Origin: Pseudarthrobacter sp. BIM B-2242
Lineage (GTDB): Bacteria > Actinomycetota > Actinomycetes > Actinomycetales > Micrococcaceae
Direction of reading: 5' to 3'
Assembly (NCBI RefSeq): GCF_014764445.1
Contig: NZ_CP061721.1
Span: 3,658,001 to 3,722,000, forward strand
DNA: 64,000 nucleotides
The translations under genes and the position numbers were made by a program. The notes under the pieces are model-generated. The model was not told the origin of the DNA. It saw only the letters and a program-made list of their open reading frames with translations, and did no database searches. Each line of letters starts with the position of its first letter. Position 1 is the stretch's first letter. Below, in pieces: positions 1-64,000 of the stretch.

Positions 1-275
1 TCCCCATGGGCGCAGTGCCCCAGGAACACTGCTGTCCCGTTCAGTGTGTCATCGAGATGGACCCCTGCCTCACGGGCAAGCACTTCGGCTCGGAAGTTCT
101 GGGGCAGGCGGCTCCCCTCATCATTCAGGTAAACGTGCCAGTCCCGGCTGGTGATGGATTCAATGTTTCCTGCAACCAGCTTCTGCAGCGCCGCCATGCC
201 CGTATCCACGGTCTCAATGCGCACAGGCTGGGCGAGCTGGGCAGGAACGATCAGGGCCCGATAGTTGGTGTTCAT
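1..275 (-). CDS. DUF3846 domain protein, partial (3' end outside window)
   Basis: The minus strand is open from an ATG at 275 to the left edge, giving 91 codons. The product begins MNTNYRALIVPAQ, continues with a segment around ALQKLVAGNIES, then YLNDEGSRLPQN and GTAVFLGHC. This order (basic start, 'LQ-LV-G-IE', 'NDEG', 'G-A-FLG') is the pattern I know from DUF3846 proteins, small proteins of unknown function common in actinobacterial accessory DNA, plasmids and phages. An AAGGA sequence lies about nine bases before the ATG and supports the start. The C-terminus is missing because the window ends. Function is unknown. Confidence 0.7.
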   Translation of the reverse strand, partial: MNTNYRALIVPAQLAQPVRIETVDTGMAALQKLVAGNIESITSRDWHVYLNDEGSRLPQNFRAEVLAREAGVHLDDTLNGTAVFLGHCAHG

Positions 276-840
276 GGTCTTGTCCTTGTGACTGAAACGT
301 CGTGCTCAGGGGCGGCCTCAATTCCGCGGCATGAGTGTGGCAGGCAGCCGATTGGGTCTAGGAGTCTCGCAATCGGCTGCCCGCGGCATATTAGCGCTGG
401 TTTTTGCGCGGCTTTACGAACAAGTCATTGGTCTCGCCCTTAGCCCTTTTTTCGGCGCACTTTTCGAGAATTGACTTTCCCGCTTTTTTGGCACTGCCGC
501 TTTTGGGAGATTTTCCTGACAACGCAATCACACCTTTCTATCCTCTGTGCTTACCCAGTACCATACACACTTATATTTTTATTGCCAGTTTCTCCGAAAA
601 TCCCCGCCAGTTCGCCACCATGGACTCGTGCGGTCAAGCGCGTCGCGCCCTGGATAAAGCCGCAGGATTCTGCAGTTGATGTCACATTCCCGGATTTTTG
701 ATGGTAAATAAAACCTGCTTGCCCCGTTTTATTCGGTTCACTTGCGTAACCCATATTAAGTTCGCCGTAGGCACCTAAATAAGTGCCGGCGTCGAACTTT
801 ATGCGTCTTATAGGTTTTTCGCTGCTCCGGCGTCTTGGAC
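276..840. other. Non-coding gap, lower GC, with one strong hairpin
   Basis: No convincing gene is present: the open frames here lack ribosome sites and family resemblance. Base composition is visibly poorer in GC than the rest of the window, especially about 440-840. A perfect 12-bp inverted repeat, GGCAGCCGATTG (343-354) and CAATCGGCTGCC (370-381), forms a hairpin with a 15-base loop. It sits 68 bases upstream of the DUF3846 start, so it could be a leader structure, an operator or a terminator for transcription from the right. The promoter of the DUF3846 gene must lie in this gap, but I cannot fix it. Confidence 0.5.
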
Positions 841-2025
841 TTACCGGGCGATCTTGCCCACGATCCGGCTGGCTACCATCCGGTCGATGCCCGGCACATG
901 ACTGGCCCGGATGACCAACCGGCGCAGAAGACGCCGGATCCGGTTTGACGGGAGGAAGGATGACGCGGCGCGCCTCCCGGCGGCCTGGGCCTCCTCCACC
1001 GCCGGACGCCAGCGCCGCTCGAATTCGGCGAGCGCCGGGCCCACACCCGCCGGAGTGACAACTGGCCCAAGGAGGTCTACGAGCAGCGAGGCGCCGGCAA
1101 CCGCCAGCGAACCTCCCTGCCCGGCGAGGAGCGACACCGCGCCGCAGGCATCCCCCAGGAGCACCGCCCGCCCCACATGCCAGCCCGGCATGACAATCTG
1201 TGCTACCACGTCGTCGTACGGTTGCTCCGGGCATAGCTCCAGCAGCCTGTCCACAGTGCTGCCGAGGCCGCTGAATTCACGGCGCAGCCGCTCACGCGTA
1301 CTGCCGGCGGTCAGCTCCCCTGCCTCAGCTGCTCCGCACCGGTAGACCAGCAAGGCCGCAACCTCGTCCGAACGCAGGCTGTACAGGCCGGCTACCCGGC
1401 CGATGCTGTCCGTCAGGACGAACCGGTCCCGGAACCGGGCATTCAGCCGGTAATCCTTCACGATGAAGGCGGCAGCACGCATCCCCAAAGGGCGCAGATA
1501 CTGCTCTTCGGGCCCGAAGAGCAGGGCCCGCACGCCGGAATGGAGGCCGTCCGCGCCCACCAGGACATCCGCAGCAAGGATCTTTTCCGGGGAGCCGCCG
1601 GCGGCCCGGACGCCGTCGTCGTCATTCCATACCAGGGAGCCCGGCGCGCCATACCGGAGGCGCACCCGCCCGGGCGGAACGTCCCCGATCGCGGCGAGGG
1701 CGGCGCGCTCCAGGTCCGGGCGCAGCAGGCTCAGGACGTTCCCGCCGGCGAGCCGCGCGAACCGGCGGTAGTCGAGCCGGGACGTGGGCCGCCCTGCCAT
1801 ATCCACGTACTCGGCCGCGTCAACCCGGTAGGCGGCCGCGGCAAGCCGGGGATAGAGGCCGATCCGCTCCGCCGCCGCCACCCCCGGCCCAAAGAAGTCC
1901 ATCATGTAGCCATCAGGACGCGGAGCGGGAGACTTCTCCAAGACCTCAACGTCCCAGCCGGCAAGCCCGAGCTGGCGGGCAACGACCAGCCCCGCAATCC
2001 CGGCCCCGATCACGATGGCCCTCAC
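841..2025 (-). CDS. FAD-dependent monooxygenase (FAD_binding_3 type)
   Basis: The 394-residue product starts VRAIVIGAGIAGLVVARQLG, a Rossmann dinucleotide fold with GAGIAG at residues 7-12. It carries the second flavin signature VLVGADGLHSGVR in the middle and the GD motif (AVLLGDACGA) before the C-terminal helix bundle, the order seen in aromatic hydroxylases and related class A flavoprotein monooxygenases. Such enzymes use NAD(P)H and O2 to hydroxylate aromatic or polyketide-like substrates; nothing here fixes the substrate. The frame is open much further upstream, but the GTG at 2025 is chosen because a GGGGAGG site sits five bases before it and the Rossmann strand begins right after it. 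It follows the GPP34 gene by 34 bases and is probably co-transcribed with it. Confidence 0.85.
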   Translation of the reverse strand: MRAIVIGAGIAGLVVARQLGLAGWDVEVLEKSPAPRPDGYMMDFFGPGVAAAERIGLYPRLAAAAYRVDAAEYVDMAGRPTSRLDYRRFARLAGGNVLSLLRPDLERAALAAIGDVPPGRVRLRYGAPGSLVWNDDDGVRAAGGSPEKILAADVLVGADGLHSGVRALLFGPEEQYLRPLGMRAAAFIVKDYRLNARFRDRFVLTDSIGRVAGLYSLRSDEVAALLVYRCGAAEAGELTAGSTRERLRREFSGLGSTVDRLLELCPEQPYDDVVAQIVMPGWHVGRAVLLGDACGAVSLLAGQGGSLAVAGASLLVDLLGPVVTPAGVGPALAEFERRWRPAVEEAQAAGRRAASSFLPSNRIRRLLRRLVIRASHVPGIDRMVASRIVGKIAR

Positions 2026-2059
2026 ATCGCCTCCCCGCCACCAAGGCCCGCTGCAGTGC

Positions 2060-2770
2060 CTATGTCGCCGCTTCGGCCTCCGCCAGCCTGACCATGCGGA
2101 GCGCATCCGCCACGGCCCGGGAAGGCCAGTAGTTTCTTGCCATGTCCCGCGCCCGGTTCTGATCGGCAGCAGGGAAAATTTTCCCGAACAACCCGGTTGC
2201 GTACAGCAGGCCAACGAGCGCCGTGGCCCGGGGATCGAATGATCCGGCATACGGCGCACCGTCGGCCGGCACAGTGCCGGCTGCATCGCTACCGGATGAA
2301 TCGCCGCCGGGTGAATCCCCGCCAAGGACGGCCTTGATTTGTTGCAGGAGGGCCGCTTCAGGCCCGTGGTCCTTCTCGGGGTACCGCGTGGTCCTGAACA
2401 GGCGGAGATGTCTTTCGCCCACATGTTCCACAATGCCCAGCGCTGCCATGCCGTCATACACGCGGTGCAGTTCGGCACGGCTCTCCAGCATGGAAATGCA
2501 CTTCTTCGGGGTGTGCAGCCCGGGCCTGTCGCGGAGGATCTCCAGCTGGTGCTGAAAGTCCGTGCGCGGGGTGGCGCGGGTTGTCACCACATGCTTCCCC
2601 TGCAGTTCGATAGCTCCCAGCAGATCCAGCTCGGCCAGGGTGGCGCCAGCCACGCCGGCCCTGAGGACAGCAGGCTCAACCTCGGGTTCGCCGTCGGTGT
2701 CGTTCGTAGCCAGCAGGAGGAAAGCCTGGGGCAGGCTTAGCTCCACACCCTTCTGATAGTTGGCATCCAT
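2060..2770 (-). CDS. GPP34 family phosphoprotein (GOLPH3-like), copy 1
   Basis: 236 residues. The core LPQAFLLLATND, LAELDLLGAIELQGK, MLESRAELHRVYDGM and RYPEKDHGPEA matches the GPP34 (GOLPH3/Vps74) fold. In eukaryotes that fold binds phosphatidylinositol-4-phosphate; its bacterial role is unknown. A Gly/Ser/Asp-rich linker (about residues 145-170) separates the core from a C-terminal segment with a hydrophobic stretch (ATALVGLLYATGLFGKIFP). A close paralogue lies at 11946-12686; about two thirds of the core residues match by eye. The ATG at 2770 is chosen because it aligns with the paralogue's start region; its ribosome site is weak, and a GTG at 2803 is possible. It is divergent from the RpiR-type gene and upstream of the FAD monooxygenase. 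Confidence 0.85.
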   Translation of the reverse strand: MDANYQKGVELSLPQAFLLLATNDTDGEPEVEPAVLRAGVAGATLAELDLLGAIELQGKHVVTTRATPRTDFQHQLEILRDRPGLHTPKKCISMLESRAELHRVYDGMAALGIVEHVGERHLRLFRTTRYPEKDHGPEAALLQQIKAVLGGDSPGGDSSGSDAAGTVPADGAPYAGSFDPRATALVGLLYATGLFGKIFPAADQNRARDMARNYWPSRAVADALRMVRLAEAEAAT

Positions 2771-2850
2771 ATGACCATGGTCCCGCTGAAAACCGTCCAC
2801 CACAACGAGTATTTACAAGCCGGAAACCAAAAACCCTTCTCGCAAAGAAA

Positions 2851-2888
2851 ATTGCAGAGTACATTGGATGCAATCAGCCTTGCAGAGT
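2851..2888. promoter_or_regulatory. Possible RpiR operator: direct and inverted repeats
   Basis: In the short divergent gap between the GPP34 and RpiR-type genes, TTGCAGAGT occurs twice (2852-2860 and 2880-2888), and ATTGCA (2851-2856) is mirrored by TGCAAT (2869-2874). The repeats span the upstream ATG of the regulator, which would fit an autoregulatory site if translation really begins at the downstream GTG (2916). This is inferred from position and symmetry only. Confidence 0.35.
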
Positions 2889-3812
2889 GATCCGCACTAC
2901 AGAACAGGTTCCGGAGTGAACATCAGCGCAGTGGATGTTGACAACGCGGAGGGCGCCGGCAGCACCGGCAAAGCCTCCCACGCGTGGCTCGGTGACGCGC
3001 TTCCCGATGTCCCGCTATCCAAGGCCCAGAGCCGGGTAGTGGATGTCATCGGCCGCAATCCCCAGCTCTCCTCCTACGCGGACATCGCGGAAATTGCCCA
3101 GCGCGCCGACGTCAACAACTCCACCGTGGTCCGCGCAGCCCAGCACCTGGGATACCGGGGCTGGCCCGACCTGCAGCGGGAGCTGCGCTCCAGGTACCTC
3201 GTGATGATCTCCACCGAGGACACGCTGACCGAGCACGGGGAGCACCGCAGCCCCCTGCACGACGCGCTCAACCACGACATCGACAACCTGCGCCTGACAC
3301 TGGAATCCAATACAGCGGACGACGCCGAGGCAGCAATCGCGGCGATGGCAGCCGCCAAGTCAATCACCGTCGTCGGGCTTGGCTCATTCGCCGGACCCGC
3401 CAGCGTGATGGCGCATCTCGGCTCCACCATGGGCTATCCCATCAGCCTGGAGAACCGCGGCGGCGTCCACTTGGCGTCCAGCACCAACACCCTGGGCGAA
3501 GGGGACGTCCTGGTGGTCATCAACATGTGGCGCTCCATCCAGCAGATCATCGTCACCGCCGAAGCCGCCAGGCAGGCCGGTGCCACGGTGATTGCCATCA
3601 GCGACATGCGCCGCGGCCGCCTCGCCGCGGCAGCCCATCACCTCCTGGTGGTGGCCTCGGAAGGCATCTCTTTCTTCCAGTCCGTCACCGCCGCAAACTC
3701 CCTGGTCTACGGCCTGCTCGCGGGCATGGAGGCGGCACACCCCGAACGCAGCCGCGCCGCCATCCGCCGCACCCAGCAGCTCTGGAAAGACCTGGACATC
3801 TACCTTGACTGA
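2868..3812 (+). CDS. MurR/RpiR family transcriptional regulator
   Basis: 314 residues from the ATG at 2868. An N-terminal HTH_6 domain (about residues 48-110, with YADIAEIAQRADVNNSTVVR) is followed by a SIS sugar-phosphate isomerase-like domain (ITVVGLGSFAGPASVMAHLG, then GDVLVVINMWRS and ATVIAISD). Proteins with this layout sense phosphosugars or similar acids and usually control the adjacent catabolic operon. The five following plus-strand genes form that operon here. A GTG at 2916 in the same frame has a somewhat better AGG ribosome site and would leave the repeats at 2851-2888 upstream; the first 16 residues are therefore doubtful. No signal peptide or membrane segment is seen. Confidence 0.88.
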   Translation: MQSALQSDPHYRTGSGVNISAVDVDNAEGAGSTGKASHAWLGDALPDVPLSKAQSRVVDVIGRNPQLSSYADIAEIAQRADVNNSTVVRAAQHLGYRGWPDLQRELRSRYLVMISTEDTLTEHGEHRSPLHDALNHDIDNLRLTLESNTADDAEAAIAAMAAAKSITVVGLGSFAGPASVMAHLGSTMGYPISLENRGGVHLASSTNTLGEGDVLVVINMWRSIQQIIVTAEAARQAGATVIAISDMRRGRLAAAAHHLLVVASEGISFFQSVTAANSLVYGLLAGMEAAHPERSRAAIRRTQQLWKDLDIYLD

Positions 3813-3861
3813 CACCCGCAGGTCCCCCGACGCACACACCGCAAGACTTCAGGAGCACTTC

Positions 3862-4788
3862 ATGAACACCACCACCGAACGCCGCGTCGCCGTCATCGGC
3901 CTCGGCGCCATGGGCGGAGCAATGGCCGCCACCCTCCACCGCGCCGGCTGGATCGTCACGGGATTCGACCCGTTCGACGGCGCCCGGGCCGCCGCCGCGG
4001 AGGCCGGGATCAAAACCACCGCGAACCTTGAGGACGTGGCCGGCACCCCTTACGCGGTCCTCTCCCTGCCGGCGGCCGGCACCGTGGAAACCACCGTGCC
4101 GCAGCTCCTGGCCGCGCCCGGAACCGTGGCGATCGTGGACACCACAACCTCCGAACCCGCCACCAGCAAAAGGATGGCTGAACTCGCCGAAGCCCGGGGC
4201 GCGGCGTTCGTGGACGCTCCGGTTTCCGGAGGGCGCGACGGCGCCGCAACCGGCACGCTGAGCGCTTTCGTGGGTGCCACGGACGCAGCCCTCAAAACAG
4301 CCGAGCCAGTGCTGCTCGCCCTCACCGGCGGCAAGTACAGCCACATCGGCGGACCCGGCAGCGGCAACGTGGTCAAGCTCCTCAACAACGTCCTGGCCGC
4401 GGCCAACCTGGTTTCCGTGGGCGAGGCCCTGGGCGTGGCCAAGGCGTACGGCATCGACCCCGTCACGGCGGCTGCCAGCATCAGCGAAGCCTCCGGCGGC
4501 AGCAGAGTCTCCGCGAACATGTATCCAAACTGGGTCCTCAGCGGGACCCACAATTCCGGCTTCTCCCTCGGGCTGATGGCCCGCGACGCCGCCCTCGCCG
4601 TGGACATCGCCGCCCAGATCGGGGAGAACCCTGCCCTGCTCGCAGCCGTGGCCGGGCAGTGGCAGGAGGCCCTGGCCGTCCTCGGACCCCGCGCCGACTT
4701 CACCGAAATCGCCAGGGCCGTGGCCCCGGCCATCACGCCCGCCGGTGCCCCCGGCACCAGCGCGCCCGGCACCACTCCCGTCTCCTAA
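3862..4788 (+). CDS. NAD(P)-dependent beta-hydroxyacid dehydrogenase
   Basis: 308 residues, starting at an ATG with AGGAG six bases upstream. The N-terminal Rossmann motif GLGAMG (residues 13-18), the substrate loop DAPVSGGRDGAATGTL and the lysine region NVVKLLNN identify the 3-hydroxyisobutyrate / tartronate semialdehyde / threonate dehydrogenase family. These enzymes oxidise a beta-hydroxy acid to the semialdehyde with NAD(P)+. The aldehyde dehydrogenase gene begins 33 bases downstream and is the natural next step. The final 15-20 residues are Ala/Pro/Gly-rich and probably disordered. The substrate cannot be read from sequence. Confidence 0.88.
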   Translation: MNTTTERRVAVIGLGAMGGAMAATLHRAGWIVTGFDPFDGARAAAAEAGIKTTANLEDVAGTPYAVLSLPAAGTVETTVPQLLAAPGTVAIVDTTTSEPATSKRMAELAEARGAAFVDAPVSGGRDGAATGTLSAFVGATDAALKTAEPVLLALTGGKYSHIGGPGSGNVVKLLNNVLAAANLVSVGEALGVAKAYGIDPVTAAASISEASGGSRVSANMYPNWVLSGTHNSGFSLGLMARDAALAVDIAAQIGENPALLAAVAGQWQEALAVLGPRADFTEIARAVAPAITPAGAPGTSAPGTTPVS

Positions 4789-4821
4789 GCCCCCAGCCCC
4801 CAGCCCTCAAGGACCACCACA

Positions 4822-6369
4822 TTGAGCATCACCACAGCACCCACCTCCTCCTCGGCGGCCACCGCCCGGGCAGTCCTGGACGCCGCCTTCCCGGCCGGTC
4901 TCGGCGCCTTCGTTGACGGCAAAGTAGTCACTGGCAGCGGCGAGAGCATCACGCTCACCGCTGCCGCCACCGGCGAACCCTTCGCCACCTACGCGGACCC
5001 CGGCGCCGAAGGCGCCAACGCCATCCTGGAAAGCTCGATGGCGGGCGCGGCCGCCTGGGCCGCGCTGAACGGTTTCGAGCGGGCCGCCATCCTCCGCAAC
5101 GTCAGCCTCGTCGTCGGACGGCATGGCGAGGAACTGGCCATCCTCGAATCAGCCACCACGGGAAAGCCCCTCCGCGACACCCGCATCGAAGCCGCCAAGG
5201 TGGCCGAAATGTTCGGCTACTACGCGGGCTGGGCGGACAAGCTCACCGGCCAGACCATCCCTGTCCCCGGCAACTGGCACACCTACACGGAGCGCGTGCC
5301 GTGGGGCGTCGTCGTCGCCATCACCCCCTGGAACGCTCCCCTCTTCACGGCGGGCTGGAACTCCGCCGCCCCGCTCGCGGCCGGCAACGCCGTGATCATC
5401 AAGCCCAGCGAATTCACCCCGGCCTCCTCGGTCCGGCTCGCCCAGATCGCGCACGAAGCCGGGCTGCCGGCAGGCGTCTTCAACGTCGCCGCAGGGCTCG
5501 GCCAGACCGTCGGCGCCACCCTCACCACCGACCGGCGGGTGGGTAAAGTCAGCTTCATCGGCTCCGTCCCCACCGGCCGCCGCGTGGCCGTTGCTGCCGC
5601 GCAGGCCGGGATCCCCGCCCTGCTGGAACTCGGGGGCAAGAGCGCCAACATCGTGTTCGCCGACGCCGACCTGGACCGTGCCGCGGACGGTGCCATCTCC
5701 GCGATCTTCTCCGGCGCCGGCCAATCGTGCGTGGCCGGCTCCAGGCTCCTGGTGGAGCGGAGCGTGCACGCGCAGTTTGTGGAGCTGGTGGCCGCCAAGT
5801 CGGCAAAGCTGCGCGTCGGCGACCCGCTGAGCGCGGACACCGAGGTGGGCCCCATCATCACAGCCCGGCAGTTCGCCACCGTCACCACCCTCATCGAGGC
5901 AGGAATGCACGACGGCGGCCGCCGGGTCACCGGGGGCACGCTTCCGGAGGCGCTGGCCGGGTCCGCCCTGGCCGGCGGCCACTGGGTGATGCCCACCCTG
6001 CTGGACGGGGTGACGCCGGCGAACCGGCTCGAAACCACGGAAGTCTTCGGTCCCGTGGTGGGCGCGGACGCGTTCGATACCGAAGCAGAAGCCATTGCCC
6101 GGGCCAACAACACGAACTTCGGCCTGGCCGGCGCCGTGTGGACCTCGGACGTGTCCCGCGCCCACCACGTTGCCCGCGAGGTTAAGGCCGGCACGTTCTG
6201 GATCAACTCCTATAAGACCATCCACGTGGCGGTCCCGTTCGGCGGCTTCGGCGATTCCGGCCACGGCCGCTCCTCCGGCCCCGGCGTCCTGGACGAGTAC
6301 ACCCAGACCAAGGCCATCTGGGTTCCCACCCGCGCGGCAGGATCGCCCTTCCCGTCGCTGTCCTACTGA
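4822..6369 (+). CDS. NAD(P)-dependent aldehyde dehydrogenase
   Basis: 515 residues. All class hallmarks are visible: ITPWNAPL with Asn171, the cofactor-binding segment IIKPSEFTP, GSVPTGRRV, the general base in LLELGGKSANIVF (Glu269) and the nucleophile in GAGQSCVAGSR (Cys303). It converts an aldehyde or semialdehyde to the acid, or to the CoA thioester in some relatives. Translation starts at a TTG with AAGGA eight bases upstream; no suitable ATG precedes the fold. It sits between the beta-hydroxyacid dehydrogenase and the amidohydrolase and is likely part of one operon under the RpiR-type regulator. Confidence 0.9.
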   Translation: MSITTAPTSSSAATARAVLDAAFPAGLGAFVDGKVVTGSGESITLTAAATGEPFATYADPGAEGANAILESSMAGAAAWAALNGFERAAILRNVSLVVGRHGEELAILESATTGKPLRDTRIEAAKVAEMFGYYAGWADKLTGQTIPVPGNWHTYTERVPWGVVVAITPWNAPLFTAGWNSAAPLAAGNAVIIKPSEFTPASSVRLAQIAHEAGLPAGVFNVAAGLGQTVGATLTTDRRVGKVSFIGSVPTGRRVAVAAAQAGIPALLELGGKSANIVFADADLDRAADGAISAIFSGAGQSCVAGSRLLVERSVHAQFVELVAAKSAKLRVGDPLSADTEVGPIITARQFATVTTLIEAGMHDGGRRVTGGTLPEALAGSALAGGHWVMPTLLDGVTPANRLETTEVFGPVVGADAFDTEAEAIARANNTNFGLAGAVWTSDVSRAHHVAREVKAGTFWINSYKTIHVAVPFGGFGDSGHGRSSGPGVLDEYTQTKAIWVPTRAAGSPFPSLSY

Positions 6370-6410
6370 CACCTCAAACTGACACGCCAAAACAGAGCAG
6401 GCAGGTACTT

Positions 6411-7649
6411 ATGGAACTGACAGACACCCCGCCCACGGCGACGCTCCGCACAGCCCTGGCGGACGCCGTCGAACGCTGGAAGCCCCGCGTCCAGGCACTG
6501 GCGCAGGAAATCCACGCGCTCAAGGAGGTCTCCTTCGAGGAGGTCCGCTCGGCTGATGCCATCGCAAGGCTGCTGGAAGAGGGCGGCTTTGAGGTGGAAC
6601 GCGGCACCGGCGGGCTGGCCACGGCATTCACCGGGACTGCAGGCAGCGGCGAGCTCACGGTGGCCCTGTGCGTGGAATACGACGCCCTCCCTGACATTGG
6701 GCATGCGTGCGGGCACAACCTGATCGCCGGCGCCTCGGTGGCCGCCGCGCTTGCCCTGGCGCCGTACGCGGACGAGCTGGGCATCACGCTCAAGGCCATC
6801 GGGACACCGGCGGAGGAGCACGGCGGCGGCAAGGCGCTGATGCTGGAACAGGGCGCTTTCGACGGCGTGGGGCTGGCTTTGATGGTCCATCCCGTCCAGG
6901 ACGGCCTCACGTACAACCCGGCAGGCACCAGTGCGCAGGCCGTTGGACGGTACAAGGCAACGTTCACGGGCAAGGCGGCGCATGCCGCGGCAGCACCGCA
7001 CCAGGCCATCAACGCCGCGGACGCCGCCGTGCTGAGCCAGGTGGCCATTGGCCTGCTCCGCCAGCAGATCCCCAGCGACCACCGCATCGCCTGCTTCGTG
7101 GCCGAGGCCGGACACGTCACCAACATCATCCCGGACAAGGCCGTGGTGCAGTTTGAGTGCCGGGCCTTCACCCTGCCGGAGTACGAGGCCCTGCTGGAGC
7201 GTGTCCGCCGCTGCTTTGAGGGAGCGGCCCTGGCCACCGGAACAACGCTGGCCATCGAAGCAACCGAACCCCTTTACGAGCCCTTGCTCCAGGACGACGC
7301 CCTCGCGGCGCACTGGACGGATGCGATGGATGTGTTCGGCAAGGACACGTCCCGCTCGTCCGGGCTCAGCGGCGGCTCAACGGACATGGGCAACATCTCC
7401 CAGGTCATCCCGTCCCTGCACCCCTGGCTCAGCATTCCCGGGGCCAATGTACCCATCCACTCGCACGCGTTCGCCGCACTGGCCGACACGCCGCAGGCGT
7501 ACGGGGTGATGTTCGAGGCCGCCACCGCGCTGGCCTGGACCGTCGCCGCGGCCGCCTCAACCCCCGCAGAACGGGAACGCTTCACCCAAGCGGCATACCG
7601 CCGTCGTACTTCCACCCAGGAAGCTTTCACCCAGGAAGGCACATCATGA
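6411..7649 (+). CDS. M20 family amidohydrolase/metallopeptidase
   Basis: 412 residues of the M20D/AbgB type. Metal ligands are visible in GHACGHN and in TPAEEHGGGK, followed by the dimerisation domain (GKAAHAAAAPH) and the late metal-site segment GLSGGSTDMGNISQ. These dinuclear zinc or manganese enzymes cleave amide bonds of N-acyl amino acids, aminobenzoyl-glutamate or auxin-type conjugates. There is no signal peptide, so it acts in the cytoplasm. The ATG is preceded by GCAGG. Its stop overlaps the start of the DUF3100 gene, so translation of the two is probably coupled. Confidence 0.88.
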   Translation: MELTDTPPTATLRTALADAVERWKPRVQALAQEIHALKEVSFEEVRSADAIARLLEEGGFEVERGTGGLATAFTGTAGSGELTVALCVEYDALPDIGHACGHNLIAGASVAAALALAPYADELGITLKAIGTPAEEHGGGKALMLEQGAFDGVGLALMVHPVQDGLTYNPAGTSAQAVGRYKATFTGKAAHAAAAPHQAINAADAAVLSQVAIGLLRQQIPSDHRIACFVAEAGHVTNIIPDKAVVQFECRAFTLPEYEALLERVRRCFEGAALATGTTLAIEATEPLYEPLLQDDALAAHWTDAMDVFGKDTSRSSGLSGGSTDMGNISQVIPSLHPWLSIPGANVPIHSHAFAALADTPQAYGVMFEAATALAWTVAAAASTPAERERFTQAAYRRRTSTQEAFTQEGTS

Positions 7650-9022
7650 GCAGCAGCACCAAAACAGCGCGGACGGACAAGGCCGGCACCAGGCTGACCC
7701 TCCCGATTGCCGCCCTGGCCTTCGTCATTGCGCTGGCGGTCCAGTTCATCGGGCAGGCCAAAATCGACGTGGGGATCGGCTCGATCATCATCTTCCCCAT
7801 GGTGTGGGGCCTTATTCTGGGCCTGCTGGTCTCGGTCCAGAAGTTCAAACCGCTCGGCCTGGACCTCCAGCGCGTTGCGGCCGCCCTTGTCGGCGTGGCC
7901 GTGCTGCTCCTGGTGGCCCGGCTGGCATTCAACATCGGCCCCAGCCTGCCCACCCTGCTCAAAGCGGGGCCGGCGCTGCTCCTCCAGGAGGTGGGCCACC
8001 TGCTCGGCACCATCGTGCTGGCGCTCCCCCTCGCCGTCCTGCTGAGGATGGGCAAGGCCACCGTGGGTGCCACGTTCTCGCTGGACCGCGAGCCGTCGTT
8101 CGCCATGGTGTCCGAGAAGTACGGGCCCGATTCGGACCAGTACCGCGGCGTGCTGGCCATGTATGTTTTCGGCACGCTGTTCGGTGCCGTGTTCATCACG
8201 CTCCTGACCTCGCTCGTGGCCAACTGGAAGATCTTCGATCCGCTGGCCCTGGCCATGGGCGCCGGCGTGGGGTCCGGGTCCATGATGGCGGCCTCCGCGG
8301 CCAGCATCGTGGCGGCCTACCCTGCCGATGAGGAAGCCATCCTGGGCATGGCGGCCGTGTCCAACCTGATCACCACCGTCCTGGGCGTTTACGTGGGCAT
8401 CTACATCGCGCTGCCGCTGGCCGACAAGTTCTACAAAGCCCTCACCCGCAAGCAGACGGCCCGTGAAACTGCGGCCGTGACGTCGGGGGCGCCTGCCGAG
8501 CGGTCCGCTGCCGACGTTGACCGCGACGCAGCACAGGCGGAGGAGAACCGGCTGTTCCGCGAGCGCGTGGCCGAATCCTCCGCGGCCATGAGGCTGCCTC
8601 TGTGGCTGTCGCTGTCCGTCCTTACGGTGCTGGGCATCGGCACGGCGTCGGTGGCGGCGAAGGGCTTCAGCATCTCGATTGTGGCCGGATACGCCATCAT
8701 GCTTGCCCTGGTCCTGCTCAGCATCGCGCTGGCGAAGCTCACCCGGAAGATCTCGGCGATCGTTTTTGTCACCACCATCGGCGCCTACATCTCCAGCCCG
8801 TGGTTCTTCGGCGCGGAACCGCTGAACGCGGCCGTCAAGACCGTGGACTTCCTGTCCATCGCCACCGTGATGCTGACCCTCGCGGGCCTGTCGCTCGGCA
8901 AGGACATCCCGCTGCTGAAGAACATCGGCTGGAAGATCATCCCCGTGGGCCTGGTGGCCATCACGGCGTCCTTCCTGCTCTCCACGGTGATCGCGGAGTT
9001 CGCCCTCGGCCTCTGGCACTAA
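7646..9022 (+). CDS. DUF3100 family integral membrane protein, probable transporter
   Basis: 458 residues with roughly ten hydrophobic segments. Two homologous-looking halves are joined by a charged cytoplasmic loop (about residues 270-315, rich in Ala, Glu and Arg). The MVWGLILGL and GAGVGSGSMMAASAASIVAAYP segments are typical of DUF3100 proteins, which are often found beside M20 amidohydrolases. Transport has not been shown for the family as far as I know; uptake of the amidohydrolase substrate is inferred from the ATGA overlap with that gene. It is the last gene of the operon, and a strong palindrome follows 36 bases later. Confidence 0.82.
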   Translation: MSSSTKTARTDKAGTRLTLPIAALAFVIALAVQFIGQAKIDVGIGSIIIFPMVWGLILGLLVSVQKFKPLGLDLQRVAAALVGVAVLLLVARLAFNIGPSLPTLLKAGPALLLQEVGHLLGTIVLALPLAVLLRMGKATVGATFSLDREPSFAMVSEKYGPDSDQYRGVLAMYVFGTLFGAVFITLLTSLVANWKIFDPLALAMGAGVGSGSMMAASAASIVAAYPADEEAILGMAAVSNLITTVLGVYVGIYIALPLADKFYKALTRKQTARETAAVTSGAPAERSAADVDRDAAQAEENRLFRERVAESSAAMRLPLWLSLSVLTVLGIGTASVAAKGFSISIVAGYAIMLALVLLSIALAKLTRKISAIVFVTTIGAYISSPWFFGAEPLNAAVKTVDFLSIATVMLTLAGLSLGKDIPLLKNIGWKIIPVGLVAITASFLLSTVIAEFALGLWH

Positions 9023-9058
9023 CCTGCAACGCTCCCCGCTGCTGCGGCGGAGAAGGTG

Positions 9059-9094
9059 AACGGCCGACGGCGGGACCTCCCGCCGTCGGCCGTT
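9059..9094. repeat. Palindromic gene-end element, copy A
   Basis: A perfect 16-bp inverted repeat, AACGGCCGACGGCGGG (9059-9074) and its complement (9079-9094), around an ACCT loop. It closes the catabolic operon and could act as a terminator, but only a short TTT follows. The core CGGCGGG-ACCT-CCCGCCG recurs at four other gene ends in the window, which suggests a dispersed element family. Confidence 0.85.
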
Positions 9095-9157
9095 TCCGTT
9101 TACGTCGGCCGCGTTGGTGGGGTACCCGCGTCAGCCGGTTGTTACTAAAGTGGAGCC

Positions 9158-10579
9158 ATGACCGAGCACGAACCGGCGCAGGCCGGGATCGCGGAGTCCT
9201 CAGGCCTGGCCGACCCCGACGCCGTCGACACCACCTTGCGCAGTCCAGCCCAGCGGTCCCGCACGTTCGCCGGGATCCTGATTAACACCGCCCTGGCCAA
9301 CATCACCACAAGCTATCTCTGGTTCGCCCTGACGTTCTGGGTGTACCTGGAGACGCGCAACGTGATCGCCACCGGGGTGATCGGCGGCGCCTACATGCTG
9401 CTGATCGCCCTGTCCAGCATCAGCTTTGGCACGTTCGTGGACCGCTACCGCAAGCTGGCCGTGATGCGCTTCGCCGCCGGTTTCACCCTGGTCATGTTTG
9501 TGCTGTCCGGAGTGATGTTCCTGCTGACGCCAGAAGCCTCGATGCTGGACCTGACGCAGCCGTGGTTCTGGATCTTCGCCCTGATCATCCTGGTGGGTGC
9601 GGTGGTGGAGAACATGCGCAACGTGGCCCTGTCAACCACCGTCACCATCCTCATCGATCCGGACCGGCGGGCCAATGCCAACGGGATGGTGGGCATGGTG
9701 CAGGGGCTGGCGTTTATCGTCACCTCGGTGCTCTCCGGGTTATCGGTTGGGCTGCTGGGTATGGGCTGGACCATTGTGGTGGCCCTGGTGCTCACTGCGC
9801 TGGCCTTCGCGCACCTGCTCACGCTGCGCATGCCCGAGGAAGTCCGCGTGGCCGCCACGGACGCCCACGGCGCGTTCGACCTGCGCGGGTCCATCGCCGC
9901 CGTCCTGGCCATTGCCGGGCTGTTCGCGCTGATCCTGTTCAGCACGTTCAACAACTTTATTGGCGGCGTCTACATGGCGCTGATGGACCCCTACGGCCTG
10001 GAGATGTTCCCGGTGGAAGCCTGGGGAGCCGTGTTCGCTATCGGTGCCACAGGCTTCATCCTGGGCGGCGCGCTGATCGGCAAGTTCGGGCTCGGGTCCA
10101 ACCCGCTGCGAACCATGCTCTTCGCGGTGATCGTGATGGGCGTCCTCGGTGCGGTGTTCACCATCCGGGAGTGGGCGTGGCTGTACATCGTTGGCATCTG
10201 GCTCTACATGGTGCTGATCCCCTTTGTGGAGGCCGCCGAGCAGACAGTCATCCAGCGGGTGGTACCCCTCCCCCGCCAGGGCAGGGTGTTCGGCTTCGCC
10301 ATGGCGTTCGAGTCCGCGGCGGCGCCCATTACCGCGTTCCTCATTGCGCCGCTGGCACAGGTCTGGATCATCCCCTGGGGACGGTCCCCGGAGGGCGCCG
10401 CCCAGCTGGCCCCTCTGCTGGGCGAGGGCGTCTCCCGCGGCATCGCCCTGATCTTCCTGGTGGCCGGGACCCTCATGATCGCGGCCGCACTGCTGGCCTT
10501 CCTGACCCCGGTCTACCGCCGGGTGTCGGCATCGTATGCGCAGGCGGCTGCTGAGGAGCGGGAGGTGGCAGAGTCTTGA
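9158..10579 (+). CDS. MFS transporter
   Basis: 473 residues with about twelve hydrophobic segments. A loop after the second helix reads FGTFVDRYRKLAVMR, a version of the MFS motif A. The N-terminal 35 residues are hydrophilic and cytoplasmic. Segments such as VVENMRNVALSTTVTILI and DPDRRANANGMVGMVQG resemble the DHA3/enterobactin-exporter side of the family, so export of a small molecule is more likely than uptake, but the substrate is unknown. The ATG has GTGGAG six bases upstream. It is preceded by palindrome A and followed by the frameshifted NYN gene. Confidence 0.85.
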   Translation: MTEHEPAQAGIAESSGLADPDAVDTTLRSPAQRSRTFAGILINTALANITTSYLWFALTFWVYLETRNVIATGVIGGAYMLLIALSSISFGTFVDRYRKLAVMRFAAGFTLVMFVLSGVMFLLTPEASMLDLTQPWFWIFALIILVGAVVENMRNVALSTTVTILIDPDRRANANGMVGMVQGLAFIVTSVLSGLSVGLLGMGWTIVVALVLTALAFAHLLTLRMPEEVRVAATDAHGAFDLRGSIAAVLAIAGLFALILFSTFNNFIGGVYMALMDPYGLEMFPVEAWGAVFAIGATGFILGGALIGKFGLGSNPLRTMLFAVIVMGVLGAVFTIREWAWLYIVGIWLYMVLIPFVEAAEQTVIQRVVPLPRQGRVFGFAMAFESAAAPITAFLIAPLAQVWIIPWGRSPEGAAQLAPLLGEGVSRGIALIFLVAGTLMIAAALLAFLTPVYRRVSASYAQAAAEEREVAES

Positions 10580-10623
10580 ACAGGATGAGTGCAGCCGGGC
10601 GCCCTGACTGCCACACTTAGTTA

Positions 10624-11867
10624 ATGAATGAGGCGCTTTCACCGTCCCGCAGGCCTGGTATCCGTGCTGCGATGTTTGTTGATTTCGACAATGTCTTTAC
10701 CGGTCTGCAGGCCCTCGATCCGCTGGCGGCAAAGCGTTTCGCCGAAGACCCCAAGCACTGGGCGGACGCTTTATCCTCCGGAAGTTCGGGCGAGGATACC
10801 CGCCGCTTCCTGATCCGTAACTGCTACCTGAACCCGGTGGTGTATTCGAAGTATCGGACCTACTGGACCCGTGCCGGCTTCCGCGTGATCGACTGCCCGT
10901 CCCTGACCCAGCGCGGAAAGAGCAGCACCGACATCAACCTGGTGCTCGATGCGATGGACGCCCTGTCAGGCAACGTTGGCATCGAAGAATTCTTCATCGC
11001 CTCGGCTGACGCCGATTTCACGTCCCTCATCCAGCGGTTCCGGGCTGCGGACCGGATGACCACTGTCATTGCCGCCGGCGCCGTGGCGTTCGCCTACCGT
11101 GAGATGGCCGACCATGTGGTGGAGTCCCACGACTTCGTCGCCATCCTCAACGGCACCACAGCGGAACCGATTCATGCGGTCGCATCCGTAAAGCAGCAGG
11201 ATGCTCCGGTCACCGCGAAGGCGAAAACCAGGTTCAAGGCAGCATCACCCGCGATCCGTGACGTCCTCGATCTGGTCCGTGCCGCCCCGGGCCCGGTGGT
11301 GGGCGCGATGGTGGCCCACCGGGCGCTGACGGCCGAGCCGTCGCTGAAAACAGACTGGGCTGGCTTCGGAAAGTTCGGGACCTGGGTGTCCCAGATCGGC
11401 CAGGGCGTGGAATACTCCCCCCGCACAGGGCGGCTGGGTGTGGGACGGCAAGCGGTTTTCCAGCGAGGACCTGCCCGCACCCGCCGATCTCGAGCCGGGC
11501 ATCGAGGAGCAGGTCACCAGGGTCACGGATGTGCCGGCACTCTCGGCGGCCCAGTTCCGGCAGATGTTCCAGGCCATGGCGGCGAGGCTACGGGAGCATC
11601 CCCTCACACCGCACCGAGCTGTCCCGGCAGGTCCGGGACGATTGCGTCAACGCGGACCAGCCCGTTTCCCGCAACGCCGTGAGCTTCGTCCTGCAAGGCA
11701 TTGCCTACGCCAACTTCCCGCTCAACGACGAGGCGACGCCGGAAGGCCTTGCCGCAGCATGGACCGCGAACGTGGAGGAACTCTGCAGGGTGGCGCTGCT
11801 GGAGTTCGACGCCGGGGAAAAGCTGGCGGTGCGGCGCTGGGCCAGCGGCGGGTTACTGGACCACTGA
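10624..11867 (+). pseudogene. NYN-domain protein gene with two frameshifts
   Basis: Residues 1-270 (MNEALSPSRRPG..., MFVDFDNVFTGL, RGKSSTDINLVLDAMD, FFIASADADFTSLIQRF) form an NYN/LabA-type PIN-like nuclease domain with the expected aspartates, then a conserved-looking C-terminal region. The reading frame is lost near 11417-11422, a run of six C. Removing one C restores ...QGGWVWDGKRFSSEDLP in the next frame. A second shift near 11599-11610 is needed to reach TELSRQVRDDCVNADQPVS and the stop at 11867. The three frames together read as one protein of about 413 residues. Either the gene is decaying, or the two shifts are sequencing errors at short C runs. Function if intact: probably RNA cleavage or RNA-linked regulation, by family. 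Confidence 0.75.
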
Positions 11868-11878
11868 CCCTGGGTGGA

Positions 11879-11912
11879 ACGCACGACGGCGGGGCCTCCC
11901 GCCGTCGTGCGT
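11879..11912. repeat. Palindromic gene-end element, copy B
   Basis: A perfect 15-bp inverted repeat, ACGCACGACGGCGGG (11879-11893) and complement (11898-11912), loop GCCT. It lies between two convergent genes (NYN and GPP34 copy 2) and could terminate both. It shares the CGACGGCGGG...CCCGCCGTCG core with the other copies, while the outer arms differ. Confidence 0.85.
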
Positions 11913-11945
11913 GGGAGTTGGTTCCGCTCACCGCGGTTCCAGGCG

Positions 11946-12686
11946 CTACAAAGTTGCGGCTTCCTGCTCCGCCAGCCTGATCAGCCGAAGTTCGTCCTCC
12001 ACAGCGCGGGTGGGCCAGTAATCCTTGGACAGCTCGCTTGCTGCGGTCAGATCGGCTGAAGGGAAGAGCTTCCCAAGCAGCCCGGCCGCCTGCAAAAGGG
12101 CGATCAGCACGATGGTCCTGGCATCGGGCCCCTTGGAAACGGGCTTGGACCCGGGGGCCCCGACATCAGGTGCGCCGGGCACTGAGGCATCGATCGGGAC
12201 CGTCGTATCGGGCACCTCGAGCTCGGACGGCGGGCCGCTGAGTGCAGCCTCGACTTTCTTGAGGAGCGCCGCCTCCGGCGCATGGTCCTTCTCGGGGTAC
12301 CGCACGGCCCGGAACCGGCCCAGGTGCTTTTCACCCACATGTTCCACGATCCCCAGGGACGCCATGCTCTCGTAGACACGCTGCACTTCGGCGCGGCCCT
12401 CAAGCATGGAGACCCACCTCTTGGGTGAATGCGGCCGTGATTTGCCGCGGATGACGTCCAGTTCGTGCTGGAGGTCGGTTTCGGGGGTGGCACCGGTGGC
12501 CCTGACCTTCTTCCCCTGCAGCTCAACCGCACCGAGCAGGTCCAGCTCGGCCAGTATTGACCCGGCCACCGTGGTCCTGAGTGCGAACACCGGCACTTCA
12601 GGTTTGCCGGTGGTGTCGTTCGTTGCCAGCAGGAGGAAGGCCTGGGGAAGGTTCAGTTCCGACGTCTTCGGTGTTTGAGCGTTCAT
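11946..12686 (-). CDS. GPP34 family phosphoprotein (GOLPH3-like), copy 2
   Basis: 246 residues from the ATG at 12686. The GPP34 core LPQAFLLLATNDTTGKPEV, LAELDLLGAVELQGKK, MLEGRAEVQRVYESM and RYPEKDHAPEAALL is very close to copy 1 at 2060-2770. The linker before the C-terminal hydrophobic segment (IVLIALLQAAGLLGKLFP) is longer and Pro/Ser-rich. The open frame extends far upstream but that part has no family resemblance and overlaps the RidA gene. RidA lies 43 bases upstream in the same direction, so the two are probably co-transcribed. Role in bacteria unknown; a lipid-facing peripheral protein is a reasonable guess from the eukaryotic fold. Confidence 0.85.
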   Translation of the reverse strand: MNAQTPKTSELNLPQAFLLLATNDTTGKPEVPVFALRTTVAGSILAELDLLGAVELQGKKVRATGATPETDLQHELDVIRGKSRPHSPKRWVSMLEGRAEVQRVYESMASLGIVEHVGEKHLGRFRAVRYPEKDHAPEAALLKKVEAALSGPPSELEVPDTTVPIDASVPGAPDVGAPGSKPVSKGPDARTIVLIALLQAAGLLGKLFPSADLTAASELSKDYWPTRAVEDELRLIRLAEQEAATL

Positions 12687-12729
12687 ACGATCATGGTGGC
12701 CCTGTTGTGGGTCGACCACAATGGTCCGC

Positions 12730-13128
12730 CTATCGGGGCAGGACCACCGTTGTCTCGATCTCGATGAGCAGCCCGTCCATTGCGAGGCCGGTAACGCCCA
12801 GGATCGTCTGGGCGGGATGGTCCGTGGAGCCCTGAACTTCCTCGATGGCGGCGGTGATCGTCTCGTATTGCGTGGGCTGGAGGGTGTAGATGGTCCGCCG
12901 GTAAACGTCCTCCCACGAAGCCCCGATGGCATCGAGTGCGGTATTGATGTTGCGCATGGCGGCCTTGGTCTGCTCAGCAAGGTCGTCGCCGCCGACGATG
13001 GTGAAGTTGGCGTCAAGCGCGACCTGCCCCGATAGAAACGCCAGTCCTGCGGCGGGAGCGGTGACAACGTGCGTGAATCCGGGTGCCGCGTGAAGCTCGG
13101 TGGGGTTCAGTAACTTGCGGTCTGACAT
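12730..13128 (-). CDS. RidA family protein (enamine/imine deaminase)
   Basis: 132 residues starting MSDRKLLNPTELHAAPGFTH, with AFLSGQVALDANF and EQTKAAMRNINTALDAIGAS, the YjgF/YER057c/UK114 pattern. RidA proteins hydrolyse reactive 2-aminoacrylate-type enamines formed by PLP enzymes, or act in related catabolic steps. The ATG at 13128 is preceded by AAGGA at about ten bases; an in-frame upstream ATG at 13152 lacks support. It is upstream of GPP34 copy 2 on the same strand. Subtype (housekeeping RidA or a Rid2-7 relative) cannot be decided by eye. Confidence 0.88.
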   Translation of the reverse strand: MSDRKLLNPTELHAAPGFTHVVTAPAAGLAFLSGQVALDANFTIVGGDDLAEQTKAAMRNINTALDAIGASWEDVYRRTIYTLQPTQYETITAAIEEVQGSTDHPAQTILGVTGLAMDGLLIEIETTVVLPR

Positions 13129-13195
13129 GGGAAAGCCTTCCTTCTTATCCAAGGAGTCATGGTGCCGAGCCTAGCCAGGTGGCGTTACCTGGACG

Positions 13196-14842
13196 TTACG
13201 AGGCCCGCGTGAAGGTTCCCAGCCCGGTTCTGTCGTAGAAGTCCAGCGTGACACTTGGTGCGGGGCCGCCGCTTGCCCCTGCAAAGATTGCGCCGGCCAG
13301 GCCGTTGGCATTTTCTCCGACGGATTCGAAGCTGAACGTGTCGCCGTCAAAGTGGGTGAGCGGGAAGTCCGTGGGACTGGCGGCGGGCCCCATTCTCATG
13401 GCCAATTTGCTGCCCTCGTCAAAGACCTCAAGCCGGCCATAGTAGGAATTGTCATAGGTGCCTGTGTACGCACTGTTCGCCCTGGCAGGGGACGGGTTGG
13501 AGGGAACCTTCGTGTAGTCGACCTCAGGTTTGTCGGCCTCATCTATTTGTTTGAAGACGCCGGCCGTAAAGGCCAGCCAAGAGACTGTGGGTGATCCGTG
13601 CTGGGCTGCATCCAGGAAGCCGGCGGCGATTGCTTCAGGAATGCCCTGCGGGCGCCCGTTGGTCAGGGCCGCAATGGCCAGTTGTTCTCCGGGAAGCATC
13701 GAGACGGCGGTTGCTGCACCGAGATTGAACGCCCCGGAGTGTCCCAGCTGGACCCGGGCCTGGTCGTCGTAGGAGACGTTCCAGCCCAGCCCGTAGAAGC
13801 GGGAACGGGCAGCCGGAGCCGATGCCGGACCGGAGACTGAGTGGGGAACGTGGGTTGTTTGGAGGGCGGCGGGATCAATAACGGGCTGCCCCTCGTAGCT
13901 GCCGCTTCCCAGCTGCAGCCGGAGCCACTGGGCCAAGTCCCGCACTGATGAGCTCGCTCCCCCGGCCGGAGCCTCGGAATCGGCGTTGCGGCGGTATTTC
14001 GGTGCCCACTCTTTGTTCCCCAGCGGCACATGCAGGATGGCCCTGTTGGCTGCCCTCGCATAGTCCGCGTGACGGTAACTGCTGGCGGACATGCCCAGCT
14101 TCCGGAACAGGACCTCGTCGGCCAGATCCTCCCAGGTCATGTTCACCGCATCGGCCGCCGCCTGGCCCGCTTCCGTGAAGCCGAAGTTGCTGTAGTTATA
14201 GCTGGACCGGAACGCATCAAGGGGCTCCTGGCTGAGGTGGCCGAGGATGTACGCGCGGTCGTAGCCGAGGTCCTCCAGCAGGTCGCCCGAACCTGTTTTC
14301 AGCCCGCTGCGGTGTGACAGTAGATCAGCAAAGCTCGCATTCCGCGTGACGTAGTCATCCTTGAGCGCGAAGTTCTTGTTATGGTCCACGACGGCGTCAG
14401 TCCAGTTAATGACCTGCCGCCCCACCAGTCCTGCCACCACTGTGGACGCGAGGGGTTTGGACACCGAAGCCACCTGGAACACCGTGTCAGGTGTGATCTC
14501 CCCGGGTTTCCCCACCTCCCGGACCCCGAAGCCCTTGGAGTACACCACCTCGTCCTGATAGACCACGGCCACGGCCATCCCCGGGAGTCCGGTGCTTTCC
14601 ATGGCTTCGCGGACCAGGTCCTCGAGCTTGCCTAAGGCGTTTGTAACTTTCGCCCGGTCCAGCAGCGGCTCGACCTGGCCCGGCGGGGCCGGGAGCAGTG
14701 ACGCCGGGGTTGATGACGCGAGCCGGGCAGGTTCTTCGGTGCAGGAGGACAGCAGGGGGATGGCGGCAACGCTGGCCGCCCCTATCCCGGCCGCCTTCAG
14801 CAGCGTACGTCGGTTAGGGGCAACGGAACCGGTGCTGTCCAT
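13196..14842 (-). CDS. Serine hydrolase, class C beta-lactamase fold, Tat lipoprotein
   Basis: 548 residues. The N-terminus carries a twin-arginine signal (NRRTLLKAAG) and a lipobox LSSC with Cys34, so the enzyme is exported folded and lipid-anchored outside the membrane. The catalytic motifs are SVSK (Ser126, Lys129), YSN (217-219) and a late HSG in LGHSGAF. This places it among the class C beta-lactamase / D-aminopeptidase / esterase-like serine hydrolases. A C-terminal beta domain (about residues 450-548, YTGTYDNSYYGRLEVFDEGS) resembles the DUF3471 extension often present in this family. AAGGGAG precedes the ATG. It need not be a drug-resistance gene; most relatives act on peptides or esters. 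Confidence 0.87.
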   Translation of the reverse strand: MDSTGSVAPNRRTLLKAAGIGAASVAAIPLLSSCTEEPARLASSTPASLLPAPPGQVEPLLDRAKVTNALGKLEDLVREAMESTGLPGMAVAVVYQDEVVYSKGFGVREVGKPGEITPDTVFQVASVSKPLASTVVAGLVGRQVINWTDAVVDHNKNFALKDDYVTRNASFADLLSHRSGLKTGSGDLLEDLGYDRAYILGHLSQEPLDAFRSSYNYSNFGFTEAGQAAADAVNMTWEDLADEVLFRKLGMSASSYRHADYARAANRAILHVPLGNKEWAPKYRRNADSEAPAGGASSSVRDLAQWLRLQLGSGSYEGQPVIDPAALQTTHVPHSVSGPASAPAARSRFYGLGWNVSYDDQARVQLGHSGAFNLGAATAVSMLPGEQLAIAALTNGRPQGIPEAIAAGFLDAAQHGSPTVSWLAFTAGVFKQIDEADKPEVDYTKVPSNPSPARANSAYTGTYDNSYYGRLEVFDEGSKLAMRMGPAASPTDFPLTHFDGDTFSFESVGENANGLAGAIFAGASGGPAPSVTLDFYDRTGLGTFTRAS

Positions 14843-14865
14843 GGACTCTCCCTTGAGCCGTCAGG

Positions 14866-14897
14866 GGGTGGGCGCTCCGGTCCGTACCGGCCCACCC
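14866..14897. terminator. Hairpin after the Ter operon
   Basis: GGGTGGGC (14866-14873) pairs with GCCCACCC (14890-14897), and CCGG pairs inside with a six-base loop. It lies about 80 bases beyond the stop of the last Ter-operon gene and upstream of the serine hydrolase on the same strand. There is no T-run. Possible terminator. Confidence 0.4.
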
Positions 14898-14978
14898 AAT
14901 TCCCTCCATAGTGAACCGCGCATTGCAGCGAGGGCAATGGATGCACAAGAAGTTGGGGGATCACCGGGCACCGCGTCC

Positions 14979-15788
14979 CTAGCGTTGGACCAGCTCATGG
15001 ATCCGCCGGGAGATTTCCTCCCCTGCCAGGATGCCGCGGGCCTCAGTGACGCGCAGGTGATCCCTGCGGAAGCCGACGTCGGCCAGTTCGCCGTGCGAGG
15101 GACGGAAGGCGACGTCGGCTTCGGCCAGCATCGCCCCGTCCAGCAACGAATCCCCGGCCGCAATCACCCGCGAGGCTCCGGTGCGCCGGGCGACCTCTGC
15201 GACGGCGCTGTTCTTCGTCACCGCTTGCGGCACGCAGTAGAGCTTGCGGCCCTGGACGGACACCGTCCAGCCAAGCGAGGCACACCATGCGTCCAGCTCC
15301 CGGACGAATTCCGCCGGCATCAGCGCCCGGTCCACAAGGGAGTAGAGGAACAGGTCTTCGGCCCGGCGCGGCCCGAGGATCCAGGACCGGTAAGCCTCCC
15401 GGGACAGAAACTCCTCGATGACGGCCAGCGGTGCGGAGCTTTCCGAGACCGCCTGCCCCACGGCGCTCTGCCACTCGATGTCCCGCTCGCCGTTCTTGAG
15501 CAGGACGCCGCCGTTGGTGGTGACCGCGTATTCCGGCACGGGTCCGGGCAGCCGGACCCGCCGGTACTGCGCCTCGGTCCGGGTGGTCACCGGGACAAAG
15601 ATGGCCGCCCGGGTCAGTTCCAGGAGCAGCCGCTCAGCCGTGCGGGTCATAAACGAGATCGGCACCCCCTGGTGGAGCTCCGCGACCACCATGTCCGGTG
15701 CCAGGTGGTCCGGGACGTCCAGGAAAAAGGCCTTCGCGGAGTAGATCAGGGTCCGGTCCAGGTCCGAGGCCACCAAAACGGAAGTCAC
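14979..15788 (-). CDS. HAD family phosphatase of the Ter biosynthetic module
   Basis: 269 residues. The HAD motif I is VASDLDRTLIY (Asp9, Asp11), motif II is in VPVTTRT and motif IV is AGDSLLDGAML. A C2-type cap sits between, as in sucrose-phosphate phosphatase-like enzymes. HAD phosphatases of this kind are a standard part of TerD-linked operons described by Anantharaman, Iyer and Aravind, where they are proposed to dephosphorylate a nucleoside-like product. The ATG overlaps the stop of the PRTase fusion gene by four bases, so the two are translationally coupled. It is the last gene of the ten-gene operon. Confidence 0.85.
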   Translation of the reverse strand: MTSVLVASDLDRTLIYSAKAFFLDVPDHLAPDMVVAELHQGVPISFMTRTAERLLLELTRAAIFVPVTTRTEAQYRRVRLPGPVPEYAVTTNGGVLLKNGERDIEWQSAVGQAVSESSAPLAVIEEFLSREAYRSWILGPRRAEDLFLYSLVDRALMPAEFVRELDAWCASLGWTVSVQGRKLYCVPQAVTKNSAVAEVARRTGASRVIAAGDSLLDGAMLAEADVAFRPSHGELADVGFRRDHLRVTEARGILAGEEISRRIHELVQR

Positions 15789-18349
15789 AGTGCGGCCGCC
15801 ACTGCTGATCCGTCGGCGGATCCGCCGGCGCCGGTTCCCGCACGGCTTAACCGCGGTTCGATGAGCCCCACGCAGCTGAAGGGCAGGCCCGGCACCTCCA
15901 CCGCGTCCACGCCGCGCTGCTGAGCCAGCAGCAGGATGTGCGCTATCTCGGCCGCGGCGTCAGGACGCACCAGGATCTTCCACGGCACCCTGCGCAGCAA
16001 CACCCGTGTTGTCTCGCCGACCCCCGGTTTGATGAGGTTCAGGTCCTCGATCCCGTGGTCCCGGGCGAGGCGTTCCACGGCGAGCCGGCCCGCCCAGGTA
16101 GGCGTCCGGTCCGCGGCCAGCAGGATCCGGGCTCCGGCCAGGGCGGACTCTTCGACGTCGCCGAAATGGCCGGCGACGGCGGCCAGGAAGTCCGCCGAGA
16201 CGTCGTCACCGTGCAGCTGGTGGTAGTACTTGGCCCCGTGGAAGTCGTCCGGACCAATGAAGTCCCCGTTCAGGACGGTGCGGGACACGAGCCCGGACAC
16301 GGTGGAGTTCAGGCAGGCGGACGGTATGAGGTAGTCCTCGCGGGTGCCGTACAGGTCGGCGCAGTGCCCGGGATCGGCCAGCACGGCAAGGTCCTTCGGG
16401 AACACAACACCGTCGGTTTCGGCGAAGCGGTCCAGGGCAGCGGAGAGCTCACGGGTGATGGCGCCCTTTCCGGTCCAGCCGTCCACAAAGAGAACCTGCT
16501 CCGGGTCATGATGGGCGGCCAGGTACCGCAGCGCCGTCTCGTCCAGACCGACGCCCCGCACAACGCTCATCGTGTAGTGGGGCAGGTCAATGCCGTGGAT
16601 CTGCTGCGCCCAGCGGCGCATCAGGATGCCCACCGGAGTGCCGGCCCTGGCCAGGGAAACCAGCACCGGCCGGTTGCCGCGCGCGGCCAGGGCCAGCTCG
16701 GTCACGGTGCCTACGGCCTGCGCCACGCGGGCGGCGGAGCGTTCCAACGCATCCCGGTACAGCTGCCGGTACTGCGGTGAAGGCGAATATTCGATCGGCA
16801 GGGACTCTGCATAGCTACCCCCGCCCGATTGCATCACGGCTTCACGATCGGCCGCAGGCGCTTCCAGCGCGGCATCACCGATGTCCTTGAGCAGCCAGGC
16901 GACGTCCTCCGGGGCGTAGGAACCGAACGCAGGCCCCGCCAGCGGCGCCGGAAGGATGGGCGCGGCAGGCAGGAGGACAACGACGACGGCGCTGCAGGCG
17001 GTGCTGAGCGCCTCGGTCACACTGCCGGGGCCGGCAAGGACATCCTCGGCGGTCCCGGGTTCGGGCATCAGCACGATCGTGCCGAACCTGCGTCCTGCGG
17101 AGGATACGTTGTGGGCGAAGCGCACACCGGGACCGTCCACGGTGACGTCATGGCTGGCGAACTGCACTGTGCCCTTGATGGCGTAATCCGGGCGGTCCAG
17201 CGCGACGATCGGGGACCGGGTGGTGGTGGAGAACCGGACGCCGCGGTCCGGATTCAGCCGGTCCAGTGCGTCGGCCACGGCCAGGGGAATGTGGATGAAC
17301 TCCTCGCTGCCCAGGACCAGAACGGGCTCTCCGGCGGCCGCCCCCGGCAGTTCCCGGTGGATCGCTTCGCCGATGGCGGCCAAGGTGGCCGCCGCGGCCG
17401 AACCGCCATTGCCGAACCGGTCGCTGCGAACAGCTGCGCCGGCCGTCCCCGGCCTGAGGAAGGTCACCGTGCCGGGTGCCGCATCGGGAGTGGCCGGCGC
17501 CTGGGGCAGTGCCGCCACCACTTCCCCGGCGCGTTGGAGGATCTCCGCGCCCAGGGTGATCCGGCCCGTGCCCAGGGCCACCACCCGGATGCAGGTCCCG
17601 AGCCGTTTCGCGAGTTCGTCGAACCTGGCACGGTCGCCCGGTCTCCGCAGGTCCACGAGTGCGGCCACCGTGTAGCTGGGGTGGGGTGCGAGGGCATGGA
17701 GTTCGGTGATGGTGTTGATGATGGTGGCACCGGTGCTGAGTTCGTCGTCCACCAGCACCACCGGTTCCGGGGCACTCAGGCGCCGGGGATCCGTGGGCAG
17801 CAGCCGGTGTGAGGTCGCGTGCGAATGTGATTCCTCGAAGGACCCGTAGGCGGCGGCACCAGCCGGGGCATGGCGGGAGGAATGGATGTAGTACGAGCCG
17901 ATCGTGTCGGCCACAAGCCGGCCCAGGCCGGTTGCCGTTTCCGCGTACCCGATGGTGATGACCTGCTGGTTGCGGGTCTTCAACCCGGCCAGCTCCCGCC
18001 GGAGGCTCTGCAGCGCGGCCCGCCGGCCGCCGTCGTGCGTTTCCCCGCGCAGGAGCGCCGCGAGCCCGGCCGCAACCGTCCGGGTGACGGGTCCGGACTC
18101 CGGGGCCGGGGACAGCGCCTCGCCGACCAGCACCCCAAGCAGCTCACCGGCGGCGATGACCAGGCCGGGTTCCGACGGGACGTGCTTGCCCAGCACACGG
18201 GACACCAGCAGGTGGGCCCGTTTGGGGTTGCGGCGCAGCGCCAGTCCCACCAGGTCCTCGACCGGCAACAGGCTGGCGGAGTGGTCGGTGGTGATGTCCA
18301 CGCCGAGAGCGTGCTGTACAAAGCCGCCGGTCCAGGGGTGCTGGCTCAA
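15785..18349 (-). CDS. Fused phosphoribosyltransferase-TRSP-StiP/PELOTA protein
   Basis: 854 residues with four blocks. A type I phosphoribosyltransferase domain has its PRPP loop at VVLVDDELSTGATI (197-210). A TRSP domain follows (about 335-465), with VLVLGSEEFIHIPL and the name-giving TRSP at 377-380. Next is the StiP-type PRTase-like domain (about 520-730) with VSLARAGTPVG and FVDGWTGKGAI, and last a PELOTA-like RNA-binding tail (about 735-835, ILLAADRTPTWAGRLAVE). The two halves are usually separate neighbouring genes in Ter clusters; here they are one reading frame. The substrate is inferred to be a base or nucleoside-like metabolite. Overlaps of four bases on both sides couple it to the aldolase and HAD genes. 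Confidence 0.85.
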   Translation of the reverse strand: MSQHPWTGGFVQHALGVDITTDHSASLLPVEDLVGLALRRNPKRAHLLVSRVLGKHVPSEPGLVIAAGELLGVLVGEALSPAPESGPVTRTVAAGLAALLRGETHDGGRRAALQSLRRELAGLKTRNQQVITIGYAETATGLGRLVADTIGSYYIHSSRHAPAGAAAYGSFEESHSHATSHRLLPTDPRRLSAPEPVVLVDDELSTGATIINTITELHALAPHPSYTVAALVDLRRPGDRARFDELAKRLGTCIRVVALGTGRITLGAEILQRAGEVVAALPQAPATPDAAPGTVTFLRPGTAGAAVRSDRFGNGGSAAAATLAAIGEAIHRELPGAAAGEPVLVLGSEEFIHIPLAVADALDRLNPDRGVRFSTTTRSPIVALDRPDYAIKGTVQFASHDVTVDGPGVRFAHNVSSAGRRFGTIVLMPEPGTAEDVLAGPGSVTEALSTACSAVVVVLLPAAPILPAPLAGPAFGSYAPEDVAWLLKDIGDAALEAPAADREAVMQSGGGSYAESLPIEYSPSPQYRQLYRDALERSAARVAQAVGTVTELALAARGNRPVLVSLARAGTPVGILMRRWAQQIHGIDLPHYTMSVVRGVGLDETALRYLAAHHDPEQVLFVDGWTGKGAITRELSAALDRFAETDGVVFPKDLAVLADPGHCADLYGTREDYLIPSACLNSTVSGLVSRTVLNGDFIGPDDFHGAKYYHQLHGDDVSADFLAAVAGHFGDVEESALAGARILLAADRTPTWAGRLAVERLARDHGIEDLNLIKPGVGETTRVLLRRVPWKILVRPDAAAEIAHILLLAQQRGVDAVEVPGLPFSCVGLIEPRLSRAGTGAGGSADGSAVAAAL

Positions 18350-19530
18350 TTCATGCTCGCTTCCAGGAGGTCAACGTAGGTGATGTTCTCGGCGGCAACC
18401 CCGAAGGCTGCGGCACGAAGCAGCGTCTGGCCGGCCCAGGCCTGATGGGGTTTCATCTCATTCATCTTGTTGCCGTACGGCGAGGCTGAAGCGCCGCCGC
18501 CGTTCTTGCCGGCGATCTCCAGCGCGTCCACGTACTCCTCGTGGCTGACCACGCACATGGCATGGACCAGCGGGACATGGGTGGGATGGATGACCGTCTT
18601 GCCCAGCAGCCCGTTGGCCAGGTCCAGTTCGATTTCGCGGATGAGCCCGTCGAGGTTATTCGTCAGAATCCGGTCGCGCAGCGGCATCTCATTGGCGTCG
18701 GCGAAGGGAGTGCGCCGCAACAGCGGTCGCAGCACCCGCTCGCTGTTGCTGTAGTGCTCCCAGACCGGACCGGAGATCACGAACCCGCTGTCCGGCCGGC
18801 CCAGCATGTTCACGATGTCCCCGATCACTGCGGCGACCACCTTGACGTCGTAAATGGTCAGGTCCCGGGAGCGGCGCAGGCCGAAGGCACTGGACATGTC
18901 CGTGGCACCCACGCGGACGGCCAGGACATCCTCGCGGTTGGCCTGCAGCACGTCGCAGACACCGGTCAGGGTTTTGGTCCGGGTCTCGCCGTGGATCATG
19001 AGCGGAGATTCCATAATGGGCATGATCCGCAGCCGGCGGCCGTCACCGCGGGAAGCGTTGATCTCATGCAGGGCATCCAGGAACTGCTGCGCCCTGCCGG
19101 TTTCATTCTCAAACTTCGGGATGACGAAGCCCACCAGCATGTCCAGGGCGGTGCCGCAGCGGCGGGCCAGGCTCAGCATCTGTTCGGGGGTGCGGACCCG
19201 GAGGAACAGCAACGGCCCCCCGTCGGGTTTGAACGCGTCGTCGGGGCCGCCGGCATGCATCCGGGTCAGCGTGTCCACGACGTTGGTCTCGGCGGAGTCC
19301 ACCGCATCATCGGCGATGGAATCCTCAAGGCAGATCACCATGCTGAGGCAGCCGCGGGCCGCCTGTTTGCGGATGTCCTGCGCCAGGTTGGGGCGGTCCG
19401 CCGGAGTGTAGAGCGTGGCGCCCAGGGCCACGGCAAGCACCGCGGGGGCCGAGTCCAGGCTCAGCTCCTGTGGCGCGATGTGGAAAAGCCGCGAGGCATG
19501 CTCGTCGGTTAGGAAACTGAAATGGCGCAT
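18346..19530 (-). CDS. HpcH/HpaI aldolase / citrate lyase-like protein of the Ter module
   Basis: 394 residues of the CitE-like TIM-barrel family: LYTPADRPNLAQDI near the N-terminus, the acidic metal site in MVICLEDSIADDAV, the segment IMPIMESPLMIHGETRTKTL, and GKTVIHPTHVPLVH near the end. Relatives make or break C-C bonds of acyl-CoA or 2-oxo acids with Mg2+. In Ter operons this gene is a recurrent partner of the PRTase and HAD genes, so it probably acts on the same metabolite. Its stop overlaps the PRTase-fusion start. The upstream gene is nine bases away. Confidence 0.85.
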   Translation of the reverse strand: MRHFSFLTDEHASRLFHIAPQELSLDSAPAVLAVALGATLYTPADRPNLAQDIRKQAARGCLSMVICLEDSIADDAVDSAETNVVDTLTRMHAGGPDDAFKPDGGPLLFLRVRTPEQMLSLARRCGTALDMLVGFVIPKFENETGRAQQFLDALHEINASRGDGRRLRIMPIMESPLMIHGETRTKTLTGVCDVLQANREDVLAVRVGATDMSSAFGLRRSRDLTIYDVKVVAAVIGDIVNMLGRPDSGFVISGPVWEHYSNSERVLRPLLRRTPFADANEMPLRDRILTNNLDGLIREIELDLANGLLGKTVIHPTHVPLVHAMCVVSHEEYVDALEIAGKNGGGASASPYGNKMNEMKPHQAWAGQTLLRAAAFGVAAENITYVDLLEASMN

Positions 19531-19539
19531 GCCGTCCCG

Positions 19540-20355
19540 TCAGGGTCCCTGCCGGCGGGCGGCAGCTTGGGTGGTCATGGAAAAGCCGAATTCCTGCCAG
19601 TGCAAGGGGGCGTCGGCGCGGGCCGGCACCGGTTCGGCCCGAAGCTCGATGACGCCATCGATGGCGGTCAGGGACAGGATGTGCCCCGTCTCCCCGTCGG
19701 CTGCAGGCAGCGTCACGGTGCCGCCGTCGAAGATCTCCACGCTCAGCGGGGCCGAAGGGTGTCCGATAAAGAGCGCCCGCCGCAGTTCGCGGACATGCCG
19801 CAGCGCCACGACTGCCGTCCCGTCCACGTATCCAACAAGCGGGCGGTTGCCCGGGCATGTGACGGACGTGCCGGAGACCGTGCCGTCAACGGACATCGCC
19901 CCGGTCACGTGCTTTGAGCTTTCCCAGGCCGCCGAGGTTGCCCCCGTCACCAGCAGGCTGCCGATCGCCGACTGGCGCCGGTCAAGGCGGATCATGGGCG
20001 TCTGGGCGTTGAGCAGCCTGGTCTCGCCGATCCCGGGAGCAGGAAAGAGCCTGGTGGGCCGGTGCGCAGCCACGGGGCGGGCTCCGGCGGACGTGGTGGC
20101 CGCCGGCGTGGTGACTGTTGACGGGGCCGGTGCCGGGGATGCGGGCGCGGGGGTTCGGCTGAGGGACAGCGATGTGGCAGCTGCCGGAGCGGCAGTGGAC
20201 ACAGCGGACGACGGCGGTGCTGCCGCCGGGGCGGGTGCCGCGGCGGATGCTTCAGCGCGGGCGGCCGGCGCGGACGTGTCAGCGCGGGCGGCCGGCTTGA
20301 CGCGGCGGCTGAGGTAGGTGATGTCCGTGCGGAGGGTGGACCTGTTCAGTGCCAT
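19540..20355 (-). CDS. Ter-operon protein with Ala/Pro-rich linker, unrecognised
   Basis: 271 residues. The first 20 (NRSTLRTDITYLSRRVK) are basic. Residues about 22-100 are a low-complexity Ala/Pro/Ser/Thr stretch. The rest looks beta-rich (IGSLLVTGATSAAW, SVDGTVSGTSVTCPGN, VEIFDGGTVTLPAADG). I do not recognise a family. There is no signal peptide or membrane segment. It lies three bases after the TerD-like gene and nine before the aldolase, so it is co-expressed with the Ter module. The C-terminal domain could be a divergent TerD-type beta-sandwich, but the calcium-site signature is absent. The gene call rests on tight operon spacing and codon use like its neighbours. Confidence 0.65.
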   Translation of the reverse strand: MALNRSTLRTDITYLSRRVKPAARADTSAPAARAEASAAAPAPAAAPPSSAVSTAAPAAATSLSLSRTPAPASPAPAPSTVTTPAATTSAGARPVAAHRPTRLFPAPGIGETRLLNAQTPMIRLDRRQSAIGSLLVTGATSAAWESSKHVTGAMSVDGTVSGTSVTCPGNRPLVGYVDGTAVVALRHVRELRRALFIGHPSAPLSVEIFDGGTVTLPAADGETGHILSLTAIDGVIELRAEPVPARADAPLHWQEFGFSMTTQAAARRQGP

Positions 20356-20358
20356 CGC

Positions 20359-20910
20359 CTAGATGTCGAACCGGAAGTCGGCGGCGACGCCGCGCAGGCC
20401 GGTGGTGTAGCCCTGGCCCAGGGCCCGGAACTTCCAGTCCTCACGGTGGCGATACAGTTCGCCGAACATCATGGCGGTGATGTTGTCCTGCGGGGACTGG
20501 GGAATATCGAAGCGCACCAGCTCCTGGTTGTGTGCGGTAGCCACCCTGATGTACTGGCTGCGGATCGAAGAGAAGGTGCCGGGCCCGCGGAGATCGGGGT
20601 CGACGTAGACGATGAACGTGATCTTGGCGACGTTGTCCGGCACCAGGGACAGGTCCACGTCGATCTGCTCCTGGTCCTCGGTGCCGGCGAAAGCCACCGA
20701 ACCCTCGGGGCTGGCGATCTGGTTGAAGAACACCAGGTGATCATTCGAGATGGCCCGGCCGCCGGCGTCGCACATGATCGCCAGGGGAACCAGCTCGGAC
20801 TGCGGGCCCCGGCTGGGGATGGACTGCCAGCCCAGGCCGACCAGGATCCTGGTCAGTCCCGGGTTCTCGGCTGTCAGTGCGGCGTTGGCTCCTGCCACAA
20901 GCTTGCCCAT
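20359..20910 (-). CDS. TerD family protein, divergent copy
   Basis: 183 residues. The TerD fold is recognisable from ILVGLGWQS, HLVFFNQIASPEGSV, VDLSLVPDNVAKITFIVYVD, LVRFDIPQ, GELYRHREDWKFRALGQGY and the C-terminal phenylalanine/aspartate end. The acidic GDN...GDDE loop that binds calcium in typical TerD proteins is replaced here (FAGTEDQEQIDVD), so metal binding may be weaker or lost. The ATG overlaps the stop of the upstream gene by one base. It acts in the cytoplasm, probably at the membrane surface with TelA, as proposed for Ter systems. Confidence 0.85.
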   Translation of the reverse strand: MGKLVAGANAALTAENPGLTRILVGLGWQSIPSRGPQSELVPLAIMCDAGGRAISNDHLVFFNQIASPEGSVAFAGTEDQEQIDVDLSLVPDNVAKITFIVYVDPDLRGPGTFSSIRSQYIRVATAHNQELVRFDIPQSPQDNITAMMFGELYRHREDWKFRALGQGYTTGLRGVAADFRFDI

Positions 20911-21413
20911 CAGCGGCCTTCCAGACGTAGCGCGGACGGCGCGAACTTGTCCTCGAGGAACCGGCCGTGGGTGGACAGCTCGGCAATGGCACCGATCCGA
21001 ACCTGGTTGGCCAGGTCCCGGGCGATCTCCTCGAGCGTGGCGAGCTGTTCCGCCAGCAGCTGCGTTGGCCCGGACTCTTCAGTCCTGGCACTGTCCGGGA
21101 GCGCCAGGTAGGTGCGCAGCGGATCCGGGATGTAGCTGCAGACGATGGAATTCAGCAGCACCTGCTGTTCCATCGAAGCGCCCTGCTCGGACATATGGCT
21201 GACCAACGGGCGCAGCACATCGTCGATCTGGCGCAGCTGCGAGGAGACCAACGTCGGCAGTTCAGCGCCGGTCCGCCGGATGGCGCTGCGCAGGTTGTCC
21301 AAGGATGCGGCGGCCTGCGCCAACTCGGCGTCGGCCGTTGGCTCGGAGGCCTGTTCGGCGATGCCCGGCACGGGGGCAGCGCCGAACAGGGAGCCGATGA
21401 ACTTACCAATCAC
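20910..21413 (-). CDS. Small helical protein of the Ter operon, unrecognised
   Basis: 167 residues, mostly predicted helix by eye (AELAQAAASLDNLRSAIRR, LSSQLRQIDDVLRPL-type heptads, LLAEQLATLEEIARDLANQ). The N-terminus IGKFIGSLFGAA is mildly hydrophobic but too short for a membrane span. I do not recognise the family. It sits between telA (31 bases upstream) and a TerD gene (one-base overlap), so it is probably a partner of TelA or TerD. It could be a coiled-coil adaptor. No catalytic residues stand out. Confidence 0.65.
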   Translation of the reverse strand: MIGKFIGSLFGAAPVPGIAEQASEPTADAELAQAAASLDNLRSAIRRTGAELPTLVSSQLRQIDDVLRPLVSHMSEQGASMEQQVLLNSIVCSYIPDPLRTYLALPDSARTEESGPTQLLAEQLATLEEIARDLANQVRIGAIAELSTHGRFLEDKFAPSALRLEGR

Positions 21414-21444
21414 TGCGGTACCGCCTGCTGCTTTCCGCTGTCAT

Positions 21445-22638
21445 TTAGTCTGTCTGGCCCTGCCGTGCGCGTTCCAGGTAGGGCCGGGCCTTCTGCACGC
21501 TGGCTTCGAGGGCACCGACGGTGCTCTCCATGTTCTTGGCAGCCTCCGACCGGAAGGTGTCAATGGCATCCATCGTGGCGAAGACATTGTCGAAGGCCTT
21601 CTGGAGCGTCTCCACGCTGACACCGGAGCTGGAAGCCTGCTGGTGGATCCGGGCAGTCTGGTCCTTGAGCATTTCGCTGGTGCTCAGGATCATGTTGTTG
21701 GTGGTGGTGTTGACGGCGTCGATCTGGTCCAGGACCATCTTCTGGTTGGCGAGGGCCTGGGCCACGATCACAGCAGTACGCAGGGCCGAGATGGTGGTGG
21801 TCCGCGCCCGCTCAACACCCTTGATCAGTTCCACGTTGTTCTTGCGGATCAGGTCCATCGCCAGGTATCCCTGAACGGAGACGGCGAGCTGGGTCAGGAT
21901 GTCCTGGTGGCGTTGGCGGACCGGGAACAGGACGTCCGCCTCCATTTTCTGGGCTTCGGTGATCTGACCGGCGGCGCGGGCGGAGTCGATCTTCTCCACG
22001 CAGGCTGCGTCCAGGGCCTTGGCGAACACGGCATATTCACTCAGTGCCTGCATCGTTTCCCAGAGCTGGACCTTTTCGTTGGCCAGGCTGGCATTGTCCT
22101 TGAGCAGCTCGTCCTGGCCTGTCATCAGGGACTTGATGATCTGGTTCAGCTGGGTCTGAGCCGACTCGTATTTCTGGAAGTACTTGGCCAGCTTGTTGCC
22201 GCCGGGGATGAAGCCCAGGATTTTTTTGCCCACGCTCAGGTTGGCCTGGTTGGGGGTGAGGTCCTCCACCGTGCTCCGCAGCTCACCGAGGGTGTTGGCG
22301 ACCGCCACCTGGGCGCTGTTCCCGGACTTCTTGGCGCCGGCAATGGATGTCGAGGAACGTTCCAGCAGCCTGCTGGAGGAGTTGCTGGACGCCGTGATCT
22401 CGGCGCTGCCGATCTTGTTGATGCCGTCCACCTGTGAGGAGAACTCCGGGCTGCGCGCGTCCAGCGTGGCCAGTCCGGCCACGAACTCCCTGGCCTGCCT
22501 GTCGATCTCGGCCCGCCGTTCGTCGGGGACCGGCACCATGCCGGGAGCTTCTTCGGGCTGAACAATGGCGGGGGCTTCCGGGGCATGGAGCACCAATGAA
22601 GCCTCTGCGGCGTCGGGGGGAGTCAACGGAGAATTCAT
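21445..22638 (-). CDS. telA: Toxic anion resistance protein TelA
   Basis: 397 residues. Characteristic TelA segments are visible: FVAGLATLDARSPEF near residue 53, FIPGGNKLAKYFQKYESAQTQ-type 'GN-L-KY--KY' motif, LLKDNASLANEKVQLWETM, and the long helical C-terminal half with MDLIRKNNVELIKGVERART. TelA proteins are cytoplasmic coiled-coil proteins linked with tellurite and toxic anion tolerance, phage and membrane stress; the mechanism is not settled. An AAAAGG site precedes the ATG. A 13-bp hairpin lies in the 119-base gap that separates it from the upstream terD. Confidence 0.9.
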   Translation of the reverse strand: MNSPLTPPDAAEASLVLHAPEAPAIVQPEEAPGMVPVPDERRAEIDRQAREFVAGLATLDARSPEFSSQVDGINKIGSAEITASSNSSSRLLERSSTSIAGAKKSGNSAQVAVANTLGELRSTVEDLTPNQANLSVGKKILGFIPGGNKLAKYFQKYESAQTQLNQIIKSLMTGQDELLKDNASLANEKVQLWETMQALSEYAVFAKALDAACVEKIDSARAAGQITEAQKMEADVLFPVRQRHQDILTQLAVSVQGYLAMDLIRKNNVELIKGVERARTTTISALRTAVIVAQALANQKMVLDQIDAVNTTTNNMILSTSEMLKDQTARIHQQASSSGVSVETLQKAFDNVFATMDAIDTFRSEAAKNMESTVGALEASVQKARPYLERARQGQTD

Positions 22639-22660
22639 GATGCTGCCTTTTCAAGAGTTC

Positions 22661-22696
22661 GGTGGTGTCCCGGTTTCGATGTGCCGGGACACCACC
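22661..22696 (-). other. Intra-operon hairpin upstream of telA
   Basis: GGTGGTGTCCCGG (22661-22673) and its exact complement (22684-22696) form a 13-bp stem with a ten-base loop. On the minus strand it lies between the terD stop (22758) and the telA start (22638), 22 bases before telA. No T-run follows, so it could be an mRNA processing or stability element, or a partial terminator that lowers telA expression relative to the terD genes. Confidence 0.6.
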
Positions 22697-22757
22697 TCAG
22701 GTGGAAACGATGCGGAGCCGAAGGAGCGGTCCGGACCTCATCAGTCCGGGGTACTCA

Positions 22758-23339
22758 TCAGCTAAGGTCGACGCCGAAGTCCTTGGCGATGCCTGCGAGT
22801 CCGGTGGCGTATCCCTGGCCGACGGCCTTGAACTTCCAGTCACCGTTGTTGCGGTAGACCTCGGCAAAAATCATCGACGTTTCGGGCGCGGCGTCCTCGC
22901 TCAGGTCGTAGCGGACGATTTCCTTGTCGTCGACCTGGTTGATCACGCGGCAGTAGGCGCTGCGCACCTGGCCGAAGTTCTGGCCGCGCGTTTCGCCCTG
23001 GTCGATGGAGACCACAATGACAACGCGTTCGACGTCGGCCGCCACCAGGGAGAGATCCACCAGGATCTGCTCGTCGTCGCCGGCGCCTTCGCCGGACCGG
23101 TTATCACCCAGGTGGGTGACGGAGCCGTCCGCGGCAGCGGGCTGGTTGTAGAAAATGAAGTCCGCTGAGGACCGGACCTTGCCGTCCGCGGCAATCAGGA
23201 GGGCGGAGGCGTCGAGGTCAAAAGCCTCGCCCGTCGTCGTACGCGGGTCCCAGCCCAGCCCAACTACAGCCTTCGACAGACCTGGTGCGCTCTTCGTCAG
23301 GGACAGATTGCTGCCTTTGGTAAGGGTTAGTCCTGCCAT
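22758..23339 (-). CDS. terD: TerD family protein (copy 3 in operon order)
   Basis: 193 residues: LTLTKGSNLSLTK start, GLGWDPRTT, DLDASALL, DFIFYNQ, GDNRSGEGAGDDE and MIFAEVYRNNGDWKFKAVGQ, the full TerD signature with the paired acidic loops that bind calcium. The ATG at 23339 has GAAGGA ten bases upstream; the open frame extends further without similarity. It is nearly a duplicate of the next upstream gene (23378-23959). Role by family: calcium-binding component of the TerD/TelA stress complex at the inner membrane surface. Confidence 0.9.
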   Translation of the reverse strand: MAGLTLTKGSNLSLTKSAPGLSKAVVGLGWDPRTTTGEAFDLDASALLIAADGKVRSSADFIFYNQPAAADGSVTHLGDNRSGEGAGDDEQILVDLSLVAADVERVVIVVSIDQGETRGQNFGQVRSAYCRVINQVDDKEIVRYDLSEDAAPETSMIFAEVYRNNGDWKFKAVGQGYATGLAGIAKDFGVDLS

Positions 23340-23377
23340 GTTTGTACCATTCCTTCGTGTTGAATCGGTCGTGCGAA

Positions 23378-23959
23378 CTAGTCCAGCGAAATGCCGAAAT
23401 CCGTGGCGATGCCGTGGAGGCCCGTGGCATAGCCTTGGCCAACCGCCCGGAACTTCCATTCGGCACGGTTGCGGTAAATCTCGGCGAAAATCATTGACGT
23501 TTCAGGTGCCGCGTCCTCGCTCAAATCGTAGCGGACCACTTCCTGGTCCGTGTCCTGGTTCAGCACACGGCAGTACGCGCCGCGGATCTGGCCGAAGTTC
23601 TGGCCACGGACATCCGCCTGGTCGATGGACACAACGATGACAACGCGGTCCACGTCTGCTGCGATCAGGCTGAGGTCGATCAGGATCTGTTCATCGTCGC
23701 CGTCGCCCACACCGCTGCGGTTGTCGCCCTGGTGGACCACTGACCCGTCTTTGGCCTGGAGCTGGTTGTAGAAGATGAAGTCGTCCTGGGACCGGACCTT
23801 GCCGTCCGCCCCGACAAGGAGCGCCGAAGCGTCCAGGTCGAAGGCTTCGCCGCTGGTGGTCCTGGGATCCCAGCCCAGGCCGATCAGGGCCCGCTCCAGG
23901 CCCGGATCGGCCTTGGTGAGGGAGAGATTATTGCCTTTGGTAAGGGTCAGGCTCGACAA
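23378..23959 (-). CDS. terD: TerD family protein (copy 2 in operon order)
   Basis: 193 residues with SLTLTKGNNLSLTK, GLGWDPRTTSGEAF, DLDASALLVG, DFIFYNQLQ, GDNRSGVGDGDDEQ and MIFAEIYRNRAEWKFRAVGQ. The acidic calcium-site loops are intact. Translation appears to start at a TTG (23959) with GAAGGA about ten bases upstream; there is no ATG nearby that keeps the first beta strand. The neighbouring terD at 22758-23339 is so similar that the pair most likely arose by tandem duplication. Gaps of 21 and 38 bases to the adjacent terD genes. Confidence 0.9.
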   Translation of the reverse strand: MSSLTLTKGNNLSLTKADPGLERALIGLGWDPRTTSGEAFDLDASALLVGADGKVRSQDDFIFYNQLQAKDGSVVHQGDNRSGVGDGDDEQILIDLSLIAADVDRVVIVVSIDQADVRGQNFGQIRGAYCRVLNQDTDQEVVRYDLSEDAAPETSMIFAEIYRNRAEWKFRAVGQGYATGLHGIATDFGISLD

Positions 23960-23980
23960 AATAATTGATCCTTCGAACGG

Positions 23981-24571
23981 CTAGAGGACGGCAGCGGCCG
24001 GTGCAATCAGATCCGCGACCGAGCGGCCCTGGGCGCGCTCACCGATTGCCTTGAACGTCCAGCCCGCGCCGTCACGGGACACCTTGGACATGATCATGGC
24101 CGAATGGGTACCCGAGTCGGTCAGCTGGTACTTGGCGATTTCCGGGCTTCCCGCGGTCGAGTCGTCCACCAGGCGGCAGAAGGCATTCTGCACCTGGTCG
24201 AAAGTCTGGCCGGTGTAGCTGCTGATGACGAACACGATGTGTGCCACGGCCGGGGAGACAAGCTCCAGGTTGACCAGGATCGTCTCATCATCGCCGGCGC
24301 CGTCGCCGGTCAGGTTGTCCCCGGTGTGGCGCGTGGAGCCGTCCTTGCTTTGCAGCTGGTTGTACCAGACCTGGTCCAGGGCCCTCCCGGACGCGTCGAA
24401 GAAAATGGCCGAGGCATCGAGGTCCACCTCTACGGTCTTGGCCTTTCCAAAAAAGCCCTTTTTGACCGGAGCCGCCGAGTCCCAGCCCAGGCCCATCTTG
24501 GTTTTTGTGAGCGAACCGCCGTCTTTTTTGGTCAGCGACAGCGACTGGCCCTTCTGCAAGCTCAAACCCAT
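23981..24571 (-). CDS. terD: TerD family protein, first gene of the Ter operon
   Basis: 196 residues: LSLQKGQSLSLTKKDG, MGLGWDSA, VDLDASAIFFDASG, VWYNQLQSKDGSTRHTGDN, GDGAGDDE, MIMSKVSRDGAGWTFKAIGE. It has an insertion after the GLGWD strand (PVKKGFFGKAKT) and a shorter C-terminus than its neighbours, as in the TerD/TerZ-like subgroup. Calcium-site acids are conserved. The ATG has GGAGG nine bases upstream. It heads a run of ten minus-strand genes reaching 14979 with short gaps or overlaps, so the operon promoter should be in 24572-24952. Confidence 0.9.
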   Translation of the reverse strand: MGLSLQKGQSLSLTKKDGGSLTKTKMGLGWDSAAPVKKGFFGKAKTVEVDLDASAIFFDASGRALDQVWYNQLQSKDGSTRHTGDNLTGDGAGDDETILVNLELVSPAVAHIVFVISSYTGQTFDQVQNAFCRLVDDSTAGSPEIAKYQLTDSGTHSAMIMSKVSRDGAGWTFKAIGERAQGRSVADLIAPAAAVL

Positions 24572-24952
24572 AATTTCTCAACCTCCAGCTAGTGTGAAAA
24601 TACTCGCGTCCTCAATTCCCAACGTGCCCGCCCATGCCCTAGTTCCTTATCTACATGTGACGTTAGCCGGGGTGAGGACGCAGACCATGCCGATCAGGCC
24701 GGACTCGAGAGCGATCCTAGCCGGAATAGAGATAAGTGCGAAGCCCCTTTACGCTGGCGGCAAAATCAGCGAAGCGACGAATGCATGAACCCACGGTAAA
24801 CGCCCCGTGCAATTGAGAAATTTTGGCAATCCGGCCTCCGGGCGGATGCGCTCCAAAATTGGGCCGTGGCGCGGGCGGAGCCGGACAAGGCGGCCGTGTA
24901 TGGTCTCGTCTAATTGACGAATTCAGAAGGGACTGAGTTCAATTGGGGGAAA
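24572..24952. other. Divergent non-coding gap with Ter operon promoter region
   Basis: About 380 bases between the divergent Ter operon and the restriction-like gene. No open frame here looks real. The gap is less GC-rich than the coding regions around it (for example near 24590-24660 and 24770-24830) and must carry the promoters of both directions. I could not identify a clear -35/-10 pair, operator or hairpin. Confidence 0.5.
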
Positions 24953-26004
24953 ATGACTGACTTGAAGTATCAGGCGCGCCTGCAGGTATTGTCCCAGTGG
25001 GCCACTGACGCAGCCGGGCAGGGCCACCTTGTGCCGCGCATCGCGGATCTGGAGGCAATCTCCGCGGCGAGGACCGTCGAGGCCCCGGGGGTCAGCAGGG
25101 ACGTTGTCGAGCCGTGGTTGCCGACCATCCAGTGGCTGTTGAAACAGGCGGCCTTTGGTGTGGTGGACGCACATGCCCAGCTCCCCGACGAACTGTCGCG
25201 TCCCTTGGGCGCCGCCGTTGAGCTGCCGGCGCCGCCGGTGATGGAAGTCAGCCTGGTGGCAGTGGACACCGCCGAAGCCGTCACGGTGGTCGCGGAGATT
25301 AAGCCCGCGCCGCCGGCCGCCAAGGTACCGAAGTGGGAGTCCGAGGCCCACGAGCAGGTGAAAGCTGCCGTGCAGCGGTTCACCAAGCCACTCCATGATC
25401 TCCTGGCCCGTGATGCCAACGAGGGTGACACCCGCCTGTTGATCACGGACATGCTCTGCGAGGGATTGGGTTACGACAAATTCCGCGATCTGACCACCGA
25501 ATACATGGTCAAGCAGGATTTCGCGGACTACGGCGTCAGGATTGATAAACAGCTCATTGTGTTCATCGAGGTCAAGCGGGTGAGCCAAAACTCAGCGAGC
25601 GCCACCTTCGCCAGGTCCAGATGTATGCGGTCAACGAGGGTGTGGAGTGGATGATCCTCACCAACGGCCAGGTCTGGCAGGCGTACCACCTCACCGGCGG
25701 GCTCCCAGTGATTGTGAATCTCGCCTTCGAAATTGACCTCCTCGGCCCCGAGCCGCTGGAGGAAAAAGCGGACAAGATGTTCTTCCTCCACCGGGAAGCA
25801 CTCAAGCGCCGCCGGATCGATGAGCTGTGGAAGCACCGGGCGGCAACATCGCCGGATGCGCTTCTGGACATCATCCTGTCCGACTCGGTGCTGGACGTCA
25901 TCCGCAAGGAAATCAAGCGGAACACCGGGATCACCACAACGGTCCAGACGCTGGCGGCCGTGATCCGGACAGAAATCGTCGACCCGAAGCTTCGCAACAG
26001 GTAA
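24953..26004 (+). pseudogene. Restriction endonuclease-like protein gene with one frameshift
   Basis: Frame one (24953 to about 25590) encodes KYQARLQVLSQWATDA..., then LLITDMLCEGLGYDKFRDLTTEY, DYGVRIDKQLIVFIEVKR. The D...EVK pattern is that of the HsdR N-terminal / type I restriction-like nuclease fold. The frame then breaks. Adding one A to the four-A run at 25587-25590 continues the protein as SQKLSERHLRQVQMYAVNEG, VEWMILTNGQVWQAYHL and on to the stop at 26004, about 350 residues in all. The ATG at 24953 follows GGGGGAAA; an in-frame TTG at 24914 is possible. There is no helicase domain, so it is not a complete HsdR. It is either a broken gene or a homopolymer sequencing error. Confidence 0.75.
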
Positions 26005-26007
26005 GGC

Positions 26008-26037
26008 GGCCGACGGCGGGACCCCCCGCCGTCGGCC
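26008..26037. repeat. Palindromic gene-end element, copy C
   Basis: A perfect 13-bp inverted repeat, GGCCGACGGCGGG (26008-26020) and complement (26025-26037), loop ACCC. It begins three bases after the stop of the restriction-like gene. It shares the core with copies A, B, D and E. Confidence 0.85.
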
Positions 26038-26132
26038 GGTTCTGCGGGCTGCGAATTGGGGGAAGTGCTGGTCCGGGCATCGGTCTAAGCTTGTAGGACC
26101 AGCAGCTCTCTTCCACTACCGGGGAGGTCATC

Positions 26133-26456
26133 GTGGACGCTGAAACGGCCACTGTGATTGGCCATGATGTCACCACCATCACCTGCGTCTGCGGCAACAC
26201 CGTCAGCAAGGACGGGCTGATCCAGGCCAATTCACAGGGCGTCCCTGTCCATAACGCTGACGACACCCCCGTTCCCCCGGAGCTGGCGGCCTGGCCTGAC
26301 GACGAGGATCTCTACACGCTGTGCCCCGCCTGCGGCCGCGTGTACAGCGACTCGGTGGTCGAAGAGACCGGGACCGCGCCCGTTGCTTTCCGGGTAGACG
26401 TCGCAAGCGAGCGAATTGCCGAGGCCATCCGGGTCCACTGGAGCCTTAGCACGTAG
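26133..26456 (+). CDS. Hypothetical protein with four-cysteine zinc-ribbon-like pattern
   Basis: 107 residues from a GTG with GGGGAGG five bases upstream, a strong start. Cysteines occur as CVCG (about residues 18-21) and CPACG (about 68-72), which could hold one zinc ion. Between them is an acidic segment ending LAAWPDDEDLYTL. I do not recognise a named family; it resembles small actinobacterial proteins of unknown function. There is no signal peptide or membrane span. It stands alone between palindrome C and a convergent small gene. Confidence 0.65.
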   Translation: MDAETATVIGHDVTTITCVCGNTVSKDGLIQANSQGVPVHNADDTPVPPELAAWPDDEDLYTLCPACGRVYSDSVVEETGTAPVAFRVDVASERIAEAIRVHWSLST

Positions 26457-26483
26457 GACTTGGCCCGGGACCAGACCCGATGG

Positions 26484-26723
26484 CTAAGTCGACGCGTCCC
26501 GTTCGATTTCCTCCGCAAGGTCGTCCACCTCTTCGGGCGGCAACTCGATGCCCGCCTTGTCGAAGCGCTCCTCGAGAACGTGGCTGACGTCGTCCTCCAC
26601 GTGCCCCAGACGAATCTCGTGAACGATTTCTTCGGCGATGCTTTCGGGGGTTTCGGTGTGCTCCGACACGACGCTGTCGCCGTCAAGAGGGGCACCCGCG
26701 GTATCAGCTCCTGATTCGCTCAT
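26484..26723 (-). CDS. Small acidic hypothetical protein
   Basis: 79 residues, strongly acidic (for example ESIAEEIVHEIRLGHVEDDV and PEEVDDLAEEIERDAS), probably helical. No family recognised. The ribosome site before the ATG is weak, so the call rests on the open frame, codon use typical of the window and the lack of a better gene on the opposite strand. Convergent with the zinc-ribbon-like gene. Confidence 0.5.
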   Translation of the reverse strand: MSESGADTAGAPLDGDSVVSEHTETPESIAEEIVHEIRLGHVEDDVSHVLEERFDKAGIELPPEEVDDLAEEIERDAST

Positions 26724-26859
26724 AACTCATGGTGGCCGGTCGGCATGGGGCCGTCAATGACTCCGGCCCTTGGCCGGCAGGCAGCGTTGGAGCTTAGGGT
26801 GGGCATACCTGGACCGCATGAAGCGACCGGCCTAACGAGGCATCAGAGTTTGGGCCAAG

Positions 26860-27744
26860 TCACCCTTCCAGGACCTGCCTGATTCCGAACCCGCCCACGG
26901 CGAACATCCGCGGGTTGTCGTCGGAGTTACTCACCATCGCGGTGGCCAGGACAAGCGCCCAGCCCAGGGCCCTCACCCAGGTGTCGCTGTCCACCGCGGC
27001 GCCAAGGGCGGCCTGGAAGCGGCGGCGGGCGCCGGCGTCGAACATCAGCCATCCCACCGCAAGGTCGACGGCCGGGTCCCCGGCCCCCACGTCGCCGAAA
27101 TCGATGACGCCGGCCAGCGATCCGTTGTCCGTCAGCAGGACATTGCCCGGGTGAAGGTCGCCGTGGAGCATCATCGGCGGACCATCCCAGGCTGCAACAG
27201 CACAGGCTTCGGCCCAGACCACACCCAGCGCTGCTGCCTGCGGGTAGCGTCCGCGGTCGCGGAGCCGATCCACCACCGCCGTGTCACGGTCCGTTAGCGG
27301 CACGCCGCGGAACGGATTGACCGGGACGCCGGTTCCGGCTGGCACATGGAGGGAGAGGAGGAAGTCTGCCAGGCCGTCAGCGGCCGGCCCGCGGTCTGCG
27401 GCGCCGACGTCGGCCGCGGCCGTTCCGGTGACCCACCGTACGATGCTCCACGGCCACGGAAAGTCCGACGTCGGCTGGCCGGCATGGACGGGCACAGGAA
27501 CCGCCACCGGGGAGCGGCGGGCTATGCCGGGGACGTAGGCCTGCTCATGCAGAATCAGCGGAACGGCCTCCGCCCTGCGCGGCAGCCGGACGGCGAGGTC
27601 CCCGCCCAGCCGGAAGGTCGCGTTGTCCCACCCGTTCGCAACCAGGGTCAGAGGCCGGTCTATGAGGTCGGGCCGCTGGTCCCGGAGAAGGGACCGGACC
27701 ACTGCGTCGTTCACTTCCAGCGTCGCAGGGGGCATTTCCGCCAT
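26860..27744 (-). CDS. Aminoglycoside phosphotransferase (APH) family kinase
   Basis: 294 residues. The catalytic loop LHGDLHPGNVLL and the metal-binding DFGDVGAGDPAVDLA are intact, with a nucleotide-binding N-lobe (NGWDNATFRLGGDLAVRLPRR-type strands, split here). The family phosphorylates small hydroxyl compounds: antibiotics, choline, homoserine or sugars. Chromosomal members of this type in soil actinobacteria are usually not proven resistance enzymes, so no drug should be assumed. It is monocistronic, with a 172-base gap to the divergent VOC gene. Confidence 0.85.
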   Translation of the reverse strand: MAEMPPATLEVNDAVVRSLLRDQRPDLIDRPLTLVANGWDNATFRLGGDLAVRLPRRAEAVPLILHEQAYVPGIARRSPVAVPVPVHAGQPTSDFPWPWSIVRWVTGTAAADVGAADRGPAADGLADFLLSLHVPAGTGVPVNPFRGVPLTDRDTAVVDRLRDRGRYPQAAALGVVWAEACAVAAWDGPPMMLHGDLHPGNVLLTDNGSLAGVIDFGDVGAGDPAVDLAVGWLMFDAGARRRFQAALGAAVDSDTWVRALGWALVLATAMVSNSDDNPRMFAVGGFGIRQVLEG

Positions 27745-27916
27745 ACAGAGATCCGTCTCCTCATTAACTGCACCAGGCCGTTACTGCAACAGTCAGGTCC
27801 TTCCGTTGTCCGAATATAGTTCAGACTCCGCCTCTAGGCTGCCTGCGGTCCTGGGGCTATAACAGTTGCTAGGCGACCTGATCCGGGAACCCAACCAACC
27901 ACGAAGGGACCCCTAA

Positions 27917-28309
27917 ATGCCCACCAATGATGCGGAGATGGTCAGTGTCCGGTACATGGTTGATAACGTGGAGGCATCCATCGACTTCTTCACGAAGCAC
28001 CTCGGATTCACCCTCAGGATGAGCGCTGCGCCGGCCTTTGCCGACGTCGCACGCGGCCAACTGCGGCTTCTCCTGAGCGGGCCAACCAGCTCCGCGGGCC
28101 GGCCGATGCCGGACGGAGCCACCCCGGGTCCGGGAGGGTGGAACCGCATTCACCTCATCGTGGCGGACATCGACGCCGAGGTTGAACGGCTGCGCGCCGC
28201 CGGCCTCAGCTTCCGCAACACCATTGTCACCGGACCCGGTGGCCGGCAGATCCTGTTGGAAGACCCGTCCGGCAACGTTGTGGAGCTGTTCCAGCCCGCA
28301 GGCAGCTGA
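27917..28309 (+). CDS. VOC (glyoxalase/bleomycin-resistance fold) protein
   Basis: 130 residues with two beta-alpha-beta-beta-beta modules: VSVRYMVDNVEASIDFFTKH, then WNRIHLIVADIDAEVERLR and ending ILLEDPSGNVVELFQP. The glutamate near the C-terminus (VVELF) is a usual metal ligand; the His in NRIHLIV can be another. Members act as metal-dependent lyases, dioxygenases or binding proteins. AAGGGA precedes the ATG. No operon partner. Confidence 0.88.
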   Translation: MPTNDAEMVSVRYMVDNVEASIDFFTKHLGFTLRMSAAPAFADVARGQLRLLLSGPTSSAGRPMPDGATPGPGGWNRIHLIVADIDAEVERLRAAGLSFRNTIVTGPGGRQILLEDPSGNVVELFQPAGS

Positions 28310-28346
28310 AACCCGGCCGCGCAGGCAGTTAGAACAGGGACCGCAC

Positions 28347-30350
28347 CTATTTGGCCCAGTCGGCGTCGCCGTAGGGCCGGCCGCGGAAGTGGGCACGAAG
28401 GTACTCCCCCACGACGGCAGCCCCCAGGTCCCCGACGTCGGGTGCCACCACCCGCCCGTCCACCCGGCGGACCATCTTCTGGACAAACCGTTCCAGGCCG
28501 GGGTCATCACCCAGCCGGAAGAACGTGACCTGCGTGCCGGCCCGCCCCAGGCGGTCCAGCTCGGCCACGGTAAGCCGGATGGTCTCGGGGTCCGGCGGGT
28601 AGTCGAACCAGGTTTCGCCGTCGGCCAGCAGGTGCGCGGTGGGTTCGCCGTCGGTCACCACCAGGAGGACAGGCTGCATGGACGGGTGTTTGCGGAAGAA
28701 CCGGCCAGCCAGCAGTAAACCGTGGTGCAGATTGGTTCCCTTGGTCTGGAAGGGCGGCAAGGCGGTGAGCTCGCCGATGTCCGTGGTCTGCGCGTAGCGG
28801 CCGAACGTGATCAGCTGCAGCCGGTCGCCGCGGAAGCGGGTGGAAATGAGATGGTGCAGGGCGAGCGCTGTGCGTTTCATCGGCACCCAGCGTCCCTGGG
28901 CGGCCATCGAGAACGAGACATCCACGAGCAGGACCACGGCGGCCTGGGTGCGTGCCTCAGTTTCCGCCACCTCGATGTCCTCCGGGGCGAGGCGCAGTCC
29001 GCTGCCCGGGGCGCCGCCGTCGGCAATGGTGCGGCGGATGGCGTTGGTGATGGTCCGCGTGACATCCCACGGCTCGGCATCCCCGAACTCCCACGGGCGG
29101 CTCGAACCGGTCTGCTCGCCCGCTGCACCGGCAACACGCGTGTCCCGGCGTCCCTGCCGGCTGGACAGTTGCTTCGCCGTGTCCCGCAGCAGTGCCCGCC
29201 CAAGCCGCCGCATGGACTGCGGTGACAGCCGGAGGTCCCCGTCCGCCCCGCGGTGGAGGAACCCGCCGTCGTGCATTGCCTTCTCGATTTCCGCGAGGGT
29301 GCGTGCGGTCACGGCGGCATCCTGCCCGAGCTGGCGGGCCAGGGCGTCCAGGTCCAGGTCGTCCAGGCTGGACCCGTTGTAGGACTGCGAGAGCTGCTCG
29401 GCGAGCTCGTCCAGCTCGGCGAGGTCCTGCAGCACGCCGGTGCCGTCGCCCAGGCCGAGCCCTTCCTCCCCCTCGAACCGTTCGGAGCCGGCCCAGTCTT
29501 CGCCGGGGCGCAGGGCGCGCAGGTTATCGTCGAGCTGGCCGAGCTGGGCCATGAGTTGCGGCGAGCCGAACGCCTGGGCCGAGAGGTTCATCAGCTCCTC
29601 CCGCTGCTCCCGGGACATGGACTGCAGCATCCGCTGGGCTGCTGCTGCGCGCTGGGCGAGGGCGTCGATCAGTTCCTCGACGGACTGCGGATTCTCAGGG
29701 AAGTACTGCCCGTGCCTTGCCATGAAGTTCTGGAAGTCCGCGTCCGTATCCTCGCCGCGCCGGTGCTTGTCGAGCAGTCCGTTGAGGTCCTGCAGCATCT
29801 CGTTGACCGCCGCACGGTCTTCATTGGTGGCGTTCTCCAGCGCCTGCTTCATGCCGGCGAACCGCTGGTCCAGGACCTCGCGGCCCAGCAGGTCCTTGAT
29901 CCGCTCATACGCCTCGCGGGCTGTCGACGACTGCCAGTCATAGGTGGCCAGTTCGTTGACCGCCGCTGCCGTGGACCGGGGCAGGTTCTGCAGCTGCATC
30001 TCCCGGAACGCGCGGTCGGTGTTGTCCATCATGGCGTCGCGGGCCAGCTGTTTTCGCTCCTCCAGCACCGCGGTCTCCAGCAGTTTCTGGACTTCATTGA
30101 GAGTGCCGTCGAGTTTGTGCCGGCCCAGCAGGTCCTTGCGCCGCTGCTGGACGCGGCCGGCGAGGTCGTCCAGGCCTTCCCGGCTGCGGCCGCCGCGGCG
30201 CAGGAACTCCTGGAGGGCGTGCCGCGGCGAGTAACCGGCCATGACGTCCTCGGCCACGGCGTCAAGGGCCTCCGCCAGGTCCACCGGCGGGGCGAGCGGA
30301 TCAGGGCCCCCGCGGTACCGGCTGTACCTGGACCGGTTGTGAATGCTCAT
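28347..30350 (-). CDS. VWA domain protein partner of MoxR ATPase
   Basis: 667 residues. The C-terminal von Willebrand factor A domain starts at VVLLVDVSFSMAAQGRW, with the MIDAS DxSxS, then FGRYAQTTDIGEL, the threonine in TKGTNLHHGL and VVTDGEPTAHL. The N-terminal 450 residues are helical and charged, with many Arg/Glu/Gln stretches and no membrane segment. The gene follows the AAA+ gene by 35 bases. MoxR/VWA pairs act as chelatase-like chaperones that insert metals or remodel protein complexes; the client is unknown. Confidence 0.88.
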   Translation of the reverse strand: MSIHNRSRYSRYRGGPDPLAPPVDLAEALDAVAEDVMAGYSPRHALQEFLRRGGRSREGLDDLAGRVQQRRKDLLGRHKLDGTLNEVQKLLETAVLEERKQLARDAMMDNTDRAFREMQLQNLPRSTAAAVNELATYDWQSSTAREAYERIKDLLGREVLDQRFAGMKQALENATNEDRAAVNEMLQDLNGLLDKHRRGEDTDADFQNFMARHGQYFPENPQSVEELIDALAQRAAAAQRMLQSMSREQREELMNLSAQAFGSPQLMAQLGQLDDNLRALRPGEDWAGSERFEGEEGLGLGDGTGVLQDLAELDELAEQLSQSYNGSSLDDLDLDALARQLGQDAAVTARTLAEIEKAMHDGGFLHRGADGDLRLSPQSMRRLGRALLRDTAKQLSSRQGRRDTRVAGAAGEQTGSSRPWEFGDAEPWDVTRTITNAIRRTIADGGAPGSGLRLAPEDIEVAETEARTQAAVVLLVDVSFSMAAQGRWVPMKRTALALHHLISTRFRGDRLQLITFGRYAQTTDIGELTALPPFQTKGTNLHHGLLLAGRFFRKHPSMQPVLLVVTDGEPTAHLLADGETWFDYPPDPETIRLTVAELDRLGRAGTQVTFFRLGDDPGLERFVQKMVRRVDGRVVAPDVGDLGAAVVGEYLRAHFRGRPYGDADWAK

Positions 30351-30385
30351 GGGCCCTCCTGCCCTCAGCGTCCGTACGGCAAGCG

Positions 30386-31774
30386 CTACCCGTAAACCGT
30401 TGCCTCGTCGTCGGACTCCTTGGCGATCCGGCGGGCGAGGTAGAGGCCTTCCAGCGCGAGTTCGACGGCGGCGGCCCGCTGACCGTCGTTGGTCGCACCG
30501 AGGCGTTCACTGATTTCGTCGTAGAGGCGGGAGCCGTTGAGGGACGGGAGGTTCTCCAGAAACTCCCGCGCGGTGACCAGTTCGCCGGTGGTCACCGTGG
30601 TGTGGCCGTCGAGCGCGGCCACCAGCTGGCCCATGTCGATGCCATGGAAGTGCGCGCGCACGGCTTCCGCTGTGGCCATGCGCAGGAGATGCTCGAGGAT
30701 GTCCTGTTCGCGGCCTTCCTCGCCGGATTCGAACTCAATTTTGCCGGCAAGGACTTCCACGGCCGCTTCGAGGTCGATGATTCGTGCCACGGCCTCGTCT
30801 TCGCCCCTTACGCTGGCGCGGCGCAGGGCTGCCGCGGCAACGGTTTCGGCGCCGGCGATGGCGAACCGGGCGGATACCCCGGAGGTCTGGTTGATGGCCG
30901 GGGACTGCCGCAGCGCCCGGGTGTAGCGGGCCAGGATCTCCAGGATGACGGGCGGGACGCCGGCCACCAGCTGCCCTTCCTGCCGGATGACAGCCACCTC
31001 GTCGTCGAGCTCTATGGGGTAATGCGTGCGGATCTCGGCGCCGAAGCGGTCCCGCAGCGGCGTGATGATCCGGCCGCGGTTGGTGTAGTCCTCCGGGTTG
31101 GCGGACGCCACCACCAGCACGTCCAGCGGCAGCCGCAGCACGTAGCCGCGGATCTGGATGTCGCGTTCCTCCATCACGTTGAGCATCGAGACCTGGATGC
31201 GCTCGGCGAGGTCGGGCAGTTCGTTGATGGCGATGATTCCGCGGTTGGAGCGCGGGACCAGGCCGTAGTGGATGGTTTCCGGATCACCGAGCCGGCGGCC
31301 CTCGGCCACCCGCATCGGGTCGATGTCGCCGATCAGGTCGGCGACGGAGGTGTCCGGCGTCGCGAGTTTTTCGACGTACCGTTCGGAGCGGTGGCGCCAC
31401 GCCACCCGCAGCCGGTCCCCCTCGGTGAGGGCGCGGGCCCGGGACTGCTCCGTGATGGGTTCATAGGGGTGTTCGTTGAGTTCCGAATCTTCGATCACCG
31501 GCGACCATTCGTCCAGCAGCCCGGCCAGGGTGCGCAGGAGCCGGGTTTTGCCCTGCCCGCGTTCGCCGAGGAGCACGACGTCGTGGCCGGCGAGCAGGGC
31601 GCGCTCGAGCTGCGGCAGGACGGTCCGGCTGAAGCCGTACATCCCGGGCCAGGGGTCCCGGCCTGCGGAGAGCGCGGCGAGCAGGTTGTCACGGATTTCG
31701 CGGCGCAGGTCCTTGTGCGCGTGGCCGGAGGCACGCAGTTCACCAACAGTGAAGATATCGGGACGATCACTCAC
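30386..31774 (-). CDS. MoxR/magnesium chelatase-type AAA+ ATPase
   Basis: 462 residues from the GTG at 31774 (SDRPDIFTVGELRAS). Walker A is GERGQGKT (70-77), with NRGIIAINELPDLAERIQV around Walker B, sensor region DVLVVASANPEDYTNRGRII and arginine finger region PLRDRFGAEIRTHYP. This is the ChlI/MoxR class. The frame is open further upstream but that part has no family resemblance; the GTG is chosen because the conserved protein begins there. It is translated ahead of the VWA gene as a two-gene operon. Confidence 0.87.
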   Translation of the reverse strand: MSDRPDIFTVGELRASGHAHKDLRREIRDNLLAALSAGRDPWPGMYGFSRTVLPQLERALLAGHDVVLLGERGQGKTRLLRTLAGLLDEWSPVIEDSELNEHPYEPITEQSRARALTEGDRLRVAWRHRSERYVEKLATPDTSVADLIGDIDPMRVAEGRRLGDPETIHYGLVPRSNRGIIAINELPDLAERIQVSMLNVMEERDIQIRGYVLRLPLDVLVVASANPEDYTNRGRIITPLRDRFGAEIRTHYPIELDDEVAVIRQEGQLVAGVPPVILEILARYTRALRQSPAINQTSGVSARFAIAGAETVAAAALRRASVRGEDEAVARIIDLEAAVEVLAGKIEFESGEEGREQDILEHLLRMATAEAVRAHFHGIDMGQLVAALDGHTTVTTGELVTAREFLENLPSLNGSRLYDEISERLGATNDGQRAAAVELALEGLYLARRIAKESDDEATVYG

Positions 31775-31866
31775 CCCTCTACGGTAGACCTCCATCGGGC
31801 GGGGAATCGAGGGATTTGCCGAGATTCCTGCTCGCTTGCCTCCCGTGCGTCTTACGCTTGATCCTG

Positions 31867-32556
31867 ATGACTGCAGCAACGCCTGAACCTTCATCGGAGC
31901 CCTCACCGCCGGCACCACCGCCGGCGCCGCCGTCGGGCACCTTGCTCCTGTTGGTGCGCCATGGGGTGACACCGACCACGGGCAAGGTGCTGCCGGGGCG
32001 TGCGCCGGGACTCCACCTGTCCGACGGCGGCCGGGCGCAGGCCGAACGGGTTGCGGAACGTCTCGCGGATGTGGCGGTCGAGGCCGTCTATTCCTCGCCG
32101 CTGGAGCGCGCGCGGGAGACGGCGGAGCCAACGGCCGTCCGCGCCGGACTGGATGTTAAGCACGACGACGGTCTGCTCGAATGCGATTTCGGCGACTGGA
32201 CCGGGGCTGCCCTGGCGGACGTTGCCGGGCTGCCGGAGTGGAAAACGGTCCAGCACAGCCCCTCCACCTTCCGCTTCCCGAACGGCGAGAGCTTCACCGA
32301 AATGCAGGACCGGATCGTCGGATCGCTGGAGGCCCTGCGCACGGCCCATGCCGGGGGCGTGGTGGTGTGTTTCTCCCACGCCGATCCCATCAAGGCGGCC
32401 GTGGCCCACGCGCTGGGCACACCCCTGGACCTTTTCCAGCGGATCGTCATCAGCCCGGGTTCGGTGTCGGCCATCTCCTTTGTGGAGGGTCAGGCGCCGG
32501 CCGTGCTGATGGTGAATTCGACGTCGGAACCGCTCAGCGGGCTGAGGGGGCCGTGA
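31867..32556 (+). CDS. Histidine phosphatase superfamily protein (phosphomutase-like)
   Basis: 229 residues. LLLLVRHGVTPTTGKVLPG contains the catalytic RHG, YSSPLERARETAEP the second arginine, LLECDFGDWTG the acid, and VVVCFSHADPIKAA the second histidine. The layout matches the actinobacterial MSMEG_4193-like phosphomutase group. The first 20 residues are Pro/Ser/Glu-rich. The ATG at 31867 is preferred over an upstream TTG (31816) whose extra residues look unlike protein sequence. It is one base from the SCO1664-like gene, with which it is commonly linked. Confidence 0.85.
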   Translation: MTAATPEPSSEPSPPAPPPAPPSGTLLLLVRHGVTPTTGKVLPGRAPGLHLSDGGRAQAERVAERLADVAVEAVYSSPLERARETAEPTAVRAGLDVKHDDGLLECDFGDWTGAALADVAGLPEWKTVQHSPSTFRFPNGESFTEMQDRIVGSLEALRTAHAGGVVVCFSHADPIKAAVAHALGTPLDLFQRIVISPGSVSAISFVEGQAPAVLMVNSTSEPLSGLRGP

Positions 32557-32557
32557 C

Positions 32558-33301
32558 GTGGGGACGCCCGGCGGGACAGACGGCGGGACGGGGCAGGCGG
32601 TGACCGGCCGGGAGCTGACGCTGCTCTCCGAGGGCAGGGTTGAGCTGGTGGGACGGATCCCGCGCAGCAGCAACGAGACGTTCCTCGCCGAGGTCTCCTG
32701 CGCGGAGGACTCCGGGTATGCGGTCTACAAGCCGGAAGCCGGGGAACGCCCGCTGTCCGATTTCGAGCCGGGCCTCTACCGGCGCGAACGCGCAGCATAC
32801 CTGCTCAGCGAGGCGCTGGGATGGGGCCTGGTGCCGCCGACGGTGATCCGGGAGGAAGCGCCGCTGGGGGTAGGGTCGCTGCAGTGGTTCATCGAGTGCG
32901 ACTTCCAGGAGCATTACTTCACGCTCTACGAGGATGCACCCGAGACTCACCCCGACCTGGCCAGGATCGCCCTGTTCGACTACGTCGCCAACAACACCGA
33001 CCGTAAAAGCGGGCACGTGCTCCGCGGCGACGACGGCCGGGTGTGGGGCATCGACCATGGGCTGTGCTTCGCGGCCAGCTTCAAACTGCGAACCGTGATC
33101 TGGGATTTTGCCGGCCATCCCATCCCCGCTGCCCTGCTTGAGGACATCGCGCCCCTGGCGGAAGCCACGCCTCCAGAGGTGGCGGAACTGCTCGACGCCG
33201 GCGAGGTCACCGCCCTGGAGCGCCGCGTCCAGCGCCTGCTCAGCTCCGGCGTGCTGCCGGTTGACCGCACCGGCATGCGGTACCCGTGGCCGCTCGTTTA
33301 G
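32558..33301 (+). CDS. SCO1664 family protein (PI3/4-kinase-like fold)
   Basis: 247 residues from a GTG with GAGGGGG about seven bases upstream. LLSEGRVELVGRIPRSSNETF, the N-lobe lysine in YAVYKPEAGERPL, then LFDYVANNTDRKSGHVL and VWGIDHGLCFA are the family signature; the last two correspond to the catalytic and metal loops of phosphatidylinositol 3/4-kinase-like enzymes. The substrate is unknown. In many actinobacteria the phosphomutase, DUF3090 and SCO1664 genes lie together near mshC; here DUF3090 is not between them. The stop/start spacing of one base points to co-translation with the phosphatase. Confidence 0.85.
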   Translation: MGTPGGTDGGTGQAVTGRELTLLSEGRVELVGRIPRSSNETFLAEVSCAEDSGYAVYKPEAGERPLSDFEPGLYRRERAAYLLSEALGWGLVPPTVIREEAPLGVGSLQWFIECDFQEHYFTLYEDAPETHPDLARIALFDYVANNTDRKSGHVLRGDDGRVWGIDHGLCFAASFKLRTVIWDFAGHPIPAALLEDIAPLAEATPPEVAELLDAGEVTALERRVQRLLSSGVLPVDRTGMRYPWPLV

Positions 33302-33368
33302 CGCGTCCTTTTATCATTCTTTGGGGTAAAGCCGTTCGTCTTTTCGGACGCCCTGAGACAATGGCCCA

Positions 33369-35243
33369 ATGGAAATCGCCCTGGGACTTCTGGTTCTCGT
33401 CGCGGTGGTCTGCGCCGGCAGCGCCCTTGGCCGGAAACTCAACATTTCCGTTCCGTTGCTGCTGGTGCTGGCCGGCGTTGCCGGGTCCTTCCTCCCGTTC
33501 GTTCCGCGCATTGAGCTGACCCCGGAACTGGTCCTCGTGGGCCTGCTGCCTCCCCTGCTGTACGCCGCCGCGCTCCGGACTTCCCTGTTCGATTTCGGCT
33601 CGAACCGCCGCGCCATCGGGTTACTCTCGGTGGGCTACGTCATCTTCGGAACCATCACCGTGGGCTTTGTGGTCTGGTGGCTGTTCCCGGAGATCCCGCT
33701 GGCCGCCGCAATCGCCCTCGGTGCCGTCCTGGCGCCGCCCGATGCGGTGGCTGCGACGGCCATCGCCCGGAAGGTGGGGATGCCGCGCAGGATTGTCACC
33801 ATCCTTGAGGGTGAGTCCCTGGTCAACGACGCCACCGCGCTGATCTGCCTCCGGGCTGCCATTGCGGCCATCGCAGGTTCGGTGTCCGCAGCGGAGATCG
33901 CCGGGGACTTCCTGCTCGCCGTGGGCGGCGGATTGGTGGTGGGCATGGCAGCGGCCTACGTGCTGACCGCGCTGCGGAAGCGGATCCGGAATGTGGCCAT
34001 TAACACGTCAACGTCGCTGGTGGCCCCGCTTGTCGCGTACCTGCCGGCCGAAGCGATCCACGCCTCGGGCGTCCTCGCCGTCGTCGTAACCGGCCTGGTG
34101 ATGGGCACCAAGGCGCCATCCATGCCCAACGGCGCCGCCCGGCTGAGCCAGCGCAGCAACTGGAACACGGTGCAGTTCCTGCTGGAGAACTCAGTGTTTC
34201 TCTTGATCGGGCTCCAGGTACGGACCATCATCGACGGCGTCCAGGACGACTCCCTAGGGGCCGGCAGGATCTGGGCTGGCTGCGTCATCATCCTGCTGGC
34301 GGTCCTGGTGCTCCGGCCGGTGTGGGTGTTCCCGGCCACGTACCTGCCCCGGCTGATTCCGGCCGTACGGCGGAACGACCCGGCACCGCCGTGGCAGTTC
34401 GCGGCAGTGGTCTCCTGGGCCGGGATGCGCGGGGTGGTCACGCTGGCCGCGGTGCTGGTGCTGCCCGCGGATCTCGAACACCGTTCGGTGCTGATCCTCG
34501 CTGCCCTGGTGGTGGTGGGCGGCACGCTGACGCTGCAGGGCTTCACCCTTCCGGCACTGGTCCGCGTCCTGCGGGTGCAGGGCCCGGACCAGCGCGAGGA
34601 CGCGCTGAACCAGGCCTCGCTGATGCAGCAGGCCACCGCTGCGGGCGTGGCCCGCCTGCAGGAACTGCGCACGGACGACGATCCGCCGGAGGTCGTGGCC
34701 ATGCTCAAACGGCGCACCCAGGAGCGCGGACTGGCCGCCTGGGAACGGCTGGGCCGGCCGTCGGCGGAGACCGCGACGCCCAGCGAGCGCTATGCCAGGC
34801 TGCGGCTAGCCATGCTGGAAGCGGAGCGGGCCAAGGTGCTCGAGTTGCGGCGCGGCGGCGAGTACGCCCACGAGGTCCTCAGCGACGTCCTGGAGCGGCT
34901 GGACGTTGAGGAATCCATGCTGGACGTCGCGCTGGACGAGGTGGACACGTCCGGCGAGGGCGGCGGCGAAGGGATCGCACGGCCCGGCGGGGTGTGCGGC
35001 CACCTCGAGTCAGCCCGGTCCCGGGACGTGCCCCCGGACGCCTTCTGCGAGGACTGCGTTCGGGAAGGCACGACGACGGTGCACCTGAGAATGTGCCTGC
35101 GGTGCGGCAACGTGGGGTGTTGTGATTCTTCGGCAGGCTCCCACGCGTCCCGGCACTTCGAAGCGACCGGGCACCCCGTCATGCGGAGCATTGAGCCGGG
35201 CGAGGACTGGCGGTGGTGCTACCAGGATGACCTGCTGGGGTGA
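33369..35243 (+). CDS. Na+/H+ antiporter (CPA1) with C-terminal UBP-type zinc finger
   Basis: 624 residues. About twelve membrane segments (residues 1-400) with the CPA1 signatures LAPPDAVAATAIARK and EGESLVNDATALI mark a monovalent cation/proton antiporter. A cytoplasmic helical tail (420-540) follows. The last 75 residues carry CGHLESARSRDVPPDAFCEDC, then MCLRCGNVGCCDSSAGSHASRHFE and GHPV, the Cys/His array of a UBP (ubiquitin-hydrolase-type) zinc finger. In bacteria such a finger is likely a sensor or docking module. The gene stands alone; its stop faces the MFS gene. Confidence 0.88.
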   Translation: MEIALGLLVLVAVVCAGSALGRKLNISVPLLLVLAGVAGSFLPFVPRIELTPELVLVGLLPPLLYAAALRTSLFDFGSNRRAIGLLSVGYVIFGTITVGFVVWWLFPEIPLAAAIALGAVLAPPDAVAATAIARKVGMPRRIVTILEGESLVNDATALICLRAAIAAIAGSVSAAEIAGDFLLAVGGGLVVGMAAAYVLTALRKRIRNVAINTSTSLVAPLVAYLPAEAIHASGVLAVVVTGLVMGTKAPSMPNGAARLSQRSNWNTVQFLLENSVFLLIGLQVRTIIDGVQDDSLGAGRIWAGCVIILLAVLVLRPVWVFPATYLPRLIPAVRRNDPAPPWQFAAVVSWAGMRGVVTLAAVLVLPADLEHRSVLILAALVVVGGTLTLQGFTLPALVRVLRVQGPDQREDALNQASLMQQATAAGVARLQELRTDDDPPEVVAMLKRRTQERGLAAWERLGRPSAETATPSERYARLRLAMLEAERAKVLELRRGGEYAHEVLSDVLERLDVEESMLDVALDEVDTSGEGGGEGIARPGGVCGHLESARSRDVPPDAFCEDCVREGTTTVHLRMCLRCGNVGCCDSSAGSHASRHFEATGHPVMRSIEPGEDWRWCYQDDLLG

Positions 35244-35248
35244 GGGGT

Positions 35249-36427
35249 CTAGCCGTCCAGCCGCACACCGCGGAGCAGCAGGAGCGTCCCGCCCACTACC
35301 ACCGCCGATGCCAGGAACACTCCCCCCGCGCCGAGCCCGGCCGCCACGACGCCGATGGCGCTGGGCAGCACCACCTGGCCTACCCTGTTGCCGGCCAGCC
35401 GCAGGGCCAGCGCCCGGCCGCGCTGCCCCGCAGGAGCCTGCGCTGACAGCCAGGACATGGTGAGGGGCTGGCCGATGCCGAGCCCCAGACCCAGGACGGC
35501 CATGACCACAAAGAGCAGCCATGCCGGCATGGGAATTGCGGCCGCGGACAGGGCAACAGTGGACAGGGCGAGGCTGAAAACCAGCAACCGCATGCGCCCC
35601 AGCTTCCGCGACATCTGCCCCAGCATCAGCCGGGACACCATGGAAAACACGGCGCGGGTGGTGAGCATCAGGCCCACCGTTGCCGCAGTGAGCCCGCGTT
35701 CGGCGCCGAGTGCGGGGAGGTAGACCATGGTCAGGTCCACCACGGCCAGGACGGTGGCGCTGGTGGCCAGGGCACGTGCCACGCCGGGCGTCTTCAGCAG
35801 CGAAACGGCACTGCCGTTCCCGCCGTCGCCCGTAACCGCTTTCCTTTTGCCGCCGCTGACTTTGGCCGAGACACCGAACGTGGTCACAAAAAGCACCAGG
35901 CTCATGCAGACGGCAAGGAAGAAGATCGCCTGGGTGTCGGGCCGGACGGAGGCGCCTCCCACCAGGGAAATTGCCAGCGGCCCCAGGGCCTGCCCCAGAG
36001 ATGCCGCGAATGTCAGGTAACCGAAGGCGGAGTCCATCCTGGATGATGCGGCGTTGTTGGCCACCACCGCCTGCTGCCCCACAACGCAGGCAAGCTGGCC
36101 GGCGCCGAGGAACGCCGTTCCGATGATGAGCGCCACGATGGACGATCCCCACAGAAACAGAAAAGCAGAGCAGGCAAGAACGACGGCGGACCCGATCGCC
36201 ATCAGCCGGCGCTCACCCAGGCGGTCCACCAGTCCGCCCGTGGGGACGGCGAGCAGCAGGGGAAAGACGGCGTAGCTGGCGGCGAGGAGGCCCAGCGCGT
36301 AACCGGGCACGTCCAGTTCGAGCGCCCGGTAGGTGGCGGCAGGACGGACCAGGAAGGTCACGGCCTGGATCAGGGCGGAGTGCGTGAGGAGGGCTGTGGC
36401 CGAGCGGCGGCCGAGTTCACCAATCAT
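35249..36427 (-). CDS. MFS transporter, co-transcribed with a GntR regulator
   Basis: 392 residues, about twelve membrane segments. The motif A-like loop is GGLVDRLGERRLMAIG after the second helix, with a second-half counterpart around MLGQMSRKLGRMRLL. The gene starts inside the last codons of the GntR gene (ATGA overlap), so the regulator and transporter are translated together. The substrate is unknown; the regulator's class suggests an organic acid. Confidence 0.87.
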   Translation of the reverse strand: MIGELGRRSATALLTHSALIQAVTFLVRPAATYRALELDVPGYALGLLAASYAVFPLLLAVPTGGLVDRLGERRLMAIGSAVVLACSAFLFLWGSSIVALIIGTAFLGAGQLACVVGQQAVVANNAASSRMDSAFGYLTFAASLGQALGPLAISLVGGASVRPDTQAIFFLAVCMSLVLFVTTFGVSAKVSGGKRKAVTGDGGNGSAVSLLKTPGVARALATSATVLAVVDLTMVYLPALGAERGLTAATVGLMLTTRAVFSMVSRLMLGQMSRKLGRMRLLVFSLALSTVALSAAAIPMPAWLLFVVMAVLGLGLGIGQPLTMSWLSAQAPAGQRGRALALRLAGNRVGQVVLPSAIGVVAAGLGAGGVFLASAVVVGGTLLLLRGVRLDG

Positions 36428-37086
36428 GAGACGGTGAGGCTGCCCGTGATGGCACGCACCGCCGCGTCCCGGGCTCCCATAACGTGGTCGAAGGCGAGCT
36501 TGGCGGCTTTTTCCGGTTTGCCGGCGGCCACCGCATCCACCAGGATCCGGTGCTGGGCCAGGGCCTGGTCCCGCCGCTCCTGCGTGCTGTTGGTGAAGTG
36601 GCGGTACCGCTCCATCTGGCTGGAGATCTGGTCATGAAACCGCCTGGCCCACGAGTTCCCCGCAATTTCGGCGATCTTCGCGTGCAGCGCCATGCCCTGT
36701 TTCATGGCGTCATCGGCAAACGTCACCATGGCGGCATTGCGTTCAAGGATGCCGTTGAGTGCTTCGATGTCGGCCGCGGTCGCCTTCACGCACGCCTGCC
36801 GCGCCATCAGCGATTCCATCGACGCGCGCACCTCGTACAGCTCGGAAATTACTGCCTCATCCAAGGCCGGCACCAGGACACCCCCGGTGGGCTGCTGTTC
36901 CAGCAGGCTCTCGGAAATGAGCCGCCGGATGGCCTCCCGCAGCGGCGTGCGGCTCACCTGCAGCGCCTCAGCCATTGCGGGTTCGTAGATGCGCGCCCCG
37001 GGCTTCAGTTCCAGGCTCAGGATCTGCCGCTTCAGTTCCGTGTAGACAACGTGTGCCCCGGTGTTCCGGGACGGTGAATCTGCCAT
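36424..37086 (-). CDS. GntR family regulator, FadR/FCD subfamily
   Basis: 220 residues. An N-terminal winged helix (YTELKRQILSLELKPG, then VSRTPLREAIRRLISE) is followed by the all-helical FCD ligand domain (ELYEVRASMESLMARQAC, LHAKIAEIAGNSW, HRILVDAVAAGKPEKA) with the usual metal-binding Asp/His positions. FCD regulators typically respond to carboxylic acids or sugar acids. A palindromic operator candidate, TTGTATACATCTATACA, lies 26 bases upstream of the start, so autoregulation together with the downstream MFS gene is likely. Confidence 0.9.
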   Translation of the reverse strand: MADSPSRNTGAHVVYTELKRQILSLELKPGARIYEPAMAEALQVSRTPLREAIRRLISESLLEQQPTGGVLVPALDEAVISELYEVRASMESLMARQACVKATAADIEALNGILERNAAMVTFADDAMKQGMALHAKIAEIAGNSWARRFHDQISSQMERYRHFTNSTQERRDQALAQHRILVDAVAAGKPEKAAKLAFDHVMGARDAAVRAITGSLTVS

Positions 37087-37111
37087 GTGGTGACCTCCGC
37101 GTTAATCATAC

Positions 37112-37128
37112 TTGTATACATCTATACA
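37112..37128. promoter_or_regulatory. GntR operator candidate upstream of the GntR/MFS pair
   Basis: TTGTATACATCTATACA contains the eight-base palindrome TGTATACA (37113-37120) and the inverted repeat TGTATA-CATC-TATACA (37113-37128). The TNGTNNNACNA form is typical of FadR-type GntR sites. It is AT-rich in a GC-rich setting, 26 bases ahead of the regulator's start codon. Confidence 0.65.
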
Positions 37129-37332
37129 TGAGTACGCGAGGGTTGCGCGAAAGCGGCCTTACTCACCGGACCAGCGGAGCCGCATGACCGAAATTCGCAC
37201 GAATATGGGCAAGGCCGCGGGCGAGCGGGGTGAGAATGGTGGAATGAGCTCCGCGTTGACACGAAACCGGCCCAAATGCCGACAGCCAGTCCGGGACCGG
37301 GGTCCCGCCGTCGGCGTTAGGCCGGCGCTGCG

Positions 37333-38001
37333 GTGAGTTCGTTCGTTCTGATCCCGGGCGCCGGCGGCGCAGCATGGTACTGGAGCCACGTCGTTCCTCT
37401 GCTGCAGGGGGCAGGCCACCAAGCCGCCGCGGTCGATCTGCCCGGCGACGACGAAACCGCCGGGCTCCCCGAATACACCAGTCTGGTCGTGGAAGCCATC
37501 GGTGAGCACCACGGCGTGGTGCTCGTGGCGCAGTCCTTGGGAGCCTTTACCGCTCCGTTGGTGTGTGAGAAGGCGTCCGTCGGGGAGTTGGTGCTGGTGA
37601 ATGCGATGATCCCCGCGCCGGGCGAGACGCCGGGCGCATGGTGGGACAACACCGGATGGGCTGAGGCGCAGCAAAGCGCAGCGAAGGCCCACGGCTACAG
37701 CACCGGCTTCGACACGGACACCTACTTCCTGCACGACATTCCCCCGGAAATCGCCGCTGAAGGGGAGGCGCATCAGCGCCCTGAAGCCAACGCAGTGTTC
37801 GAATCGGTCTGCACCTTCACGGCGTGGCCCGGCATCCCTACACGCGTACTTTCCGGGGAGGGGGACCGGTTCTTTCCCCTGGACTTCCAGCGCCGGGTGG
37901 CGCGTGAACGCCTCGGCATCGAGCCCGACGTTGTGCCCGGCGGCCACCTCCTCGCCCTGGCAAATCCGGAAGGTGTAGCCGAGTACTTGCTGCGCAGGTG
38001 A
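37333..38001 (+). CDS. Alpha/beta hydrolase
   Basis: 222 residues from a GTG. FVLIPGAGGAAWYW gives the oxyanion-hole strand, LVAQSLGAF the nucleophile elbow (Ser in AQSLG), and the C-terminal VVPGGHLLAL the catalytic His; an Asp in EGDRFFP is the likely acid. This resembles the esterase/MenH-like small alpha/beta hydrolases found widely in Arthrobacter. No signal peptide. The ribosome site is weak. A palindromic gene-end element follows after 19 bases. Confidence 0.83.
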   Translation: MSSFVLIPGAGGAAWYWSHVVPLLQGAGHQAAAVDLPGDDETAGLPEYTSLVVEAIGEHHGVVLVAQSLGAFTAPLVCEKASVGELVLVNAMIPAPGETPGAWWDNTGWAEAQQSAAKAHGYSTGFDTDTYFLHDIPPEIAAEGEAHQRPEANAVFESVCTFTAWPGIPTRVLSGEGDRFFPLDFQRRVARERLGIEPDVVPGGHLLALANPEGVAEYLLRR

Positions 38002-38020
38002 ACGGGACGACACCCCGGGA

Positions 38021-38056
38021 AGCGGCCGACGGCGGGACCTCCCGCCGTCGGCCGCT
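38021..38056. repeat. Palindromic gene-end element, copy D
   Basis: A perfect 16-bp inverted repeat, AGCGGCCGACGGCGGG (38021-38036) and complement (38041-38056), loop ACCT. It lies between the convergent alpha/beta hydrolase and SDR genes, five bases from the SDR stop. Arms and loop are nearly identical to copy A. Confidence 0.85.
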
Positions 38057-38060
38057 CCGT

Positions 38061-38942
38061 TTATCGGGCGTCGCCGTGGGCGAGGTTGCTGGAGAGCTCC
38101 CGGTGGGCATTGGCCTGGTCCAGGAGGGCCCTGGCCCGCGTCTCGAAGGTGCCGACGGCGTCCGCTCCGGCGGCGAACCGAAGCGGCGGCTCATCCAGTT
38201 CGGCCAACTGGATCAGCGCGTCGGCCAGCTTGGCCGGGTCTCCACCCTGCTGGCCGTCCATGCTTTGCCATGCCTTGACGGTCTGCCCGGTGCGCTCGGC
38301 GTAGTCCTCAATAGTGGATTCGGCGTAGCTGGTGGATTCCGGGGTGAGCAGCTCGGTGCGGAAGAACCCCGGCTCCACGATCATGCTGCGGATACCGAAC
38401 GGAGCCACCTCCGGGGCCAAGGACTCCGCCCAGCCCTCCACACCGAATTTCGACGCAGCGTAAGCGGTGAGGAACTCGCCGCCTGCGAGGCCTGCGGTTG
38501 AGGAGATGGTGACCACCAGGCCCGAGCGCTGTGCCCGCAGGACCGGCAGGGCCGCGCGGGTGACGTTCATAGGACCGAACATGGTGGTTTCGATTTGTGC
38601 CCGAAAGTCCGCGGGAGTGATTTCCTCGAAAAATCCGGCGTAGAAGTTGCCGGCGTTGTTCACAAGGACGTCGATCCGGCCGAACCGGGCCACGGCTGCC
38701 TGGATGGCGGCGGCCGAATCGGCGGGGTCTGTGACATCGAGCTTCACGGCGAGGAGGTTCTCGTGTTCGCCGATGGCCCTGGAAACTTTGTCCGGGTTCC
38801 GGCCGGTGGCGACCACGGCATGGCCGGCGGCGAGGGCAGCCTTAGCGATATCTGTCCCCAGGCCTCGGCCTGCGCCGGTAACGAACCAGACCTTGTTGCC
38901 GGCCAGGTTGTCGTTCTCAGTGGTGGTGTTCTGCTCAGTCAT
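38061..38942 (-). CDS. SDR family oxidoreductase
   Basis: 293 residues. Cofactor motif FVTGAGRGLG, then NNAGNFYAGF, catalytic Ser in ISSTAGLAGGEF and YAASKFGVEG (Tyr-x-x-x-Lys). A C-terminal extension of about 60 residues follows the core. It is a classical short-chain dehydrogenase/reductase with NAD(P)H; the substrate is unknown. The start ATG at 38942 lies inside the end of the upstream HTH regulator gene (eight-base overlap), so the pair is probably co-transcribed and the regulator may control it. Confidence 0.87.
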   Translation of the reverse strand: MTEQNTTTENDNLAGNKVWFVTGAGRGLGTDIAKAALAAGHAVVATGRNPDKVSRAIGEHENLLAVKLDVTDPADSAAAIQAAVARFGRIDVLVNNAGNFYAGFFEEITPADFRAQIETTMFGPMNVTRAALPVLRAQRSGLVVTISSTAGLAGGEFLTAYAASKFGVEGWAESLAPEVAPFGIRSMIVEPGFFRTELLTPESTSYAESTIEDYAERTGQTVKAWQSMDGQQGGDPAKLADALIQLAELDEPPLRFAAGADAVGTFETRARALLDQANAHRELSSNLAHGDAR

Positions 38943-39924
38943 GGGTTGGTTCTGTCTTTCCTGGGTTGCGTGATTCCGGCCGCGCGCGGAAGCGCGCGGG
39001 CCGGGAGGATCCGCCGGCAGGATCGCCGGTGGTGGTTGTTTCTGGCGGCGATGCCGCCCAGCTGGCGAGGAAGGCCAGCGCGTTTTCAGAGGCGGAGCCC
39101 GGCTCCGCGGTGAAGGTAAACAGGGTCTGCCCTTCGTCACCGGGGAGGTCCAGCGTCTCGAACTGCAGGGACAGGTCGCCGGCCACCGGGTGGTGGAAGC
39201 GTTTAGTTCCTGTGGTGTGGATGCGCACGTCGTGCCCGGCCCACAGCTCTGCAAAGAACCCGCTGCCCGTAGTCAGTTCCCCAACAAGTTCGTTCAATGC
39301 CCTGTCGTGGGGATTCCGGCCTGACGCCAGGCGAAGCATGGCCACTGTGGTGGCCGCCACCGCCTTCCAGTCAGGGTAGAGATCGGCTGCGCCAGGGTCG
39401 AGGAAGAGGTAGCGTGCCTGATTCGGCAGCCGGTTCGGAACGTCCGGACCCACTGAGACGGCTGAGGTCAAGACCTCGGCATACAGCGCCCTGCCCAGCA
39501 GGTTAGTGGCGAGCACATCGCCGCGGCCGTTCTGCACCATGGCGGCCACGCCGGTCATTCCGTCCAGCAGGCGCAGCACCCCGGGACGGACGCGCTGCTG
39601 TGTCGGGCGGCGGGGCGTCCGGACCGACGGCGTGTTGGCCGTTCGCGCCAGGTCCATCAGGTGTTCGCGCTCGGCCTCGTCCAGCTGAAGGGCTGAGGCC
39701 ACAGCCCCGAGCACCGAGTCGGAGACGCCGCGGATGCTGCCGCGTTCCAGCCGCGTGTAGTAATCCGTGCTCACCCCGGCGAGTTGCGCCACTTCCTCAC
39801 GGCGCAGGCCCGGCACGCGCCGCAGCTCCCCGTAACTGGGGATTCCGGCCTGCTCCGGGCTGACCTTCGCACGACGCGAAATCAGGAAATCACGGATCTC
39901 TTCTTTTCTGTCCACAACCACCAC
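38935..39924 (-). CDS. HTH regulator, XRE type with MmyB-like ligand domain
   Basis: About 329 residues. An N-terminal XRE helix-turn-helix (VPGLRREEVAQLAGVSTDYYTRLERG) is followed by an MmyB-like sensor domain (NGRGDVLATNLLGRALYAEVL, then RYLFLDPGAADLYPDW and FHHPVAGDLSLQFETLDLPGDEGQ, here split). This is the common actinobacterial regulator of neighbouring SDR or oxidoreductase genes. The start is one of a cluster of GTG codons at 39913-39924; an upstream frame start at 39972 would run through a perfect palindrome and is less likely. It overlaps the SDR gene. Confidence 0.87.
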   Translation of the reverse strand: MVVVDRKEEIRDFLISRRAKVSPEQAGIPSYGELRRVPGLRREEVAQLAGVSTDYYTRLERGSIRGVSDSVLGAVASALQLDEAEREHLMDLARTANTPSVRTPRRPTQQRVRPGVLRLLDGMTGVAAMVQNGRGDVLATNLLGRALYAEVLTSAVSVGPDVPNRLPNQARYLFLDPGAADLYPDWKAVAATTVAMLRLASGRNPHDRALNELVGELTTGSGFFAELWAGHDVRIHTTGTKRFHHPVAGDLSLQFETLDLPGDEGQTLFTFTAEPGSASENALAFLASWAASPPETTTTGDPAGGSSRPARFRARPESRNPGKTEPTHD

Positions 39925-39951
39925 GCTACGCAGCGCGGTTGGCTGGCGGCA

Positions 39952-39966
39952 GTGTCTGTCAGACAC
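39952..39966. promoter_or_regulatory. Perfect 15-bp palindrome upstream of HTH regulator
   Basis: GTGTCTG-T-CAGACAC is a perfect inverted repeat 28 bases before the GTG start cluster of the MmyB-type regulator. Its position fits an autoregulatory operator. Confidence 0.6.
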
Positions 39967-40380
39967 CCCCACAGGCGAGTTCGGGCGGCGGAGGCAATGA
40001 ATCGATCCACACCGGACATCACCCTGAGAGCCTTCTCACACGAGAGGACCGGACGCGGTCAAGCCTCGGAAGCGGGACGAAACAATTGACTCGAGCGGCC
40101 GGTTCCAGTACGCGCGCGCCAATGAAATGCAAGCGCTTACGCATGGCCCGGAATCAGCGCGGCACGGCCGCCGAAACGTGTTTGTGCGCGGTCCCTGAAC
40201 GCCCCTACGGTGGAAAAGCCAGATGACCTCGAGTCTCTCGCCACAACCGTCGCTGCTGCGACGGTATCCCCCAAACAATGGTGTCCCTGATGACGCCTGC
40301 GTAATCGGGGCGCCGGAGTAACGGGATGTGGGCACCCGCCCGTCTTCCACGAACAGTTTCACCTCCGCGAGAAGAGCACT
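39967..40380. promoter_or_regulatory. Upstream region of the GH68 gene with LacI-type site
   Basis: About 410 bases without a credible gene. It carries AAGCGCTT (40131-40138) inside ATGCAAGCGCTTACGCAT, the core of LacI-family (CcpA/sucrose or fructose repressor type) operators, and a TTGACT that could be a -35 element (40086-40091). No matching -10 was clear. The site is about 240 bases ahead of the GH68 start, so a long leader is implied if it controls that gene. Confidence 0.45.
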
Positions 40381-41976
40381 ATGCACAAGCACCCCCAATC
40401 ACACCCCATGCTGCTGTGGCGCCCGGCCGCCGCGGCCCTTGCCGTCGCCATTGCGGCCTCGGCATTCCTGGCGGTACCGTCCGCACAGGCCAACGAGCCT
40501 GCTGACCCGCCGGCCGTCGAGCAGATGCCGGCGCCCACCCAGGGATTCCCCCTCCCCACCGAGCACACGCAGCAGGCCCACGATCCGGCGTCGGACTTCA
40601 CGTCAAAGTGGACCCGCGCGGATGCCAAGCAGATCATGGCGCAGAGCGATTCCACCGTGGCCCCGGGCCAGAACTCCATGAGCCCTGATGTCACCATGCC
40701 GGAGATCCCCGAGGACTTCCCCGCCATGAACGATGACGTCTGGGTCTGGGACACCTGGTCGCTGACGGACGAGAACGCCAACCAGATCAGCTACAAGGGC
40801 TGGGACGTCGTCTTCTCCCTCGTCGCGGACCGCAACGCCGGCTACGGCTTCGACCAGCGGCACTGGAACGCCCGCATCGGCTACTTCTTCCGCAAGACCA
40901 ATGCAGACCCGGCCAAGGACAAGTGGAACTACGGCGGCCACGTCTTCGCGGACGGCGCGTCCATTGGGAACACCGAGTGGTCCGGCTCCACCCGGCTCAT
41001 GCAGGGCAACCAGGTCAACGTGTTCTACACCGCCACCACCTTCCACGACGTGGCCGAGCGCAACGCCGGCGGCGGCGGGATTGCCCCGGACGCGGCCATT
41101 GCCAAGGCCCTGGGAAAGATCCACGCCGACAAGAACGGCGTGACGTTCGACGGCTTCCAGCACACCAAGCTGCTGGAACCGGACGGCGAGATGTACCAGA
41201 CCAAGGAACAGAACCCCGGCTTCGCGTTCCGCGATCCCTACACGTTTGCTGACCCGGCCCACCCCGGCAAGACCTTCATGGTCTTCGAGGGAAACACCGG
41301 CGGAACCCGCGGCGAGTACGAATGCAAGCCCGAGGACCTCGGGTACCGCCCCGGCGATGCCAATGCCGAGTCCGTTGACGAGGTCAACAGCAGCGGCGCC
41401 TACTACCAGACCGCGAACGTCGGGCTGGCCGTGGCGGACAACAAGGACCTCACCAAGTGGTCCTTCCTGCCGCCCATCCTTTCCGCGAACTGCGTGAACG
41501 ACCAGACTGAGCGTCCCCAGATCTTCATCCAGAATGAAGGCGGCAAGAACAAGTACTACCTGTTCACCATCAGCCACCAGTTCACGTACGCTGCCGGAAT
41601 GCGCGGTCCCGACGGCGTGTATGGCTTCGTGGGCGACGGCGTCCGTTCCGATTACCAGCCGATGAACAACAGCGGCCTTGCACTCGCCTCACCGACCGAC
41701 CTGAACCTGCCGTCCGAATCACCGGAGGCACCCACCCCGAACCAAAACGGCCGCCAGTTCCAGGCCTACTCGCACTATGTGCAGCCCGGCGGCCTGGTGC
41801 AGTCCTTCATCGATAACGTCAACGGCGTGCGCGGCGGTTCCCTGTCCCCCACGGTGAAGATCAACTTCCGGAACGGCGTCTCGGCCGTTGACCGCAGCTT
41901 CGGCCAGAACGGACTCGGCCCGTTCGGTTACCTGCCCACCAACGTCCGCGTCGGCGGCGAGGGACTCTACAAGTAA
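40381..41976 (+). CDS. GH68 fructosyltransferase (levansucrase/beta-fructofuranosidase type), secreted
   Basis: 531 residues. An N-terminal signal peptide (LLWRPAAAALAVAIAASAFL, cleavage near AQA-NE at residue 38) directs export. The catalytic residues of GH68 are visible: nucleophile Asp124 in VWDTW, transition-state stabiliser Asp285 in FRDPY, and acid/base Glu377 in TERPQ. The enzyme splits sucrose and transfers fructose to water, sugars or a growing fructan; Arthrobacter GH68 enzymes include both levansucrases and transferring beta-fructofuranosidases. A GC-rich hairpin follows. A GH32 gene for fructan breakdown lies just downstream. A LacI-type site upstream suggests sugar control. Confidence 0.92.
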   Translation: MHKHPQSHPMLLWRPAAAALAVAIAASAFLAVPSAQANEPADPPAVEQMPAPTQGFPLPTEHTQQAHDPASDFTSKWTRADAKQIMAQSDSTVAPGQNSMSPDVTMPEIPEDFPAMNDDVWVWDTWSLTDENANQISYKGWDVVFSLVADRNAGYGFDQRHWNARIGYFFRKTNADPAKDKWNYGGHVFADGASIGNTEWSGSTRLMQGNQVNVFYTATTFHDVAERNAGGGGIAPDAAIAKALGKIHADKNGVTFDGFQHTKLLEPDGEMYQTKEQNPGFAFRDPYTFADPAHPGKTFMVFEGNTGGTRGEYECKPEDLGYRPGDANAESVDEVNSSGAYYQTANVGLAVADNKDLTKWSFLPPILSANCVNDQTERPQIFIQNEGGKNKYYLFTISHQFTYAAGMRGPDGVYGFVGDGVRSDYQPMNNSGLALASPTDLNLPSESPEAPTPNQNGRQFQAYSHYVQPGGLVQSFIDNVNGVRGGSLSPTVKINFRNGVSAVDRSFGQNGLGPFGYLPTNVRVGGEGLYK

Positions 41977-41987
41977 CCAGTACGGAG

Positions 41988-42010
41988 CGGGGCGCCTTGG
42001 GGGCGCCCCG
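41988..42010 (+). terminator. Hairpin after the GH68 gene
   Basis: CGGGGCGCC (41988-41996) pairs with GGCGCCCCG (42002-42010), loop TTGGG, 12 bases after the GH68 stop. GC-rich stem without a T-run. Confidence 0.65.
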
Positions 42011-42068
42011 CCCCGTTGCCGGTGAAGCACCCGCGTCCGCAAAGCGGCCTTATTGTTGATTGGTCACC

Positions 42069-44006
42069 ATGCCGGAAAATCCTCCTGCCCGCCCTCTCCT
42101 CACCCGGCGCACTGTCTGGGTCATAGCCATCTGCAGCGCAGCCCTGATTGCCCTTCTCGTCAGTGTTGTTCCGATCAGCGGATCGGATGCCAAAGCCCGG
42201 GCAGAACAGGCCCTTGGGAGCATTGCGGCTGCCCAGACGGCATCGAAGGATTCCAACGGCACGTATGCCTCGTACTGGCTGACGGGCGGTGACCACAGCC
42301 TGACTGCCATTCAACCGGTCACGGCCGAAGGGGCAGCGGACATCAGGAGCATTTATTGCGAGGACGGCTGGGTTGCAGCAGCCAGCGTGAACGGCGAAAT
42401 TTACCTGCGCTCAAGCCTTGAAGAAGATGCCGTGCCGGCCGCAGAAGTCCGCCGGCCCGGCTGCATCACGGCCGAAGCTGTCCGCCACATGCTTTCGGAC
42501 ATTGGCCTGCCTGAAGAACCGCCTGCTGCCGGTTCAGCAATTGATCGGCCCGCGGGTTCATCGAAGTACCGCCCGAACTTCCACATCACCCCGGAACGGA
42601 ACTGGATGAACGATCCGCAGAAGCCGTTTTTCCTCAACGGGCTGTGGCATTACTACTACCTGTACAACTCGGACTATCCGGAAGGAAACGGAACCGAGTG
42701 GTACCACCTCACCAGCGAAGACCTGCTGACCTGGAAGGACGAAGGGGTGGCCATCGAGAAATACAAAAACGGGCTGGGGGACATTGAAACGGGCAGTGCC
42801 GTGGTGGATCACGAGAACACCGCCGGCTTTGGGCACGGGGCTGTCATCTCCGTGCTGACCCAGCAGGACCAGGGGGTCCAGCGACAATCGCTGTTCTACT
42901 CAACGGACGGCGGGTACACCTTTGCCTCCTACGAGGGAAATCCGGTGATGGACAATCCCGGAGCAGAACATTGGCGGGACCCGAAAATTGTCTGGGACGG
43001 ACCAAACAAGCAGTGGATCATGCTCCTCGCCGAGGGCCGCAAGATCGGCCTGTACACCTCCCCGGACCTCAAACAATGGCACTACGTTTCCGGTTTCGAA
43101 CGGACCGGCCTGGGAACCCTGGAGTGCCCCGACTTTTTCCAGCTGGACCTGGACGGCGACCCCGCCAAGAGAACCTGGGTTTTGGCGGCCAGCGCCAACG
43201 GGACAGCAGAGGGCCGAACCACAGGGGTTGCCTACTGGACCGGAAACTGGGATGGAAGCGGGTTCACGCCCCAGGACGAGAGGCACCAGTGGCTGGATGC
43301 GGGATCTGACTTCTATGCAGCAGTGACCTGGGATGACCCCCGGCTGACAGAAGGCCAGCGAATGCAGTCCAGGCAGGCCATCGGCTGGATGAACAACTGG
43401 GACTACGCCCGCAAACTCCCTACTGAGGACTGGCACGGCGGCATGGATTCCCTCATACGGGATATCAGGCTCAAAACCGTCCAGGACCGCCCAACACTGG
43501 TCTCCGCTCCCGCTAAGAGCCTGGGCAGGCTGGAGGGCCACACCGAGTCTGTGGATTCCGAGGTGATCAGCCCCGACGGCACCACAAATCTGCCGTCCCC
43601 GGAAGGGGGCGCGTACCGGCTGGACCTAACGGTTGAACGGCCGGAAAACCATGAGGGGTCAGAGGCGCGGCTGAAGTTGGAGAGTGACGGCCGGACGTTT
43701 GCAACCATCGGTTACAACTTCCCGGACCAAACCGTGTCCCTGACCCGGGAACAGCCAAGCGGCACGGACCTGGGCCCGCTCTTCAGCCAACCGCGGACCG
43801 CGTCAGTCCCCGGAAGCGACGGCGTGGTGAAGCTGACCGTTTTCGTTGACTACTCGTCAGTGGAGGTGTTCGTGAACGAGGGCGAGCAAACGCTCACCTC
43901 ACTCGTCTTCCCCGGCTCGGAGCGGCACGCCATCAGCATGTCCACGGACAAAGGAACGCTGTCCCTTAGATCCCTGACGTCCACGTCCATGTCCGCAGCC
44001 CGCTGA
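42069..44006 (+). CDS. GH32 fructan hydrolase with membrane anchor and pilin-like N-terminal domain
   Basis: 645 residues. The GH32 five-bladed domain starts near residue 168 with NWMNDPQKPFF (nucleophile Asp182), then HWRDPKIVWD (Asp304) and ECPDFF (Glu352, acid/base); a beta-sandwich (about 500-640, VFVDYSSVEVFVNEGEQ) closes it. It should release fructose or oligosaccharides from levan, inulin or sucrose. Unusually, residues 12-38 are a single membrane helix followed by a 110-residue domain (ARAEQALGSIAAAQTASKDS, GTYASYW, YCEDGWVAAASVNGEIYL) that resembles a type IV pilin globular head. The enzyme is probably anchored outside the membrane. There is no obvious ribosome site before the ATG; a TTG at 42060 is an alternative start. 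Confidence 0.88.
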   Translation: MPENPPARPLLTRRTVWVIAICSAALIALLVSVVPISGSDAKARAEQALGSIAAAQTASKDSNGTYASYWLTGGDHSLTAIQPVTAEGAADIRSIYCEDGWVAAASVNGEIYLRSSLEEDAVPAAEVRRPGCITAEAVRHMLSDIGLPEEPPAAGSAIDRPAGSSKYRPNFHITPERNWMNDPQKPFFLNGLWHYYYLYNSDYPEGNGTEWYHLTSEDLLTWKDEGVAIEKYKNGLGDIETGSAVVDHENTAGFGHGAVISVLTQQDQGVQRQSLFYSTDGGYTFASYEGNPVMDNPGAEHWRDPKIVWDGPNKQWIMLLAEGRKIGLYTSPDLKQWHYVSGFERTGLGTLECPDFFQLDLDGDPAKRTWVLAASANGTAEGRTTGVAYWTGNWDGSGFTPQDERHQWLDAGSDFYAAVTWDDPRLTEGQRMQSRQAIGWMNNWDYARKLPTEDWHGGMDSLIRDIRLKTVQDRPTLVSAPAKSLGRLEGHTESVDSEVISPDGTTNLPSPEGGAYRLDLTVERPENHEGSEARLKLESDGRTFATIGYNFPDQTVSLTREQPSGTDLGPLFSQPRTASVPGSDGVVKLTVFVDYSSVEVFVNEGEQTLTSLVFPGSERHAISMSTDKGTLSLRSLTSTSMSAAR

Positions 44007-44037
44007 AGCAGGCTGCCCGGGGCGTAGGATCCTGCCT

Positions 44038-44316
44038 ATGGAATTCGTTGTGCTGTACACCGTGCGTGAGGGCGTCGACCGCCCCCGCCTGTTCGAGACC
44101 TATCCCCGCCACAAGGCCTACTTTGAGGCGTTCCATGCGGCCGGCGGCGGGCTCATCGCACTCGGCCCGTTCCAGACAGCAGATCCGGCGGGCGGGTCGA
44201 TGGGGATCTTTGCCTCGCGCGGGGACGCCGAGCGCTTCATCGCCGACGACCCCTTCGTCACCGAAGGGCTCGCCGATCCACGAATCCTTGAGTGGGATGC
44301 CGTGCGCTTCGAGTAA
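44038..44316 (+). CDS. YciI family protein
   Basis: 92 residues: EFVVLYTVREGVDRPRLFE, HKAYFEAFHAAGGGLIALGPF, FASRGDAERFIADDPFVTEG. This is the YCII-like alpha/beta fold with the conserved His in the loop before the second helix and the Asp in ADDPF, a possible small lyase or hydrolase of unknown substrate. It follows the GH32 gene by 31 bases, though the functional link is unclear. A palindromic element begins 29 bases after its stop. Confidence 0.85.
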   Translation: MEFVVLYTVREGVDRPRLFETYPRHKAYFEAFHAAGGGLIALGPFQTADPAGGSMGIFASRGDAERFIADDPFVTEGLADPRILEWDAVRFE

Positions 44317-44345
44317 CTGCCTCACCCCACTCCGCACCTCACGCT

Positions 44346-44379
44346 GAGCACGGCGGCGGGACCGCCCGCCGTCGTGCTC
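44346..44379. repeat. Palindromic gene-end element, copy E
   Basis: GAGCACGGCGGCGGG (44346-44360) and CCCGCCGTCGTGCTC (44365-44379) pair with a single G-T wobble, loop ACCG. It lies between the convergent YciI and MaoC genes. It is the least perfect of the five copies. Confidence 0.8.
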
Positions 44380-44433
44380 TTACGCGTGGCGCCGCTCCCC
44401 TACAGCGCCCAGGGAAAGGCTCCTGCTGAAGAA

Positions 44434-44871
44434 CTACCCGTCGTTTCCGCAAAGGTCCATCGTGTAGCAGACGGCGGTACCTTCAAGGACAACTGTCCCA
44501 TCGCCACGGACAACCCACGTCCGAAGCTTGGTAATCGGCTTGTCCTCGCGTGCTTCCAAGACTTCCACATGTCCGGTAATGACGTCCCCAGGGCGGACAG
44601 GCGCCTTGAAGTCCCAGTTGACGTTGAGAAAAACGGTTCCTGGACCAGGCAGTTCCTCCGCCACAACGGCATTCAAGATGGCGCTGGTGATTCCGCCCTG
44701 AACCACAATTCCCCCAAATCGGGATGATTTCGCCGCTTCAGGATCATAGTGGAGGGGATTGCGGTCACCGCTGATTTCGGTGAACAAACTGATATCGGTC
44801 TCCGCGACCCTGCGTGACATCTGGGCGGTTTGCCCCACGACGGGACGGGTGCGGGCTTGGATCGGGGTCAT
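44434..44871 (-). CDS. MaoC-like hotdog-fold dehydratase
   Basis: 145 residues. DISLFTEISGDRNPLHYDPEAA carries the Asp/His pair of the (R)-specific enoyl-CoA hydratase active site, followed by FGGIVVQGGITSAIL and VNWDFKAPVRPGDVITG. Such proteins hydrate enoyl-CoA or related thioesters. GAAAGG precedes the ATG. It is transcribed divergently from hxlA across a 244-base gap that holds box 1 of the shared operator, so it may belong to the same regulon; its role in C1 metabolism is not obvious. Confidence 0.85.
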   Translation of the reverse strand: MTPIQARTRPVVGQTAQMSRRVAETDISLFTEISGDRNPLHYDPEAAKSSRFGGIVVQGGITSAILNAVVAEELPGPGTVFLNVNWDFKAPVRPGDVITGHVEVLEAREDKPITKLRTWVVRGDGTVVLEGTAVCYTMDLCGNDG

Positions 44872-44962
44872 AAGTGACCGACCTTTCTTGCGGATAGGCC
44901 CAGTTCAGATTGGGAATGAAGTGTCCCAACAGAATTACGGTGACGCGCCTGCAGGTCAATCC

Positions 44963-45030
44963 GTACTGGCTTCCGTAGCGAAATCCGTGATTACCACGGA
45001 TGCACCAGCCCTGTGATGCATCCCACACTG
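44963..45030. promoter_or_regulatory. Shared promoter box, copy 1 (upstream of hxlA)
   Basis: A 68-base segment that matches 46706-46772 at 57 of 68 aligned positions. Its core is an interrupted palindrome CCGTAG-N15-CCACGG (44973-44999). A CRP-like half-palindrome, TGTGATGCATCCCACA, follows at 45012-45027. The box is 117 bases ahead of the hxlA start and 92 bases from the divergent MaoC gene. Confidence 0.8.
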
Positions 45031-45115
45031 GGTGGGGCGTCCTGCAGACCGCCGGCCACAACCCTCCTCAACAGTTCGATGCCCTCCACCGCATCCCACA
45101 GAAAGAAGAACCATC

Positions 45116-45739
45116 GTGAAGCTCCAAGTTGCTATGGACGTTCTGACCACTGAAGCCGCCCTCGAACTCGCCGGCCAGGTCGCCGAGTTTGTTGACATCA
45201 TCGAGCTGGGCACCCCGCTGATCAAGGCCGAAGGCCTCTCAGTCATCACGGCGATCAAGAACGCCCACCCGGACAAGGTTGTCTTCGCTGACCTCAAGAC
45301 CATGGATGCCGGCGAGCTCGAAGCCGACATCGCGTTCAAGGCCGGCGCTGACCTGGTCACCGTGCTCGGTGCTGCCGATGACTCCACCATCGCCGGTGCC
45401 GTCAAGGCCGCCAAGGCCCACAACAAGGGTGTTGTCGTTGACCTCATCGGCATCGAGGACAAAGTCACCCGTGCCAAGGAAGCCCGTGCCCTGGGCGCGA
45501 AATTCGTTGAGATGCACGCCGGCCTGGACGAGCAGGCAAAGCCCGGCTTCGACCTGAACGGTCTGCTCCGTGCCGGCGCAGAAGCCGATGTTCCGTTCTC
45601 CGTTGCAGGCGGCGTAAAGCTCGCCACCATCGGTGACGTCCAGAAGGCCGGTGCCGATGTCGCCGTCGCCGGCGGTGCCATCTACGGTGCAGCCGACCCG
45701 GCACTGGCAGCCAAGCAGCTCCGCGCGGCCATCAACTAA
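45116..45739 (+). CDS. hxlA: 3-hexulose-6-phosphate synthase (RuMP pathway)
   Basis: 207 residues from a GTG, the normal length. KLQVAMDVLTTEAALELAG, FVDIIELGTPLIKAEGL, VFADLKTMDAGELEAD, EMHAGLDEQA and VPFSVAGGVK are the signature of HPS/RmpA, a D-arabino-hexulose-6-phosphate formaldehyde-lyase in the OMP-decarboxylase superfamily. It condenses formaldehyde with ribulose 5-phosphate, for assimilation or detoxification. The usual partner 6-phospho-3-hexuloisomerase (hxlB) is not adjacent or anywhere in the window. The first gene after promoter box 1; a YaaH-type channel follows. Confidence 0.95.
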   Translation: MKLQVAMDVLTTEAALELAGQVAEFVDIIELGTPLIKAEGLSVITAIKNAHPDKVVFADLKTMDAGELEADIAFKAGADLVTVLGAADDSTIAGAVKAAKAHNKGVVVDLIGIEDKVTRAKEARALGAKFVEMHAGLDEQAKPGFDLNGLLRAGAEADVPFSVAGGVKLATIGDVQKAGADVAVAGGAIYGAADPALAAKQLRAAIN

Positions 45740-45846
45740 CCAGCCGTCCATGGTGGCACCAGTCACCGCCCACGACCCCCTCAGCCTGCACAATCCGACT
45801 TCGTTGAACCTCCCGCCCTCTCTCAAGCCACAGGAGTTCTCCCGCC

Positions 45847-46500
45847 ATGTCCAGCACCTCTGTCATTGAAAGCCCAATCCTCACCGCCACAACACCCACA
45901 GCCCCACCACCTCCACCCACCGGTCCGCTGGCAGGGGCACCCGGCATCGTCGGCATCCCCATGGCTGTTGCCGGAGCATTCGGCCTGGGCCTGGTCAACA
46001 CCGGATTCATACCCGCCAGTGCAGCAGCCGCTGCCTTACCCACGGTGATCGCTGCCTCTGCGGTTGGTCTGCTGCTGACCACGGTCTGGGCCTGCGCGCT
46101 CGGCCAGAACACGTCAGCGGGTATCTTCGTCCTCTTCTTCGGATTTTTTGCCACCTACGGCGCACTGTCACTCGGACTCATCAATGGCTGGTACGGCATT
46201 CCCGCTGACCAGATGGTCAATGCGCAAGCCCTCTGGCTTACCTGCTGGCTGTTCATATTCGTGATGCTCACTTTCGTGACATTACGTCTTCCCTGGAGCT
46301 CCACCCTGATGCTCGTTTTCGTCGATATCGCCCTCGCCCTGCTTCTCATGGGCACCCTGCAGGGCGACGCGGGCATGACCAACCTCGGAGGCTGGTTCAC
46401 GTTCGCCTTCGTTGCAGTGGCCGTTTACCTCTACGTCGACGTCATGTGGAGCCAAACCGGTGGCCGCGGGCTGCCACAAGGACGCCCGCTCGTGCGCTAA
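45847..46500 (+). CDS. GPR1/FUN34/YaaH family membrane channel
   Basis: 217 residues. After a Pro/Thr-rich cytoplasmic start come six hydrophobic helices with the entry motif GAPGIVGIPMAVAGAFGLG in place of NPAPLGL, and LFFGFFATYGALSLGLIN. The family moves small monocarboxylates such as acetate, or ammonia. AGGAG is ten bases ahead of the ATG. It lies 107 bases after hxlA and before a strong terminator, so the two genes form one unit. In a formaldehyde setting, export or uptake of formate/acetate is a reasonable guess. Confidence 0.8.
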   Translation: MSSTSVIESPILTATTPTAPPPPPTGPLAGAPGIVGIPMAVAGAFGLGLVNTGFIPASAAAAALPTVIAASAVGLLLTTVWACALGQNTSAGIFVLFFGFFATYGALSLGLINGWYGIPADQMVNAQALWLTCWLFIFVMLTFVTLRLPWSSTLMLVFVDIALALLLMGTLQGDAGMTNLGGWFTFAFVAVAVYLYVDVMWSQTGGRGLPQGRPLVR

Positions 46501-46539
46501 GCAGTTCAGTCTCGGTATAGCGAGGCACAGCAGCACTGA

Positions 46540-46582
46540 AGACCCCCGGCCGCGCCCCCTGTGGGCCCGCGGCCGGGGGTCT
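46540..46582 (+). terminator. Strong terminator after hxlA unit
   Basis: AGACCCCCGGCCGCG (46540-46554) pairs perfectly with CGCGGCCGGGGGTCT (46568-46582), a 15-bp stem with a 13-base loop, 40 bases after the YaaH-type stop. It separates the hxlA unit from the flavin reductase unit. Confidence 0.85.
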
Positions 46583-46705
46583 GCTGCGCTGCCCCCATCG
46601 AGGCCGGCGGGCACTCACGGGTTGACGTCCTGAGCTCGACGTCGGCTGCATTGCGGCACGCCGCCCTCGCAAAACAAATCCGCTTACGCGTATCCAGGTC
46701 ACTCA

Positions 46706-46772
46706 GTACCGCCTCCCGTGGAGAAATCCGTAATGACCACGGATGCACAGCCCTGTGACGCAATCCACACTG
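46706..46772 (+). promoter_or_regulatory. Shared promoter box, copy 2 (upstream of flavin reductase)
   Basis: This copy has the perfect operator CCGTGG-N15-CCACGG (46716-46742) and the CRP-like TGTGACGCAATCCACA (46754-46769). It aligns with copy 1 over 68 positions with one gap. The operator ends 95 bases before the flavin reductase ATG. Confidence 0.8.
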
Positions 46773-46837
46773 AAAGGGAATTGTTGTAGCGCTAAATGCG
46801 TGGCTCCATCCTTACCAAACCATTGAAAGGAAGAATC

Positions 46838-47335
46838 ATGACTGCACAAATTGCTGACAACGGTGTTCTCCTCCAGGAGGCTCTTACTCATTTTCCTGCC
46901 GGTGTTGTAGCCCTCTCGGCGACGGTAAAGGGTGAGCGGCAGGTTCTCATTGCTTCGTCTTTTTCGGTCGGAATTTCCTATGAACCGCCGCTCGTTCTGT
47001 TCTCCGTTCAAAAATCTTCATCCACGTGGCCGAGCATCAAAGATGCACCTCTCATTGGCGTTTCGGTAATGGGTGAAGACCATAACCCGGTCTGCCGCCA
47101 ACTCGCGTCACGCGATAAATCAAAGCGATTCAACGGCGTAGAGACTTTTTCCGGTGAACAGAATGATCTTTATATTTCCGGATCTCCCCTGTGGCTCACA
47201 TGCTCCATTTACCAGGAGGTCGATGCTGGCGACCACATTCTTATTCTGCTGAAAATTGAGGATTTCCAGGCTCATAGTTTGCACATGCCCCTGGTACTCC
47301 ACCGCTCGGCTTTGGGCCGCTGGGACCGCATTTAG
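46838..47335 (+). CDS. Flavin reductase-like protein (FMN-binding split barrel)
   Basis: 165 residues from an ATG with GAAAGGAAG upstream. LTHFPAGVVALSATV, VLIASSFSVGISYEPPLVLF, then GVSVMGEDHNPVCRQLASR and LTCSIYQEVDAGDHILIL mark the HpaC/DIM6-type flavin reductase domain, which reduces FMN with NAD(P)H and feeds a partner monooxygenase. The LLM monooxygenase at 52064 in the same box-controlled regulon is the obvious client. The codon use is less GC-rich than in neighbouring genes, a possible sign of transfer. First gene of the second unit. Confidence 0.88.
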   Translation: MTAQIADNGVLLQEALTHFPAGVVALSATVKGERQVLIASSFSVGISYEPPLVLFSVQKSSSTWPSIKDAPLIGVSVMGEDHNPVCRQLASRDKSKRFNGVETFSGEQNDLYISGSPLWLTCSIYQEVDAGDHILILLKIEDFQAHSLHMPLVLHRSALGRWDRI

Positions 47336-47350
47336 CGCTCACCGCGACGA

Positions 47351-47959
47351 ATGAGAGGCATGAGAACCGTGATTAGCACCCTTCCGCAGAACGTGAATGT
47401 GATGAACACGCCAACGGTCGCAGATGACCGGGCCCAGGGCCTGGCGCCTGTTGAACAGGTGTCACCGGGGGCCGGCACGTCGAGAGGGAGTGCGGTGCAC
47501 CTGGACATTCTCCTCACGTGGAGGGGCCGGGTGGGGCTCTTCAAAAAGTCCGCGCATGGTTCAACGGGGAGCACCCCGTGGCAGCTTCTCTCCGTCCCCC
47601 GGGCGGGCCATGCATCAGCTTTGGACGACGAATTGCTGCAGTGCATCGACGTGCTTCATGGCGGAACCGGCCTCGCCGTCCGCGACATCCTCACGATTCG
47701 GTGTGGCCCCATGGTCGAGGTCCCTCATGGTTCGCAAAGCACTCAGCACGTGGTCTACATAGTCGAAACCAATCAGCGGCGATTGGCCCTTGGGCCTGAG
47801 TACTCGGTGTACCGCTGGGTCAAAAAACCCAGGATCGGGCGCTTCGATGGTGGCGCTGAGTGGCTGGCGCCCGTTCTGGAAGCAAGCGCTTCAACGCCCG
47901 CAAAGTCGCGGGAATTGATACTCAACACGGCCGGCCGAGGCGCGATATTGGCCGCGTGA
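47351..47959 (+). CDS. Nudix-like protein lacking the catalytic Nudix box
   Basis: 202 residues. HLDILLTWRGRVGLFKKSAH, PWQLLSVPRAGH, QHVVYIVETNQ, LALGPEYSVYRWVKK and AEWLAPVLEAS follow the strand order of a Nudix hydrolase. Where GX5EX7REUXEEXGU should be, the sequence reads LLQCIDVLHGGTGLAVRD, so the catalytic glutamates are gone. A binding or regulatory role is therefore more likely than hydrolysis; this is inference by eye. It sits 15 bases after the flavin reductase and before the MFS gene. Start uncertain (ATG at 47351, 47360 or 47402). Confidence 0.6.
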   Translation: MRGMRTVISTLPQNVNVMNTPTVADDRAQGLAPVEQVSPGAGTSRGSAVHLDILLTWRGRVGLFKKSAHGSTGSTPWQLLSVPRAGHASALDDELLQCIDVLHGGTGLAVRDILTIRCGPMVEVPHGSQSTQHVVYIVETNQRRLALGPEYSVYRWVKKPRIGRFDGGAEWLAPVLEASASTPAKSRELILNTAGRGAILAA

Positions 47960-48024
47960 ACGGTCCAGCCCGTTCCCGCGATGAAACCAGGCGCACCTCC
48001 CCGTCGAATGACTGAAGGATACGA

Positions 48025-49257
48025 ATGGCACTCCAACAAGCAACCTTGCCCGTAGAAGTTCGAGGGCGCACCAGATCTATTCGCCTCATCCTGCTTTGTC
48101 AGGTCCTGACCTTGGCCGTCTGGTTTGCCTCGACTGCTGCGTTGCCGAGCATCGCGGTTCTCGAACCCATTTCCGAGACCCAAATGGCACTGATGACCAG
48201 CGTGCTGCAGGTGGGGTTCGTTGTCGGTGCCCTGCTCAGTGCTTTTCTCAATGTGGCAGACAGATTCGACCCCCGAAACCTTTTTGCAGCGTCGGCGGCG
48301 GTGGCAGCCGTGACTACCGCGGCCCTGCTTGTGGTCTCGCCCGTAGGAACCGAAGCGCTCATTCTCAGGGCCCTCACCGGAGTGGCCCTGGCAGGAATTT
48401 ACCCCGTGGGTATGCGCATGGTGGCCAGTTGGGCCACCAATGATCTGGGGAAACTTGTCGGCTTGCTGGTCGGAGCACTGACAATAGGCTCTGCCCTGCC
48501 TCATCTCTTCACCATCGGTGCCGCCTGGGACTGGAAACTCGTCTATGCAGCTTCGTCGATTGCCGCCCTCTCGGCAGCGTGCCTGGTCAAATTCGTGAAG
48601 CTCGGACCTGCGTTCAAGCGGGCGCAACGTTTCGATCCAAGCACTATCAAAGCTGCCTGGCTCAAACGGCCGGTCCGCTTGGCCAACCTGGGATACCTGG
48701 GCCATATGTGGGAACTGTACGCAATGTGGGCATGGATCGGGTTGTTTTTCCGGGCATCACTGGACGCCCGGGGAGTTGAACAACCGGGCCTCGCCCCCGC
48801 AGCCACCTTCCTTGTCATTGCCGCAGGCGCCCTGGGTGCGCTGATCGGAGGACGTTTGGCCGACCGATTTGGCCGCACCGCTGTAACCATCTATTCCATG
48901 GCAATCAGTGGTGCCTGCGCGCTGACTGTCGGCTGGCTCTTTGGCGGGCCACCTCTGCTGATTCTCATAGTGGCCATGGTTTGGGGAGTATCAATCATTG
49001 CGGACTCTGCTCAATTCTCAGCGTGCGTCGTGGAACTGTCACCCCCCGAGTCGGTGGGCACCATGCTGACCATACAAATCTGCATGGGCTTCGCACTAAC
49101 CCTCGTCACAATCCAGTCCATGGGATTTGTCGTCAATCATCTGGGTTGGGGAATCGGGTTCTCGATGCTCGCGCTGGGTCCGCTTTTTGGCTGCCTGGCC
49201 ATGTGGTTGCTTCGACGTGACCCGGCATCGTCCCTGCTTGCGGGCGGGCGCAAATAA
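48025..49257 (+). CDS. MFS transporter of the C1/flavin island
   Basis: 410 residues with about twelve membrane segments. Motif A is GGRLADRFGRTAVTIY between helices 8 and 9; helix 1 reads LILLCQVLTLAVWFASTAAL. AAGGA precedes the ATG. The proteins of this subgroup often import small organic compounds or efflux toxic ones. Its place inside the unit that also carries flavin reductase and pgi makes it the best candidate for substrate uptake in the proposed demethylation pathway. Confidence 0.85.
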   Translation: MALQQATLPVEVRGRTRSIRLILLCQVLTLAVWFASTAALPSIAVLEPISETQMALMTSVLQVGFVVGALLSAFLNVADRFDPRNLFAASAAVAAVTTAALLVVSPVGTEALILRALTGVALAGIYPVGMRMVASWATNDLGKLVGLLVGALTIGSALPHLFTIGAAWDWKLVYAASSIAALSAACLVKFVKLGPAFKRAQRFDPSTIKAAWLKRPVRLANLGYLGHMWELYAMWAWIGLFFRASLDARGVEQPGLAPAATFLVIAAGALGALIGGRLADRFGRTAVTIYSMAISGACALTVGWLFGGPPLLILIVAMVWGVSIIADSAQFSACVVELSPPESVGTMLTIQICMGFALTLVTIQSMGFVVNHLGWGIGFSMLALGPLFGCLAMWLLRRDPASSLLAGGRK

Positions 49258-49338
49258 CACTCTGTTCGATCTGAACCTTCATTCCGCCCTCAACGAAGCG
49301 AGGTGGGAGACCAATCTGCCAGGAAGGGAATTCACATA

Positions 49339-49554
49339 ATGCGCAGTCAAGCCACCAAACATTTGGAAATCATTGTCACCGAGCCCGGTCGTCTATACGA
49401 GCTACTTAACAGTGCCGAGGCCGCGCTCCGGCAGACGGCCGTTACCCACCGCCAGTCCGGAATCCTCGTGACCCGCCACCATCCTGGCCGATACACGCTC
49501 ACGCTCAGCAACAAAGTTCCTTTCGGGGAGACCCGCGAGCAGATCCTCTCGTGA
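49339..49554 (+). CDS. Small hypothetical protein in the C1/flavin island
   Basis: 71 residues, KHLEIIVTEPGRLYELLNSA and HPGRYTLTLSNKVPFGETREQ, probably a small alpha/beta domain. An AGGAAGGG site lies ten bases before the ATG, which favours it over the upstream GTG at 49303. No family recognised. It lies between the MFS and pgi genes and should be co-expressed with them. Confidence 0.65.
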   Translation: MRSQATKHLEIIVTEPGRLYELLNSAEAALRQTAVTHRQSGILVTRHHPGRYTLTLSNKVPFGETREQILS

Positions 49555-49656
49555 CTGCCAGGCAATCGCTGCACTGACCATCGACATTAAAGGCAACAGT
49601 GCTGCCAGGACTTCCTCGCTGGTCTGCGGCCTCACCAGATATCTAGGAGAAACACC

Positions 49657-51351
49657 ATGACCACCCAGGCGCAGCAACTCCCGGATGGCGGAAGCGCCAT
49701 CTGTCTTGATCGCCGCTCCCGGGGCCCGGGCTACGACGCCACCGGTGCCGCGCAGCAGGCACTTGAGCAGCATCTGCCCACTCTTGTGGCGGACCGGATT
49801 GCGACCCGGATCTTCGCGAAGGACCATACCCTGTGGGGTCCGGAGGCCGAGGCCGAGTCTGCTGTCCGCCTGGGCTGGGTCGAGGCGGCTACCGTCTCGC
49901 AGGCCCTGGTGCCCGGGATCCTTGAGCTCCGTGATGCCCTGCACGCCGACGGCGTGTCCCGCATCGTGCTTTGTGGCATGGGCGGATCCTCGCTGGCTCC
50001 CGAGGTTATCGCCGGTACCGCTGGCGTCGAGCTGACTGTGCTGGACAGCACGGATCCCGATCAGGTCCGTGCCGCCCTCGCGGACCGGCTGGCCGAGACC
50101 GCGATTGTGGTCTCGTCCAAGTCCGGATCCACCCTGGAAACTGATTCGCAGCGCAGGATTTTCGAGCACGCCTTCACCGCGGCCGGGATCGACGCGAAGA
50201 GCCGGATCATCATCGTCACCGACCCCGGCTCCCCGCTGGATAAGGCCTCCCGCGAGGCCGGCTACCGGGCCGTGTTCAATGCGGATCCCAACGTCGGCGG
50301 CCGGTACTCGGCCCTGACCGCGTTCGGGCTGGTCCCTTCGGGCCTGGCCGGCGTGGATATCCAGGCGTTCCTGGACGAGGCCGAGGAAGCCGCCGAGATC
50401 CTCAACGAGGATGCTCCGGACAACATCGGTCTGGCCCTGGGCGCGGCCCTGGGCGGAACCAGCCCGCTGCGGGACAAGATCGTCATTGCCGAGGACGGGT
50501 CCGGGATTGTGGGTTTCGCCGACTGGGCCGAACAGCTCATCGCCGAATCCACCGGAAAGTCCGGCACCGGGGTCCTGCCGGTCGTGGCCGGCCCGGCGGC
50601 GCCCGAGGTCAGCTCCGGTGCCGCTGATGTGCTGGTGGTGCGGCTGGTTGCTGCTGATGCCGACGTCGAACTCGGTGAGAACGAGGCGGCCATCGCCGGC
50701 GGGCTCGCCACCCAGATGATGGTGTGGGAATTCGCCACGGCCGTCGCCGGCCGGCTGCTGGGGATCAACCCGTTCGACCAGCCGGATGTGGAGGCAGCGA
50801 AGGTCGCCGCCCGCGGCCTGCTGGACGCCCAGCCCGAACCCACACTGGCCGCCTTTGTGGACGGCGCCATCGAGGTCCGCGGCGGTGACTGGCTCCGCGG
50901 TGCCCACACGGCCGAGGAAGCCGTCGGTGCCCTCCTGGGAACACTGGACGACGAGAGCTACCTCAGTGTCCAGGCATACTTCGACCGCCTGGCTTTCGCC
51001 GAGCTGGAAGGCATCCGGGACCAGCTCGCCGCCACCAGCGGCCGCCCGGTCACCTTTGGCTGGGGACCGCGGTTCCTGCACTCCACCGGGCAGTTCCACA
51101 AGGGCGGCCCCGCGATCGGCGTGTTCCTCCAGGTCACCGCGGCACCCGCCGAGGATCTGGCCATCCCGGAACGTCCCTTCACCTTCAGGGAACTGATCTC
51201 CGCGCAGGCCGCCGGGGACGCCCAGGTCCTGGCCGGTCACGGCCGCCCGGTCCTGCGCCTGCACCTCACCGACCGCACCGCCGGCGTTGCACAGCTGCAG
51301 GAGATCATCGCCGCTGTCGCCGCCCAGTCCGCATCCCTCACCGACAGCTAA
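49657..51351 (+). CDS. pgi: Glucose-6-phosphate isomerase
   Basis: 564 residues. LCGMGGSSLAPEV, VVSSKSGSTLETDSQRR, DPNVGGRYSALTAFGLVPSG and GPRFLHSTGQFHKGGP cover both SIS domains and the active-site loops of the PGI group found with transaldolase in actinobacteria. It interconverts glucose 6-phosphate and fructose 6-phosphate. As a member of an hxlA-linked cluster it would close a dissimilatory RuMP cycle through the oxidative pentose phosphate route. It is presumably an extra copy, since housekeeping pgi usually lies beside tal/zwf. AGGAGA precedes the ATG; a strong terminator follows. Confidence 0.93.
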   Translation: MTTQAQQLPDGGSAICLDRRSRGPGYDATGAAQQALEQHLPTLVADRIATRIFAKDHTLWGPEAEAESAVRLGWVEAATVSQALVPGILELRDALHADGVSRIVLCGMGGSSLAPEVIAGTAGVELTVLDSTDPDQVRAALADRLAETAIVVSSKSGSTLETDSQRRIFEHAFTAAGIDAKSRIIIVTDPGSPLDKASREAGYRAVFNADPNVGGRYSALTAFGLVPSGLAGVDIQAFLDEAEEAAEILNEDAPDNIGLALGAALGGTSPLRDKIVIAEDGSGIVGFADWAEQLIAESTGKSGTGVLPVVAGPAAPEVSSGAADVLVVRLVAADADVELGENEAAIAGGLATQMMVWEFATAVAGRLLGINPFDQPDVEAAKVAARGLLDAQPEPTLAAFVDGAIEVRGGDWLRGAHTAEEAVGALLGTLDDESYLSVQAYFDRLAFAELEGIRDQLAATSGRPVTFGWGPRFLHSTGQFHKGGPAIGVFLQVTAAPAEDLAIPERPFTFRELISAQAAGDAQVLAGHGRPVLRLHLTDRTAGVAQLQEIIAAVAAQSASLTDS

Positions 51352-51367
51352 ACCCGCCAGGAATGGC

Positions 51368-51399
51368 ACGGGGCGCCCGCCGCACAGCGGGCGCCCCGT
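51368..51399 (+). terminator. Strong terminator after pgi
   Basis: ACGGGGCGCCCGC (51368-51380) and its complement (51387-51399) form a perfect 13-bp stem with a six-base loop, followed by TCTCGT. It ends the flavin reductase-to-pgi unit. Confidence 0.85.
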
Positions 51400-51591
51400 T
51401 CTCGTGCAGCCCGTCCGAGGGCTGTTCTGCCCGCGCGGCCGCCGGCGGGCTCCTCGATCTTCTGCAGGGGCACAGGACACTGCACGAAAGGACATCCCCA
51501 AATCTTGTCCAGCGGGGTTCTGTCAGGCTGCCGTCCACCAATCACGCTGCATCAGCCGGGCACGGCACGGCGGCAACTCCGCAAGATGTCG

Positions 51592-51631
51592 GTACGGATA
51601 CCCGTGGTGAATTCAGTGTTGAGCACGGATG
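51592..51631 (+). promoter_or_regulatory. Shared promoter box, copy 3 (upstream of ABM/LLM unit)
   Basis: CCGTGG-N15-GCACGG (51602-51628) matches the operator of copies 1 and 2 with the same 15-base spacing, and GTAC precedes it and ATG follows as in the other copies. The CRP-like part is absent. The operator ends 77 bases before the ABM start. The rest of the gap 51400-51705 shows no gene. Confidence 0.7.
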
Positions 51632-51705
51632 TAGGGCAGCACCCGCTGAACATAAGTTGGGCAGTGATCGGCATCACAGTGACGTCGAAGATGATGGAGG
51701 AAGTT

Positions 51706-52002
51706 ATGTCGAGCTCTGTTGGCTTACTGGTGATGCTTGAGGCGAAACCCGGCAAAGAGTCCGAACTGTCCGAATTCCTGAAGTCCGCTCAGGACCTCGT
51801 TGTTGAGGAACCCGGCACGTCCACCTGGTATGCCTTCCGGATCAATGCCAGCCAGTTCGGAATTTATGACACCTTTCCGCATGAGGAAGGCCGTCAGGCG
51901 CACCTGGCCGGCAAGGTCGCCACAGCCCTTGGAGCGAGGGCGGATGAGCTTCTCGCCTCCGCACCTTCTCTTCAGCCCGTGGAGGTCCTGGCCTTTACCT
52001 AA
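51706..52002 (+). CDS. ABM-domain protein (putative quinol monooxygenase type)
   Basis: 98 residues from an ATG with GGAGGAAG upstream. GLLVMLEAKPGKESELSEFL, EEPGTSTWYAFRIN, FGIYDTFPHEEGRQAHLAG form the dimeric ferredoxin-like ABM fold. Members oxygenate quinols or polyketides without cofactor, degrade haem, or only bind ligands. It is 61 bases ahead of the LLM monooxygenase and under promoter box 3, so it probably acts on the substrate or product of that enzyme. Confidence 0.85.
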   Translation: MSSSVGLLVMLEAKPGKESELSEFLKSAQDLVVEEPGTSTWYAFRINASQFGIYDTFPHEEGRQAHLAGKVATALGARADELLASAPSLQPVEVLAFT

Positions 52003-52063
52003 ATCGTTGGCTCCCGAAACCGTTCCTTATCTACATACCCCTAAACCGTAAAAGGATATAGAC

Positions 52064-53470
52064 ATGGCAAATAAGCAGAACCCCCAGAAGCGCATGATTC
52101 TGAACGCATTCGACATGAACTGCGTGGGGCATCAGAACCCCGGGATGTGGACGCACCCCGACGACCAGACCCACCGCTATATGGACGTGGACTACTGGAC
52201 CGACCTGGCGAAGCTCCTTGAACGCGGCGGGTTTGACTGCCTCTTTATTGCAGACGTCCTGGGCTACTACGACGTTTATGGCGGATCACGGGACACTGCA
52301 CTTCGCACCGCCGCCCAGGCACCTGTGGGAGACCCTGCGATCCCGATCTCAGCAATGGCAGCTGTGACGGAGAGGCTCGGGTTCGGGGTTACGAAGTCAC
52401 TGACTTACGAACTTCCCTATTCTTTCGCCAAGACAATGACCACCTTGGACCACATCACAAAGGGCCGGGTCGCCTGGAATATCGTGACGTCGTACCAGGC
52501 AAGCGCAGCAGAGAACCTGGGGCTCGACAAGCAGATCCCGCATGACGAGCGTTACGCGGTGGCGGACGAGTTCATGGAGGTCTGCTACAAGCTTTGGGAA
52601 GGTTCATGGGACGAAGACGCAGTGGTCTTCGACAAAGAAAAGCGCATCTTCACGGATCCGTCCAAAGTCCATGACATCAACCACGAGGGTAAGTATTACA
52701 AGGTTCCCGGCGCCCACCTCGGTCAGCCGAGTCCGCAGCGTACTCCGTTCCTGTTCCAGGCCGGCACGTCCAAAAAGGGTATGGAGTTCTCGGGGAAGCA
52801 CGCCGAGGCCGTGTTCGTCATCGGCACAAGCCCCGAAGAGCTGCGGCCAACCGTCGACAAGGTCCGCCAGCAGGCGGCCGAGGCAGGCCGGGACCCGCGC
52901 AGCGTAAAGGTCATCGTGATGCTGACCCCCATCACGGCACCGACGGACGAGGAAGCCCAGGCCAAGCTTGAGGACTTCTACAAGTACGCAGATACTGACG
53001 CCGCACTGACCCTCTTCGGCGGATGGACAGGCATTGATATGTCTTCGGCGCCGGCGGACCAGCCCTTGGAGAGCATCGAGAGTGACGCTATCCGGGCCAT
53101 GATCGACATGCTGACCGGCGTGGACAGCGAGGTTGTCTGGACAAAAGAGCGGCTGGCGAAATGGCTGTGCATTGGCGGATTTAGCGCGTCAGTGGTCGGT
53201 TCGCCCACAACCATCGTCGACGAGATGGAGCGATGGATGGAGATCGCGGATGTTGACGGATTCAACCTTGGCCGCGTCATTGCACCCGGGACGATGGAGG
53301 ACTTCGTCGAGCTGGTGGTACCAGAACTGCGCAAGCGGGGCCATGTCCCGCAGGACCCCGCCGCTGAGGGAGTGATGACGTTGCGTGAACGTCTCACAGG
53401 CGACGCCCGGCTCCCCTCAGAGCACGCCGGCGCCAACTACCGGCTGGGTGTGGCGGCGTCAGTCTCCTGA
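52064..53470 (+). CDS. NtaA/DmoA-type FMN-dependent monooxygenase (LLM class)
   Basis: 468 residues of the bacterial luciferase-like TIM-barrel. MILNAFDMNCVGHQNPGMW, FDCLFIADVLGYYDVYGGS, AKTMTTLDHITKGRVAWNI, HDERYAVADEFMEVCYKLW and GGWTGIDMSS follow the NtaA/SnaA/DszA/DmoA family. From memory the order and wording look closest to dimethyl sulfide monooxygenase DmoA, which gives methanethiol and formaldehyde, but the family also acts on nitrilotriacetate, EDTA and other substrates. It uses FMNH2 from a separate reductase. AAAGGA precedes the ATG. The last 30 residues are a non-conserved tail. Confidence 0.88.
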   Translation: MANKQNPQKRMILNAFDMNCVGHQNPGMWTHPDDQTHRYMDVDYWTDLAKLLERGGFDCLFIADVLGYYDVYGGSRDTALRTAAQAPVGDPAIPISAMAAVTERLGFGVTKSLTYELPYSFAKTMTTLDHITKGRVAWNIVTSYQASAAENLGLDKQIPHDERYAVADEFMEVCYKLWEGSWDEDAVVFDKEKRIFTDPSKVHDINHEGKYYKVPGAHLGQPSPQRTPFLFQAGTSKKGMEFSGKHAEAVFVIGTSPEELRPTVDKVRQQAAEAGRDPRSVKVIVMLTPITAPTDEEAQAKLEDFYKYADTDAALTLFGGWTGIDMSSAPADQPLESIESDAIRAMIDMLTGVDSEVVWTKERLAKWLCIGGFSASVVGSPTTIVDEMERWMEIADVDGFNLGRVIAPGTMEDFVELVVPELRKRGHVPQDPAAEGVMTLRERLTGDARLPSEHAGANYRLGVAASVS

Positions 53471-53509
53471 TGAGGTCACCTGAACTGCGCCGCTGAAAAG
53501 GATGAGAAC

Positions 53510-53541
53510 GGCGGCCTCCGATTTGCGGGTCGGCGGCCGCC
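53510..53541 (+). terminator. Weak hairpin after the LLM gene
   Basis: GGCGGCC (53510-53516) pairs with GGCCGCC (53535-53541) across an 18-base loop, followed by ATTCCTT. Possible terminator of the ABM/LLM unit, weaker than the two before it. Confidence 0.4.
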
Positions 53542-53654
53542 ATTCCTTCCCTGAATTCAGGGTTCAACGACGCGGTTCGCGGATTCTAGCGCAGCCGGAA
53601 CGTTCACGCCGTGGACAGGCCGGGTGTTCCTGGTCACCTGTAGGTAAAGTATTG

Positions 53655-53665
53655 CGATCAGATCG
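53655..53665 (+). promoter_or_regulatory. Palindrome upstream of the LuxR-type regulator gene
   Basis: CGATC-A-GATCG is a perfect 11-bp palindrome 83 bases before the regulator's ATG in a 278-base gap. It could be an operator; there is no second copy near the other units. Confidence 0.3.
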
Positions 53666-53748
53666 AACTACGCGAGGGCCGGTCGAAGGAGACCGGCTGA
53701 TCGTGAAGTTGCACTGCCACACTTTGGGGTTCAGAGAGGAATCCGTAA

Positions 53749-56700
53749 ATGCCGGTAGATTTTAAGCAACCAAAGCCTCAGTCGTGTGTAGACCGGGGCA
53801 TCACCTCCCGGGAGTGGGAGGTCCTCCAAGCCGTTCTTAATCATCTGGCCAACGCCGAGATCGCAGCCACGTTGGGGATCAGCGTGCGAACGGTCGAAAG
53901 CCATGTCTCCAACCTTCTGACGAAGTTTGACGTCACGTCCCGTTCAGGGTTGTTAGCTGCCGTCCGGGCCACTGAGAATGCCGGACCGTTACGACTCGAG
54001 GCTCCCCCTTCACTGCTTCGCATGGCGAAGGCAGGTGAATTTGTCGGCCGGCTTCCGGAACTCCAACAACTGCACGATGAGTGGGACTTGGCCAAAGCGG
54101 GTGCACAGCGACTCGTGCTGGTCTCGGGCGATGCTGGCATCGGAAAGAGCCGGCTGGTGGCAGAGTTCGTGCGGCAACTGTTGGTCAATGACGACCCGCT
54201 CGTGCTGCATGGACGTTGCGACGAAGACGTGGCAGGTCCTTTTGAAGCAGTCGGCCACGCCCTTGCCCCGTATATCCGTGCAAGCAATCCCGCCAGTTTG
54301 GCGGGAGAGCTTGGTGACGTAGCCGCCGAACTGGAGACGATCATTCCAATTTCCGGCATCCGTTTACCGGGGATCCCGGTTGATGCCGTGCGCACCGACC
54401 CGAACGTTACCCGGCTGCGACTCTTCGACGCCGTCACTCGCGTCCTCCGCCATGCCTCGGTTTCCTCACCCATGCTGTTGGTACTCGATGACCTGCACTG
54501 GGCTCCCGGGCCTACGCTCCTGCTGCTTAAGCACCTGATGCAGGAGGAATCGCTTAAGCGCACAATGATTATCTGCACTCTTCGCCCCGGGGACGTTTCA
54601 GATGCCCTTATCGACTTCCTGGGTAGGTTGCGCCGGGACGCAATGCCCGTTCAGATTCAATTGGGCGGATTGCACCGGCTCGAGGTCGCTCAACTGCTGG
54701 CTTCCGATGACGGATCGGCACAGTCACGCGATGACACTTTCTCTGAAAGCCTGGCCTATGACATCTACTCGGAAACACGGGGAAATCCGCTGTACGCCGG
54801 AGAGCTGATCCGAAGCCTGGGAGAAGGCAGCGGACCGAAATCGGCGGGCAATGCAGACGTTCCTCACGGAGTGAAGGACATCGTTACTGCACGTGTTCGG
54901 CGGCTCAAACAAGAGACTCAGACCCTGCTCGGCATAGCCGCCGTACTGGGGCAGGAATTTGACCTCAGCGTGCTGCAGCAACTTGCTGAAGTTGACGATT
55001 TCACTCTTCTGGAAGGAGTGGAGGAGGCAACCCAGGCGCAGCTTCTGTATGACGTGACAGCCGCTTCTCCCGACGCCGTTGAACGCTATGAATTTGTGCA
55101 CGCCATCGTGCGTCGGGCAATCATTGAAAGCCTGTCGCCGGCCCGCGTGCGTCGAATACATGCTGCAGCCGGCACAGCGTTGGAGCAGCTTTTTCCTCAA
55201 GCCTTGGAAATGCGGGCCGATGAAATTGCCTGGCATTTGGTTCAGGCAGGACAAATCAAAGACCGCCGGAATATTGTCCGCTATCTGACCATGGCGGGCC
55301 GGGCCGCGCTGAACAGTTCCGCGGCGGAAGAGGGGCTTCGCTTTCTGGACCAGGCTTTGGAATACATCGATGCGGCTGAGGCCTTTGACCGCGCCGAACT
55401 TTGGTTCCAGCGTGGCCTGACGTTGCGAACACTTGGCCGCTGGCCCGATTCTGTGGCCTCGTTACGCAACGCGCTGGACCTTTATGCAGAAGTGGGAGAC
55501 CTGGAAGCCATTTCCCGCACGTGCCGCGCAGCCACACACACGATGTTTTGGTTTTTCCGGATGCCCGAAGCCCTCGATTTAGCTGCTTATGGACTAAAGA
55601 TGCTTGACGGTCACGAGGGCGCAGAACGGGGAAGGCTGCTGGGCGCGTTGTCTTTTGCCCAGGCCTGGAGCGGTGATTACGGCTCAAGCATGAAGGCTAT
55701 CGACGAAGAGTTGGCCATTGCTTCCCGGCTCAAGGATACGGATCTGAAAGGACATGCCTTGGCCATACGCGCGATGCAGCTCCCCGCGTTCCTTGAGCAT
55801 AAAGATGCAGCCTCGGCAGGTTATGAGGCGCTTGAGATACTCCGCGGCTCCGACGATGTCTGGACCTTGACGAGCATGCTCGGCTTTTTGAACTACACGC
55901 TTGTTGGTTTGGGTCGCCTGGAGGCAGCCCGTGAGGTAGGCGCTGAACTGGCCCCACTCGCGGTTCGGGTAGGGAACTACGCCGCCCAACAGCAGCACAC
56001 CCGGATGAACGCCATGGTCGAATTCTTTGAGCAGGGAAGCCCTGTCGCCCTGGAGAAATTCGCCCGGAAGGACCTCGCATTCTGCAAGGCCGTCGGGCTT
56101 GCAACGCCTGAGCATTCGCTCGCATGGCTTGGGTTGGCCAAATTCCTCGCCGGCGAATGGGAGGAAGCAAGGGGTGCTTACTCAGCCGCGCTCGAAACAG
56201 AGGCGGACACGGGAATGGTCGGCTGGGGATGGTCTTCCCTGTTCGAGTTGCTCGCGTACATGGGCGATTCCCAAGCTGCCATGGGTTTGCTTGAAAAGCA
56301 CCGAAACACTCTGCCGCACCTGGACCGGGCCAACACCTGTGGCTCATGGGTGGCGGCGCTAACGGCGGTTGAAGGTTTAGTCGTATTGGGAGAGTTGGAG
56401 CAGGCCGCCGCACTGCTCCCTGCTATCGAACAATGCATTCAGCGGACGGGGGTCGTTTGTATCGAATTCCGGGGTGGGCGCCTAGTCAAGCGTTCAGCGG
56501 CAATTGCCGCTGCAGCGGCCGGCGACTGGGCGCGCGCGGAAAAGTACTTTCGGGAGGCACGTCGTGATGCCGAGACCATGCCCCACGTCGTGGAGCGTGC
56601 CCACACCCTGAGATTTCACGGGAGAATGCTGCTTCAGACTGGCGAAGCAGCATCCTCTGCCCGGGCAAAGTCGTATCTGCAGGAGGCGCGCGCTGTCTAC

Positions 56701-56835
56701 GCGAAACTCGGCATGCCCCGTCACGTGGAACTCTGCGATCTGGAGACGAAACCGACCCGGGTTACGAGCAAAAGGTCTACAACCCCTGACCCCGGCCTCT
56801 TCGGCTTTCTCACCAACCTGATGTATGGGGAGTAA
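53749..56835 (+). CDS. Large ATPase regulator with N-terminal LuxR HTH (inverted LAL layout)
   Basis: 1028 residues. A LuxR-type HTH lies at residues about 16-75 (ITSREWEVLQAVLNHLANAE, IAATLGISVRTVESHVSNLL). An AAA/NB-ATPase domain follows: GEFVGRLPELQQL, Walker A GDAGIGKS (127-134), Walker B region MLLVLDDLHWAPG. The C-terminal 500 residues are helical repeats resembling TPRs. Classical LAL (MalT-like) regulators have the HTH at the C-terminus; here it is at the N-terminus. AGAGGAA precedes the ATG. The gene follows the LLM unit and is the best candidate to bind the shared operator boxes. Codon use is less GC-rich than in the flanking operons. Confidence 0.88.
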   Translation: MPVDFKQPKPQSCVDRGITSREWEVLQAVLNHLANAEIAATLGISVRTVESHVSNLLTKFDVTSRSGLLAAVRATENAGPLRLEAPPSLLRMAKAGEFVGRLPELQQLHDEWDLAKAGAQRLVLVSGDAGIGKSRLVAEFVRQLLVNDDPLVLHGRCDEDVAGPFEAVGHALAPYIRASNPASLAGELGDVAAELETIIPISGIRLPGIPVDAVRTDPNVTRLRLFDAVTRVLRHASVSSPMLLVLDDLHWAPGPTLLLLKHLMQEESLKRTMIICTLRPGDVSDALIDFLGRLRRDAMPVQIQLGGLHRLEVAQLLASDDGSAQSRDDTFSESLAYDIYSETRGNPLYAGELIRSLGEGSGPKSAGNADVPHGVKDIVTARVRRLKQETQTLLGIAAVLGQEFDLSVLQQLAEVDDFTLLEGVEEATQAQLLYDVTAASPDAVERYEFVHAIVRRAIIESLSPARVRRIHAAAGTALEQLFPQALEMRADEIAWHLVQAGQIKDRRNIVRYLTMAGRAALNSSAAEEGLRFLDQALEYIDAAEAFDRAELWFQRGLTLRTLGRWPDSVASLRNALDLYAEVGDLEAISRTCRAATHTMFWFFRMPEALDLAAYGLKMLDGHEGAERGRLLGALSFAQAWSGDYGSSMKAIDEELAIASRLKDTDLKGHALAIRAMQLPAFLEHKDAASAGYEALEILRGSDDVWTLTSMLGFLNYTLVGLGRLEAAREVGAELAPLAVRVGNYAAQQQHTRMNAMVEFFEQGSPVALEKFARKDLAFCKAVGLATPEHSLAWLGLAKFLAGEWEEARGAYSAALETEADTGMVGWGWSSLFELLAYMGDSQAAMGLLEKHRNTLPHLDRANTCGSWVAALTAVEGLVVLGELEQAAALLPAIEQCIQRTGVVCIEFRGGRLVKRSAAIAAAAAGDWARAEKYFREARRDAETMPHVVERAHTLRFHGRMLLQTGEAASSARAKSYLQEARAVYAKLGMPRHVELCDLETKPTRVTSKRSTTPDPGLFGFLTNLMYGE

Positions 56836-56934
56836 CTGCGAGCCTTCCCAAGGCTGTTCTTCATCCCTTACATAAAAACTTAGTCATTTGCCCGAAGTTT
56901 GAAGTGAAATAACCCGACTGAATGGACTGCTGCT

Positions 56935-57495
56935 GTGCGTACATTGGAGTTTCCAAAGCAACGGAACCACAATTATTTCCAGATCACTGGGGTGGTTGGT
57001 CATGGCGACCAACGGGGACGCCTGATGGGCTTTCCCACAGCCAATATTGCTATTCCACCAAATGGCGGCCGCAACGGCGTATGGGCCGGCACGGTTCACC
57101 TCGATTCACCCGATCGCCGCGCCCTTCATGTGGCTGCCATATCCATCGGCGACCGGCCCACGTACTACTCCCGGGGCCAGAGTCTCCTGGAGGCGAACCT
57201 CTTGGACTTCACGGGCGATCTGTACGGGCAGACCGTCGTGGTGACGCTTCGCCTCCTCATCCGGCCCCAACGCAAGTTCTCAGGCACGTCCGAACTCGTG
57301 GACCAGATCCAGGACGACGTAGCCCGGGTTCGAAGCTGGGCTCGGCAAGCAGGCTTTGGGGGCTGCCTCCGGGCAGAACAGGAACCCACCCGCTCGCATT
57401 CCAACCCCCTGGCTACCGTTCACCCCATCGCCCTCGGCCACAGGCTCCCCGATCGAGGCGCTTCGCTGTCCGAATTTCTACCGCTGCACAGCTAG
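56935..57495 (+). CDS. Stand-alone riboflavin kinase
   Basis: 186 residues from a GTG. GVVGHGDQRGRLMGFPTANI is the nucleotide/riboflavin-binding signature of the RibF C-terminal kinase domain, followed by VAAISIGDRPTYY, LEANLLDFTGDLYGQ and VTLRLLIRPQRKFSG. The FAD synthetase half of RibF is absent, so the product would be FMN only. The last 40 residues (after SWARQAGF) do not look like the family and may be a degraded or shifted end. It lies 100 bases after the regulator and would supply FMN to the reductase/monooxygenase pair. Confidence 0.8.
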   Translation: MRTLEFPKQRNHNYFQITGVVGHGDQRGRLMGFPTANIAIPPNGGRNGVWAGTVHLDSPDRRALHVAAISIGDRPTYYSRGQSLLEANLLDFTGDLYGQTVVVTLRLLIRPQRKFSGTSELVDQIQDDVARVRSWARQAGFGGCLRAEQEPTRSHSNPLATVHPIALGHRLPDRGASLSEFLPLHS

Positions 57496-57556
57496 GGGTG
57501 CCTGCTACAGGCCTACCCCACCGTCGGATCTCCCGGCCGGTCCGAAGCCTGAGCGC

Positions 57557-57904
57557 CTAGCCGTTGACAGCTCCGGCCAGCCCGGCCTGGATCTTGTCCA
57601 TGGTCTCGTTGTAGGCAGCGGTCATGTCGATGCCCAGGCGATCCGCCAGGACGAAAATCCACCAGAGCGAGTCGGAAAGCTTGTGCTCAAGCTCCGCGGT
57701 GGCGTCCCCTTCAATCTGCCAGGTGCCTTCGCGTGCCAGCAGCAGCCGCCCGATGTAGCCGACGTCGTTCGTGAAACCCAGCATCAGCTCGTGGTCCGAC
57801 CAGACCCTGCCGTTCAGCCGCTGTTCAAGAACTTCGTACAGCGCACGCACCTCAAGGGCACGGTCGCGGGCATCGGCGAGTTCTGCATGCTTGGGGGAAG
57901 TCAT
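57557..57904 (-). CDS. MazG-like protein
   Basis: 115 residues, all helical, ALEVRALYEVLEQRLNG, HELMLGFTNDVGYIGRLLLA, AELEHKLSDSLWWIFVLAD. The Glu/Asp spacing in ELEHKLSDSLWW matches the EExxE...ExxD type metal site of MazG/dUTPase-fold pyrophosphohydrolases in reduced form. Probable housekeeping of non-canonical nucleotides. The ATG at 57904 has AAGGAA upstream. The C-terminus converges on the riboflavin kinase gene, with no shared role visible. Confidence 0.75.
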   Translation of the reverse strand: MTSPKHAELADARDRALEVRALYEVLEQRLNGRVWSDHELMLGFTNDVGYIGRLLLAREGTWQIEGDATAELEHKLSDSLWWIFVLADRLGIDMTAAYNETMDKIQAGLAGAVNG

Positions 57905-57973
57905 CGGTTCCTTCTTTCTATGGGTTACCACTGGAACACGGGCCAATCCCGAATTATTCGCTGTGCCGTGAAC

Positions 57974-58912
57974 CTAGAGGTAGTCGCCGGCCCGTTCGCG
58001 GGCGATTTCGAGCAGCGTGGAGTGAAAGGCCACCTCCGCCGGGGCGTACACCTTGTCCTGGCGCTGGGCCAGCAGGATGCGGCGCAGCGGGGCAGCGTCG
58101 CCGAGGCTGAGCACACGGACGTCCGGGTGCTGTAGGGCGACGGCGGTTTTGGGCACCATGGCCACTCCCATGCCGACGCTGACCATGGCCTGCGCTTCCT
58201 GGTAATCGTTGGCGAGGAAACCGATGGTTGGTTCGAACCCGGCGTCGTGGGCGGAGCGCTGGAGCACCTCCACCACGGGGTGGGCCTCCGCGCGCACAAT
58301 CCACGATTCGCCGCGCAGGTCCTCCATGCTCACCTGCTCCCGGCCGGCGAGCGGGTGGCTGCCGGCCACCAGGATCACCGTGCTCTCCTGGAAGACTTCG
58401 GTAACCCGGATGGAGTCGTCATGGAACCTGTTCCAGGGATAGTCCCACAGCAGGCACAGGCCGGTGATCCCTGACTGCAGGTCCGCCACCAGTTCATCAA
58501 AGCGCGCACTGCGCAGCGAGAGGCTGATGGCCGGGTACCGCTTCTTGAAGGCGCGGATGACGACCGGCAGGAAGGACCCTGCCAGCGTAGGAAAAGTGCC
58601 CACGGTCAGGGCGCCCCGCTTGAGGCCGGCGATCTGGTCCAGGTCAGACTGGGCAGCCCGCATCTGCCGGATGATCTGGCGCGCATGGCCGGCCAGCACC
58701 TGCCCGGCCTCGGTGGGCACCACACCGCGGGAGCGGCGGTTGAGCAGGGGCTGTCCCACCTCCTGCTCGAGCTTGCGCAGTTGCTGGGAGACAGCAGAGG
58801 GCGAGTACATCATCAGATCGGCCGCAGCGGTGATCGATCCCTGCTCCACCACCTCCAGCAGCAGCGCCAGGCGCCGCATATCGAAAAGATGCTGCTCGTC
58901 ATCGTGAAGCAT
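57974..58912 (-). CDS. LysR family regulator, divergent from prpF-like gene
   Basis: 312 residues. HTH in LALLLEVVEQGSITAAADLM, YSPSAVSQQLRKLEQEVG; effector domain from LTVGTFPTLAGSFLP to the end. The gene is transcribed away from a PrpF-like and a MatC-like gene across a 240-base gap with two inverted repeats, the standard setting of a LysR activator. It should sense the substrate or product of that pair, probably a tricarboxylic or dicarboxylic acid. Confidence 0.9.
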   Translation of the reverse strand: MLHDDEQHLFDMRRLALLLEVVEQGSITAAADLMMYSPSAVSQQLRKLEQEVGQPLLNRRSRGVVPTEAGQVLAGHARQIIRQMRAAQSDLDQIAGLKRGALTVGTFPTLAGSFLPVVIRAFKKRYPAISLSLRSARFDELVADLQSGITGLCLLWDYPWNRFHDDSIRVTEVFQESTVILVAGSHPLAGREQVSMEDLRGESWIVRAEAHPVVEVLQRSAHDAGFEPTIGFLANDYQEAQAMVSVGMGVAMVPKTAVALQHPDVRVLSLGDAAPLRRILLAQRQDKVYAPAEVAFHSTLLEIARERAGDYL

Positions 58913-59032
58913 CGCTTTACCCCTCAGCTGATTTGGTTAATTTCCTGCAGGAACTCTGCCAGTGCGGCCATTTGGGGCGGCCAACTCAGATTTGCACCCC
59001 GAATGAGGCCGCTTTGCGTAGGCAACCGCAGT

Positions 59033-59069
59033 GATTGAAGCAATCCTACATCCCCCTTCAATTATTGAA
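59033..59069. promoter_or_regulatory. LysR-type binding region between lysR and prpF-like genes
   Basis: GATTG-AAG-CAATC (59033-59045) and TTCAAT-T-ATTGAA (59057-59069) are perfect inverted repeats 11 bases apart in the divergent gap. LysR sites often consist of two such boxes, one for recognition and one for activation. They lie 84-120 bases before the prpF-like start. Confidence 0.6.
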
Positions 59070-59152
59070 CATTGTCTTAATTTGTGATCTGGATCAATCT
59101 CTTATCAGGGCCCCTCAAGAAACCCGAGGCACAGAGGAGATGTGGAAGACCA

Positions 59153-60268
59153 ATGAAGATCGAAGCGGAGTGGATGCGCGGAGGCACCAGCAAATGCTGG
59201 GTGTTCGAAGCCGGGCATCTGAACGACAGCACGAGCCTGGACTCGCTGCTTCCCCGGGTGTTCGGTAGCCCCGACTCGCGGCAGATCGACGGCGTTGGCG
59301 GCGCAACATCGACCACCAGCAAAGCGATGATCCTGCACCGCCCCGCCGAGGAGGACATCGACGTTGATTTCACCTTTGCACAGGTGGGCATCGAAGAAGC
59401 CGCCGTGGACTGGGGCAGCAACTGCGGGAACTGCTCGGCCGTAGTGGGCCTGTACGCCATCGAAAAAGGATGGGTGGTCCCCAGCGGGGACGTCACCCGC
59501 ATCGTCACCCGCAACACCAACACGGGCCAGATCATCGTCCAGCGCGTGGCCACCCCGGCCGGCGCCCTGCCCATCGTTCCCGATGCCCAGATGCCCGGAG
59601 TGCCGTTCCCCGGCTACCGCGTGGGGCTCGGCTTCCAGGACCCCGCCGGCAAGACCACCGGAGCGTTGCTTCCCAGCGGTTCAACGACAGACACCATCAC
59701 CGCAGGGGGGACCCGCTGGACAGTTTCCATGGTCGACGCCGGAGCGCCCGTGGTGATCGTCCGAGCCGAGGACCTGGGCCTGGATGCCGGCCGGTATGAC
59801 AGCTGGCTGGCCGGCGTGGAACTGCAGCTGGAGACGCTGGAGCAGATCCGGCGGCAGGCGGCGGTGCGCATGGGACTGGCAGCCACCACCGCGTCGGCGG
59901 CGCGGGCCATCCCCAAGCTCGCCATTGCTTCCGCCCCCGGCCCCGCGGACACCGGCTGTGACCTGAACGTCATGATGCTGTCCATGGGCCGGCCCCACCC
60001 GGCACTGGCTATCACCGGCAGCATCGCCCTGACCCTGGCAGCCCGGACCCCGGGCACGGTGCTGCATGCCATCACCGGCCACACCCTGGGAGCCACGCTG
60101 ACCCTGCGGACCCCAGCCGGGATCATCGAGACCTGGACCGAGGACCAGGACGGAACCCTTCTTGTGGGCGTCGACCGGACGGCCCGCACCATCGCCACCA
60201 CCATCATCCATCTCCCCGAGGCCCTCGGCAGCGCCGCCGAAGCCCACCTCGCGGGAGCCACTCATTGA
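59153..60268 (+). CDS. PrpF family isomerase (aconitate/oxalomesaconate type)
   Basis: 371 residues from the ATG at 59153, with GGAAG upstream. AEWMRGGTSKCWVF, QIDGVGGATSTTSKAM, AVDWGSNCGNCSAVVG are the PrpF signatures, with the catalytic Cys in NCGNC-type loop and a second active-site segment in the C-terminal half. Relatives isomerise 2-methyl-cis-aconitate, 4-oxalomesaconate or aconitate. The following MatC-like carrier starts 11 bases after its stop, and a LysR gene is divergent, so a small uptake-plus-isomerase pathway for a tricarboxylic or methylated acid is likely. Confidence 0.88.
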   Translation: MKIEAEWMRGGTSKCWVFEAGHLNDSTSLDSLLPRVFGSPDSRQIDGVGGATSTTSKAMILHRPAEEDIDVDFTFAQVGIEEAAVDWGSNCGNCSAVVGLYAIEKGWVVPSGDVTRIVTRNTNTGQIIVQRVATPAGALPIVPDAQMPGVPFPGYRVGLGFQDPAGKTTGALLPSGSTTDTITAGGTRWTVSMVDAGAPVVIVRAEDLGLDAGRYDSWLAGVELQLETLEQIRRQAAVRMGLAATTASAARAIPKLAIASAPGPADTGCDLNVMMLSMGRPHPALAITGSIALTLAARTPGTVLHAITGHTLGATLTLRTPAGIIETWTEDQDGTLLVGVDRTARTIATTIIHLPEALGSAAEAHLAGATH

Positions 60269-60279
60269 GGAGAACCACC

Positions 60280-61722
60280 ATGACTAAGACTGCGGAACGC
60301 ACCACCGGCACGGTGGAAGAGACTCAGGACCAACATTCCGGGCGCCCGGCCCGTCGCCGCCGTATCCTGCTGATGGCGGTGGTCGGTATCACCCTCCTTG
60401 GTTTGGTGGCCCTCGTTCTGGCGGGAGGCATCTTCAACCAGGCGCCCACCGCGGAACCGGAGCCGACCATGACCGCTATACAGATCATTCCGCTCATCAT
60501 CCTCGTGGTGATGTTCGTGGTCGCCACCAAGTGGCCCCTGAACATCGGCGTGATGGGGCTGGTGGCGTCCTTCGGCGTCGGCTATTTCATGCTGGGCATG
60601 ACGGACAAGGAGATCCTCGCGGATTTCCCGGCCAACATCGTCATCACCATCATTGGTGTCACCTACTTCTTCAGCATGGCGCAGCGCAACGGCACCATCG
60701 ACATCATCGTCCAGACCTGTGCGCGCCTCGTCAGGGGCAAAACCCTCCTGCTCCCCTGGGTGTTCTTCCTGATGGCCGCAGCCCTCACGGCCCTGGGCAC
60801 CTTCTCCCCCGCCGCCGTGGCCCTGCTGGCACCGGCCGCCATCGGCCTGGCCTACGAGTCCCGGATCCACCCGGTCCTGATGGGCGCCTTCATCATCAAC
60901 GGCGCCCACGCCGGCGGGTTCTCCCCGCTCTCCGTGGCCGGCGTGCTGGTGCACGACATCGCTGTCAAGAACGGCTTCCCCATCTCGCAGGGCGCCCTGT
61001 TCACCGCCAGCTTCGCCATCAACCTGATCCTCTCGGTCCTCACCGTGGTGCTGTTCGCCCTGCTGGGCAAACTGCGCGACGGCGACGGCCAGCACGCCGA
61101 CCTTGAAACGGCCGCCACCGGCCGCCCCCACGGCCAGCAGGTCCTGACGCTCGCACTGATTGGCGCCCTGCTGGTCTGCGCACTGGGCTTCCACATGCCG
61201 ATCGGCTTTGTGGCCCTCTCCGCCGGTCTTCTCCTGGCGCTGGTCAACATCAAGGAACACCGCACCTTCATCGGCGGCGTCTCCTGGTCTACCGTCCTGC
61301 TGGTCGCCGGCATGATCACGTACGTGTCCCTCCTCCAGCACGTGGGCGTCATCGACACCCTCGCCGAGCAGGCACTGGCACTCGGCGCCCCGCTGCTGGT
61401 GGCACTGGTCCTCTGCTACGTCATCGGCGTCGGCTCGGCTTTCGCGTCCTCGACGGCGCTGCTCACCGCGTTCATTCCGCTGGCGGGACCGCTGCTGGCC
61501 ACCAGCTCGCTGAGTGCCTCCGGGACAGTGGCTGCACTGGCCATCGCCGCCACTGTTGTGGACGTCTCACCCTTCTCCACAGACGGCGCCCTGGTGGTGG
61601 CCAACGCCCGTGAGGACGACCGGCAGCGCGTCTACAAGCAGCTGATGATGTACGCGGGCGGCGTGGTGCTGGCCGCTCCGGCCCTGGCCTGGGCACTGCT
61701 GGTACCCACCGGCATCATGTGA
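60280..61722 (+). CDS. MatC/SLC13-like dicarboxylate carrier
   Basis: 480 residues from the ATG at 60280 with GAGGAG upstream. A basic cytoplasmic start (HSGRPARRRRILL) leads into about twelve membrane helices. ALTALGTFSPAAVALLAPA, GAHAGGFSPLSVAGVLVHD and VGSAFASSTALLTAFIPL are the hairpin/clamshell segments of the MatC/ion transporter family. It should import a di- or tricarboxylate with Na+ or H+. It pairs with PrpF under the LysR gene. A good terminator follows. Confidence 0.85.
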   Translation: MTKTAERTTGTVEETQDQHSGRPARRRRILLMAVVGITLLGLVALVLAGGIFNQAPTAEPEPTMTAIQIIPLIILVVMFVVATKWPLNIGVMGLVASFGVGYFMLGMTDKEILADFPANIVITIIGVTYFFSMAQRNGTIDIIVQTCARLVRGKTLLLPWVFFLMAAALTALGTFSPAAVALLAPAAIGLAYESRIHPVLMGAFIINGAHAGGFSPLSVAGVLVHDIAVKNGFPISQGALFTASFAINLILSVLTVVLFALLGKLRDGDGQHADLETAATGRPHGQQVLTLALIGALLVCALGFHMPIGFVALSAGLLLALVNIKEHRTFIGGVSWSTVLLVAGMITYVSLLQHVGVIDTLAEQALALGAPLLVALVLCYVIGVGSAFASSTALLTAFIPLAGPLLATSSLSASGTVAALAIAATVVDVSPFSTDGALVVANAREDDRQRVYKQLMMYAGGVVLAAPALAWALLVPTGIM

Positions 61723-61768
61723 GTTCTCCGGCCGCGCCGGACGCAGGAGCGCGCGCCCGCACACGACG

Positions 61769-61796
61769 AAGGCAGGACCCGAAAGGGTCCTGCCTT
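61769..61796 (+). terminator. Terminator after the carrier gene
   Basis: AAGGCAGGACCC (61769-61780), tetraloop GAAA, GGGTCCTGCCTT (61785-61796), a perfect 12-bp stem with a stable loop and TCTGG after it. It separates the operon from the convergent membrane protein gene. Confidence 0.85.
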
Positions 61797-61821
61797 CTGG
61801 TGTTCGGCGAAGCCCGCTCAG

Positions 61822-62253
61822 TCAGTGCTGCACGCTCAGGACCGACGTGTCCCTGACCCGTCCCTCACGCAGGCTCGTCTGGCACTCAGCCGACCGTCCG
61901 GCGACGTCGCCGTGGACGGCAGAGGTAATGGCCTCGACAACGGCAATTTGGCCGGTCGTGTCAGGGACGCCGGGAAACTGCACCTGAGGTGCCTCCACTG
62001 CGGCTGCGGGCGCCTCGTTCGTGGCGCGCATGCGAAGAAGCGCTATGGCAGAAATGACGAACCAGGCGACATTCGTGACGACTGACGGCCAGGCCTCGTG
62101 GACAGTGCCGTTGACAATAAAAGCGCAGGCACCGACGAGGTTGGCTGCCTGGAATCCCTTGCCGGCCTTCAGCCACCCCATGGACACCGACAGGTACGCA
62201 CTCAGAATCAGGGCCGCGCCAGTCCAGCCGGCGATTTCCCACAGTACTTCCAT
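61822..62253 (-). CDS. Small membrane protein, CBU_0592-like
   Basis: 143 residues. Three hydrophobic helices: IAGWTGAALILSAYLSVS, GFQAANLVGACAFIVNGTV, and SVVTNVAWFVISAIALLRM, then a 65-residue cytoplasmic or external hydrophilic tail. This three-helix arrangement is that of CBU_0592-type proteins of unknown function, with an unusually long tail here. AAGGA precedes the ATG. Convergent with the carrier gene and divergent from the next LysR gene. Confidence 0.75.
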   Translation of the reverse strand: MEVLWEIAGWTGAALILSAYLSVSMGWLKAGKGFQAANLVGACAFIVNGTVHEAWPSVVTNVAWFVISAIALLRMRATNEAPAAAVEAPQVQFPGVPDTTGQIAVVEAITSAVHGDVAGRSAECQTSLREGRVRDTSVLSVQH

Positions 62254-62447
62254 GATGTCCTTTCAGGGGTGGTGCCCTGCTGCACCCCTGGGTGGAGGGC
62301 AGATGACGGGCTGAATTTTTGTTTTTTCGGGGCTGTTGCCGATTGGCTGAGGCGTCCCCGGATTTTGGCTTTCAAAAGCAATTATGAGGACGCGATGACT
62401 GTAGGGCAATTGCATTCTTCTGAAGAGATGGTTTAGAACTACTTAAC

Positions 62448-63371
62448 ATGGAAATTGATCCGCGCCGGCTTCGTGTTCTCCTTGCCATCGCCCGCACCGG
62501 CGGGGTGCTCGCGGCGGCTGACGAACTGGGGATCACGCCGTCGGCCGTGTCCCAGCAACTCAACAAATTGGAGGACGAGACAGGGCATGCGCTGGTGCTG
62601 CGCACGCCCAAAGGCTCAGTCCTGACACCCGCCGGCCTGGCCGTCGCGGAAGCCGGCGAGGAAATCGAACGCGCACTCAGCGTCGCCCGCGCCCGCATTG
62701 AAGGCGGGGCCACGGTGGCAGGAGTGGTGCGCGTGGGCGCGTTCACCAGCTTCATCCGGACAGTGGTGATCCCCCGCCTGCCCGAGTGGCGCACCCAGTA
62801 CCCGCAATTGCAGATCCGGATCGTCGAGGACGACTTTCCTGCCATGATGCGGCTGCTCCGCCAGCGCCAGCTCGACGCCGTCGTGGTCGAGCATGATTCG
62901 ACGACGGCCGATCCGCGTTTGCTCTCCGCCGGAATGACCGAGGAGCCTCTGCTGGACGAACCGTGGAAGCTGGTGGTTCCCTCCGGAGCCCTGCTCACCA
63001 CCGAGAACATCGACCTTGCCCGGCTGCCGCTTCCGTGGCTCGGCGTCGAGTCCACAGCGGCCAACGCTTTGGTGCTCGGCCGGCTCCGCCGGTCAACGGG
63101 CGCCCCGATGGACACGGCACACCAGTACCAGGAAACGCTGACCGCCCTGGCACTCGTCGCGGCGGGTGAGGGCATAGCCATCTTGCCCACGCTGGCTTTA
63201 AGCGGCGTGGTCCATGACGGCGTGGACATCCTGGACGTCCCCGGACTCGGAACCCGGCGGATCGTCCTGCGGCGGTTCGACCGGCGGCGGTCAACCAGCG
63301 CGCCGGTGGACACGGTGGCACGCCTGCTGCGGGAATCGGCGGCGGCCTTCGACACCCGGTCGGCATCCTGA
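62448..63371 (+). CDS. LysR family transcriptional regulator
   Basis: 307 residues. HTH in LRVLLAIARTGGVLAAADEL, ITPSAVSQQLNKLEDETG; effector-binding domain from VRVGAFTSFIRTVVIPRL. The target is unknown: the divergent neighbour is the small CBU_0592-like membrane protein and the next gene is a TetR regulator, so it may control either, or a distant operon. No clear inverted-repeat operator was seen in the 194-base gap upstream. Confidence 0.88.
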   Translation: MEIDPRRLRVLLAIARTGGVLAAADELGITPSAVSQQLNKLEDETGHALVLRTPKGSVLTPAGLAVAEAGEEIERALSVARARIEGGATVAGVVRVGAFTSFIRTVVIPRLPEWRTQYPQLQIRIVEDDFPAMMRLLRQRQLDAVVVEHDSTTADPRLLSAGMTEEPLLDEPWKLVVPSGALLTTENIDLARLPLPWLGVESTAANALVLGRLRRSTGAPMDTAHQYQETLTALALVAAGEGIAILPTLALSGVVHDGVDILDVPGLGTRRIVLRRFDRRRSTSAPVDTVARLLRESAAAFDTRSAS

Positions 63372-63439
63372 CCGGCCGCACCAAGGTCATGCGTCCCCCG
63401 AAAGTGCACTCGTTACGGGTTAGGCAATAGTCTGGCCAG

Positions 63440-64000
63440 ATGGGGACCAAGGCCGTGAACTCCGGTGAACAGATGGACAGACAGTCGCGCATTCTTGAGG
63501 CGGCGCTGGATCTGCTGTCCCGCCACGGGATTTCCGGTGTGAGCATGCGGGCCGTGGCCCGCGAGGCCGGCGTCGCGCTCGGCCTGGTGAATTACTACTA
63601 CGACGACAAGACCAGCCTGATCCGGGCAGCCCTGCGCCGGGTGGACGAGCACGATCTTCTCCTGGTGGCGCCCGACCCGTCATCCGGCCCCGAGGAACAG
63701 CTGCGCAAGGCCCTGCGGCGAGTGGCGGCCGCCGATCTGCTGACCACCCGCTACCTGTCCCTCCGCCTGCACCTGTGGGCCCTCGCCCAGGCGGACGAGG
63801 GCTATGCACAAATCAACGCCGAGGCCTTCGACCGCTATCTCGACGGCCTCGCTGCCCTCGTTTCCAACGCCCAGCCCGACCTTTCCTGGGAAGTCTGCCG
63901 GGAGCGGGCGGCTGACATTGTGGTCATCCAAAACGGCATGTGGCTGACGGCGCTTCTCGGCGTGGATGAGGCCGCCATCCAGCGAAGCATCGCCCGCACG
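63440..64000 (+). CDS. TetR family regulator, partial (3' end outside window)
   Basis: The frame is open from the ATG at 63440 to the right edge (187 codons). RQSRILEAALDLLSRHGISG, VSMRAVAREAGVALGLVNYYY and DDKTSLIRAALRR form a TetR/AcrR helix-turn-helix, followed by a helical ligand domain (LTTRYLSLRLHLWALAQADEG). The C-terminus and any partner gene are outside the window. An in-frame GTG at 63455 is an alternative start. Confidence 0.85.
   Translation, partial: MGTKAVNSGEQMDRQSRILEAALDLLSRHGISGVSMRAVAREAGVALGLVNYYYDDKTSLIRAALRRVDEHDLLLVAPDPSSGPEEQLRKALRRVAAADLLTTRYLSLRLHLWALAQADEGYAQINAEAFDRYLDGLAALVSNAQPDLSWEVCRERAADIVVIQNGMWLTALLGVDEAAIQRSIART

Follow-up and report, generated by a model that had tools for sequence, protein, structure and literature searches.

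An operator-like site shared by an FMN-dependent monooxygenase and RuMP genes in a Pseudarthrobacter gene island

A gene island in Pseudarthrobacter sp. BIM B-2242 probably forms the central part of an inducible regulon by which a small methylated compound is oxidatively demethylated. The key enzyme is an FMN-dependent monooxygenase (LLM), and functional coupling of this enzyme to RuMP formaldehyde capture, as proposed in the sequence-only reading, is supported by one operator-like site common to hxlA, the flavin reductase operon and the ABM-LLM gene pair. The window is the whole stretch of 64,000 nucleotides that was analysed, and all coordinates without a contig prefix refer to it. The island itself is confirmed, since profile searches of the ORFs recovered every gene named earlier, although the label ABM given to one small protein is weak, with no Pfam match at 0.001.

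All features are on the forward strand except the gene of a MaoC-like hotdog protein (44434-44871; PF01575, E 5.5e-22), which is on the reverse strand and divergent from hxlA. The three operator-like sites were located by site search and matrix. Site 1 (44973-45001) lies upstream of hxlA (45116-45739), encoding 3-hexulose-6-phosphate synthase (TIGR03128, 250.7 bits, cut-off 200), and of a gene for a YaaH/SatP-like membrane channel with six predicted helices (45847-46500; PF01184, 53 bits). Site 2 (46716-46744) is upstream of an operon encoding a flavin reductase (46838-47335; PF01613, E 4e-26; PDB 3pft and 4ywn), a conserved protein without Pfam match, u202 (47351-47959), and an MFS transporter (48025-49257; PF07690). 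The start chosen for the flavin reductase is the ATG at 46838, preceded by AGGAAG, in a longer ORF from 46796. An ORF of 71 amino acids (49339-49554) separates the MFS gene from pgi (49657-51351; PF00342), whose product, glucose-6-phosphate isomerase, corresponds to the C-terminal part of PRK09533. Site 3 (51602-51630) is upstream of the ABM-like small protein (51706-52002, found by profile search against PDB) and the LLM of the NtaA/DmoA family (52064-53470). Domain profiles place a LuxR-type HTH at residues 19-68 of the large regulator (53749-56835), followed by AAA_16, with TPR matches at or below the cut-off. The last gene encodes a monofunctional riboflavin kinase consisting of the kinase domain only (56935-57495; PF01687, E 1.2e-30). 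The operator-like sites, the 71-aa ORF, the MaoC gene and u202 were absent from the earlier gene list. An Rfam scan gave nothing at gathering scores, and the count from a promoter and terminator scan was not above that of shuffles.

The operator-like site is 29 bp long with a palindromic core. In the 4.78-Mb genome it occurs in three copies with at most two mismatches, all within the island, while the reversed control gave none. A matrix derived from 21 sites in relatives gives the three sites scores of 42.6-50.7 and the next site in the window 10.8. Six genomes, including that of strain BIM B-2242, carry the same LLM and are referred to as cluster genomes. Together they have 25 sites, of which 23 are in clusters or on cluster contigs; one of the remaining two adjoins an additional regulator copy that P. 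sulfonivorans ALL carries, and the other is found elsewhere with two mismatches (G395:C48). The site precedes LLM or ABM-LLM, and likewise the flavin reductase, in all six cluster genomes, and in each a site is followed by one or more RuMP genes: hxlA or hxlB in four genomes, pgi in one, and a small ORF followed by zwf-opcA in one. Among 395 sampled genomes of the host family, the site with at most one mismatch was found in all four with the LLM and in 1 of 391 without it (G238, one mismatch).

The linkage of the island genes is kept in the five other genomes despite a rearranged gene order, and chance adjacency is therefore very unlikely. The large regulator adjoins the LLM gene in all six clusters, an adjacency which suggests it as the candidate binder of the operator-like site. 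In five of the six cluster genomes, but not in A. hankyongi, the MaoC-like gene adjoins the hxl/yaaH operator. Among 1348 plasmid records with a relative, none was above 60% identity. No paper on the gene cluster was found in a literature search that covered few subscription papers.

The RuMP genes of the island are near copies of host genes. Island hxlA is 96.3% identical in DNA to host hxlA (C1:3857713) over 650 bp, and island pgi is 97.8% identical to host pgi (C1:2009642) over 1622 bp (49730-51351); the first 25 residues of island pgi align instead with pgi from the P. sulfonivorans ALL cluster. In both genes the likeness stops at or near the coding ends and the upstream DNA is unrelated. 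The hxlA pairs within one genome are 96.6, 99.7, 99.5 and 99.8% identical, while between genomes the identity is at most 95.0%. Judged from these sequence comparisons, the near-identity is the product of copying or gene conversion. The 71-aa ORF has a homologue in the host hxlBA-zwf-opcA operon, located there between hxlA and zwf. The whole genome encodes HPS, PHI, PGI and G6PDH (two copies each of hxlA, pgi and zwf-opcA, and one hxlB). The RuMP set of the island, with hxlA and the extra pgi, is incomplete. Neither hxlB, which is about 155 kb off, nor zwf or opcA was found in 44000-58000 by ORF scan or by DNA match to the host copies, and hxlB and zwf-opcA would act from elsewhere. Their location outside the island, in an operon of the same genome without the operator-like site, was noted as a point against demethylation. 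All six cluster genomes have a mycothiol-dependent formaldehyde dehydrogenase above cut-off, which offers a possible formaldehyde sink besides RuMP.

The LLM passes TIGR03860 with 524 bits (cut-off 279.7), as do proteins from three other loci of the genome. No other oxygenase was recognised in the scanned genes of the regulon, and the LLM is hence the only evident source of formaldehyde; it probably removes methyl groups from a small molecule, with formaldehyde as a putative product. The wider LLM family includes enzymes with formaldehyde-free reactions, such as LadA and riboflavin lyase, as well as the oxidative N-dealkylases NtaA and EmoA. Solved structures matched by the LLM are DmoA (6ak1, 553 bits, the best), LadA (479), riboflavin lyase (5w48, 318) and YtnJ (MoxC/CmoJ, 218). 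In a tree of 39 of the 86 collected rows, a 13-row clade with support 100/100 holds the LLM and leaves out DmoA and LadA; the order outside this clade is unsettled. Similarity at the LadA level, together with the wide distribution of hxlA in the host family (110 of 395 genomes), would fit a LadA-like hydroxylase which RuMP copies for general formaldehyde detoxification merely adjoin. The near-exclusive common operator, conserved over six rearranged clusters, makes this improbable. A flavin-breakdown cluster like those of riboflavin lyase (RcaE) would account for riboflavin kinase, flavin reductase and a related LLM occurring together. This is highly improbable and was dropped, as the LLM is closer to DmoA and LadA and agrees with DmoA at 16 of 20 binding residues, RcaE at only 7, and as hxlA, hxlB, pgi and zwf-opcA would be left unexplained in the regulon.

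Dimethyl sulfide (DMS) and N- or O-methyl compounds are alternative substrates within the demethylation reading. The LLM could be the DMS monooxygenase of sulfone-growing Arthrobacter. DMS, itself derived from dimethyl sulfone or DMSO, would then be cleaved to methanethiol plus the formaldehyde that feeds RuMP. The best structure match and the presence of the cluster in the type strain P. sulfonivorans ALL (L017, L142, L144) favour DMS, and the paper describing that species is reportedly titled 'Enzymes of dimethylsulfone metabolism ...'. One source describes DMS degradation as observed in Arthrobacter, with the gene not comprehensively studied (PMC9259527). Several observations nevertheless make DMS an unlikely substrate. 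The LLM is 52.3% identical to DmoA, which equals the 52% between LadA and DmoA. The comparison of pocket residues does not discriminate the LLM from other homologues, since most of the homologues of 45-53% identity compared match DmoA at 16-18 positions and many that share these residues are non-orthologous. SBP56 methanethiol oxidase was found in none of the six cluster genomes, SfnG, a dimethylsulfone monooxygenase, is encoded away from the cluster in four, and a volatile substrate would not be expected to need a transporter and a channel. The sulfur substrate suggested in the sequence-only reading thus stays plausible but gains no support. Homologues of 63-67% identity in Rhodococcus, Methylobacterium, Pseudomonas, Paracidovorax and Panacagrimonas have no common substrate theme in their neighbourhoods; the scan included 30 neighbour or LLM proteins from five of the nine loci and from L037. 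Near the Panacagrimonas homologue are acyl-CoA-dehydrogenase-like, sulfite-oxidase-like and GFA-domain proteins, the first of which is DszC-like in our reading.

The transport genes bear on the other substrate class, a small polar amide-, urea- or amine-like compound that would enter through the MFS protein and the channel before the LLM removes its N- or O-methyl group. The MFS gene is present in all six clusters (the protein of Arthrobacter sp. 35W is just 38% identical), and the regulon has a small-solute channel that is YaaH/SatP-like in five genomes and of the AmiS/UreI type, right behind the operator, in A. hankyongi. The N-dealkylases of the family also agree with such a substrate. The YaaH-like protein may instead carry acetate or formate, and no amidase, amine dehydrogenase or other nitrogen metabolism gene was recognised among the regulon genes scanned, and an N- or O-methyl substrate is accordingly possible but doubtful. 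The predicted structure of the YaaH-like protein has a mean pLDDT of 55, with SatP the top structure match and no match at E 0.001. That of u202 is not usable (mean pLDDT 43.5); the order of strands and helices in this weak model may be Nudix-like, without REXXEE.

A 9-row profile of the ABM-like protein finds PDB 2pd1 (E 4e-29), named just 'hypothetical protein', while LsrG, with E 0.5-0.8, ranks below designed repeat proteins. Its relatives are fused to the LLM C-terminus in sister-clade homologues. Only a remnant is left in A. terricola, so the ABM protein is not strictly needed.

In the proposed demethylation pathway, the LuxR-type ATPase regulator would turn on three promoters through the common 29-bp site. 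Riboflavin kinase and flavin reductase would by family function provide FMNH2, the reductase being its likely supplier, and the LLM with its ABM-like partner would oxidise the methyl group so that formaldehyde leaves. From what is known of the pathway, HxlA would join formaldehyde to ribulose 5-phosphate, HxlB from the host operon would yield fructose 6-phosphate, and PGI and G6PDH/OpcA would oxidise this, giving NAD(P)H that could cover the needs of the flavin reductase. An enzyme acting on the demethylated product was not recognised, which counts against demethylation. A more far-reaching proposal is put forward tentatively, as conceivable but short of probable: a self-paying regulon under a private operator, with an LLM-ABM demethylase for a novel class of substrate, co-regulated HPS, PHI, PGI and G6PDH burning the formaldehyde to NAD(P)H that drives the flavin reductase, and a cluster repeatedly refreshed from the RuMP genes of the host by copying or conversion.

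The regulon is a concrete, small candidate for the degradation of DMS or a similar methyl compound, and a reporter driven by its operator could be used to find the substrate. The near-identity of hxlA copies from one and the same genome clearly illustrates how a catabolic cluster stays matched to host core-metabolism genes.

DmoAB of Hyphomicrobium sulfonivorans is likewise a two-component FMNH2-dependent LLM system, but DmoA falls outside the clade of the island LLM, and the island has in addition RuMP genes, a riboflavin kinase and the ABM partner. The DmoAB reaction yields formaldehyde, and assimilation in H. sulfonivorans is via the serine cycle (PMC13352529). The ytm/cmo operon of Bacillus subtilis, which serves sulfur salvage, resembles the island in combining an LLM monooxygenase, YtnJ, with its own riboflavin kinase, RibR, but YtnJ belongs to another LLM branch and the operon is without RuMP. 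Rca clusters share riboflavin kinase and flavin reductase beside the LLM RcaE, which is distant from the island LLM, and differ by the RuMP genes of the island. The regulator has the LuxR HTH and AAA_16 ATPase of LAL/MalT-type LuxR-family regulators, in which the HTH is usually C-terminal, whereas here it is N-terminal. Of the dissimilatory RuMP cycle of HPS, PHI, PGI and G6PDH, hxlA lies behind the same operator, as do hxlB, pgi or zwf-opcA in relatives, while the island itself holds only hxlA and pgi and the rest acts in trans.

The island is a real gene set, and its shared operator-like site is well supported at the sequence level. Pfam and NCBIfam scans bore out the gene list of the sequence-only reading. 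The hxlA product is a 3-hexulose-6-phosphate synthase (HPS; TIGR03128, 250.7 bits against a cut-off of 200) and the LLM protein (window 52064-53470) belongs to the NtaA/DmoA monooxygenases (524 bits against 279.7 for the family cut-off, which three further loci in the genome also pass). The scans likewise confirmed a flavin reductase, an MFS protein, a glucose-6-phosphate isomerase (PGI), a regulator with LuxR-HTH and AAA_16 domains and a riboflavin kinase with the kinase domain only. The channel has a weak YaaH/SatP match. The protein labelled ABM has no Pfam match; a nine-row profile reached E 4e-29 with the unnamed protein of PDB 2pd1 but no better than E 0.5-0.8 with LsrG. Absent from the earlier list are a 71-aa ORF between the MFS and PGI genes, u202 (window 47351-47959), a divergent MaoC gene and the operator sites. 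A weak model gives u202 a possible Nudix-like strand and helix order with the catalytic box lost, and a role in sensing flavins or nucleotides is conceivable. An ORF of 71-101 aa accompanies both hxlA/zwf and the cluster MFS gene (window 49339-49554 and L097:9253-9558, in the same genome); the L097 form has no Pfam match. Another LLM paralogue of this genome adjoins two flavin-reductase-like ORFs, an amine-oxidase-like protein and an aldehyde dehydrogenase (L098:3516-9383). Elsewhere in the window (20359-24571, minus strand) a paralogy comparison showed four mutually related ORFs, which we take to resemble TerD-type stress proteins.

A scan of named genomes gave at least five close LLM orthologues, 84-95% identical, among the 80 of 110 confirmed loci that were listed: P. 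sulfonivorans ALL, A. terricola JH1-1, Arthrobacter sp. MA-N2, A. hankyongi I2-34 and Arthrobacter sp. 35W. The regulator adjoins the LLM gene in all five. Riboflavin kinase, flavin reductase, u202 and MFS genes are found within the cluster in the four relatives with long contigs, the MFS protein of 35W being just 38% identical; in P. sulfonivorans ALL the last three are on a second contig, and the contig ends stop short of the kinase. Gene order varies among species, and the ABM gene is present in every orthologue cluster except that of A. terricola, where a remnant remains. In all nine of the homologues listed with 63-67% identity (from Rhodococcus and Rhodococcoides, Methylobacterium, Pseudomonas, Paracidovorax and Panacagrimonas), the LLM carries an ABM-like domain as a C-terminal fusion. 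Several of them have a further ABM-like ORF immediately upstream. When 39 of the 86 rows collected were placed in a tree, these homologues and the Arthrobacter set formed one clade of 13 rows (support 100/100), with DmoA and LadA outside it at positions lacking resolution. The LLM orthologue is rare, found in 4 of 395 sampled family genomes (E 1e-200); hxlA is found in 110 (E 1e-55), including all four.

Similar stretches of about 80 bp precede hxlA and the flavin reductase gene, and a shorter one precedes ABM-LLM, likewise in the relatives. The core is CCGTNNNNAAWTCMGTNNTNNNNACGGAT, with the inverted repeat ATCCGT/ACGGAT. A search of the six cluster-bearing genomes, allowing at most two mismatches, gave 25 sites, and none with the reversed control pattern. 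Three are in the BIM B-2242 genome, every one inside the island, and 20 are in the clusters of the relatives or on the same contigs, less than 20 kb from the LLM gene, the two contigs of P. sulfonivorans ALL being counted as one cluster assumed to be split by a gap. One site adjoins a second regulator copy on a third contig of P. sulfonivorans ALL and one, with two mismatches, is found elsewhere in A. terricola. With this stray site left out, the first gene downstream is ABM-LLM or LLM at 6 of 24 sites, flavin reductase at 6, hxlA or hxlB at 4 (in 35W past a broken small ORF), a small conserved protein at 4, and pgi, yaaH, small ORF-zwf-opcA and an AmiS/UreI-type channel at one each. At least one RuMP gene follows a site in all six genomes. 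No operator-like site was found at the host hxlBA-zwf operon.

With a matrix built from 21 sites of the relatives, the three sites of the window scored 42.6-50.7 bits; the next-best window score was 10.8 and the top score in 20 mononucleotide shuffles 13.3. With one mismatch allowed, sites were found in five of the 395 family genomes, the four LLM genomes (15 sites) and G238 (one site), and the control pattern gave none. Because the sites share common ancestry across genomes, what makes this evidence strong is that each genome has the site at several different operons and that it occurs almost nowhere else.

The second regulator gene of P. sulfonivorans ALL (L143:1-2136; 79% DNA identity) is cut at the contig start and has the operator site close by. 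The small conserved protein (about 43-53 aa, MTREEAYA..DSYVEFYGGQW...), to our knowledge undescribed, is found downstream of a site in four relatives (L143:2735-2893, L140:16397-16534, L019:7982-7845 and L018:3808-3680), with a broken copy in locus L021 and no match in the window.

The genome (4.78 Mb, two contigs) has a second hxlA about 155 kb from the island, in a host operon hxlB-hxlA-small ORF-zwf-opcA-ADH, of which the ADH exceeds the cut-off for mycothiol-dependent formaldehyde dehydrogenase. The second pgi sits in a pgi-zwf-opcA group. On top of the doubled hxlA and pgi, zwf-opcA is also doubled (L097 and L147), the hxl-operon and pgi-group copies having 98.8% DNA identity. Island and host hxlA are 96.3% identical over 650 bp (window 45098-45746), and the pgi copies 97.8% over 1622 bp up to the stop codon (window 49730-51351). 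Residues 1-25 of the island PGI are unmatched in the host copy; they can be aligned instead to the PGI of the P. sulfonivorans ALL cluster, the body of which is only 86% identical. This mosaic points equally to two origins, fresh copying or conversion of an older island gene by its host counterpart. A mixed origin of the island agrees with GC3 composition (PGI 0.84, hxlA 0.77, MFS 0.66, regulator 0.64, flavin reductase 0.54). Pairs of cluster and second-copy hxlA within four genomes are 96.6, 99.7, 99.5 and 99.8% identical, and copies compared across genomes at most 95.0%; this likeness would reflect either repeated uptake of host copies or upkeep by gene conversion. The single hxlA of A. hankyongi is separated from the LLM gene by about 21 kb, and A. 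terricola has two copies (91.7%), neither on the cluster contig. In the MA-N2 cluster (L019) hxlB is matched three times, hxlA is present in two full copies, and pgi and zwf are represented by broken pieces, which points to repeated duplication.

The proposed coupling of the monooxygenase to the RuMP genes gains an operator-like site common to both gene sets, while formaldehyde release by the LLM reaction stays a predicted step. Gene identities, the shared site, conserved linkage and the near-identity of island and host RuMP genes make up the sequence support. The neighbouring regulator would bind the site, the LLM reaction would set formaldehyde free, and NAD(P)H from G6PDH would supply the flavin reductase. 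HPS consumes formaldehyde and the LLM protein is the sole oxygenase recognised among the scanned regulon genes, so oxidative demethylation is the economical reading. Since mycothiol-dependent formaldehyde dehydrogenase is encoded in all six cluster genomes, RuMP is not necessarily the only formaldehyde sink.

Dimethyl sulfide (DMS) is a plausible candidate for the LLM substrate, though less likely than not. DmoA is the closest solved structure (553 bits, LadA 479), yet its identity to the LLM protein is 52.3%, and LadA is equally close to DmoA; at DmoA binding residues the LLM protein agrees at 16 of 20, with 16-18 for most of the other homologues compared. P. sulfonivorans ALL carries the cluster, and a passage of PMC9259527 describes a comprehensive gene study of DMS degradation in Arthrobacter as lacking; against this, SBP56 methanethiol oxidase was found in none of the six cluster genomes. 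SfnG exceeds its cut-off in four of the six, always outside the cluster; dimethyl sulfone may therefore be dealt with by genes in other parts of the genome. A small polar solute would fit the AmiS/UreI-type channel of one regulon and the SatP-like channels of others. For the methyl groups of dimethyl sulfone or methanesulfonate, serine and RuMP routes are mentioned broadly in a passage of PMC8234197, citing Borodina (2000) on Hyphomicrobium and Arthrobacter. No description of the gene combination or its operator was found in the literature searched; the parts of the island are of known kinds.
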